Below are positions 1-37,063 of a DNA stretch of 37,063 nucleotides, piece after piece (positions within the stretch are counted from its first letter, which is position 1; each line of letters opens with the position of its first letter). Position numbers and translations under genes: made by a program. Where the stretch lies: contig JAOADW010000032.1 in NCBI GenBank assembly GCA_026417115.1, forward strand, positions 1 through 37,063. The letters are read 5' to 3'. The notes beneath the pieces were generated by a model. It had not been told where the DNA came from and ran no database searches. It saw nothing but the letters and a program-made list of their open reading frames with translations. Source of the DNA: Rhodocyclaceae bacterium. Lineage in GTDB: Bacteria > Pseudomonadota > Gammaproteobacteria > Burkholderiales > Rhodocyclaceae.

Positions 1-426
1 GTCGATCAGGGTGCCCTTCTTGACCAGCAATCCCTGGGCAGCCAGTTGCTCGTTGAGCCGCTCGAACAGCATCGCCAGCAGATTCTTCTGCAGCAGGCGC
101 TGCCGGAAGCGCACCAGCGCCGTTTCGTCAGGCACCGGATCGGTGAGCGTCAGGCCCAGAAAGCACAGGAAGTCGATGCGCACGCGTGTCTGGGCTTCGA
201 CCTCGGCATCCGACAGATTGCACCACTGTTCGAGCAGCAGCATCTTGAACATGGCCAGCGGCGGATGCGAGGGGCGGCCGGTGTGGCCGTAGAGACTGCC
301 CAGCGGCGCCTTGAAGGATAACCAGTCGATCAGCCGTTCGATCTTCAGCAGCCAATGATCGCCAGACATCCGGTCTGCCAGCAGGTCGTCGCCAAACCCC
401 ATCTGTCGGTTACGCTTGCCTTCCAT
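1..426 (-). CDS. IS5-family transposase, N-terminal part, cut by the window edge
   Basis: Reading the minus strand from the ATG at 426 gives 142 uninterrupted codons to base 1, beginning MEGKRNRQMGFGDDLLADRM. Further in are the segments HTGRPSHPPLAMFKMLLLEQ and VPDETALVRFRQRLLQK, typical of the N-terminal domain of IS5-family DDE transposases, which cut and paste their own element. The catalytic DDE part lies beyond the window. No stop or frameshift is seen, so the copy may be intact. The end of the element should lie shortly upstream of 426, between the transposase start and the epimerase at 623, but I could not define a terminal repeat with only one end visible. It faces away from the epimerase, so it marks an insertion at the edge of the sugar gene cluster. 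Confidence 0.9.
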   Translation of the reverse strand, partial: MEGKRNRQMGFGDDLLADRMSGDHWLLKIERLIDWLSFKAPLGSLYGHTGRPSHPPLAMFKMLLLEQWCNLSDAEVEAQTRVRIDFLCFLGLTLTDPVPDETALVRFRQRLLQKNLLAMLFERLNEQLAAQGLLVKKGTLID

Positions 427-622
427 TCCCTTCACCGCCGCGAACGGCTCTTAGCGAGGACATGGCAAGGATAGATTCGTTCACGGGTTTCGCAGGACAT
501 TCAAAGTATAAGTAAAGGGCATTGACTAACTTCTTTGTTTGCTTTTCTTTCGCTGGCAAAAATTTCCTTATCATTTCGCCGTCGCTTACCGAAATACCTA
601 AGACAGTAGAAGCATATACCCC

Positions 623-1525
623 GTGGCAACCATTGGCCGGTCATTGATCACTGGAGGAAACGGTTTCATAGGAAAGCGGCTCATACAGCCGGGCGATAAG
701 ATTTTGGTGACGCGAAGGACAGGCAGCACAGGAGAGATCGTAGGTGACGTCCTTGCGCCCGCTACGTTGGCCTCAGCCTGTGAGGGCGTCGAAACGGTCT
801 TTCATTGTGCAGGTCCTGCCGCTATGAGGGGTGGGGAGGGGGGCTTACATTGGCGCGTTCATGTCGAAGGGACGAAGAATCTCCTCGCCATAGCGGTTGC
901 CTCTGGCGTACGCTGCTTCGTATATTTCTCCAGTGTCAAAGCTATGGCGGATCCGAATGAGGAATGTGTCAATGAGGAATGGCCTGGAGAGCCGTCGACA
1001 AGCTACGGTCGCGCCAAACGAGAGGCAGAGGAGGCAGTGCTCGAGGCTGGCGCAAAACATGGTATTCAGGTGGTGAATTTACGTCTGGCAATGGTCTATG
1101 GTCGTGGCAGCCGAAGTGGCCTTTGGAAAATGGCGCAGGGCATCCGAGCCGGATGGTTTCCGCGTCTGCCCGAGATGGGAAACAAACGTTCCATTGTGCA
1201 TGTGGAGGATGTCGTCGCTGCTGCGCGACTTGTGGCTGCAAGGCCGGAGGCAAATGGGCGAACATATATCGTAGCCGATCCGCGCCCTTATTCGACCAAC
1301 GAGCTTGAACAAGCCATACGCAGCCTCTTGCCAGCGCCAATCGTGAGCTGGACATTGCCAGGCTGGGTTTTGCCGAGTGCATCTCGACTGAATTCGCGGC
1401 TAGCGGCGATTGTCAAAAAGCTGACGACGTCGGAGTGCTATTTGCCTGAGCGCATAGAACGCGAATTGGGATGGCGGGCGCGCATGGGATTGATAGAAGG
1501 GTTGCGGGAGATGTTGGAAGCATAA
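623..1525 (+). CDS. NAD-dependent epimerase/dehydratase (nucleotide-sugar SDR)
   Basis: A 300-residue extended short-chain dehydrogenase that should act in the cytoplasm on a nucleotide-activated sugar, such as a UDP-hexose 4-epimerase or 4-ketoreductase. The dinucleotide-binding glycine motif TGGNGFIG is at residues 10-17, SSVKA gives the active-site serine region, and SYGRAKREAE holds the YxxxK catalytic pair. The length is normal for the WbpV/WcaG-like group. The start is a GTG at 623; no in-frame ATG lies near the glycine motif. The next gene, an initiating sugar transferase, begins two bases after the stop. That pairing is common in O-antigen and protein-glycosylation loci, where the epimerase makes the sugar the transferase loads on lipid. 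The exact substrate cannot be read from sequence. The gene appears less GC-rich than those after 15 kb. Confidence 0.85.
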   Translation: MATIGRSLITGGNGFIGKRLIQPGDKILVTRRTGSTGEIVGDVLAPATLASACEGVETVFHCAGPAAMRGGEGGLHWRVHVEGTKNLLAIAVASGVRCFVYFSSVKAMADPNEECVNEEWPGEPSTSYGRAKREAEEAVLEAGAKHGIQVVNLRLAMVYGRGSRSGLWKMAQGIRAGWFPRLPEMGNKRSIVHVEDVVAAARLVAARPEANGRTYIVADPRPYSTNELEQAIRSLLPAPIVSWTLPGWVLPSASRLNSRLAAIVKKLTTSECYLPERIERELGWRARMGLIEGLREMLEA

Positions 1526-1527
1526 GC

Positions 1528-2106
1528 GTGAAGCTTTTGCGCGTCTTTGATGTGTTTTTTTCTATGCTAGGGCTCATCTTGGGAGCCCCCTTGCTTTTCG
1601 TGCTTTTTGTCGCGGGCCTGTTCGATACGGGTTCGCCCCTTTTTTTCCAAACGCGTATCGGGCGTCATGGCGTGCCCTTCACGTTGGTGAAGTTTCGCAC
1701 CATGCGTTTAGATACGCCAGAGCTTGACACACATAAGGTGAGTGCCGCAGCTGTGACACGGTGGGGGGCGTTTTTGCGGCGAAGCAAACTTGATGAGCTA
1801 CCACAATTGTGGAATGTCCTGAAAGGCGAAATGAGCTTGGTCGGCCCCCGGCCTTGTTTGCCGCATCAGACAGAACTCATTGCGGCGCGCGCTCGTCTCG
1901 GCGTTTTTGCGGCGCGACCCGGAATGACAGGCTTGGCGCAGTTGCAGGGCATCGACATGTCAGAACCTTGGCTTTTAGCCAAAGTGGATGCCGAGATGAC
2001 ACAGAAGCTGAATGCGGCCTTTTATCTGCGCTGTCTTTTTTTCACCGTAGTCGGGCGTGGCTGGGGGGATCCGCTAACGGGAAAGAGGAAAAAAGATGAA
2101 GTTTGA
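1528..2106 (+). CDS. Undecaprenyl-phosphate sugar-1-phosphate transferase
   Basis: A 192-residue membrane enzyme of the bacterial sugar transferase family (PglC/WcaJ/WbaP C-terminal type). It moves a sugar-1-phosphate from a nucleotide sugar onto undecaprenyl phosphate, the first step of a surface glycan. Visible features are an N-terminal hydrophobic hairpin (about residues 10-32), FFQTRIGRHGVPFTLVKFRT, KLDELPQLWNVLKGEMSLVG and the GPRP motif with RPGMTGLAQ after it. The length matches the short PglC-like form. I choose the GTG at 1528, with a purine-rich GGAAG upstream; the earlier in-frame ATG at 1471 lies inside the epimerase and adds residues unlike the family. It should be co-transcribed with the epimerase two bases upstream. 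Confidence 0.87.
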   Translation: MKLLRVFDVFFSMLGLILGAPLLFVLFVAGLFDTGSPLFFQTRIGRHGVPFTLVKFRTMRLDTPELDTHKVSAAAVTRWGAFLRRSKLDELPQLWNVLKGEMSLVGPRPCLPHQTELIAARARLGVFAARPGMTGLAQLQGIDMSEPWLLAKVDAEMTQKLNAAFYLRCLFFTVVGRGWGDPLTGKRKKDEV

Positions 2107-2218
2107 GTTAGCCGCGAAGCAACCTCCCCTACTCGCGTTGCGGCCTATGCTTGCGGCTGAATGCGTAGGAGGGAAAAGAACGCCTTTTGTTTGCCGAACG
2201 ATGAGAAATTGGGCGTGA
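2096..2218 (+). CDS. Small ORF overlapping the sugar transferase end
   Basis: A 40-codon frame starts at an ATG that overlaps the end of the sugar transferase and is preceded by a strong purine-rich ribosome-binding stretch (AAGAGGAAAA). It begins MKFELAAKQPPLLALRPMLA. It stops about ten bases before the decayed insertion element. I recognise no family. It could be a real small protein, or the start of a third glycan gene whose remainder was lost when the element inserted. Support comes only from the ribosome-binding site and the translational overlap. Confidence 0.3.
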   Translation: MKFELAAKQPPLLALRPMLAAECVGGKRTPFVCRTMRNWA

Positions 2219-2227
2219 AGGCCCCTA

Positions 2228-3051
2228 GGGCGTGTTCTCAATCATGTCAGCCAGACGATGGTGCAAGCCAGATGAACGAAGGAGAGGAAGGATTATGCGA
2301 GTTTATCGTAGCAGGTGGCGATACCTCAGAACTGCTTGATGCGAGCAAAGAAGTGATCGATCAAATTGCGGCTTTTGTAGATATGCCGATCGAACGAGGG
2401 GGTGGTTGAACCGATTGGAACGCGGCGGGGTCACCGCCTGACTGCCTGGCTTGGTAATGGATGTTCCCCAGGCATCCGAATCGTAGCCCTTGTCGGCCAC
2501 GATGAACTCGGCCGGTTGCTCCTTGATCAGCGCAGTGGTCTGCTCGATGTCGGCGACCTGGCCGGCCGAGAGGCTAACCCGCAGCGGATTGCCCTAGGTA
2601 TCCACAGCGACATGCAACTTGCTGGCCACCTCGCCGCGCGAGCGGCCGCTTTCCTATTGGCCGGTTTTCTATGGCACCGGCGGAATGCTGGTGGGCGCGC
2701 ACGATGGTCGAGTCAATGAACAGATGCTCCAGGTCGGCATCGCCTTGCAGTGCCATGGCCAAGCGCTCCTAGACACCTTTATCGCGCCAGCGCGAAAAAA
2801 ACGCCCCCAAGTTCGGCGCCAATGGCCCAGTTCTACCGGCAAATCTCGCCACGGGCACCGCTGCGCATGATCCACAGAACGGCTTCGACAAAGCGTCGAT
2901 TGTCTTTCGCTGTGCAGCCAGGATCGCCCTACTTCCCTGGCAATAGCTGTTCAATGTGTGCCCATTGGTCATCTCGTAACATCGTCCGGTCCTTCTTGAC
3001 CCCTGCGCAAAAATCGGGATAGGACCCTATTCACCCGCTGAGAACAGCTCC
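2228..3051 (-). mobile_element. Decayed IS5-family (IS427-like) insertion element
   Basis: An ~820-base element carrying a broken minus-strand transposase. Short inverted matches, TGTTCTCA at 2233-2240 and TGAGAACA at 3039-3046, lie at the places expected for the two terminal repeats, so I set the limits just outside them. The limits are inferred and could be off by several bases; no clear target duplication was found. Size and transposase type fit the ~830-base IS427 group of IS5. The many stops and shifts inside show it can no longer move by itself. It lies between the sugar transferase and the methyltransferase and marks the left boundary of the secretion locus. Confidence 0.6.
2242..2982 (-). 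pseudogene. IS5-family transposase, frameshifted and with internal stops
   Basis: Reading from the ATG at 2982 gives MLRDDQWAHIEQLLPGK and then a stop where Glu is usual. The frame continues through DNRRFVEAVLWIMRSGA, shifts by one base near PWRDLPVELGHW, and goes on in pieces as FFSRWRDKGV, HLFIDSTIVRAHQHSAG (with the first DDE aspartate) and ADKGYDSDA (with the second). Near the end HFFARIKQF and GIAT are parted by a TGA where Arg is expected, and a later codon is also a stop. The tail HLACTIVWLT ends at 2242. Several lesions look like C-to-T changes, so the decay is old. No functional product is expected. Confidence 0.85.
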
Positions 3052-3176
3052 TTCCCATGTCATTGACCGTGAACGATTTATTCAGCCTCGGTTCCATATG
3101 GCATACGACGGCTATCCGCTTGATTAATAACGCGCACTAGACAAAGGTGCGAGCAAACTGGCGGGCGCCATGCATT

Positions 3177-3216
3177 TATACATGTATACTTGATTGGGCC
3201 ATTGTGGCTTAATCAA
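3177..3216 (+). promoter_or_regulatory. Palindrome and inverted repeat upstream of the methyltransferase
   Basis: Two symmetrical elements lie in the AT-rich leader before the methyltransferase start at 3258. TATACATGTATA at 3177-3188 is a perfect 12-base palindrome. TTGATT at 3190-3195 is mirrored exactly by AATCAA at 3211-3216 with 15 bases between. They may be operator half-sites or parts of a promoter. No well-spaced -35/-10 pair is evident. The ribosome-binding site AAGGGA at 3247-3252 is well placed for the ATG at 3258. Confidence 0.35.
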
Positions 3217-3257
3217 AAAAAGAATAACGTTTCGTCCGCTTTTGCGAAGGGAAAATC

Positions 3258-4793
3258 ATGACTGATTGGACGGCTGGCTATGTTTCGGAAATCGGCTACA
3301 CCTTTGGTTACTACGCCGAATTGAACCCTCTGCGCCTTACTTTGCCTTTGCTGTGCGCGGGTATCGTGCCGCCACGGGTGGAAACTGCCTGTGAGCTGGG
3401 GTATGGCCAAGGGATGAGCGTCAACATCCATGCCGCTGCATCCACTCAGAGGTGGTGGGCGACCGATTTCAATCCGAGTCAGGCCGGTTTTGCTCAGGAG
3501 CTGGCGAACGCTTCCGGGGCTTCGGCAAGATTGTTCGACGAATCATTTGCAGAATTTTGCGCGCGCTCCGATTTGCCGGATTTCGATTTCATTGGCCTAC
3601 ATGGCATCTGGAGCTGGATTTCGGATGAGAACCGTGCCTTGATCGTCGACTTTGTGCGCAGGAAGCTCAAGGTAGGCGGGGTGCTCTATATCAGCTACAA
3701 CACCCAGCCTGGTTGGGCAGCCATGGTGCCGATGCGCGAGCTTTTGCTCGCTCATGGCGAAGCGCTTGCTGCCAAAGGGCTGGGTATCGTGAGCCGCATT
3801 GATGCGGCCCTCGAGTTTGCTGAAAAACTTTTTGCCACCCTGCCAGCATATATGGCTGCTAATCCGCAAGTGCCGGAACGCATCAAGAAAATGAAGGAGC
3901 AAAATCGGCATTATCTTGCCCATGAATATTTCAATCGCGATTGGCATCCGATGTCGTTTGCAAAGATGGCCGAATGGCTTGCGCCCGCCAAGATGAGCTA
4001 CGCGGCATCCGCCCACTACCTTGATCATGTCGATGCGATCAACCTCTCTGAGGAACAGCAAAACCTGCTCAAGGAGATTCCTGATCCAAATTTTCGCCAG
4101 TTCGTGCGCGATTTCATGGGCAATGTTCAGTTCCGACGCGACTACTGGGTCAAAGGGGCAAGGTCCCCGAATATTTTCGAAAGGAATGATGCCTTACGCG
4201 CACAGCGATTGATCTTGATTACGCCGAGCGAAGATGTGGAATTCAAGGTCTCCGGTAGCCGCGGAGAGGCGACCCTGAATGAAAGCATCTATCGACCGAT
4301 CTTGGAGTTGTTGGCTGATTTCAAGCCACGGAGTTTGAGGGAGATCGAACAGGCTCTTGCGCCCAAAGGGATCGTTTTTGCTCAAGTGCTTCAGGCAATG
4401 TTGATTCTATTGGGGAAAGGGAATGTCGCCATCGTTCAGGATGAGCAAAGCGCAGGGCGTGTCAAGAAGACCTGCGATAGACTCAATCTCCATCTCATGC
4501 ACAAATCCCGCGCCAGTAACGATTATGCTTATCTGGCGAGTCCGGTGACGGGAGGCGGCGTGCTCGTCAACCGTTTCGAACAGCTTTTTCTGCTAGCCAG
4601 AGAGCATGGCCGGAAAATGCCGAACGAGTGGGCTTATTATGCATGGGAGCATCTCCAGGCGCTTGGCCAGCGTCTGATGAAAGAAGGAAAAGCCCTTGAG
4701 ACGACCGAGGAAAACCTCGCCGAGTTGACGCGACAAGCGAAGGCTTTCGCCGACAAAAAATTGCCCGTACTCAGAGCGCTGCAACTTGCATGA
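3258..4793 (+). CDS. PKMT-like class I methyltransferase with regulatory domain
   Basis: A 511-residue cytoplasmic protein. The N-terminal part is an AdoMet-binding fold: YTFGYYAELNPLRLTLPLL, then ELGYGQGMSVNIHAAAS (motif I, around residues 47-63), WATDFNPSQAGFA and the acidic FDFIGLHGIWSWIS. The middle (~200-310) resembles the methyltransferase regulatory domain and the last ~200 residues resemble a winged-helix tail. This layout and length match the rickettsial protein-lysine methyltransferases (about 550 residues) that modify the surface protein OmpB; that is family knowledge, and the substrate here is not shown. Placement ahead of a type I secretion operon suggests a secreted surface protein as target. 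The start is the ATG after AAGGGA. It is separated from the next gene by ~140 bases, so it may be its own transcription unit. Confidence 0.82.
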   Translation: MTDWTAGYVSEIGYTFGYYAELNPLRLTLPLLCAGIVPPRVETACELGYGQGMSVNIHAAASTQRWWATDFNPSQAGFAQELANASGASARLFDESFAEFCARSDLPDFDFIGLHGIWSWISDENRALIVDFVRRKLKVGGVLYISYNTQPGWAAMVPMRELLLAHGEALAAKGLGIVSRIDAALEFAEKLFATLPAYMAANPQVPERIKKMKEQNRHYLAHEYFNRDWHPMSFAKMAEWLAPAKMSYAASAHYLDHVDAINLSEEQQNLLKEIPDPNFRQFVRDFMGNVQFRRDYWVKGARSPNIFERNDALRAQRLILITPSEDVEFKVSGSRGEATLNESIYRPILELLADFKPRSLREIEQALAPKGIVFAQVLQAMLILLGKGNVAIVQDEQSAGRVKKTCDRLNLHLMHKSRASNDYAYLASPVTGGGVLVNRFEQLFLLAREHGRKMPNEWAYYAWEHLQALGQRLMKEGKALETTEENLAELTRQAKAFADKKLPVLRALQLA

Positions 4794-4935
4794 GCAGCAT
4801 TTACGAGGGTTGTGGCACCATGAAGTTTGGCAGCTGCCAAGGTATTGCAAAGGGCGCTATCCCACGAGCGGTTGTCTAGCTCAGCAGCCTGAGGGGGCAC
4901 ACAGACAGTTCTAGTCTATGGTATTATGTTCATAT
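4794..4935. other. Intergenic stretch with palindromes before the TnpB-like gene
   Basis: This 142-base gap holds a perfect 14-base palindrome at 4827-4840 (TTGGCAGCTGCCAA) and a small hairpin at 4880-4893 (CTCAG, loop CAGC, CTGAG). No good -35/-10 pair and no T-tract follow, so neither looks like a standard promoter or terminator. The gap could be a leader with its own RNA structure, an operator, or a decayed end of an IS605-type element if the following gene came from one. Confidence 0.35.
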
Positions 4936-5577
4936 ATGAAATCCAACCTACTCGTTACACTCAACGCGGATGCCCTACAGAAGCAACGCTTGCACGCGCT
5001 GCAATGTCTCTTTGCCAAAGCCTGTAACGAGGTAGCGAGGGTAGTGCAAGAAACTCGGTGCTGGCATCGCGTGACCTTGCATCATTGGGTCTATCGCATG
5101 CTGAGGCAGAGGTTTCCCGAGCTTGGTTCCCAGATGATTTGCAACGCCATCTATTCCGTCTCGCGCACCGCGCGGCTGGTTTTCCAGCATCCTCAAAGCC
5201 CGTGGCACCTTTCCCGGTTGGGGGAGAAGCCACTGCCTTTGTTGCGCTTTACGGACTCGGCGCCAGTTTATTTTGATCGACACACATTGAATGTGCGTCA
5301 AAGCGGCTTGTCGATGTATTCGCTCGATGGTCGGCTTCATTTCGACCTGCAGCTTGCTCCGCTGCAGCTTCGCTCTTTTCGTGAGCAACGCCTGAAGGAA
5401 ATCGTGCTTTTCCGGGAAGGAGAGGAGTATCGGCTTTCTTTTTCCTTCGGTGGCGGGGAAGACGCTTTCAGCGAACAGGTGGCTGGGGAGGCGCCCGAAT
5501 ATGTGTTGGTGATCGAAATGGAACATGAGCGAGCCTTGCATCATGCTGTCAGCTCGATTGCGAAAGAGGCAGCCTGA
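4936..5577 (+). CDS. TnpB-like N-terminal-lobe protein lacking the RuvC nuclease
   Basis: A 213-residue protein I recognise as resembling the front half of IS200/IS605 TnpB proteins. Shared features in order: a leading strand with 'NADALQKQRLHALQ' in place of the usual TxEQ...L start; ACNEVARVVQE (~29-39, TnpB 'ACN.....E'); HHWVYRMLRQRFPELGSQM (~49-67, 'KLVYYxLRExF..L.SQ'); NAIYSVSRTAR; VYFDRHTLNV ('YDDRIL'); SMYSLDGRLHF ('SIWTLDGRLxIPF'); and IVLFREGEEYRLSFSF ('DLVxxDGKFYL'). In TnpB the RuvC motif with its catalytic Asp comes next; here there is only EYVLVIEMEHERA and the protein ends, so RuvC and zinc-ribbon parts are absent. The frame is clean. The stop lies seven bases before the T1SS ATPase, implying co-transcription. 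The ATG at 4918 is an alternative start; neither has a clear ribosome-binding site. Nucleic-acid binding without cleavage is my inference. Confidence 0.65.
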   Translation: MKSNLLVTLNADALQKQRLHALQCLFAKACNEVARVVQETRCWHRVTLHHWVYRMLRQRFPELGSQMICNAIYSVSRTARLVFQHPQSPWHLSRLGEKPLPLLRFTDSAPVYFDRHTLNVRQSGLSMYSLDGRLHFDLQLAPLQLRSFREQRLKEIVLFREGEEYRLSFSFGGGEDAFSEQVAGEAPEYVLVIEMEHERALHHAVSSIAKEAA

Positions 5578-5584
5578 GGAAAAT

Positions 5585-7333
5585 ATGTTTGGAAAACCGA
5601 CTTATCCCCAAAAGACAGGGCTGACAAAGGAATTTCTCGAGGAGGCTAGGGCGCCTATCCGTCGCGCAGCCTTTTTGGGTTTCGTCATAACCGTGTTAGC
5701 GTTGGCGCCATCGTGGTACATGCTCGAGGTGTATGACAGGGTTCTCAATAGCATGAGCTTACCGACTCTGGCGATGCTTACGTTGCTGGTCATGGCGCTT
5801 TATGTTGTCATGGAAATTTTGGAATGGACGCGGGGGGAGCTCTTGCAGAACCTTGGCCTGCTTTTCGAAAAGCGTTACGGGGAGCGGGTGTTTGATGCTG
5901 TCATGCAGGCAAGCTTGCGGCAAGTGCCTGGGGCGATGCAAGGTATCAATGACATGCGCACGTTGCGCGAGTTTTTTTCTGCCCCTGCCCTGACGGCGCT
6001 CCTGGATGCGCCAATGGCAAGCCTTTTCTTACTCTTGCTTTTTTTGATCCATCCTGCCCTGGGTGCATTTGCGCTGCTCTTCGCGCTCGGTCAGGTCTAT
6101 TTGGCATATCAGACCGAGCGAAGCACTCAACCTCCCCTCGTGGAGGCAAACCGTATGGCGATCTCGGCGCAGAACTACGCTCAAGGGACACTGCGGAGCG
6201 CCCAAGTGGTGGAAGCGATGGGCATGCTTCCGGCCATCCTGCAGCGATGGATGAAGCGGCAGAGGCGTTTTCTGGAGTTGCAGGCCTTGGCTTCCGACCG
6301 CGCCGGTAGTCGATCGGCCATTGCCAAGGCCTTGCAAAACATCCTTTCCTCAGGGCTCATGGGACTGGCGGCATGGCTTTTGCTGCAGCAGTCACTGCCG
6401 GGAGGCGGCGCGATGCTGATCATTGCCAGCATTCTTGGCGCACGGGCGATGACGCCACTTGTGCAATTGATTGCGAGTTGGAAACAGGTCGTGGAAGCGC
6501 GGGATGCACGGGATCGCCTAGATAAGTTTTTGCTGGACATGCCAGAACGACCGGCGGGGATGAGTCTGCCTGCGCCTTCCGGCAATCTGAGTGTCGAAGG
6601 GTTAGTCGCATCGGCTCCTGGCAGTCAGATTCCTATCTTACGCGGCTTGTCGTTTGCATTGCCGGCAGGCAAATGCCTCGTTGTGGTTGGCCCGTCAGCT
6701 GCGGGCAAATCCACGCTCGCGCGGCTGCTCGTCGGCGTGTGGCTTCCTATGGCGGGTAAGGTGCGGCTCGACGGCGCGGATATCCACGCTTGGAACAAAA
6801 GCGAGCTTGGCCCCCATATCGGCTATTTGCCTCAGGGGGTAGAGTTGTTCGACGGTACCCTGGCGGAGAACATTGCTCGCTTTGGCGAGATCGATATGAC
6901 AAAGGTAATCGCCGCTGCGCAGCTGGTCGGACTACATGATATGATCATGCAATTGCCAAATGGGTATGAGAGTCGAATTGGCGAGGATGGCTGCATTCTT
7001 TCTGGGGGGCAGCGCCAGCGCGTGGGACTGGCGCGCGCCATCTATGGAGAGCCGAGGTTTCTTGTGCTTGATGAGCCAAATGCTCATCTCGACGAAGAGG
7101 GCGATCGCGCCCTGTTGTCCTGTTTGCTGGAAATGAAGCGCCGTGGGGCGACGCTGGTCGTGATCAGCCACCGTACGAGTGTTTTGCCCGCTGCGGACGC
7201 CATGTTGATTTTACGCGATGGACAGATCACTGCCTTGGGGCCGCGCGACGAGATTTTGGCGGCCCTGGCCAAAGCACAACAACCCTCAGCCACTCCGCCA
7301 GCTCGTGCCGGCTCTATGACGGATCGAACATGA
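5585..7333 (+). CDS. Type I secretion permease/ATPase, first of a tandem pair
   Basis: A 582-residue inner-membrane ABC half-transporter of the PrtD/RsaD group, which powers one-step export of C-terminal-signal proteins (proteases, RTX and S-layer proteins). About 300 residues of membrane domain open with FVITVLALAPSWYMLEVYDR. The ATPase domain has Walker A GPSAAGKST (~369-377), Q-loop YLPQGVELFDGTLAENIARF, signature LSGGQRQR (~472-479), Walker B FLVLDEP (~492-498) and H-loop VVISHR, all intact. I choose the ATG at 5585 because GAGGA lies just upstream; an earlier in-frame ATG at 5525 lies inside the previous gene. It overlaps the second ATPase by four bases. Having two different ABC subunits suggests a heterodimer. 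Confidence 0.93.
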   Translation: MFGKPTYPQKTGLTKEFLEEARAPIRRAAFLGFVITVLALAPSWYMLEVYDRVLNSMSLPTLAMLTLLVMALYVVMEILEWTRGELLQNLGLLFEKRYGERVFDAVMQASLRQVPGAMQGINDMRTLREFFSAPALTALLDAPMASLFLLLLFLIHPALGAFALLFALGQVYLAYQTERSTQPPLVEANRMAISAQNYAQGTLRSAQVVEAMGMLPAILQRWMKRQRRFLELQALASDRAGSRSAIAKALQNILSSGLMGLAAWLLLQQSLPGGGAMLIIASILGARAMTPLVQLIASWKQVVEARDARDRLDKFLLDMPERPAGMSLPAPSGNLSVEGLVASAPGSQIPILRGLSFALPAGKCLVVVGPSAAGKSTLARLLVGVWLPMAGKVRLDGADIHAWNKSELGPHIGYLPQGVELFDGTLAENIARFGEIDMTKVIAAAQLVGLHDMIMQLPNGYESRIGEDGCILSGGQRQRVGLARAIYGEPRFLVLDEPNAHLDEEGDRALLSCLLEMKRRGATLVVISHRTSVLPAADAMLILRDGQITALGPRDEILAALAKAQQPSATPPARAGSMTDRT

Positions 7334-9063
7334 GATCGAAATTCCTATCAACATCGATGCGCTCAGAATTGTCCCGCGTTCTTTTGGCGTTTCGACGGGA
7401 GTTCTGGACGGTAGGGATATTCAGCCTGACGATCAACGTCTTGATGCTGACACCGACGCTCTACATGCTCCAAATCTATGATCGTGTCTTGGTGAGCCAA
7501 AGCGGTCTTACGCTGGTCGCATTGTCGTTGGTGGCTTTGTTCCTTTTCCTCGTCATGGCATTTGCCGAATGGACGCGCTCGCGCATTTTAGTGCGCGCTG
7601 GCGTCTCATTCGATGAGGCACTCAATGTGCGCGTCTTCTCGGCGAGCTTCGACGCCGCCCTAAATCAGAACGGCATGAATCCGCGCCAAGCATTTCTCGA
7701 TTTGACAAACTTGCGTCAGTTCCTGACTGGCAACGGCATTTTTGCGTTTTTTGACGCGCCTTGGACGCCCGTCTATCTCGGCGTGCTCTTTTTGCTCCAC
7801 CCTTATCTAGGTTGGCTAGCAATCATCTTTGCGGCATCGTTGGCAGCGCTGACCTGGCTGGCTCATCGCGCCACGCAGGCAACGACTGCTGAGCTTGTGG
7901 CCACAGCGAAAGATGCGAGTCTTTATTTGCAAAGTAAAGTGCGCAACGCCGAGGTGATCGAGGCAATGGGAATGTCGGGGAATCTGCGCCGTCACTGGCG
8001 CAATCGACAGAACCGCCATTTGTTCGTCGCCGCCAAATCTCAGGAGCTTGGCCGGCGTTGGCAATCTTTGATCAAAGGCATGCGGTATAGCCAGCAGTCA
8101 CTGATGCTCGGCGCTGGCGCTTGGCTTGTGATCGAAGGTGATCTTACCATCGGCGGGATGATCGCGGCGAATGTTTTGATGAGCCGCGCGTTGGCCCCTA
8201 TCGACTTGGTCGCCGCTACATGGAAGAGCTTTATTACGGCAGCTGAGGCCTATCGCTCTCTCACGGCCCTCCTCAGTGAAAACCCGCCCCGCGCAGCGGG
8301 CGAGAGCCATCCCAAACCGACGGGGGCGATGCGTGTGGTCGGCTTGGTAGCAAGCGCGCACGGTCGTGAAAAGCCTATCCTCAACGGCATTGATCTCGAG
8401 TTTTCGCCGGGAACGATGACAGCGATCCTTGGGCCGTCTGGATCTGGCAAGTCAACTTTGGCACGATGTTTAGTGGGGGTTTGGCCGCAATGGCAAGGGC
8501 GCGTCTTACTTGACGGCGTGCCTATAGAAAGGTGGGGGCGTGGCGATTTAGGACCACATATCGGCTATCTGCCGCAAGACGTGGAGCTTTTGGAGGGAAC
8601 GATCGCCGAGAACATTGCGCGCTTTGGCGAAATCAAAGCCGACGAAGTGATACTGGCCGCAAAGCGCGCCGGCATTCATGAGATGATCTTGCGCTTCCCC
8701 ATGGGCTATGACACGCCGATTGGCGAGGGTGGCGCATTTCTCTCTGGCGGGCAACGTCAGCGCGTGGGGCTGGCCCGAGCCATCTACGGTGAGCCAGCCT
8801 TGATTGTGCTTGACGAGCCCAATGCAAACCTTGACGAAGTGGGAGAGGCCGCTTTGCAAGAAACCCTGGCCACGCTTCGACAGTTGGGCAAGACAGTCGT
8901 GCTGATCACTCATCGCCCTGCCGCCTTGGGCCTGGCTGATCGGATCGTACTGCTGTCGGATGGCTGCGTGAAACTGCAAGGCCCACGCGAGGAAGTATTG
9001 GCCCGGCTTTCTGCTTCCCGACCAAACCTGCCGCCGACGACAGTAGCTCCTCAAACCGCATAA
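7330..9063 (+). CDS. Type I secretion permease/ATPase, second of a tandem pair
   Basis: A 577-residue PrtD-type ABC half-transporter overlapping the first by ATGA. The membrane domain begins FSLTINVLMLTPTLYMLQIY. The ATPase has Walker A GPSGSGKST (~368-376), YLPQDVELLEGTIAENIARF, LSGGQRQRVGLARAIYGEP (from ~471), Walker B LIVLDEP and H-loop VLITHR; nothing essential is missing. It is clearly related to its neighbour but diverged along the whole length, so this is an old duplication and not a recent copy. Both ATP sites appear competent, unlike exporters with one degenerate site. The membrane-fusion protein follows 20 bases later. Confidence 0.93.
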   Translation: MRSKFLSTSMRSELSRVLLAFRREFWTVGIFSLTINVLMLTPTLYMLQIYDRVLVSQSGLTLVALSLVALFLFLVMAFAEWTRSRILVRAGVSFDEALNVRVFSASFDAALNQNGMNPRQAFLDLTNLRQFLTGNGIFAFFDAPWTPVYLGVLFLLHPYLGWLAIIFAASLAALTWLAHRATQATTAELVATAKDASLYLQSKVRNAEVIEAMGMSGNLRRHWRNRQNRHLFVAAKSQELGRRWQSLIKGMRYSQQSLMLGAGAWLVIEGDLTIGGMIAANVLMSRALAPIDLVAATWKSFITAAEAYRSLTALLSENPPRAAGESHPKPTGAMRVVGLVASAHGREKPILNGIDLEFSPGTMTAILGPSGSGKSTLARCLVGVWPQWQGRVLLDGVPIERWGRGDLGPHIGYLPQDVELLEGTIAENIARFGEIKADEVILAAKRAGIHEMILRFPMGYDTPIGEGGAFLSGGQRQRVGLARAIYGEPALIVLDEPNANLDEVGEAALQETLATLRQLGKTVVLITHRPAALGLADRIVLLSDGCVKLQGPREEVLARLSASRPNLPPTTVAPQTA

Positions 9064-9083
9064 GACGAACCGAAGATATCACG

Positions 9084-10433
9084 ATGGATACCCAACGCTT
9101 ACCGACCGCTGCCGCAACGAATCCGGCCCTCGAAGGAGAAATTGTTCTACCTACCGACACCCGCAAGCCAATGCGCATCGGCCTTTTGACGCTTGCCCTT
9201 GGATTTGGCGGCTTTCTTGCCTGGGCTGCGCTGGCTCCTCTGGATGAGGGGGTGCCGACCCATGGCATGGTTACTTTGGATACCAAGCGTAAAGCGGTGC
9301 AGCATCAAACAGGCGGCATCGTGAAAGAGGTGCTGGTTCGTGAAGGCGAATGGGTGAAAGAAGGACAGCCGCTGCTCAAGCTCGATGATGCAACGATACA
9401 GGCCTCTTTCGAGGCGAGTCGGCAGAACTATTCGACCCTGCGCGCAATGGAAGGTCGCTTGCAGGCGGAACAGGCAGGGTTGGAAAAGATCGAGTTTCAC
9501 CCTGAACTGGTCGCGATGGCGCAGGAAGACCCCATCATTGCGCGCACGCTAAAGACCCAGGAACAACTTTTCCATTCACGTCGCCAGGCGCTGGCGGCCG
9601 AATTGGCGGCTCTCACCGAGGCCATAGAGGGCCAAAGGGCGGCCGCGCGTGGCTATGAAGGGATGCGTGTCGCGCGAGAGACGCAGCTTGCATTCCTACA
9701 CGAGGATTTGAAAGGGCTGCGCGAATTGGTCAAAGAAGGATACGCACCGCGGAGCCGTCAATCAGAACTTGAGCGCCAGGCTGCCGAGGCGATGGCGGCA
9801 TTGGCTGACATCCAGGCCAATCTGCAGCGCGCACGCACCGCCATTGCTGAGCTGAAAAACCGCCAGCAAGTTCGACTGCAAGAATATCGCAAAGAGGTGG
9901 ATGCCCAACTTGCTGAAGTGCGTCGGCAAGTGGAAGCAGAACGAGAAAAATTCCACGCGATAGCCAACGATCTCGCACGCAGTGTGATTCGCGCGCCTGC
10001 TGAAGGACAAGTGGTTGGCCTTGGCGTGCAAACGGTCGGCGGTGTGATCGCCCCTGGGCAAAAGATCGCCGATGTTGTGCCGGAAAATGATCGCCTCTTG
10101 CTCGAAACACGCATTCCGCCTCATCTCATCGATAGCGCGAAGCAGGGGGAAATTGCCGACGTGCGTTTTTCCACATTTGCCCATTCTCCCCAATTGGTCG
10201 TCGAAGCCAAAATCATTTCGGTGTCGCAGGACCTGCTGATGGAGCCCAATCAGCCGCCTTATTATTTGGCCCGTCTGGAAATCACCGAGCAAGGCATGAA
10301 AAAACTTGGCAAGCGTCAGTTACAGCCTGGCATGCCCGTGGAAGTGATCATCAAAACTGGCGAACGCTCATTGCTGACCTATCTGATGCATCCGCTCATC
10401 AAGCGCATTGCCGCCTCAATGAAGGAGGAATGA
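9084..10433 (+). CDS. HlyD-family periplasmic adaptor of the type I secretion system
   Basis: A 449-residue membrane-fusion protein linking the ABC exporter to the TolC-like channel. One transmembrane segment near residues 31-52 (RIGLLTLALGFGGFLAWAAL) follows a short cytoplasmic tail. Next come a lipoyl-like strand (KRKAVQHQTGGIVKEVLVRE), a long coiled-coil hairpin (about 120-300, rich in Ala, Glu, Arg and Gln) and the returning lipoyl half with VIRAPAEGQVVGLGVQTVGG. The C-terminal barrel holds the family-typical QPGMPVEVIIKTGERSLLTY, and the protein ends with a YLMHPL segment as in PrtE. The length is normal. The stop is one base before the outer-membrane channel gene. Confidence 0.93.
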   Translation: MDTQRLPTAAATNPALEGEIVLPTDTRKPMRIGLLTLALGFGGFLAWAALAPLDEGVPTHGMVTLDTKRKAVQHQTGGIVKEVLVREGEWVKEGQPLLKLDDATIQASFEASRQNYSTLRAMEGRLQAEQAGLEKIEFHPELVAMAQEDPIIARTLKTQEQLFHSRRQALAAELAALTEAIEGQRAAARGYEGMRVARETQLAFLHEDLKGLRELVKEGYAPRSRQSELERQAAEAMAALADIQANLQRARTAIAELKNRQQVRLQEYRKEVDAQLAEVRRQVEAEREKFHAIANDLARSVIRAPAEGQVVGLGVQTVGGVIAPGQKIADVVPENDRLLLETRIPPHLIDSAKQGEIADVRFSTFAHSPQLVVEAKIISVSQDLLMEPNQPPYYLARLEITEQGMKKLGKRQLQPGMPVEVIIKTGERSLLTYLMHPLIKRIAASMKEE

Positions 10434-10434
10434 G

Positions 10435-11790
10435 ATGTCTGCCGTGGCGAGATGCAGACTGGCTATTTTCCTGGCGGGATGGGCAGTAGCATTGACCGCT
10501 TTTGCGATGGATCTTCTTACCGTGTATCGCAAAGCGAGAGAAAACGATGCCAATTATCTCGCGGCCCGCGCGACTGCCGAGGCTGGCCGGGAGCTCCTGC
10601 CCCAAGCACGCGCCGCCCTGTTGCCGAATGTCTCGGCAAGCATGGCGCGCAGCCGCAACAGCACCGATCAACGCATGCAAAGCCTCTTGGGCGCTGATCT
10701 GCATCGGCAGTATGACTACATTGCCGAAAGCCAAGCGCTCACTGTGCGCCAGCCCTTGTTTCGGCCCGCACAATGGGCAGCTTATCGTCAAGCAGAAGCG
10801 AAGGTTGCAGGGGTCGAAGCGGCATTGGCAAAAGAGACTGGAAATTTGGGGTGGCGCGTCACCCAGGCCTATGTCGAAACGTTGGCGGCGCGCGAGCGTC
10901 TGTCGAGTCTGGATAGCCAACGCGAGGCCCTGCAGGCGCAGAGGATGGCAGCAGAACGTGCATTGGCTCTTGGTTTTGGCACGCGAACCGATGTCGACGA
11001 TGCCCAGGCGCGTCTTGACGCCGTCGATGCATTACGGGTGGAAGCTCAGCAACGTTTGCTGGTCGCAGAGCGCCAACTTGCGGCGCTGATAGGAGAGGAA
11101 ATAGCCGCCTCGCGATTGGTGGGTTTGCCGCCAACGCCTGATGGCAGGGAAATGGCGCATAGCGGCACGTTCGAGGAATGGCTCAGCCGCGCCGAAACGG
11201 GCAATGCGGAGCTGAGAGCGCTCGCGGCAGCGGTCGAAGCAGCCGAACACGACCTTGCGCGAAATCGTGCCGGTCACATGCCAACGCTCGATCTTGTCGC
11301 AAGCCGCAGCAAGAGCGATAGCGATAGCAATACCACGATCGGCAGCCGTTATTGGACGAGCAGCATCGGCATCCAGCTGGCCATACCCTTGTATGCGGGC
11401 GGTTATGTCGATTCGACGGTGCGACAAGCAGCGGCAACGTTGGAGTCGGTGCGCCAGCAATACGAAGCGGCACGTCGCCAGCTTGCGGTTGAAGTGGCGA
11501 AAGCATATGCCATGGTAGTGTATGGGCGGGCACGCATTCGCGCCCAAGAACAAGCCGTCCGATCGGCGGAGGAGTCCTTGCGTTCCACGCGCAAAGGCGT
11601 GGAAGCGGGTACGCGCAACCAGGTCGATGTACTTGATGCGCAACAACGATTGAGCAACGCGCGCTATGATCTCTACCAAGCGCGACTCGACCATTTACTC
11701 GGCTGGCTGCGGCTGCGCTATCTTGCCGGTAGCCTGGAAGAAGATGAGATCAGTGAGGCCAATCGCTGGCTCGCTGCACAGAGAAATTAA
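10435..11790 (+). CDS. TolC-family outer-membrane channel of the type I secretion system
   Basis: A 451-residue outer-membrane efflux protein. A signal peptide spans about residues 1-24 (hydrophobic LAIFLAGWAVALTAFA). The body has the duplicated TolC pattern: DLLTVYRKARENDANYLAAR opens the first repeat, LPNVSASMARS leads into a strand, and the second repeat has LARNRAGHMPTLDLVASRSK and GIQLAIPLYAGG, with long helical stretches between. A strong ribosome-binding site, AAGGAGGAATGAG, sits at the end of hlyD. With the two ATPases and the adaptor it completes a dedicated T1SS, so this locus need not borrow a housekeeping TolC. Confidence 0.93.
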   Translation: MSAVARCRLAIFLAGWAVALTAFAMDLLTVYRKARENDANYLAARATAEAGRELLPQARAALLPNVSASMARSRNSTDQRMQSLLGADLHRQYDYIAESQALTVRQPLFRPAQWAAYRQAEAKVAGVEAALAKETGNLGWRVTQAYVETLAARERLSSLDSQREALQAQRMAAERALALGFGTRTDVDDAQARLDAVDALRVEAQQRLLVAERQLAALIGEEIAASRLVGLPPTPDGREMAHSGTFEEWLSRAETGNAELRALAAAVEAAEHDLARNRAGHMPTLDLVASRSKSDSDSNTTIGSRYWTSSIGIQLAIPLYAGGYVDSTVRQAAATLESVRQQYEAARRQLAVEVAKAYAMVVYGRARIRAQEQAVRSAEESLRSTRKGVEAGTRNQVDVLDAQQRLSNARYDLYQARLDHLLGWLRLRYLAGSLEEDEISEANRWLAAQRN

Positions 11791-11796
11791 GCATCG

Positions 11797-13692
11797 ATGT
11801 TGATAAGCACGCGATGGTTGCATGACCGCTTGCCGCCTTCTTGGCGAAGCAGCCTCGTTTTTGCTTTCGATCTGGTGATGGTTCTTGTCGCCTGGGTTAC
11901 GGCGCATGGCGTGCGCCACGATTTCGTTTTGCACGCCGCACCTTCTTCCGTATGGTCGCTTGCCTTGCCTCTTTTGCTGTCTGAGGCGTTGATCTTTCGA
12001 CTCACAGGGCTTTACCGCGGTCTTTGGTATTTTTCCAGTCTGCCGGATTTGGTGAGGATTGCCAAAGGAGTGGCGATTTCGTCTCTTGTGCCCCCGGCAT
12101 TATGGGCTCTAACCCGCGGATGGGATGCCGCCTCACTGTCGGTGGCGATCGCCTACCCCTTGTTTTTACTCGTTTTCATGGCCGGCGGACGCTTTGCATA
12201 TCGGGCTTGGAAAGAACATCGGTTGGTTGGCGAGCTCGGTGCTGGGCGTCGTCCCGTCTTGATCCTCGGTGCAGGACGGGGAGGGGCCAATTTAGCCAAA
12301 GCATTGCATCATTCGCCAGAATGGCGCGTGATGGGATTTCTGGATGATGATCCCGCGAAACGTGATCGAGAGATTCAAGGGCTGCGCGTATGGGGGACGA
12401 TTGCTGAGCTTCCGACTGCGGCTTCCCGTCTCGGGGTTGCGCATGCCATCCTCGCAGTGCCTTCGGCGGACGACGCGACTCGCCAGCGTTTGATCAAGGT
12501 TTGTATGGATGCGGGGGTACGTGCTTACACGGTGCCACCTATCGACCAGCTTCTTTCGGGCCAAGAGCGCCTTGAGCATCTGCGGCCGCTGGCGCTTGAC
12601 GACCTGCTGGGAAGACCGACGGTGGCAATTGACACGGCGCCAGTGCGGGAATTGATTTCTCAACGTGTCGTCATGGTGACGGGTGCCGGCGGGTCGATTG
12701 GTGCGGAACTCGTTCGTCAAATTGCACGCTTCGAGCCGGCACAATTGGTCTTATTCGAGCTCAACGAGTTCGCACTCTATACGATTCATGAGGAGCTGAC
12801 ACAGCGATTTCCGCACTTGACGACCCTAGCCCTTGCTGGCGATGTCAAAGATGCTGCCTGGGTGGGTTATATCCTCCAGCAATACCAGCCGGCGGTGATT
12901 TTTCATGCGGCAGCCTATAAGCACGTGCCTTTGATGGAAAATCACAATGCCTGGCAGGCAATCCGCAACAACGTGCTCGGCACCTATGTGTTGGCGCGCG
13001 CGGCAATCCGAGCCGGTGCTAAAAAATTCGTGCTGGTCTCTACGGATAAAGCGGTGAATCCGGCTAGCGTGATGGGGGCTAGCAAGCGCATGGCGGAAAT
13101 GGTTTGCCAAGCATTGCAAAAGGATGAGCCAGCAACACGCTTCGAGATCGTCCGTTTCGGCAATGTATTGGGGAGCACGGGCAGCGTGATACCCAAATTT
13201 GCTGCGCAAATTCGCCAGGGCGGGCCCGTGACGGTGACCCACCCCGAAATGACGCGGTATTTCATGTCCCTCAATGAAGCGGCACAGCTTGTCTTGCAAG
13301 CAGCTGCCTTGGGTAAAGGGGGGGAAATCTTCGTGCTCGACATGGGAGAGCCGATCAAAATCGTCGATCTGGCGCGGCGCATGATCCAACTTGCCGGCCG
13401 CAATGAGCAGGAAGTGCGCATTGTCTATACGGGTTTGCGCCCGGGTGAGAAATTGCATGAGGAAGTATTGGCTGTGGGCGAAGAAACCCGGCCGACTCAT
13501 CATCCGAAAGTGCGGGTGGCGCGCGCGCGACCCGTCGACCACGCTTGGCTTAGCAAGGTAGTAGAGTGGTTGAGAGGGCCTCCTCGTACCGAGGTCGAAG
13601 CGCGCAGGGATCTGCGCCGTTTCGTGCCTGAATACAATCCGGCGACATTGCCCGAGCTACGCATCGTGCATAGAAACGAAGCAGGCCATTGA
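11797..13692 (+). CDS. Membrane nucleotide-sugar 4,6-dehydratase (CapD/WbpM-like)
   Basis: A 631-residue inner-membrane enzyme. The N-terminal ~150 residues carry about four hydrophobic segments (e.g. [20 protein letters not shown]). A nucleotide-binding-like domain follows ([20 protein letters not shown]), then the catalytic SDR domain with [20 protein letters not shown], the [20 protein letters not shown] segment with Met in the usual Tyr place, as in WbpM and FlaA1, and RPGEKLHEE near the end. The family removes water from UDP-GlcNAc or a related sugar to a 4-keto-6-deoxy form, a precursor of bacillosamine, FucNAc or QuiNAc. Its position six bases behind the secretion channel gene suggests that S-layer export and glycan anchor synthesis are expressed together. 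It overlaps the apaH remnant at TGATG. Confidence 0.9.
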
Positions 13693-14168
13693 TGGCGACT
13701 TACGCGATAGGCGACGTCCAGGGGTGTTTGGCTCCGCTTCTGCAGCTCGTCGAGGCCGTAGATTTCGATCGCCGACGCGATCGGCTATGGTTCGTTGGCG
13801 GTCTCGTCAATCGCGCTCCCGATTCGCTGGGCGTATTGCGTTTCGTGAAAGCCTTGGGCGATGCAGCGGTCGTGACGCTGGGCAATCACGACCTCTCCTT
13901 GATCATGCGCGCGGAAGGATTTGGCAAGGAAAGCGAAGAGGATACGATCGCTTGCTCTAACGGATGCCTCCATGAATGCTGCGATCGACATGCTTTCCCT
14001 GTGCGACGACGCCCAAGAAATTCGTTCCATGCAAGTAGTAGACATCAAAAGGCAACTTCACTTATCCTGAGGCTGGGCAAGAGCCGGCGTGGGGCTTCCT
14101 CGCTCTCGCCGGCCCTGCCGTCGGTCTGGCAAAATGGCGGCAAGGGCGGGCTTTGGCCTGCCGCGTAA
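13692..14168 (+). pseudogene. Broken apaH (diadenosine tetraphosphatase), N-terminal remnant
   Basis: The frame starts [19 protein letters not shown] and runs with clear ApaH similarity for about 83 residues: [43 protein letters not shown]. ApaH hydrolyses Ap4A and is normally about 270-280 residues with a two-metal site. Here the usual GDLVNRGPDS reads [10 protein letters not shown], so a metal-binding Asp is lost. After ~13,935 similarity ends at once and the frame continues as unrelated sequence to a stop at 14,168. Beyond the junction, other frames hold short coding-like stretches. A deletion joining foreign or shifted sequence is the simplest view. No active enzyme is expected. The start overlaps the stop of the dehydratase gene. 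Confidence 0.75.
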
Positions 14169-14259
14169 CGGCTGAAGCCCGGCTGGCAAGGCGGTTTCCA
14201 GCGGTCTTGGTGGTTTCGGGCCATGCGTCCGAGGGAATGGTTTAACGCTTCTGCCCGAT

Positions 14260-15156
14260 ATGGCTGTCGTCGAGAGAGGGACGTTGGGTTGCGCGCACGC
14301 GCAACGGTCATGCTATGCGAATCCATTTTTTGTCTCAGCGCAACGCGCTGAGCGATCGCTTGCCATATCCATCGTTCTTCATCAGCCGGATTTTGGACGC
14401 TTATCCCGCGCCGTAGAGAGCCTGCGTGCGGCTTGTCGTGGCGTCCTTCGGCAGAAAGTGCGCATGCATTTTCGTTTGTTCTTGACGGACCATTCGCGTT
14501 TGCCGCTTGCAGAAGGCCTGCTAGCGGGACTCGAGGCGCGCGCAGGCGAGGAGTTGGCGATCGAGTATTGGCACGATCCCTCCAATCCTGGCTATGGCGC
14601 GGGGAACAACCATGCATTCCAGCGTGCCGGTAAAGCGGATTTTTTTCTCGTTGCCAACCCCGACCTTGAGTTCATGCCCGACAGCCTGCTTGCCGGTTTG
14701 GCATTTTTCGCTGCGCACCCTGATGTTGGGGTGATTGCGCCGGCGCTGATCGAGAATGACGGAAACGTGCGCCCTGCCTGTTTTAGGCCTCCGGACATCC
14801 TGACATTGGCGATGCGTGGCTTGGGATACACCGCCTCAAATTCATCCAGGATCGCGCGCTATGAGTGTCGAGACTGGGAGCCCGAAACGCCGGTGTTCAA
14901 TCCGCCCCTGATGAGCGGCTGCTGCTTATTTTTCCAGGCTGATGCGTTCTTTCGCTTAGGCGGCTTCGATGCAGCCTATTTTCTTTATTTCGAGGATTTC
15001 GACCTTTCTCGGCGGGCGGCGCGCTTGGGAATTTCGGCTTACTGCCCATGGATGCGCGTGCGTCATGCTGGGGGAGGGGCAGCGGCCAAGGGATGGCGGC
15101 ATTGGTGGTGGTACCTTCGTTCGGGTTGGCGGTATTATCGGCAGGCGGGCAGGTAA
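14260..15156 (+). CDS. Family 2 glycosyltransferase (rhamnosyltransferase-like)
   Basis: A cytoplasmic GT2 enzyme of about 290 residues. The GT-A fold shows as LAISIVLHQPDFGRLSRAVE, HDPSNPGYGAGNNHAFQRAG (acceptor/nucleotide loop), FLVANPDLEFMPDSLLAGL with the PDL in place of DxD, LMSGCCLFFQADAFFRLGGF and YFEDFDLSRRA with the ED catalytic-base motif. This set is typical of WbbL-like rhamnosyltransferases, though the sugar is not provable. The start is uncertain: ATG 14260 has no nearby ribosome-binding site, while the in-frame TTG at 14284 follows GAGAGGG closely. It is separated from upstream genes by the apaH scar and precedes the giant fusion gene. Confidence 0.85.
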   Translation: MAVVERGTLGCAHAQRSCYANPFFVSAQRAERSLAISIVLHQPDFGRLSRAVESLRAACRGVLRQKVRMHFRLFLTDHSRLPLAEGLLAGLEARAGEELAIEYWHDPSNPGYGAGNNHAFQRAGKADFFLVANPDLEFMPDSLLAGLAFFAAHPDVGVIAPALIENDGNVRPACFRPPDILTLAMRGLGYTASNSSRIARYECRDWEPETPVFNPPLMSGCCLFFQADAFFRLGGFDAAYFLYFEDFDLSRRAARLGISAYCPWMRVRHAGGGAAAKGWRHWWWYLRSGWRYYRQAGR

Positions 15157-15340
15157 GGCGAGGAAAAAGCGGAGACCACTCATGCTGGCCTGTGAGGGAG
15201 AGCGCTTGTTTCCTTGCGGTGGTTATGCTGGTAAAATAGGGCTGGTCGGTTGCAAGCGCGGCCGACGCCAAGGGGCAGCGCTTTGGGTAGGGCAAAGGGG
15301 CCCTCTGCTGACTCGCCTTTCGTGAAGGAAAACAGGTCAG

Positions 15341-15535
15341 ATGGAAAAGCAAGGACTTGAGCTGCTCGCAGCAATGCTGGAAGCGATGGGTAACAAGTAT
15401 CCCGCCGAGGAGGCAAAGGGGCCCACTCCGCCCCCGCCGCCAGAACTCTCAGAATTTTTCCGGCAAGCTGCATTGCACAACCATGTCGATCCCGTGACGG
15501 GCGAGGTGTTGCCTTCCTCGTCGAACCACCACTGA
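15341..15535 (+). CDS. Small proline-containing hypothetical protein
   Basis: A 64-residue frame starts at an ATG ten bases after GAAGGAA, a good ribosome-binding site. It opens with a helix-like MEKQGLELLAAMLEAMGNKY, has a run of five prolines (PTPPPPP) near residue 30, and ends in HH. I recognise no family. It lies alone in a ~550-base gap between a GT2 gene and the deacetylase fusion. An AT-rich TAAAAT at 15232-15237 could be a -10 box, but no well-spaced -35 was found. It may be a real small cytoplasmic protein; good start context is the main support. The remaining sequence at 15157-15340 and 15536-15703 shows no other convincing gene. Confidence 0.45.
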   Translation: MEKQGLELLAAMLEAMGNKYPAEEAKGPTPPPPPELSEFFRQAALHNHVDPVTGEVLPSSSNHH

Positions 15536-15703
15536 AACATCCCTGCACGAAAACGACGGTCTGCTCATCACCTTACCGCTGCTTGCCGAAGATCGCGCCG
15601 CCCAGTTGGTCTCGGCATGATGGACTGCCGCCGGTGAGGCGTTGGGGAAGAGGATCGCCAAGGCGGGCTTTCTTCCGAGGATGATTCTTTTTTCTTTGCG
15701 TCC

Positions 15704-18700
15704 ATGGCAGCAACAACAGGCGTAGGCAACGGTATCGCCGATGAACGATTCATGCTCGGCGAAACTTTTTCTCTCGGCGCAGTGCGCACGGCGCTGCCTG
15801 ACGTACGCAGGGCGATTTTTTTTGCGCCTCATCCGGACGATGAGATTTTTGGCTGTGCGGGCGCCCTCATGGTATTGCAAGAAATGGGCGTCCATTTGGC
15901 CGTAATCATTGTGACGGATGGCGAGGGTTGTGGGGCAGAGATGCCTCGCGAAGAACTGGCGCGGCTTCGTCGCCGCGAATCGATGGAGGCTTTACGGCTG
16001 TTGGGACTGCCTGCGCCGAATTTTTGGGGCTTGCCCGATCGTGGGCTCTGGCATCAAGAAGATCTGCCGTCGCGCTTGCGAGAAGCGATCGACGAACATG
16101 CGGCCGAGCTTGTTGCTCTTCCTTGGCTGGGAGAAATTCACCCCGACCATCTTGCACTAGCGCGCGCAGGCATTTCTGCGGCGCAAGACGCGCCCAGCGT
16201 GCGCTGGCTGCTGTTCTATGAGATCAGCGCTCCGCTTGTTCATCCCAATCTCTTTTTGTCTCTCGGCGTGCGGGAAGAAAAAAAGCGGCGCGCCATCCAG
16301 TGTTACTCGACCCAGTTGCAGCTGCAGCCATATGCGGAAAGAATAATTGGCCTCAATAGCTATCGGGCCTATCACCTTGGGGCTGAGACGCGGCTTGCAG
16401 AGGCGTATGAGCTTGTCGAGCGCAGTGAGTGGCGCCGCCTAGAAAAGGAAATGACGCAGCCGCTGGCGCGTTATCTATCTATGATTGCGCATCTCGAGAA
16501 AACAGTGCTTACCCAGCAGGCCGCTCTAAGCGAACGAGAGAGAGCGCTCGAACGCGAAAGGCATCGGGTGGAATGGCTGGGGGGACGCATCCGCCGCCTA
16601 GAGGAAACGCTGACGGCGGTCTATGCGAGCCGCTCGTGGCGCATCACGGCGCCGCTGCGGCGCCTTGGACAATTGCTTCGTCTTTTGCGCGCGTTGCCTG
16701 CAGCTGCTCACCGACACGGGGGCGTGGGGAATTTTGCGTTACGCATTTTCTTGCTCTTGCGACGAGAAGGTTGGCGGGGAATCGTTCGACGCCTACGGGC
16801 CCGGCTGGGGTATGCACCAGCGTTTCACCTGTCATATCCCCAGGCGCAAGGAGATATCCCCCGTCCCCTCGCCGTCCCCTGCTATGAGCCTGCGAAGTTG
16901 CTGCCTACGGATTTGGCTTTGCCGCCGCAGCCGCGGCGCATCGCCGTGCACCTGCATCTCTATTACCTCGATCTATTCGATGAGTGTGTTGCTTATCTTG
17001 GCAATGTTCCGCGCCCATTCGATCTGTATGTTTCCACCTCCATGAGCGCGGATGCGGCCGCTCTCGCGTCAAGATTCCGTGAGCGTTTGCCCCATGCAGG
17101 CAAGATCGTAGTCGAAAACACGATCAACCGCGGCCGGGATCTCGCACCGCTGATCGTCCAATTTGGCGCGCGGCTGCGCGAATATCACATCGTAGCGCAT
17201 TTTCACACGAAGAAGAGTCCGCACGATCCGGCGCTTGCTCGCTGGCGCCAGGATGTGTTTGATCTCTTATTGGGTGATGCGGAGCGAATCGAAAAGATCC
17301 TACGGCTCATCCAGGAGGGTGTTGCCAGCGTCGTTTATGCCGAAGCGCCCTTGGCGATACTTGAAGAGTCCCATGCATGGGGCGCCAATCGTGCCATTGC
17401 CGCGGAATTTCTTACCCGCTATGCTGCTTGCTCCATCACGGATTATCCCGTCATCGAGTTTCCGCGCGGTTCCATGTTCTGGGCGAGCAAGGACGCCGTG
17501 CGCAAATTGCTGTCTTTGCCGCTCACTTACCAAGATTTTCCGGGCGAACCGTTGCCGCCCGACGGCTCGCTAGCCCATGCCCTCGAGCGGATCGTGCTCA
17601 TTCTTGCAGAAGACGCGGCGGGAAGGCCATTTCGTCTGCATAAAGGCGATTCCGTGCCAGACTATCGAGAATACGAAGAGGCGCAAGATTTTTCTTCGCT
17701 CCTCGAAGAATGTGATGTCAAGGTGCTGGCTTACTACTTGCCGCAATTTCATCCCATTCCGGAGAATGATCGCTGGCATGGCGAAGGGTTTACGGAGTGG
17801 ACGAAAGTGAGGGCGGCGAATCCTCTCTTCTTTGGTCATTATCAGCAACACATTCCGCATCCCGACATCGGTTATTATCGCCTCGAGGGTCCAGAAACCT
17901 TGCGCAAGCAAGCGCTTATGGCGCGTCGAGCTGGCGTGCACGGGTTCGTTTTCTACCACTATTGGTTTTCTGGCAAGCTGATCCTAGAGAAGCCGGCTCA
18001 AATTCTCCTGGCCCATCCCGACATTGATTTGCCCTACTGCTTTTGTTGGGCCAACGAAAACTGGACGCGTCGTTGGGATGGCAACGAAAGCGAGGTCCTG
18101 CTTGAGCAGCGGTATTCGCAGGAGGATGCGCGCGCCTTCATGCGCTATCTGTTGCCTTTCTTGCGCGATCCGCGCTATCTGCGGGTAGCGGGCAGGCCGA
18201 TGCTGTTTGTCTATCGTCCCGCTTCCCTGCCTCGAGAAATTGATTATCCTGCGATCTGGCGGGAAGAGTGTCGGCTCGCTGGCCTGCCTGAGCCGTACCT
18301 GGTGGCCGTGCTGACGCGTGGCGCCGTGGATCCCCGTCATCATGGCATGGATGCGGGGGTTGAGCGCGTCTTGCATGATTGGACAGGCGGTGCTGTGCGT
18401 GACTGCAAGGAAGCACTGCACGCCTTCCGGCCGCTTACCGGCAGCGTGCTTTCTTATGACGAAGTCGCTGCGCATTATGAAAAGCTGGACGGGCAGCGGA
18501 CATTCGATTATTTCCGCTCCCTTGTGCCCAATTGGGACAATACGGCGCGTTATGACGGGGCGGCCTATTTGCTCCACGGCAGCCGTCCTATGCGTTTCCA
18601 GAGCTGGTTGCACACACTGGTTGAAGACGCTCGCCGCAGATTGCCGGCGGATCGGCGTTTCATATTGATCAACGCTTGGAATGAGTGGGCGGAGGGCGCG

Positions 18701-20161
18701 CATCTTGAGCCAGACAGCCGCTATGGTTATGCCTATTTGAATGCCGTTGGCCGTGCGCTTGGGGACGTGCCTTATCCGACTCTGCCTGCGCCCAAGCGCT
18801 CGATGTCTGACCTCACGCTCCATCTTTCCTGGGCGCAAGACATCCTTGTTTCGCTTCACGCCGACACATCGTTGCGCACCGCCTGGCAACAGGCGCTTGT
18901 ATATTTCTTTGCGCACAAGCCGCTGCGCCTTACGGCCGATTCCTCTCATTTCGAAGTGCAAGACGCCTCAGCGATTGGGCGGCCAGGAAGGGCAGAAGAT
19001 GCCGATTGCATTTTAGGGGTGCGTCGTCTGGCTGTACCCGTGCCTGCTGACGCGCCATGGCTGTGGGAGGGGCTGGTAAGGCTAACGGAAAGTGCAATCG
19101 CCATACCGCTATATGCAGACGGCGACGTTTGGCGGCCAACGGAGAACGATTCGATTACTGCCGCCGAAGCCAGTGCCGCAGCTTGGGTTTGTCAGCCGCG
19201 CAGCGTGCTTCAGCACGGCTATCGGAACATCCGCGCCGTTCCAGACATGTTGGCCTTTCCTTTGCCCAAGCGCGCCGCATCTGCGCCAGAGGTGGCGGTC
19301 GTAGTGCGTTTTCACGAAGGGGGGGATTGGCGTTTCCTCGAGCAAGCCATAGCCTCCGTGCTCGCCATGCACGATTGCCGGCCCAGGCCTTTGATCGCCC
19401 TGCAGTGCGCGAGCGCAGAAAAAGCGCAGGAATGCGAGCGACGCATCGGCCAGCTTGCCAAAGTCTTTGCCGGTGAAGTTCGCTGTGAAATGTACATGCC
19501 CGAGGAAGGGTGCGGTGACCTGCGTGCGCGCATGCTCAATCATTCGCTAACGCGCGTGGATGCCCGCTACGTTGCTTTTCTCGATTATGATGATTTATTG
19601 TTTGCTCACGCCTATGCCTACCTGCTGGATCGCTTGCGCAAGAGCGGCAAGGCGGTGGCTTTCGGTCGTATCTACGATACCTTGGCGGACGCCGCAACCG
19701 GCCGCCTGATTGAGCGCCGCCGCACATACGAGTATGGCACGAGTTATGCAGATTTTCTCAACTGCAACCACACTCCGATCCATGGTTTCTTGCTTGATCT
19801 CGAGCGGCTCGGAACGACGTCTGTCGTCTATTTCGACGACCAATGTTATCTCGAGGACTATTTCCTGACCTTGCAGCTTTTCCGTGCCGACAATGCCGAC
19901 TGGGAAGGACTCAGAGACAATTTCTATATTGGGGATTATCGCCATTTCCTTGGCGGCAATCAGACATTGGCCATCGCAGATGAGAAGGCTCGTAGAGCAG
20001 TCCTCGCGAGCGAAGCCTACCGTCGCTGCGAGGCGCGCATTGATCGGCTCAAGGAGGCGCTGGCACGAGGGGAAGGCGCTCAGATCTTGCTGAATGATGT
20101 GGGCGCGCGGCAAATATTCTTGGGTCAGTCGCTACCGCACAGTGGCGTGATTCATGCCTAA
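15704..20161 (+). CDS. Giant glycan enzyme: PIG-L deacetylase, RgpF-like, WbsX and GT2-like domains
   Basis: A 1485-residue multidomain protein. Residues ~25-240 are a PIG-L/LmbE N-deacetylase: FFAPHPDDEIFGCAG holds the zinc-binding HPDDE and IHPDHLALA the distal His. A coiled coil follows (~250-310, HLEKTVLTQQAALSERERAL). Residues ~400-650 resemble the rhamnan synthesis protein RgpF (HLHLYYLDLFDECVAYL, NTINRGRDLAPLIVQFG, HFHTKKSPH). Residues ~675-1025 match WbsX (VLAYYLPQFHPIPENDRWHG, FCWANENWTRRWDG, NAWNEWAEGAHLEPDSRYGY). The last ~270 residues are GT2-like, with VAVVVRFHEGGDW and FLDYDDLLF carrying DxD. It should deacetylate an amino sugar and add sugars to a surface glycan, probably at the membrane face. 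No ribosome-binding site is clear at 15704; ATG 15752 is an alternative. The stop overlaps the opposing GT2 gene. Confidence 0.85.
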   Translation: MAATTGVGNGIADERFMLGETFSLGAVRTALPDVRRAIFFAPHPDDEIFGCAGALMVLQEMGVHLAVIIVTDGEGCGAEMPREELARLRRRESMEALRLLGLPAPNFWGLPDRGLWHQEDLPSRLREAIDEHAAELVALPWLGEIHPDHLALARAGISAAQDAPSVRWLLFYEISAPLVHPNLFLSLGVREEKKRRAIQCYSTQLQLQPYAERIIGLNSYRAYHLGAETRLAEAYELVERSEWRRLEKEMTQPLARYLSMIAHLEKTVLTQQAALSERERALERERHRVEWLGGRIRRLEETLTAVYASRSWRITAPLRRLGQLLRLLRALPAAAHRHGGVGNFALRIFLLLRREGWRGIVRRLRARLGYAPAFHLSYPQAQGDIPRPLAVPCYEPAKLLPTDLALPPQPRRIAVHLHLYYLDLFDECVAYLGNVPRPFDLYVSTSMSADAAALASRFRERLPHAGKIVVENTINRGRDLAPLIVQFGARLREYHIVAHFHTKKSPHDPALARWRQDVFDLLLGDAERIEKILRLIQEGVASVVYAEAPLAILEESHAWGANRAIAAEFLTRYAACSITDYPVIEFPRGSMFWASKDAVRKLLSLPLTYQDFPGEPLPPDGSLAHALERIVLILAEDAAGRPFRLHKGDSVPDYREYEEAQDFSSLLEECDVKVLAYYLPQFHPIPENDRWHGEGFTEWTKVRAANPLFFGHYQQHIPHPDIGYYRLEGPETLRKQALMARRAGVHGFVFYHYWFSGKLILEKPAQILLAHPDIDLPYCFCWANENWTRRWDGNESEVLLEQRYSQEDARAFMRYLLPFLRDPRYLRVAGRPMLFVYRPASLPREIDYPAIWREECRLAGLPEPYLVAVLTRGAVDPRHHGMDAGVERVLHDWTGGAVRDCKEALHAFRPLTGSVLSYDEVAAHYEKLDGQRTFDYFRSLVPNWDNTARYDGAAYLLHGSRPMRFQSWLHTLVEDARRRLPADRRFILINAWNEWAEGAHLEPDSRYGYAYLNAVGRALGDVPYPTLPAPKRSMSDLTLHLSWAQDILVSLHADTSLRTAWQQALVYFFAHKPLRLTADSSHFEVQDASAIGRPGRAEDADCILGVRRLAVPVPADAPWLWEGLVRLTESAIAIPLYADGDVWRPTENDSITAAEASAAAWVCQPRSVLQHGYRNIRAVPDMLAFPLPKRAASAPEVAVVVRFHEGGDWRFLEQAIASVLAMHDCRPRPLIALQCASAEKAQECERRIGQLAKVFAGEVRCEMYMPEEGCGDLRARMLNHSLTRVDARYVAFLDYDDLLFAHAYAYLLDRLRKSGKAVAFGRIYDTLADAATGRLIERRRTYEYGTSYADFLNCNHTPIHGFLLDLERLGTTSVVYFDDQCYLEDYFLTLQLFRADNADWEGLRDNFYIGDYRHFLGGNQTLAIADEKARRAVLASEAYRRCEARIDRLKEALARGEGAQILLNDVGARQIFLGQSLPHSGVIHA

Positions 20162-21114
20162 CGTCGAGGAAGCCAGGTGAATTGCGCCAGCAAAGAGACG
20201 AAGGGGGCGCAACGCAAGCGCTGCGTCGCTTGTCGCGCGCGCCAAGCCTTGGGCAAATCGCGCAAGGCGTCACGTTTTGCACGCCAGACTGCATTCCCGT
20301 GTCCTTTCCATGCCAGCGTCAAGAGGGTGATGAGATTCATCGCCAAATGGGCAGGTAGAAAAAGCCAGAAAAGCACGCTAGGCATGTTTTTCACAAAGAC
20401 GCGCACCACGTTGCGGTGCCCGTGATAGATCTGGAAATCGCTGCGGCGGCCTGTGATTGCCGAACCGATATGGGCGACACGGGCCGAAGGCACATAAAAG
20501 CAACGGTGGCCTGTCAGCCTAAGGCGGAAGCCGAGATCCACGTCTTCGAGATAGCAAAAGAGCGCTTCATCGAAACCACCGACCGCCCGTACGGCCTCTG
20601 TTCGGTATAGCGCAGCGGCGGCGCAGGGCGAGAAAATCTCGCGCGGCATTTCATCCCGTAAGCATTTGATGCGGCCGTGGCCGATGCGCCACGGTAGGCC
20701 ACTGACATGATAGGCGTCGCCGATGCCATCGAGTCGCTGCGGATTTGCGTAGCTGAGCAGCTGGCTGCCAAATGCAGCGACATCGCCAGACGCGCACTGT
20801 GCCGCCGTGAGGAGATTGGCGAGCCAATCGGCGTCGGGAAAGGCATCCGGATTGAGCAAGGCGAACCATGGCGTATCGATTTCCTTCAACGCCAAGTTGA
20901 CCGCGCCAGCGAAGCCGAGATTTCGCCTTGCGGCGATCAATCGCGCTTCTGGGTAGAGCGCAGCAAGGCGCTCGCAGGAGCCATCGCTGCTCGCGTTATC
21001 GACGACGATGAGTGCGAAGTCGCGACGTGTTTGAGCGCGCAGCGCTGCGAGACAACGCAACACGTATTCACCGCCATTGTAGTTTACGATGATGACGGAA
21101 GCGGCAAGACTCAT
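20158..21114 (-). CDS. Family 2 glycosyltransferase, last gene of the glycan operon
   Basis: A 318-residue GT2 enzyme. ASVIIVNYNGGEYVLRCLAA opens the GT-A fold, VVDNASSDGS binds the nucleotide, RNLGFAGAVNLAL follows, ALLNPDAFPD stands at the DxD place, and FCYLEDVDLGFRLRLTG holds the catalytic ED. A hydrophobic pair near residues 245-275 (VLFWLFLPAHLAMNLITLLT) suggests membrane contact, as in WbbL-like enzymes. I choose the ATG at 21114, which overlaps the stop of the upstream gene by ATGA; a start at 21141 would lie wholly inside that gene. It ends tail to tail with the giant fusion gene, sharing three bases. Sugar and linkage are not determined. Confidence 0.88.
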   Translation of the reverse strand: MSLAASVIIVNYNGGEYVLRCLAALRAQTRRDFALIVVDNASSDGSCERLAALYPEARLIAARRNLGFAGAVNLALKEIDTPWFALLNPDAFPDADWLANLLTAAQCASGDVAAFGSQLLSYANPQRLDGIGDAYHVSGLPWRIGHGRIKCLRDEMPREIFSPCAAAALYRTEAVRAVGGFDEALFCYLEDVDLGFRLRLTGHRCFYVPSARVAHIGSAITGRRSDFQIYHGHRNVVRVFVKNMPSVLFWLFLPAHLAMNLITLLTLAWKGHGNAVWRAKRDALRDLPKAWRARQATQRLRCAPFVSLLAQFTWLPRR

Positions 21115-22193
21115 GACGCCATCTTGTGAAAGGCGATCCATTCCGTACCGTGGGGACTGTGTGCGAGAGCGAGGTAATGGGCAGGGGCGAGTGAGTCCCA
21201 GAAAGTAGGGGAAGGTGGCGCCGGGCGCGTGCCGGCGGGACGAAAGATGGCGGGATAGCCCAGCGGCGACGGGCTTACGCTAATCAATCTGGTCTCGCCG
21301 AGCCAGGCGCGCCATTCTGCGAAACAGGTTAGCGGCGGCGATCGGCGGGTGGCGAGTGTTTCGCCTCCCGCTCTGGGTAGGCGAAGCAACCCATACCCGC
21401 ATGCCGCGTGACGCTTCCAGGTAGGGAAATGCTTGTCCTCGTAGCGCCTGGCGCTTTCTTGCATGAGCGGCTCTTTGCGTGGGCTGGGCCGCCAAGCGTG
21501 GTGCGCGTGGGCGGTCGGTAGGAGGGCGAGGCGAAAGCCTGCATAACGCAGCCGCAAGCTCAAATCGGCATCCTCATAAAACATGAAAAAGCGCTCGTCG
21601 AACAAACCGCCTGCCGCCTCAATGGCGCGTCTTCTCAACAGCAAGACCGCGCCGGAAAGAAAGGGCACGCATTGTGGCGAGTCGGCTGCATGCAATCGTC
21701 GTTGTCGGCGTAGCCAATGGTTCGCGATGCGCCTGCCTGCGATCTGGGGCCAGCGTGCGGCGATGAGCTGCATCGTCCATTGCCAGGGCGTCTCAGGCAG
21801 CAACGTCGGCAGCAGCCATGAATGGTCTTCATCCCACCAGGTGGCGGGCGCGACGGCCGCCACCTGCGCATGCATGCGCAAAACGTCGATGAGAGCGGGC
21901 AATGCGCCGCGCAAAAGGCGTGCATCGGGGTTGAGCAGCAAAATGCAATCTTCGTTGCTTTCGCGAAAGGCCCAGTTGCATGCAGCGGCGAAGCCGAGAT
22001 TGCGGGGCGCAACGAAAAGGCGTGCGCCGCTGGGCAGCAAGAGGCGCAAGCGGTCTGCTTGCGCGCCGTCGGCGCTGTTGTCGATGACGATCAAATTGGC
22101 GAGATCGCTTTCGTGGGCGATGCTCGCCGCAGCCGCCGCGGTATCTTCCGCGCTATGGTAATTGACGATGATGGCTGCGCAGCGCATGCTCAT
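21111..22193 (-). CDS. Family 2 glycosyltransferase
   Basis: A 360-residue GT2 enzyme paralogous to its downstream neighbour. Motifs are CAAIIVNYHSAEDTAAAAAS, LIVIDNSADGAQADRLR, APRNLGFAAACNWAF, ILLLNPDARL, VPFLSGAVLLLRRRAIEAAG and FMFYEDADLSLRLRYAG with ED. A ~100-residue C-terminal extension after the GT domain has no recognisable motif. The ATG at 22193 overlaps the methyltransferase stop by ATGA, so it is translationally coupled; an earlier start at 22217 would fall inside that gene. It probably adds one residue of the exported polysaccharide repeat. Confidence 0.88.
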   Translation of the reverse strand: MSMRCAAIIVNYHSAEDTAAAAASIAHESDLANLIVIDNSADGAQADRLRLLLPSGARLFVAPRNLGFAAACNWAFRESNEDCILLLNPDARLLRGALPALIDVLRMHAQVAAVAPATWWDEDHSWLLPTLLPETPWQWTMQLIAARWPQIAGRRIANHWLRRQRRLHAADSPQCVPFLSGAVLLLRRRAIEAAGGLFDERFFMFYEDADLSLRLRYAGFRLALLPTAHAHHAWRPSPRKEPLMQESARRYEDKHFPTWKRHAACGYGLLRLPRAGGETLATRRSPPLTCFAEWRAWLGETRLISVSPSPLGYPAIFRPAGTRPAPPSPTFWDSLAPAHYLALAHSPHGTEWIAFHKMAS

Positions 22194-23299
22194 CGGGGTC
22201 GCGCGCGACAGTGCCACGCCACCGTTGCCAGGCTCTCGTCATCGCAGCTGAGGGCGGGGCGCATCGCCTCGAGGTTGAACCAGGGTGGCGGCGGCAGTGT
22301 AGCGGCCTGCCAAGCTTCGATCTGGAATCCGGCCTCTTGGAACAGCGTGGCGACGCCGTGGCGAGTGAAAAAGCGCAGATGCGTGATGCATTGGATGCCC
22401 GCCGGAGCGTAATCCCAGCGCCCTTCGATCAAATCGGCGATCACTGACCAATGGCCGATATTAGGAATCGAAGCCACGATGCAGCCATCAGCGGCGAGCA
22501 ATGTGCGCGCCTTTTCCAGCATGAGTTGCGGTTGCGCAATGTGCTCGAGAACGTCGAGGAAGGTAATACATGAAAAGCGCTCACTCATCGCAAGGGCGAG
22601 AAAATCCCCTTGCCAGACCTTGTCTGCCCAGCGCTTGGCCAGTTCGCAAGCAGTTGCAGACATTTCCACGAGTGCGGTGCGACAGGCTGGCCAGCGCTCT
22701 TTAACGGCGGAAAGGAATCCCCCTGCGCCTCCGCCCACGTCGAGCAAAGAACCGCAGTCGGATGGCAGGAGGGCGAGCATCTCCTCCCTGCGGTGGTGGC
22801 GGTAGCCAGAAAAATCGTGATAAAAGGCATTGCCGATGGCCATCGCCTCGAGGCATCCGGCACCCCGCCGCAAGTCGCTCAGGGGGGCGAGGCAAACCTC
22901 GCCTTGCCAGGTGGTTGGCAAAACTGAATCTGGCAGCGTGGCGCTAAATCGCTCCAGACCGCGGAGCGTCAAATAGTCTGGCATCTTACCGGCAGGCGGG
23001 GAGAGATTCGAGTATGCGCAGACGGCTCGCCCCAGCCGTCTTGCCGCCGCCATGAGCGTGGGCAATGTCGAGGGCGCGAGAACGATTTCCTCATGGGGCA
23101 AAAACAGCGCCCATGCCTGCTCGTTTGCGGTGTGTGCGGCGATGGCGCTGCCCAGTGCGTCATGCCCATCCGTCAGGTGCAACACCTTCGCGCCGGAGGG
23201 CAACTGTCGATGCAGCAAGCGTTGGGCAAGTCGCGCCTCTTCTTGCCAAAGCTCGGTGAGTCGTTCAGCAGAGGGGCCGATCAGGATGAATTCGATCAT
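22190..23299 (-). CDS. SAM-dependent methyltransferase with an N-terminal extension
   Basis: A 369-residue protein. The C-terminal ~190 residues are a class I methyltransferase: LLDVGGGAGGFLSAVKERWP is motif I, TALVEMSATACELAKRW binds the AdoMet ribose region, and ITFLDVLEHIAQPQLMLEKA is the usual VLEH motif of UbiG/Coq3-like sugar or small-molecule methylases. The first ~150 residues are different: they include WALFLPHEEIVLAPSTLPTL, reminiscent of a decayed glycosyltransferase-A domain, but I cannot assign it firmly. In Wzm/Wzt clusters such enzymes can methylate the terminal sugar and so stop chain growth before export; that is inference. It starts 20 bases after the acyltransferase stop. 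Confidence 0.8.
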   Translation of the reverse strand: MIEFILIGPSAERLTELWQEEARLAQRLLHRQLPSGAKVLHLTDGHDALGSAIAAHTANEQAWALFLPHEEIVLAPSTLPTLMAAARRLGRAVCAYSNLSPPAGKMPDYLTLRGLERFSATLPDSVLPTTWQGEVCLAPLSDLRRGAGCLEAMAIGNAFYHDFSGYRHHRREEMLALLPSDCGSLLDVGGGAGGFLSAVKERWPACRTALVEMSATACELAKRWADKVWQGDFLALAMSERFSCITFLDVLEHIAQPQLMLEKARTLLAADGCIVASIPNIGHWSVIADLIEGRWDYAPAGIQCITHLRFFTRHGVATLFQEAGFQIEAWQAATLPPPPWFNLEAMRPALSCDDESLATVAWHCRARPR

Positions 23300-23319
23300 T
23301 GCACGCGTCGCGAGAAAGT

Positions 23320-24213
23320 TTAGGGACGGTCTTCACGGTGAAAGCTTGCTGCGATCGGCAATCCCATCCACAGCCAAGGCTCATGGGCGATCGCCGTGGT
23401 CAGGCGGTGCGCATAGGATTGTAAGACGGCACCGGGCGCCTTTTCGGGGAGTGACTCCACGGTGATCTCGATGGCGGGCAGAGTATCTTCGCTCGTTTCG
23501 ATGAACCGATAGAACGCGGTATAAATGCGCACCCCTTTTGCGCAGGCGTGGCTTATCAAAGCGCTCGGTAGCCAAGACGCTCTGCCCAGGAATTCCACGC
23601 GCAGGCGCCGGGTGGAGTAAAGATGGGGCGGAAGATCGAGCAAAGCCCCGAGGATGCGTTCTTGGCTGCGTAAGGTCTCGATGAGCGAACGTGCGGGTGA
23701 AGTTTGGAAGTCGGTGAAGAGAAACTTACCCTTTTCCATGGCGCGTGCGGTTGCCCAATAGTTGAAACGCAGATAGGCGCGCTCGGCGCGCGGCGTCAGC
23801 GCCGAATGGTCGGGAGAGCGAGCAAGCCAATCAATGTTCAATCCTCTTTGCGCGAAGGCCACGCATGCCGCGAAGAAACTGCCGAAATGAGCGGTAAGCA
23901 GCAGACGGGGTCCGGGCAAGAAAAAATCGGCAGGAGCCTGCAGTCGATGGGCGGGGCGTTGTCCAAGCGCGAGGCGAAAGGGCATTGCTTCGCGCCACAG
24001 GCGGCAAAGCTGCGCGCGCGCGGCGATCTCCTCATCACTGGCGGCGCAGAAGGAAGGGGCAAGGCAGCTGCGCAGATAGGCCGCTCCAGCAATGCAATCG
24101 CCCAAGCTTTCTCTGCTCTTGGCGTCGGGCAGGCGGGGTTTGCCAGAATAAGCGAACAAAGGCAAATCAATCCAATAATACCGCCAATACGGATGAGGCA
24201 AGAGAAAGCTCAT
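23320..24213 (-). CDS. Lipid A acyltransferase-like (LpxL/HtrB family) protein
   Basis: A 297-residue LPLAT-fold protein. LLLTAHFGSFFAACVAFAQR aligns with the block around HxGNWE of LpxL/LpxM enzymes, KGKFLFTDF and ILGALLDLPPH with the 'GvLaLlDq' block, and VEFLGRASWLPSALISHACA with the 'FFGrpa..p.g...LA' block. Usual members transfer acyl chains to lipid A at the inner membrane. Here the acidic partner of the catalytic His appears to be Phe (HFGSFF), so normal catalysis is doubtful. No obvious N-terminal membrane anchor is seen, though MSFLLPHPYWRYYWIDLPLF is aromatic-rich. It overlaps the GT4 gene by ATGA. It could be a divergent acyltransferase acting on the glycan, or a binding protein. 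Confidence 0.72.
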   Translation of the reverse strand: MSFLLPHPYWRYYWIDLPLFAYSGKPRLPDAKSRESLGDCIAGAAYLRSCLAPSFCAASDEEIAARAQLCRLWREAMPFRLALGQRPAHRLQAPADFFLPGPRLLLTAHFGSFFAACVAFAQRGLNIDWLARSPDHSALTPRAERAYLRFNYWATARAMEKGKFLFTDFQTSPARSLIETLRSQERILGALLDLPPHLYSTRRLRVEFLGRASWLPSALISHACAKGVRIYTAFYRFIETSEDTLPAIEITVESLPEKAPGAVLQSYAHRLTTAIAHEPWLWMGLPIAASFHREDRP

Positions 24214-25259
24214 CGCCTAAGCCCCCCCCTGTCGCGCCAGAGCAGAGAGGCGCGTTCGATGCGCTCGGCCACCTTTTCTATCGCAAAGTGTTCCTGCACG
24301 AGGCGTGCGCCGCGCCGTGCTTGCGCCCAGGCGCGCAAGGGCTGGCGCAAGGCTGCTTTGATCATTTTCGCCATGGCCGGGACGTCCCCCGGGGGCGCGA
24401 AGAAGGCGTAATCGTGGCGTTGGCAAAGGCTCAGATAGGAGGGGATGGCAGTCGCCACGACTGGGCGCCGGCACGCGAGCGCTTCGGCGAATGGCAGGCC
24501 AAAGCCTTCCGCCGGCGCCGATGGCGTCACGACCACGCGCGCCGAGCGGTATAAATCCGCCATCGCACTGGGCTCGACGCCGACATGGCATTCATCGTCT
24601 TCCCCAAGCTGCTCAGCGAGGCGATCGATCGGCGCCGGAGAAACCCGCACCACACGGCAGCGCATGCCAGAGGCCCGCAAGTGGTGAATCGCGGCCAATG
24701 CCGTCGCCACGCCTTTTACTGGCGTATTCAAGCCGGGAATGAGGATGCGCGGCCTTGGTGAGCAATATGTCTTGCAATCGTCAATGTGACGACCGGGTCG
24801 ATACATCAGCGTGTCTATGCCCTGTCCGATGCAGGCGATCTCGAAGGCGGCGGTACCGAAGAGCGCCTCGAGGCGATCCTGCAGCCATGGGCCAATGACG
24901 AATTTATGGCGAATGCAGCGATACGCCGCCTCGATAGCCGCGCGCATCCTTGCATATTCGACGAAATCGAGCTCGATGCCCTGGCAAAGATGGATAGGCA
25001 AGGCCGCGCGGATGCGGCAGGCGTCGGCGATCGTGGTCCAAAAAGTGGCGATGACGATCTCAGCCCTGAACGATTCGGCGGCTTCGGTCAATTGGCTCGC
25101 CGTTTGCCACGCAATGGCATAGGGATACCACGTAGGCTGCCCGCGCCGGATGAACACCCGCACCTCATGCCCGCGGCTGCGCAAGGCCCGCGCCTGGTCG
25201 AGGACGACGCGGACGCCCCCGCAAAGATCGGCCGACTCCAGAAGATATGCTATTCGCAT
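24210..25259 (-). CDS. Family 4 glycosyltransferase (GT-B fold)
   Basis: A 349-residue GT4 enzyme. MRIAYLLESADLCGGVRVVL gives the N-terminal Rossmann strand and Gly-rich loop; the C-terminal lobe has ILIPGLNTPVKGVATALAAI with the KG of the donor site, then VVVTPSAPAEGFGLPFAEAL, the family E-x7-E motif with EGFGLP, and RPVVATAIPS. It should transfer a sugar from a nucleotide donor on the cytoplasmic face. I start it at the ATG at 25259 because residues before it look non-native and lie inside the upstream gene; the upstream stop is eight bases away. The stop overlaps the acyltransferase start. Confidence 0.88.
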   Translation of the reverse strand: MRIAYLLESADLCGGVRVVLDQARALRSRGHEVRVFIRRGQPTWYPYAIAWQTASQLTEAAESFRAEIVIATFWTTIADACRIRAALPIHLCQGIELDFVEYARMRAAIEAAYRCIRHKFVIGPWLQDRLEALFGTAAFEIACIGQGIDTLMYRPGRHIDDCKTYCSPRPRILIPGLNTPVKGVATALAAIHHLRASGMRCRVVRVSPAPIDRLAEQLGEDDECHVGVEPSAMADLYRSARVVVTPSAPAEGFGLPFAEALACRRPVVATAIPSYLSLCQRHDYAFFAPPGDVPAMAKMIKAALRQPLRAWAQARRGARLVQEHFAIEKVAERIERASLLWRDRGGLRR

Positions 25260-25266
25260 GAAACCG

Positions 25267-26268
25267 CTAGAGGAAATCGGTGTCGCCGGCAAGCCACCAT
25301 CCTGCCTTGGCAAACGCCTCGGCGGGGCATGTGGAAGCCTTGGCGAGCGCAATGTGGGCAACGGGGCCGGCATCGAGGGGGGAAGTGGGCAGTAGCGCGG
25401 CCTTTGCCAGGCCGCCACACCAGGTCTCGACCTCTGGCAAGTTCAGCTGCCATGCTGCGCTGCGCAAAGCCGTCACCGTTGGCGCGAGCGCTGCGCGCGG
25501 GCCGATGTAATCGAGCCATCGCAAACGGCCGTCGATGACGCGGAAGACGGCCAAGCCCTGCCGGGGCGGCCAAGCGCGCCTGACGAGCAAATAGCGGTGT
25601 TCGACGGCGGGGCGTTTGGCGTAACGGGAAAGGAGGAAAGCGGCGTCGCGTTGGCCCAGGATGCTTTGCGTCTGCTCACGCGTCATTTGTGCCCAGGCGC
25701 GCAGGGTGAAATCGGCCAGCGCGTCATCGAAAGTGTCCAGCACCTCTGCCTGCCAGGGCCAAGCGAGGCGTATGCGCGCCGCAGGCCAAACGAAGCGCGA
25801 CATCGCGCCGATCTCGCGATAAAGCCCAAGGCGCATGCCGAGGCGGATCGCGCGTGCGTGTGGAAACCCGAAGGCCAGACGAAAAGGCTTTCCATGGCCG
25901 ACCCAATGCGCGAAGAAAGCGGTACAGACATGGTAAAAAGGCCCATGTCGCGTAAGCGATGCGCGCGCTTCGGGCGCGGTCATCACATCGCCGATCTGCA
26001 TGGCCTCGACGACTTCTCCCTGCCAAAACAAGCGCCGGGGAAACCCTGCATAGTGGGCGAGGAGATGGCCATGGGCATCGTATAGTCCAAAGGCTCGCCC
26101 CTGCAGCCCTTCGGCGCCATACTTCCATTCATACCAGCCTCTGGGGGGCGTCTCGGCGAAAGCACGATGGAACAAAGCAAGCACCTGTCCAGCTTGCTCC
26201 GGCCCGAATTCCTTGAGCGAAAAAGCGGCCTCCTCCATGCGCGCGGTTAGGGGCGAATCATCCATCAT
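25267..26268 (-). CDS. GNAT-like acyltransferase
   Basis: A ~333-residue protein with GNAT-type features. FSLKEFGPEQAGQVLALFHR and WYEWKYG form the front of the fold, and AFGLYDAHGHLLAHYAGFPR resembles its central strands. GPFYHVCTAFFAHWVGHGKP and FGFPHARAIRLGMRLGLYRE resemble the acetyl-CoA-binding and alpha4 region. The rest (~170-333) is a second, poorly defined domain. Such proteins sit in many exopolysaccharide clusters and are thought to acylate an amino sugar, but the acceptor is unknown here. The start at 26268 overlaps the end of the Wzt gene by about ten bases (ATG 26265 is equally possible), which argues for coupling. Confidence 0.68.
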   Translation of the reverse strand: MMDDSPLTARMEEAAFSLKEFGPEQAGQVLALFHRAFAETPPRGWYEWKYGAEGLQGRAFGLYDAHGHLLAHYAGFPRRLFWQGEVVEAMQIGDVMTAPEARASLTRHGPFYHVCTAFFAHWVGHGKPFRLAFGFPHARAIRLGMRLGLYREIGAMSRFVWPAARIRLAWPWQAEVLDTFDDALADFTLRAWAQMTREQTQSILGQRDAAFLLSRYAKRPAVEHRYLLVRRAWPPRQGLAVFRVIDGRLRWLDYIGPRAALAPTVTALRSAAWQLNLPEVETWCGGLAKAALLPTSPLDAGPVAHIALAKASTCPAEAFAKAGWWLAGDTDFL

Positions 26269-27643
26269 GGCGTTTTCGCCACGTGTTCGGCAGAGCCACA
26301 ACGCCTTGCAGCGCATCGTGCTGAGAGACGTCGAGCGTCAAGCAGCGCAGCGCCGAGTCATAGAGATGCAGGGCCTTTTCGCAGGCAAGATAGGCATTTA
26401 CCCGATAACGCCCTTTGAGCAAGGGAATGGCTGGAAAGGTGACCGTTGCCTGACCGCGGCCATCGGCGTCTCGCCACACTTCCCCCCGTTCGGCCTCGGC
26501 GATCGTGCTGGCGATGCCGACGCCTGCGTCGGTCTCGAGGCCCAAAGCGACCGTCGGGCATGGCAAGGAGGGGTCGGAGGCGAACTCAACCGTGATGGAG
26601 ACGGTGCTTACCCGCGAAACGACGGGCAATTCGCGTCCCGCCACCCCTTCGCTATATCCTTGCACATCGAGGATGCGCGCCGTGCCCGCTGCTGCCTTGC
26701 TCGCAAAAAGACCAGCCTCTTGTTTGGGGGGGGGATTTTCTTTGGCCAGAAATTCGCCGTAAGCTGCCGTCACCTTAGGCGCAGCGTCGAGCATGCGCGC
26801 TTCGCCGCGCTCGAGCCAGAGCGCGCGCTCGCACAGCGCGTCGATGTGATACATGGCGTGCGAACAGAAAAGGATCGTCGCCCCCTTGTCCTTCAAGTGC
26901 ATGATGCGCTCGAAGCTCTTGCGCGCGAAGGCGCCGTCGCCGACCGAAAGCGCCTCGTCGATCACGAGGATCTCGGGTTCGAACGCCGTGGCGATGGCGA
27001 ACGCAAGCCGCACATACATACCAGAAGAATAAGTCTTGACGGGCTGATCGATGAAATCGCCAAGCCCTGCGAAATCGACGATCTCGTCGAAACGCGCAGA
27101 AGCCTCATCCTCGCTGACGCCGAGCAGCGCGGCGTTGAGAAACACGTTTTCTCGCCCGGTGAATTCCGGGTTGAAACCCGCGCCGAGTTCGAGCAGCGCC
27201 GCCACCCGGCCATTCGTCATGATCGTGCCGCTCGAAGGCTGCACGGTGCCGCAGACGATCTGCAGCAAGGTCGACTTGCCGGCGCCGTTCCGCCCCACCA
27301 CCCCGAGTGTTTCGCCTTTCCGCAAAGCGAAGCTAACCTCACGCAACGCCCAGAATTCGCGGCCAAAGTTTTTGCGGCCGCGGTAGAGAAATTGTTTCAG
27401 CCGATCAATGGGCCGCTCATAGAGGCGGTAGACCTTCCCGAGGCGGTCGGCCTGGATAGCGATCGGGGCCTTCCCATCCAGTGGGGGAGGCATCGCGTTT
27501 TCTTTCGTCTCTCCGTTTGCGTAAGCCAACGGTTTTTCGCTCCTTGTCGCCGGCATAAATTTTAATTTTACAGCGGCTATGCTCATAGCCGTCGCAACCC
27601 GTTGGGCGCAACTGGCGCTGGGGAGCGCGCAGGTCCGAGCCAT
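26258..27643 (-). CDS. wzt: Polysaccharide ABC exporter ATPase with cargo-binding tail (Wzt-like)
   Basis: A 461-residue ATPase for export of lipid-linked polysaccharide, partner of the permease 11 bases upstream. Walker A GRNGAGKST is near 117-125, signature TYSSGMYVRLAFAIA, Walker B EILVIDEALSVGDGAF and switch ILFCSHAMYHID; all are intact. LGAGFNPEFTGRENVFLNA is typical of the KpsT/Wzt group. After ~290 residues a C-terminal domain of about 170 residues follows, resembling the carbohydrate-binding Wzt tail that recognises the finished chain end. This predicts a polymer capped with a specific terminal group, and the methyltransferase in the operon is a candidate capping enzyme. The ATG at 27643 has AAGAGAG upstream, but residues 1-50 look non-native, so a later start is possible. 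Confidence 0.88.
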   Translation of the reverse strand: MARTCALPSASCAQRVATAMSIAAVKLKFMPATRSEKPLAYANGETKENAMPPPLDGKAPIAIQADRLGKVYRLYERPIDRLKQFLYRGRKNFGREFWALREVSFALRKGETLGVVGRNGAGKSTLLQIVCGTVQPSSGTIMTNGRVAALLELGAGFNPEFTGRENVFLNAALLGVSEDEASARFDEIVDFAGLGDFIDQPVKTYSSGMYVRLAFAIATAFEPEILVIDEALSVGDGAFARKSFERIMHLKDKGATILFCSHAMYHIDALCERALWLERGEARMLDAAPKVTAAYGEFLAKENPPPKQEAGLFASKAAAGTARILDVQGYSEGVAGRELPVVSRVSTVSITVEFASDPSLPCPTVALGLETDAGVGIASTIAEAERGEVWRDADGRGQATVTFPAIPLLKGRYRVNAYLACEKALHLYDSALRCLTLDVSQHDALQGVVALPNTWRKRHDG

Positions 27644-27654
27644 TTTTCACTCTC

Positions 27655-28485
27655 TTAGAGAACGTCCGCAAACCCCTTTTTTGTCTTGGCAAACCAAAAC
27701 AAGCCGCACCAGGCGACGACGCATGCGAGGGCGGCGTGCGTGACGAGCACAGGCGCTGGCGGCAGAGGGCCGCCAAACAAGAGCGCGCGCACAGACTCGA
27801 TGGCGACGGCAAGGGGGTTAGCCCAGGCCCAAGCGCGCAAGCCTTCTGGAATCCTGTCCATGGCGTAGAAGACGGGGGAAAGGAACAGCAGGGCGGAGAG
27901 CGCGGGCGTTATGAGGAGCTGCAGGTCGCGCAGGAAAACGCCGAGCGAGGAAAGCAACCAAGCCATGCCCAGCACGAGCAGCGCAAGCGGCGCCCACACG
28001 AGCGGCAGCGCCAAAAACCAGAAAGAGAGTTTTCCTGCAAGCGCAGTCGCGACGAGCAGGATGACTAGCCCGATGAGGGCGTGAAACATCGTCGCGAGCG
28101 TCGCCACAAGCGGCAGAATCTCCAGTGGAAACACCGTCTTCTTGACGAAATTTGGCTGTGAGACGATGAGGCTTGGCGCGCGCGCCATGACCTCGGCGAA
28201 AAAATTGAAGACGACGAGGCCGGCGAAGAGCGCAAGGGAAAATTCGATGAGCCCGTCGTGGGCGGGGCCGTCGCTGCGCCAGTGCGCCTGGAAGACGACC
28301 CCGAAAACGAAGACGTAGACTGCGAGCATCGCCAATGGCGTGAGTAGCGCCCAGCCCATGCCGAGCAGCGAGCCGCGATAGCGGCCAGCGATTTCGCGCA
28401 CAAGCAATTGCTTGCAGAGGGAAAGGGATGCGGCAGTCATCTGACGACGGCGAGGCGAAGGGCGCTTAGCCTCTTGCGCGGGCAT
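27655..28485 (-). CDS. wzm: Polysaccharide ABC exporter permease (Wzm-like)
   Basis: An inner-membrane permease of the ABC-2/Wzm type, first gene of the glycan operon. About six hydrophobic segments are seen, for example LLTPLAMLAVYVFVFGVVFQ and ALAGKLSFWFLALPLVWAPL. The amphipathic start KQLLVREIAGRYRGSLLGMG is characteristic of the family, as is LFLSPVFYAMDRIPEGLRAW in the second half. The gene begins at 28485 (AAGG upstream) or at the in-frame ATG 28440, which gives the more usual N-terminus. It is divergent from the RTX protein gene, and the promoter of that gene lies across the start region, so the two may affect each other. Confidence 0.88.
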   Translation of the reverse strand: MPAQEAKRPSPRRRQMTAASLSLCKQLLVREIAGRYRGSLLGMGWALLTPLAMLAVYVFVFGVVFQAHWRSDGPAHDGLIEFSLALFAGLVVFNFFAEVMARAPSLIVSQPNFVKKTVFPLEILPLVATLATMFHALIGLVILLVATALAGKLSFWFLALPLVWAPLALLVLGMAWLLSSLGVFLRDLQLLITPALSALLFLSPVFYAMDRIPEGLRAWAWANPLAVAIESVRALLFGGPLPPAPVLVTHAALACVVAWCGLFWFAKTKKGFADVL

Positions 28486-28491
28486 GCGGCC

Positions 28492-28520
28492 TTGACAGAA
28501 AGGCGATGCTCGTCTAACGT
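28492..28520 (+). promoter_or_regulatory. Sigma-70-type promoter for the RTX/choice-of-anchor gene
   Basis: A perfect -35 hexamer TTGACA (28492-28497) is followed after exactly 17 bases by TAACGT (28515-28520), which keeps the first, second and last bases of the -10 consensus. Transcription would begin near 28527 and give a leader of ~20 bases with the ribosome-binding site AAGGGAGGG ahead of ATG 28549. It overlaps the 5' end of the divergent Wzm gene. Housekeeping use is inferred. Confidence 0.6.
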
Positions 28521-28548
28521 GGGAATACAGCCGAGAAGGGAGGGCGCC

Positions 28549-29970
28549 ATGCCTAATTTTACTCCTTACGATCCTGCGTTACACACTCCCAGCCAATTCG
28601 CGCAGGCCTTGTTGTCGCCAAACTCGGGCATCCTCGTCGATGTCGGCTCGATCCAGCTCAAATATGGCAAAACCGAATACCGCGTGGGCGGCAATGTCAG
28701 TTCCATCGCTTTCTACGACGGTGAGTTGGCCGCGCTGGGGATCGGCGCGGGCATCTTCCTGAGTTCCGGCGACGGAGCGCCGCCGCTAACGAACACCCGC
28801 ACGAGCTACGGCCTGTCGCTTGCGCCGTCGCATACCGATGCGAGTCTCGATGTAGCGGTGCATGCCGCATTCCCGAGCGCTGGGCAAGTGCGGGATGCCT
28901 CCGTCCTCGAATTCAAATTTCAAATCCAGCAGGGCGCCGCCATCCAATTCGACCTCGTCTTTGGCTCCGACGAATACCCAGAGTTTTCCAATACATCTTA
29001 CGTCGATATAGCCGGCGTCTTCGTCAATGGCGTCAATTATGCGTATTTCAACAACAAGGCGAATCAACCATTGAGTATCTTGCAGCAAAACCTCGTAGCC
29101 GGCAATTTTCGGGATAATAGCGCGAAAACCCTGCCGCTCGAGTACGACGGCATCTCTAAAAAGCTGACCATCGTCGCGCCGGTGCAGGCAGGCGTCAATA
29201 CGCTCAAGATCGCCATTGCCGACACCGGCGACCAAATCTATGATTCTGGCATTTTCGTCGCCAATCTGCGCGCCGTCGCCTATCAGGGTGCGGGCCTCGC
29301 CTTGCTGCAGCAGGGGACGCAAGGAAAAGACCTCGTGCAAGGTGCGGATTTCAATGAATTCTTCGACTTGGGCGCGGGCGACGACATCCTCATCCTCGGC
29401 AAAGGCGACGATGTCGTCAGCGGCGGCATGGGGATGGATGCCATCGCCTTTTATGGCGCTTTCCTGACGAGCATGCTAGTGCCGGCGGCGGGGGGTTATA
29501 AGCTCATGCTGCCGGACGGCAGCGTCAAGTATCTCAATGGCGTCGAGCTGCTTTATGCTACCGACTCGGGGCTTTTTGCGTTGGATACCCAGCCGGGAGG
29601 CAACGCCTGGTTTGTTTATGCGCTCGTCAACGCCTTGACCAATGCTGCCCCGAGCAAAGCCATGCTGAGCGAATGGCTCGACAAATCCTATGAAATCGGC
29701 GACTTCGCCGCGGTGGCGCAGGCCATGCTCGATGCGTATGCGCCTTCGGCGCCGCTCACGGCGGTGATCGCCATGCTTTTCCAGAATCTCGTCGGCGCTG
29801 CCGCAAGCGAAGAACAAATTGCCCAAATCGCCGCGCTCGTGGGGCCGGGCAAAACCTTTGCCAATGTTGGTCAGTTGGTTGCTGCGGCGGCCCAGCTCGA
29901 GCTCAACACGCAAGAAATCGCCAGCATCGTCGGTAAACCCTTGCCGCTAGACGTCAGCTATTTCGTTTGA
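28549..29970 (+). CDS. Secreted RTX protein with choice-of-anchor-L-like domain
   Basis: A 473-residue protein without a Sec signal, expected to leave by type I secretion. The first ~255 residues contain IQFDLVFGSDEYPEFSNTSY, the hallmark of choice-of-anchor L domains, with DIAGVFVNGVNYAYF and NTLKIAIADTGDQIYDSGIF. Around 265-300 are tandem calcium-binding nonapeptides: LGAGDDILI, LGKGDDVVS and GGMGMDAIA. The tail has ASEEQIAQIAALVGPGKTFA, DUF4214-like, and ends LPLDVSYFV, an acidic residue followed by hydrophobic ones as in many T1SS signals. I start it at ATG 28549 because AAGGGAGGG lies just before it; the in-frame ATG at 28408 is upstream of the promoter. It probably sits on the cell surface or in the matrix. 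Its 3' end overlaps the regulator gene by 17 bases. Confidence 0.85.
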   Translation: MPNFTPYDPALHTPSQFAQALLSPNSGILVDVGSIQLKYGKTEYRVGGNVSSIAFYDGELAALGIGAGIFLSSGDGAPPLTNTRTSYGLSLAPSHTDASLDVAVHAAFPSAGQVRDASVLEFKFQIQQGAAIQFDLVFGSDEYPEFSNTSYVDIAGVFVNGVNYAYFNNKANQPLSILQQNLVAGNFRDNSAKTLPLEYDGISKKLTIVAPVQAGVNTLKIAIADTGDQIYDSGIFVANLRAVAYQGAGLALLQQGTQGKDLVQGADFNEFFDLGAGDDILILGKGDDVVSGGMGMDAIAFYGAFLTSMLVPAAGGYKLMLPDGSVKYLNGVELLYATDSGLFALDTQPGGNAWFVYALVNALTNAAPSKAMLSEWLDKSYEIGDFAAVAQAMLDAYAPSAPLTAVIAMLFQNLVGAAASEEQIAQIAALVGPGKTFANVGQLVAAAAQLELNTQEIASIVGKPLPLDVSYFV

Positions 29971-30682
29971 TCGCTGGGCTGTCCCCCGCTGAGGAGGGGG
30001 CGGCAAGTGGCAATTCGCCTTCGCTGGCGAGCCTCTGTAATGCCTGTACATCGCGCAAGAGGAGCCGTTCCCCGTCGCGGCTGACCAGCGCCGCGGCAAA
30101 GAACGACTGGAACGCGCGCGAGACCGTTTCGCGGGTGGTGTTGATCATGATGGCCAGCTCTTGGTGGGTAGGGGTAGGCATGATCGTCTTTCCGTCGTCG
30201 GCCATCTCCACGAGCAAGGCCGCGAGCCGCTGCATGGGGTTGGGCATGGCCAAAAGGCTACGTTGGCGGATGGCGCTGCGCACGCGCGCCGCCAGCTTCC
30301 GCGCCAGCGCCTCCACGACGCTGGCGGAAGGCAAAAGTAAAGCGCGCGCATCGCTTTCGTCGAGCCAGAGAATCTCGCTTTTTACGAGCGCGATCACATA
30401 TTCGGGCGAATCCCCCCCGTCAAGGACCGCCAGCTCGCCGAAGCAATCGCCGGTGCCGACGAAGTAAAGGCCCGCCTCGCGTCCGTCGCGCGTGAAATCG
30501 ACGCCCTGCAACAGTCCGCCCAGCACGAACCCCATGCCCTGGCCGCGACGTCCTTTTTCCAGCAAGACGGCGCGGCGGGCAACCTCGACGCGGCGCATGC
30601 GCGCCGCCAGCTGCTCGCGGCAGGGAAGCGGCAAGGACGCCAGGAGCGGAATGCGCGAAAGGAAATTGACGTGAATGGCCAT
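29954..30682 (-). CDS. Crp/Fnr-family transcriptional regulator
   Basis: A ~242-residue regulator. The cyclic-nucleotide-binding-type beta-roll (~5-125) includes GTGDCFGELAVLDGGDSPEY, a long dimer helix follows (LARKLAARVRSAIRQRSLL), and the C-terminal winged helix has THQELAIMINTTRETVSRAF. The recognition helix keeps the R-E-x3-R pattern of E. coli CRP (TRETVSR), so a TGTGA-N6-TCACA operator is expected, and two such sites occur nearby. In the ligand pocket, the Arg-Ser pair that CRP uses for cAMP phosphate is not seen after GELAVLDGG, so the effector may not be cAMP in the classic way. No FNR-type cysteine cluster is present. ATG 30682 is preferred; 30733 is an in-frame alternative. It is divergent from the FecR-cyclase operon. 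Confidence 0.88.
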   Translation of the reverse strand: MAIHVNFLSRIPLLASLPLPCREQLAARMRRVEVARRAVLLEKGRRGQGMGFVLGGLLQGVDFTRDGREAGLYFVGTGDCFGELAVLDGGDSPEYVIALVKSEILWLDESDARALLLPSASVVEALARKLAARVRSAIRQRSLLAMPNPMQRLAALLVEMADDGKTIMPTPTHQELAIMINTTRETVSRAFQSFFAAALVSRDGERLLLRDVQALQRLASEGELPLAAPSSAGDSPAIKRNS

Positions 30683-30764
30683 GCTCGAAGAATGCAAGGA
30701 TATCCGTTTTCGCCGTGCTCTCGTCGGCGGCAAGAAGGGAGAGATGCCCGATTTTTTGCCTGTT

Positions 30765-30780
30765 TGTGATCAGCCGCACA
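30765..30780 (+). promoter_or_regulatory. CRP-type operator in the regulator/FecR divergent gap
   Basis: TGTGA at 30765-30769 and GCACA at 30776-30780 are six bases apart, one mismatch from the CRP consensus; seen wider, TTTGTG and CACAAA form a perfect inverted repeat around eight bases. A -10-like CAAAAT at 30802-30807 lies where a class II activator site, centred near -41, would place it for the FecR gene at 30857. The site is also ~80 bases upstream of the Crp-like gene, so it may control both. Binding by that regulator is inference. Confidence 0.68.
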
Positions 30781-30856
30781 AAAGAAAGCGCTAAAGCTTG
30801 GCAAAATAAAAAAGGGTCTAATCCCTTGAACATTCGCTTCCTCCTGGGAATCCGCC

Positions 30857-32071
30857 GTGCGCCTTTCGTTGCTCTTTCGCTGCCTGCTTCTGCTCATCGC
30901 CGCCCTTCCTGGGATCGCTGCGGCCGAGCCCATGGCGGTGGGAAAAATCACCTTCAAGCTCGGCGAAGCCTGGCGGGTTGCCCGCGATGGCGCGCGCCAA
31001 GACCTAGAGAGCGAGCAGCCCGTCTATCTGGGCGAAACGCTGGAAACCGGTTCGTCGGGTCATGTCCATGTGCGTTTCGTGGATGGCGGCGTGGTCAGCG
31101 TCAGGCCGGCAAGCCGGCTTTTCATCGAGGACTATCGTGCCCCGCAAGCAGGCGCCGTTCGCTTTCGACTCGAGCGCGGCGCCGTGCGCACGATCACGGG
31201 GCGCTATGGCGCAGCCGACCGTGCCCGTTTCCGCCTGAACACCCCGATCGCGGCAATCGGCATTCAGGGCACGGACTTCATCGTCGCCAGCGATGAGCGC
31301 GCCACCCGTGTCGCGGTGCATGCGGGCGCGATCATCGCCGCCCCCTTTTCCGCCGACTGCCGGCCGGAAGACAGCGGGCCATGCCATGGCGCCTGGGCGC
31401 GCACGCTCACCGCCGTGCAGCGCGAGCTCATGCTCGAGATCAAGCCGGACCAAGCGCCGGCCCTGATGCCCAAAAGCGGCTTGGCGTATGTCGAAGAGGC
31501 GCGCAAAATCGTGGACGCGACGGCCAAATCCGAGGCCATCACGCAGGCCCAGGCAGAAAAGAGCCTCGCGCCGAATGTGCCGGCGACTTTCGCCTGGGCG
31601 CGGTGGCCGCATGCCCCGGCCTGGGAGGGCGAAACGATGGTGGTCCCCAAGGGCGAAGCCGCCGCGGGGCGTGAGCGCATAGCCGAAACCGATCGTTACG
31701 CGCTCTATCGTTTGCCGCAGACAGAGCCCTTGCCAAGCCAGGGGCGCGTCGAGCTCGTGCTTGCGGCGACGCAGGCCCATTTCCTGCAAGGTGCCAGCAT
31801 CATGCCGGCGCAAGTATCCGACGGGCGTTTGACGCTCGATTTCGCCATGCGTCGTTTCGACACCACGCTCATGCTCGAAGCTGCCGCCGTCGGCAAAGTG
31901 CCCTTCGCCGCCTCCGGCTGGCTGCGTCCCGATGGCAGCTTCCTGCTCATCGAATGGCAAAACCGACTCTGGGGCGCTTACGGCGTGGGCGGCAGTGGCG
32001 CGCGCGCCGGCTACGCGTTTGAAAAAACTCTGCCTACGGGCGTCCTCACGGGCATCACGCTGTGGCGATGA
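30857..32071 (+). CDS. FecR-domain periplasmic protein
   Basis: A 404-residue exported protein. A signal peptide is clear (LLFRCLLLLIAALPGIAAAE, cut near residue 23). The next ~130 residues are a FecR domain: VGKITFKLGEAWRVARDG, YLGETLETGSSGHVHVRFVD, GGVVSVRPASRLFIEDY and IGIQGTDFIVASDERATRVA. The last ~200 residues have no domain I can name. No inner-membrane anchor or sigma-factor partner is visible, so it does not look like a classic FecIR switch. It may sense or bind a surface glycan or ligand for the cyclase next to it, which is inference. A GTG at 30857 begins the gene. It overlaps the cyclase start by ATGA. Confidence 0.82.
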   Translation: MRLSLLFRCLLLLIAALPGIAAAEPMAVGKITFKLGEAWRVARDGARQDLESEQPVYLGETLETGSSGHVHVRFVDGGVVSVRPASRLFIEDYRAPQAGAVRFRLERGAVRTITGRYGAADRARFRLNTPIAAIGIQGTDFIVASDERATRVAVHAGAIIAAPFSADCRPEDSGPCHGAWARTLTAVQRELMLEIKPDQAPALMPKSGLAYVEEARKIVDATAKSEAITQAQAEKSLAPNVPATFAWARWPHAPAWEGETMVVPKGEAAAGRERIAETDRYALYRLPQTEPLPSQGRVELVLAATQAHFLQGASIMPAQVSDGRLTLDFAMRRFDTTLMLEAAAVGKVPFAASGWLRPDGSFLLIEWQNRLWGAYGVGGSGARAGYAFEKTLPTGVLTGITLWR

Positions 32072-33924
32072 AAGCTTTCTTGCTGCGCGCATTTCTCGTG
32101 CTCGTCGCCATCGCCGCCGCGCTATTGGCGCGTCTTTCCGCGCCGGCGGGCTTCGTGGCCATCGAGGAGCGCCTAGCCGATTTCGGCTGGCGGCTCTTTG
32201 CCGAAAAAACGCCGGAAGAACGCCTCGTCCTCATCGACATCGATGAGAAGAGCCTCGCCGAGCTCGGTCCTTGGCCCTGGCCGCGCGCCAGACTTGCCGA
32301 GCTAGCGCAACGCGTGCGCGCCGGCGGCGCCGTAGGTCAAGCCTGGGACATCGTCCTCGATGCGCCGCGTGAGAATGACGCCGAGCTTGCCGACGAGCTC
32401 TTGCGCGCCAATGCCGTGCTCGCCGTCGCCTTCGCCTTTCCGGGCCAAGGCGAGGCGATCGCCAGCGGCCATCTAGCCTCTGGCGCCAGCGTCTTGCCCT
32501 GTGCAAAGCCGTGGCCGCGCGCGCATGGCTATCGCGCGCCGGCGGAAAGCTTCACCAGCCTGGCGCAAGGGCACATCAATCCGCGTGTCGATGCCGACGG
32601 TCTCGTGCGCGCCGTGCCGGCCTATGTCTGTCATGGCGAGCAGGCCTATCCAGCCTTTGCGTTGGCCGCCTATCTCGCGCTTGCGGCAGAACGCTCCCCG
32701 CGGTGGGTGCAAGGCGAACTCCAAGGCGATGCGTTGCCGGCGGCAATCCCCCTCGGCGCAGAGGGCGAGCTCTACATCCCCTATGCGCGCGATCCTCAAG
32801 CCTTTCTTGCCGTGTCGGCCGCCGACGTGCTCGCTGGCCGCCTTCCAGCCGACCTGCTGGCGGGACGCTATGCCCTCATCGGCTCCACCGCCCTGGGGCT
32901 GGCCGACGCCGTCGCCACGCCGTTTGCCGGCGCCCAAAGCGGGCTCCTCGTCCATGCCGAGCTCCTGGCCGGTCTGCTCGATGCGCGCATCCCGCGGCAA
33001 GCCCCCCAGGCAGCCGTCGTCTTCGCCACCGCGCTGATCCTGGGCGCGCTTCTCGCCTTCGCCTTCTTCCGTCCCATCGTCTGGGCGCTCCCCTTGGCGG
33101 GTCTGCTGGGCGCGCTTCTATTGGCCGCCGTCGCCTGGCTTGCGCAAGGGCTGCTGGCCTGGCGGCCGACGGTCGCCGTTGCCGTCCTTGCCGTCTTCCT
33201 CGCGGGCCTGCTCCTGGGCATCGGCGAAGCCCTCCGTTTGCTGCGCGAGCGCGGACGCCTTGCCGAGCTCTTGACGAGCTTTCTTCCTGCGCCCTTTGCG
33301 GCGCGCCTCTTACGCGCCGACGCGGCTTTACCCGCCGCCGAGCTCGTCGAAGCAAGCGTCCTCTATGCCGACCTGCGCAACTTCACCGCCTGGAGCGAAG
33401 CGCATGCGCCCAATGAAATCGCCGCGCTACTCGCGCGCTTCTATGCGGCGGCCGTCGACGTCGTCGCCGCTCATGGCGGCGACGTCGAAGCGCTCGAAGG
33501 GGACGCCGTGTTAGCCGTCTGGAACGGGCTTACCCCCTGTCCCGATCATGCCGCGCGCGCGCTCGCAGCCGCGCGCGCGCTCGTGGCGCGTTGTCGCGCC
33601 GAGCTGCCCCAGGCCTCGCCGGAAGAGCTCCCCCCGCCGCTTTCCGTCGCCATAGGCCTCGATGCGGGAGAAGTCCTCGTCGGCACCGTCGGCTCTGCGC
33701 AGCGACGCCGCCACATCGTCCTTGGTCTGCCGGTGACGCGCGCGGTGCGGCTTGCCGCGCAAAGCGCCGAGCTTGCCGCCGCCATACTCGTCGGCCCGGG
33801 GCTTGCCGCGCGGCTTGCTGCCGCTGAGCGCGCGCGCCTTGTCGCGCGCGGCCAATTCCTGCTCGAAGGCCTGACCGCCCCCTGTGAAGTCCATGTCGAT
33901 CCCGCGGCCGATGCGATGGCATAA
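32068..33924 (+). CDS. CHASE2-domain class III adenylate/guanylate cyclase
   Basis: A ~618-residue membrane signal enzyme. An N-terminal transmembrane helix (FLLRAFLVLVAIAAALLARL) leads into a periplasmic CHASE2 domain (~30-310: VLIDIDEKSLAELGPWPWPR, HINPRVDADGLVRAVPAYV, LAGRYALIGSTALGLADAVA). Three hydrophobic helices follow (~325-395), then a cytoplasmic cyclase domain with ASVLYADLRNFTAWSE (first metal Asp), GGDVEALEGDAVLAVWN (second metal Asp) and AIGLDAGEVLVGTVGS. The product is cAMP or cGMP; which cannot be decided by eye. It starts at ATG 32068 overlapping the FecR stop; a GTG at 32062 is also in frame. Paired with a Crp/Fnr-type regulator and two CRP-type sites, it suggests a nucleotide signal controlling surface-layer genes. 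Confidence 0.9.
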   Translation: MKAFLLRAFLVLVAIAAALLARLSAPAGFVAIEERLADFGWRLFAEKTPEERLVLIDIDEKSLAELGPWPWPRARLAELAQRVRAGGAVGQAWDIVLDAPRENDAELADELLRANAVLAVAFAFPGQGEAIASGHLASGASVLPCAKPWPRAHGYRAPAESFTSLAQGHINPRVDADGLVRAVPAYVCHGEQAYPAFALAAYLALAAERSPRWVQGELQGDALPAAIPLGAEGELYIPYARDPQAFLAVSAADVLAGRLPADLLAGRYALIGSTALGLADAVATPFAGAQSGLLVHAELLAGLLDARIPRQAPQAAVVFATALILGALLAFAFFRPIVWALPLAGLLGALLLAAVAWLAQGLLAWRPTVAVAVLAVFLAGLLLGIGEALRLLRERGRLAELLTSFLPAPFAARLLRADAALPAAELVEASVLYADLRNFTAWSEAHAPNEIAALLARFYAAAVDVVAAHGGDVEALEGDAVLAVWNGLTPCPDHAARALAAARALVARCRAELPQASPEELPPPLSVAIGLDAGEVLVGTVGSAQRRRHIVLGLPVTRAVRLAAQSAELAAAILVGPGLAARLAAAERARLVARGQFLLEGLTAPCEVHVDPAADAMA

Positions 33925-33979
33925 ACTGCTGCGGGTGAAACCCAGAGCCAGTGCCTCTCTCCAGCCTCGGCGCGCATCC

Positions 33980-35296
33980 CGCATGCACGATGCGCCTCTT
34001 CCCCCTCGCACTCGCCGCCTACCGGCACGGCGGCAATCCTGGGGGGTCGGGCTGCTCGCCTTTCTCTCGGCTGCGGCGGTTGGCGCCCAGCCTCTCTGCC
34101 CTGATGGGCGCGAGCCCGTGCAAGAGCCTCTTGCGTGGCATGCGCGTCGCCTTGACGCCCTTGCCGAGCAGTGCCAGGAAAATGCCGATTTCCTCGCCTG
34201 GCGGGGGCTCGTGCTGCTTTCCCTCGGGCGCATTTTTGAAGCCGCCGATGTGCTCGAGCGCGCGCTGATGCTCGCGCCGCAGCATACCCAGGCGCGGCAA
34301 GCCTTTCTGCGCGCGCTCTTCTATCAGCCCGAAGCAGCGGCCCGCGCGCGCGCCGCGCGCGCAACGGCGGAGGACGAAGCCACGCTCGCTCCCCTTACGG
34401 CGCTCTGGGCAGGTTGGCGTCTTGGCCATGGAGAGCTTGCCATCCGCTATGGGCACGACGACAACCTCAACCGCGCCACGCGGCAGGAGTGGCTAGCGCT
34501 CACCTTTGCAGGCGGCGAGCTGCGCCTGCCGCTTGCGGCATCCTCGCGCGCGCAAGCCGGCAGCTTCGTCCAGCTCGACCTCGACGCGCATGCCTATCGT
34601 TTTGGAGAAAACGGGCGTGCGCACGAACTCCACGGCCGCTTCTTGGCGCGGGAAGTGCCGCAGAAAAGCGAGTTCGCGCTTACCCAAGGAGATTTGCTCT
34701 ACCGCATACGCCAGCCCTTGCCGGCAGGAGGAGAATGGAACGGCCTCATCGCCGCCAGCAGCCTCGCCTGGCAAGGGCGCACGCTGCTGCGCAGCGGCCG
34801 GCTGGGCTTACGCTATTCACCCGCGCAGGCGCCGTGCCAATTCTGGACGGGGCTGGATTACGAAGCGCGACGCCACCCCGATCTCGCCGCCCTCGATCAT
34901 GACCTTTTCCAAGGCAGCGTGCTTTGGGCATGTGCGGCAGACCGCCCCTGGCTTGCGCAGGCAGCGTTGGCGCGCGAATTCGCGCAAACCCGCCCGGGCG
35001 GCGACGCCCTGCGGCTGGCGCTGCGCTGGCTTGGACAGCGGCCACTCTGGCGCGGCCGACTCGAAGCCGAGGCGTGGCTTGCCTGGCGGCGCGAAAGCGA
35101 AGGCTATAGCCCGTATCTTGCCCAGAATGCGCGCCTTGCCACGCAAAATGGCGCCCTACGTCTTGCCTGGCGGTGGCCGCTTGCGCGCGAATGGGAAGCA
35201 TTGCTCGTTGGCGAAATCGAACGGCAAAACGCCAACATCCCTTTATTCTCCCTTTCGCGCCGCGCACTTGCCGCAGGCCTGGTCTGGCGCTGGTAA
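33980..35296 (+). CDS. TPR-containing outer-membrane beta-barrel protein
   Basis: A ~438-residue exported protein. From ATG 33980 the N-terminus has an arginine-rich n-region, a hydrophobic core (GVGLLAFLSAAAVG) and a likely cut before AQP. Residues ~60-130 are helical, with FLAWRGLVLLSLGRIFEAAD and VLERALMLAPQHTQARQAFL, a TPR-like pair. The remaining ~290 residues alternate polar and hydrophobic residues in beta-barrel style and end in WRW, with a terminal aromatic residue typical of outer-membrane barrels. The order resembles DUF560/Slam-like assembly modifiers but I cannot claim that. Several earlier in-frame starts overlap the cyclase gene; the one chosen gives the best signal peptide. 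The last gene of the FecR-cyclase operon. Confidence 0.7.
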   Translation, partial: RMHDAPLPPRTRRLPARRQSWGVGLLAFLSAAAVGAQPLCPDGREPVQEPLAWHARRLDALAEQCQENADFLAWRGLVLLSLGRIFEAADVLERALMLAPQHTQARQAFLRALFYQPEAAARARAARATAEDEATLAPLTALWAGWRLGHGELAIRYGHDDNLNRATRQEWLALTFAGGELRLPLAASSRAQAGSFVQLDLDAHAYRFGENGRAHELHGRFLAREVPQKSEFALTQGDLLYRIRQPLPAGGEWNGLIAASSLAWQGRTLLRSGRLGLRYSPAQAPCQFWTGLDYEARRHPDLAALDHDLFQGSVLWACAADRPWLAQAALAREFAQTRPGGDALRLALRWLGQRPLWRGRLEAEAWLAWRRESEGYSPYLAQNARLATQNGALRLAWRWPLAREWEALLVGEIERQNANIPLFSLSRRALAAGLVWRW

Positions 35297-35344
35297 AGCG
35301 GCGCGTGGCGCATCGGCAACAGCGAAAGACGAATCGTCCCTGCG

Positions 35345-35360
35345 CGTGATGCCCATCACA
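35345..35360 (+). promoter_or_regulatory. CRP-type operator at the S-layer promoter
   Basis: CGTGA (35345-35349) and TCACA (35356-35360) are six bases apart, one base from the CRP consensus, and GTGAT/ATCAC form a perfect inverted repeat around GCCC. The centre lies 28.5 bases before the -10 box and ~41 bases before the predicted start of transcription, which is the class II activator position. It occupies the place of the missing -35 hexamer. Confidence 0.7.
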
Positions 35361-35380
35361 TCCAAGCGCCTTCTCGTCGT

Positions 35381-35386
35381 TATAAT
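35381..35386 (+). promoter_or_regulatory. -10 box (TATAAT) of the S-layer gene
   Basis: A perfect TATAAT with no recognisable -35 at 16-18 bases upstream, so an activator is probably required; the CRP-type site fits that. Transcription would begin near 35393 and leave a leader of about 97 bases before ATG 35490. Long leaders are known for some S-layer messages and can stabilise them; no strong hairpin was picked out here. Confidence 0.65.
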
Positions 35387-35489
35387 CCAGCGTGGGAATA
35401 GGGTTCAGGCGCCTGACTCCTCGCAGTCAATGACCCGCATCCCGCAAGTCCTATCGCCCGCCAGGGTAACTTTTCAAGGAGAGTGACAG

Positions 35490-37063
35490 ATGCCACTGAC
35501 CACCAACAAGATCGTCGTCGCCATGTTCGGCATGGCTGCCGGCGGCTACAAATCGACCATCGACAGCTACTTGCAGGCCAATGGCGAGCTGAAGACGGTT
35601 GAAGCCTTGCTGCCCTTCTCGGGCCTTAATCCGACCTTCCTGGGCTCGCAGCTCTATAACAACCAGCAGTTTGCCGATGCGCTCGTCGCCAAGATGTTGC
35701 CCGGCCTTTCGTCCGTCGTGGCCAGCGCGACGTCCGCGCTCATCGTCAACTACATGGCGGCCAATCCCACCAAGTCGCGCGCGCAAGTCGTCCTCGATCT
35801 GATCAATGCGCTGGACGCCATTCCCTACACTGACCCCACCTTCGGCGCCGTATCGCAGGCCTACGACAACAAAGTGGCGCTGGCCGACGCCTACACGGGC
35901 ACGTCGACCGACTGGAACGACCTTGCCGTCGTGGTGGGTAACCAGCCGACGCAGAACGTGGGGCAGACGTTTACGCTCACTACCGGTACGGACACCGCCG
36001 ACCAAACCGGTTCGTCGAAGGCCGGCATGGACACCTCGGCCTCGTTCAAGTTCACCAACGCCAACGACAAGGTCACTGCCGCGGCGGGCACGCTGAATAG
36101 CACTGACGTGCTGCTCGATCCGTCCACCAGCGACAACGACGTGCTGGAGGCCAACATCGTCTTCTCGACCACGCTGGCCAACCCCACCATCCAGAACATC
36201 GAGACCTTCAAGCTCAACTTGCTGGCCAACGGCGCCGGGCTCGACTTTGCCAACGTGCTGGGCGTGAAGACCGTGGAGATCACCGGCTCCGGCAACGGCG
36301 TGCTTGCCAACGTCGCCGCCACCGCGCCGGAAGTCACCCTCACCGGCGGCTACGACAAGACCCCGACCCTGGCCTTTGACACGCTGGCCGGCACCAGCTC
36401 CAGCAACCCTGAGTCGCTCAAGGTCAACCTCAACGGCGCAGGCAGCAAGGCGGCGGTGCAGATCAACATCGAAGGCACCAGCACCAGCAACACCGGCAGC
36501 CTCGAGCAGCTCACCATCAACTCCGCCGGCACCGCGGCCAACACCCTGACCGTCGGCACCACCGACTTCGACGGCACCGGCAATGGTTACGCCAGCGCCA
36601 ACGGCATCAGCAAGTTCACCGTCACCGGCAGCCAAGACCTGACGCTGAAGGTTGCCCACGACGTCATCACCGGCAAGGAACTCGCCAAGACCGGCACCGG
36701 CAAGCTCACCCTCGAGCTCGACCGCGTCGTTGGTACCAGTGCCGCTACCACGCAAATCACCCACCTCGCCAACGTCTCTGGCTACGACCGTCTGGTGGTC
36801 ACCGACAGCAAAAACGGCGCCGACCTCAACATCGTCAACATCCTCTCCGGCAGCACCGTTGAGCTCAAAGGCGGCTTCACCGGCACGGGCGCCGACACCC
36901 TCACTGTCAAAAACGCAGGCACCGGCACCAACGACAGCCTCAAGCTCGTCCTCAACAATAGCGGCACGGGGATCAACCTGAGCAAAGAGCTCGCGATCGA
37001 AGATGTCGAGACCGTCGAGATCGAATCGGCAGGCGGGGGCGCCAATACCATTGGCTCCACCGC
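35490..37063 (+). CDS. S-layer-like protein (RsaA type), 3' end beyond the window
   Basis: An open frame of ~524 codons that leaves the window with no stop. A good ribosome-binding site (AAGGAGAG) precedes ATG 35490. There is no Sec signal, as expected for T1SS cargo. The first ~155 residues are helical (KIVVAMFGMAAGGYKSTIDS, AQVVLDLINALDAIPYTDPT), resembling the N-terminal LPS-anchoring domain of RsaA. After that the chain is Thr/Ser/Asn/Gly-rich beta-repeat sequence (QTFTLTTGTDTADQTGSSKA, DVLLDPSTSDNDVLEANIVF, SLEQLTINSAGTAANTLTVG). No cysteine occurs in the visible part. Codons ending in C dominate (AAC, ACC, GGC), a sign of high expression. The C-terminal RTX and secretion signal should lie beyond the window. 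It is the likely main substrate of the T1SS. Confidence 0.83.
   Translation, partial: MPLTTNKIVVAMFGMAAGGYKSTIDSYLQANGELKTVEALLPFSGLNPTFLGSQLYNNQQFADALVAKMLPGLSSVVASATSALIVNYMAANPTKSRAQVVLDLINALDAIPYTDPTFGAVSQAYDNKVALADAYTGTSTDWNDLAVVVGNQPTQNVGQTFTLTTGTDTADQTGSSKAGMDTSASFKFTNANDKVTAAAGTLNSTDVLLDPSTSDNDVLEANIVFSTTLANPTIQNIETFKLNLLANGAGLDFANVLGVKTVEITGSGNGVLANVAATAPEVTLTGGYDKTPTLAFDTLAGTSSSNPESLKVNLNGAGSKAAVQINIEGTSTSNTGSLEQLTINSAGTAANTLTVGTTDFDGTGNGYASANGISKFTVTGSQDLTLKVAHDVITGKELAKTGTGKLTLELDRVVGTSAATTQITHLANVSGYDRLVVTDSKNGADLNIVNILSGSTVELKGGFTGTGADTLTVKNAGTGTNDSLKLVLNNSGTGINLSKELAIEDVETVEIESAGGGANTIGST

What the first reader, a model, noticed from the sequence alone, without database searches (positions are those of the whole stretch)
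4936..5577. Nuclease-less TnpB-like protein built into a type I secretion operon
The 213-residue protein carries the order of motifs of the TnpB front half (ACNE, VYRMLRQRF..L.SQ, YFDR, SLDGRL, REGEEYRLSF) but ends where the RuvC domain begins, with the catalytic Asp motif replaced by VIEMEHE. The frame is clean, and its stop is seven bases before the secretion ATPase. Known nuclease-dead TnpB relatives (TldR) act as RNA-guided repressors and keep a dead RuvC domain; here the domain is absent. A domesticated nucleic-acid-binding protein regulating S-layer secretion or its mRNA would be new. A canonical 3' guide RNA cannot lie between this gene and the next, so any RNA partner would have to overlap the ATPase gene or come from upstream.
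Basis: partly seen in the sequence, partly recalled or inferred. Interest (0 to 1): 0.85.

Follow-up and report, generated by a model that had tools for sequence, protein, structure and literature searches.

The report
Nuclease-less TnpB controlling a secretion operon
A conserved bacterial protein made of only the DNA-gripping half of a CRISPR-ancestor nuclease (TnpB) sits in front of a protein-export operon, and a short DNA signal at its promoter suggests that it has become an ordinary gene switch for that operon.

Summary
The 213-aa protein at 4936-5577 is the WED/REC (front) half of TnpB without a RuvC domain. It is not a remnant: I found 45 distinct short homologues (nominally 194-227 aa), one clade among full-length TnpBs, under purifying selection, and in 45 of 45 a homologue of the window's PrtD-type secretion ATPases follows on the same strand. 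TTCATATAGGA (at most 1 mismatch) lies within 200 bp upstream in 42 of 45 loci (shuffle mean 0.1). In the other three a tolC-like gene comes first; two of them have two exact copies before tolC, the third only a weaker palindrome. In the window the site is TTCATATATGAA at 4929-4940, over the start codon and found nowhere else in its assembly. Of 30 orthologous ATPase loci, 13 of 13 with the gene and 0 of 17 without it have the motif. Of 12 standalone full-length relatives read, 9 carry the site at their start. Most likely this is a domesticated TnpB front half that reads DNA without a guide and autorepresses its secretion operon. Binding and repression are inferred, not shown.

The parts
4936..5577 (+). 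Nuclease-less TnpB-derived protein (WED strand 1, REC helices, rest of WED; no RuvC), 213 aa
4929..4940 (.). Perfect palindrome TTCATATATGAA over the start codon; proposed operator; only copy in the assembly
4922..4927 (+). Probable -10 element TATTAT; start codon 8 bases downstream, so probably a leaderless or nearly leaderless mRNA (inferred)
5585..7333 (+). First PrtD-type T1SS permease/ATPase (longest ORF 5525-7333)
   Evidence: TIGR01842 624 bits, cut-off 510
7330..9063 (+). Second PrtD-type T1SS permease/ATPase
   Evidence: TIGR01842 673 bits
9084..10433 (+). HlyD-family T1SS adaptor
   Evidence: TIGR01843 348 bits
10435..11790 (+). TolC-family outer membrane channel
   Evidence: TIGR01844 305 bits

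Best explanation
A nuclease-intact TnpB of an IS605-type element was captured upstream of a type I secretion operon in an ancestor of these lineages (one of them an Azonexus MAG). It lost its RuvC half and its mobility and kept the WED/REC lobe, which in TnpB holds the TAM DNA duplex, together with its own promoter site. The protein now binds TTCATATAGGA / TTCATATATGAA directly, without a guide RNA. Because the sites cover the presumed start point or the -35/-10 spacer of the promoter that it shares with the secretion genes, it most likely represses its own operon. Shown: homology, fold family, absence of RuvC, operon linkage, clustering in one clade, purifying selection, the site, its near-uniqueness in the genomes tested and its co-occurrence with the gene. 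Inferred: direct binding, two-half-site (dimer) recognition, RNA independence, leaderless mRNA, repression, and the signal that relieves it (unknown).
For: Linkage 45 of 45. One side of one branch among TnpBs (support 93/50, 92% of bootstraps). dN/dS 0.03-0.23 in the 25 closest pairs. Motif with at most 1 mismatch in 42 of 45 upstream 200-bp regions against a mean of 0.115 in composition shuffles. In two exceptions (G488, G527) two exact tandem copies 16 bp apart lie upstream of the tolC-like gene that comes first there. Genome-wide, 15 of 16 exact TTCATATAGGA copies in 12 gene-positive genomes are at this promoter; 8 gene-negative genomes hold 2, both inside mechanical ORFs. TTCATATATGAA occurs at one place in each of 4 genomes, always at this start. 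ATPase loci with the gene 13 of 13, without it 0 of 17. Sites occur as convergent, tandem-forward, tandem-reverse and single palindromic arrangements, with a -10-like hexamer most often at -13 (15 of 31). Standalone full-length relatives have the site at their start in 9 of 12. TAM duplex held by WED+REC, RNA scaffold mainly by WED+RuvC (PMC10097598, passages). The front part of the window protein is basic, pI 10.0.
Against: No binding or expression data. Three of 12 standalone relatives lack a good site (L229 two mismatches, L092 three, L176 none within the limit), and 0 of 4 tnpBs behind tnpA have one. The clade's likely TAM, judged by eye from GTTTAC element ends, differs from the site, so the cleft would have to read another sequence. 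Six loci with the asymmetric site have only one copy. G532 has only a palindrome with one mismatch before tolC, which could be chance. Two gene-positive genomes (G000, G056) hold no exact TTCATATAGGA at all, only the palindrome. The sign of regulation is not shown; activation is possible. The clade branch has SH-aLRT support of only 50 and a very long row (L172) beside it. Kinship was not corrected for in the 13/13 versus 0/17 comparison.
Confidence: 0.7

Rival explanations
1. RNA-guided repressor (TldR-like): TTCAT is a TAM and ATAGGA the seed of a short guide from an RNA encoded elsewhere in the genome.
For: Known exapted TnpBs (TldR) are RNA-guided repressors with a seed at nucleotides 1-6 (PMC13418256, passages and Discussion read). 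The motif begins with a TAM-like TTCAT.
Against: The same site occurs over several families and at full-length TnpBs whose guides come from varying flanks (variability recalled). Perfect palindromes replace the ATAGGA half in 4 genomes. No RNA structure at the gene end (14 loci, weak test) and no Rfam match. The RuvC surface that binds much of the scaffold is gone. A distant guide RNA was not searched for.
Confidence: 0.12
2. The motif belongs to another regulator; the TnpB-derived protein does something else in the operon (for instance binds its mRNA).
For: Binding by this protein has not been measured.
Against: The motif is nearly unique to this promoter in the gene-positive genomes tested, absent at 17 of 17 gene-negative ATPase loci, and also present at the starts of related tnpB genes, which a third-party regulator would not predict.
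Confidence: 0.13
3. RNA-level control: the inverted repeat forms an mRNA hairpin that hides the start codon, bound or not by the protein.
For: 15 of 45 loci have exactly one convergent pair, in most of them with the right arm over the start codon.
Against: 7 loci have tandem reverse, 4 tandem forward and 4 single palindromic arrangements, which cannot form that hairpin. The -10-like hexamers mostly lie between the arms, so the left arm would not be transcribed (inferred).
Confidence: 0.03
4. Decayed transposon remnant with chance linkage.
For: Derived from a TnpB.
Against: 45 of 45 linkage, near-constant length, no internal stops in 45 of 45, dN/dS well below 1, conserved site.
Confidence: 0.01

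Closest known systems
TldR (TnpB-like nuclease-dead repressors)
   Same: TnpB-derived, without nuclease activity, exapted to act at promoters of non-transposon genes.
   Different: TldR has a mutated RuvC domain and a guide RNA (PMC13418256, passages and Discussion read); here RuvC is absent, no guide was seen, and a fixed near-palindromic site sits at its own promoter.
IS605-type TnpB of the clade of L090/L167 (guided_TnpB, NF040570)
   Same: Same WED/REC half, and the same TCCTATATGAA-like site over the start codon in 9 of 12 standalone copies read.
   Different: These keep RuvC and a zinc ribbon (motifs seen in 10 of 12; L166 is cut by its contig end, L229 lacks the EDLT string); no secretion ATPase was found at the four such loci whose downstream side could be judged (L090, L092, L093, L103).
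Cas12f / Cas12m
   Same: Same WED/REC fold family; Cas12m silences by binding rather than cutting (start of abstract seen in the listing).
   Different: RNA-guided CRISPR effectors with RuvC present.
PrtD-type type I secretion systems
   Same: The downstream operon is one, with two ATPases, HlyD and TolC.
   Different: No regulator of this origin showed in the listings of searches (the last three show only part of the papers found).

Membership tests
TnpB RNA-guided nuclease | WED and REC domains | tested here: met
   Sequence match to full TnpBs; Foldseek to TnpB/Cas12f
TnpB RNA-guided nuclease | RuvC nuclease domain with D-E-D | tested here: not met
   Protein ends where RuvC begins; GIDxG in 0 of 45 tails; no NCBIfam match
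TnpB RNA-guided nuclease | Mobile element with 3' guide RNA | tested here: not met
   One match in the assembly, ATPase start seven bases after the stop, no RNA structure predicted at the junction in 14 loci (weak test)
TldR | Catalytically dead RuvC domain retained | tested here: not met
   Domain absent
TldR | Guide RNA matching a promoter target | tested here: inconclusive
   None seen next to the gene; a distant RNA was not excluded
TldR | Controls a promoter of non-transposon genes | tested here: inconclusive
   Promoter motif tied to the gene; control itself not testable here
PrtD-type type I secretion system | PrtD ATPase, HlyD adaptor and TolC channel in one operon | tested here: met
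   TIGR01842, TIGR01843, TIGR01844 above cut-off for the window genes
DNA-binding autoregulator (works like) | Specific site at its own promoter, co-occurring with the gene | tested here: met
DNA-binding autoregulator (works like) | Binds that site | not testable with these tools
   Needs an experiment

The most novel reading that the evidence does not exclude
The WED/REC lobe of TnpB is by itself a sequence-specific, guide-free DNA-binding module. Active TnpBs of this clade use it to repress their own leaderless promoter, and bacteria cut the module loose from the nuclease to make a new family of ordinary transcription factors. This would be a route from RNA-guided nuclease to protein-read operator, opposite in direction to TldR and Cas12.
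Probability: 0.55. Interest if true: 0.93.

Novelty: new variant of a known kind. Interest (0 to 1): 0.87.

Why it matters
The exapted TnpB regulators known to me (TldR) keep a dead nuclease and a guide RNA. A conserved family that dropped the nuclease and carries a fixed operator would show that the type V front lobe can work as a stand-alone DNA reader. It would give a small, testable model for how TnpB and Cas12 recognise DNA before any guide pairs, point to an unsuspected autoregulation of active tnpB genes, and name a regulator and operator for a set of type I secretion operons.

Tried and rejected
Remnant or chance: rejected by linkage, length, dN/dS and site. mRNA hairpin: rejected because tandem and single-palindrome arrangements exist. 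RNA at the gene end: nothing predicted (14 of the 45 loci given, poorly alignable); Rfam none. Sequence profile against the PDB: no hits for the short family; with one full TnpB row added, 8 hits, all to the RuvC part. Weak matches to positions about 12-80 in many family genomes are separate proteins of 80-130 aa or longer frames (13 loci read); I first took them for DUF6956, but 3 tested have no Pfam match; they are not among the 45. Also left out of the 45 as full-length or fragmentary TnpBs: hits in G287, G152, G441, G486, G079, G540, G617, G071; and weak hits in G1090 and G840. Lengths and starts of the 45 are nominal: G310 (L053) has no start codon at the chosen place, and G061 probably starts upstream. 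The second structure job was not used. Wiegand 2024 and Altae-Tran 2023 could not be read, so an earlier mention there is not excluded.

Full report
What is there. The frame at 4936-5577 encodes 213 aa and has one match in its assembly, which is 87% complete. It ends seven bases before the ATG (5585) of a PrtD-type ATPase. The operon continues with a second PrtD ATPase, HlyD and TolC, each above its NCBIfam cut-off. Pfam and NCBIfam do not name the protein.

Homology and fold. Residues 12-156 align to TnpBs of genome G079 at 35% identity (best E 9.5e-17). An alignment of nine short homologues has a mean column identity of 55%, and 28 positions remain invariant when a full-length TnpB is added. 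The AlphaFold2 model (pLDDT 85, pTM 0.81) has one strand, three long helices and then a run of strands. This is the WED-REC-WED order that PMC10097598 gives for ISDra2 TnpB (WED 1-12 and 117-176, REC 13-116; passages read). All 21 PDB matches with E <= 0.001 are Cas12f, TnpB or Cas12k. Their TM-scores normalised by the query are moderate (0.38-0.60) and several rmsd values are large, so the claim is one of fold family, not of close superposition.

A conserved family, not a remnant. Profile searches gave strong short homologues in 35 of 395 genomes of the family set, in 7 further ones of 399 of the order set and in 1 further one of 369 of the class set (counted from the listed rows, full-length TnpBs left out). 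Two MAG contigs make 45 loci, all with different proteins and no internal stops. Nominal lengths are 194-227 aa. In 45 of 45 a homologue of the window's ATPases follows on the same strand. At the four full-length or partial TnpB loci of that script whose downstream side is visible (L090, L092, L093, L103) none follows; L094 ends at its contig end. A tree of the shared region (65 rows, 173 columns) puts the 45 on one side of one branch (support 93/50) among full-length TnpBs; a very long row, L172, lies beside them and weakens that placement. The 25 closest pairs have dN/dS of 0.03-0.23. No tail holds a GIDxG RuvC motif (0 of 45).

The operator. Upstream regions share TTCATATAGGA. With at most one mismatch it lies within 200 bp of the nominal start in 42 of 45 loci, against a mean of 0.115 loci in composition shuffles. 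Positions TCATATA are the same in all 82 site readings, palindromes being read on both strands; sites were chosen with at most one mismatch, so part of this is by construction. In 31 of 45 a site covers the start codon (-7 to +5), in most as TCCTATATGAA, with a -10-like hexamer most often at -13 (15 of the 31), which suggests a leaderless or nearly leaderless mRNA. A second site often lies near -32 to -35. Arrangements are convergent (15), tandem reverse (7), tandem forward (4), single forward (4), single palindrome (4), three-site (4), others (4) and none (3). Because tandem and single forms exist, an mRNA hairpin cannot be the common function. The 12-mer is near-palindromic. In G000 (the window), G056, G657 and G1075 it is the perfect palindrome TTCATATATGAA with no second site at that threshold, and these four lie at three separate places in the tree.

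The exceptions. The three loci without a site (G488, G527, G532) are the only ones of the 45 with a tolC-like gene upstream on the same strand within the flank held, 1.5 kb for most. In G488 and G527 two exact tandem copies 16 bp apart lie roughly 80-180 bp before the projected tolC start. In G532 there is only TTCATATATGCA, one mismatch from the palindrome, upstream of tolC; this is weaker evidence. In G061 the nominal start is probably too far downstream: its right-hand site covers an upstream in-frame ATG.

Specificity. In 12 gene-positive genomes 15 of 16 exact TTCATATAGGA copies are at this promoter; two of the 12 (G000, G056) have none. In 8 genomes without a strong homologue there are 2 copies, both inside mechanical ORFs; the reversed-pattern control gave 6 in all 20 genomes. 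TTCATATATGAA occurs at one place in each of the four palindromic genomes, at this start, and once in the window against none in 100 shuffles. Among the 30 best ATPase loci, the motif lies within 1.2 kb upstream in 13 of 13 with the gene and 0 of 17 without (Fisher 8e-9, not corrected for kinship).

Ancestry. Twelve distinct standalone relatives (no tnpA seen directly upstream, judged by eye) were read: L090, L092, L166, L167, L168, L170, L173-L177 and L229 (L169 is a copy of L168). Ten keep all three RuvC-type motif strings; L166 is cut by its contig end and L229 lacks the EDLT string. L090 scores 181 bits for guided_TnpB, cut-off 100. Nine have a site with at most one mismatch over the start; L229 has two mismatches, L092 three by eye, and L176 none with up to two. 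Four tnpBs directly behind a tnpA (L178 annotated so; L024, L103 and L171 by eye) have none with up to two mismatches. The site therefore probably predates the loss of RuvC. Since guides of mobile TnpBs come from the flank of each insertion (recalled), a constant site argues for reading by the protein. The site is no general mark of tnpB promoters: a promoter pattern without coding bases found TnpB starts at only 4 of 120 listed sites in viral contigs.

Mechanism. PMC10097598 places the TAM duplex in the cleft between WED and REC, and the RNA scaffold mainly on WED and RuvC. Removing RuvC would remove much of the RNA seat and leave the DNA cleft. I infer guide-free binding of the site and autorepression of the secretion operon, with probability about 0.7 for guide-free DNA binding as autoregulator and lower for repression over activation. 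No cargo or inducing signal was identified.

Literature. Searches for TnpB with type I secretion, autoregulation, nuclease-dead RuvC, domestication, IS605 repressor and lack of RuvC (listings read, of which 58, 73 and 87 show 20 of 39, 12 of 22 and 15 of 26 papers) showed no such family. The motif string was found in three papers on other subjects (listing). The primary TldR and TnpB-diversity papers are not held, so novelty is judged within that limit.

Noticed in passing
L025:8232-8492 (+); L209:3887-4135 (-); further in L210-L220: Small proteins (about 80-90 aa in their conserved part) resembling only the REC helices occur in many genomes of the family; several lie next to genes that I recognise by eye as phosphoribulokinase, transketolase and GAPDH. 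Three tested have no Pfam match.
   Followed up: partly
L166-L170, L173-L175, L177, L090: Standalone tnpB genes carry TCCTATATGAA (or close) over the start codon, several behind a -10-like hexamer, suggesting autoregulation of active tnpB genes.
   Followed up: partly
window 11797-25418: Polysaccharide genes (Polysacc_synt_2, WbsX, RgpF and glycosyltransferases) follow the secretion operon (not every gene was tested).
   Followed up: no
window 3258-4793: Methyltransferase with MethyTransf_Reg domain upstream; a relative (60% identity) lies upstream of the homologous gene in G013 (L019) too.
   Followed up: no
L039 (G293) upstream region: All three sites of this genome deviate near the same end of the motif (TTCATATAGTA once, TTCATATAAGA twice), a possible co-varied operator variant.
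   Followed up: no
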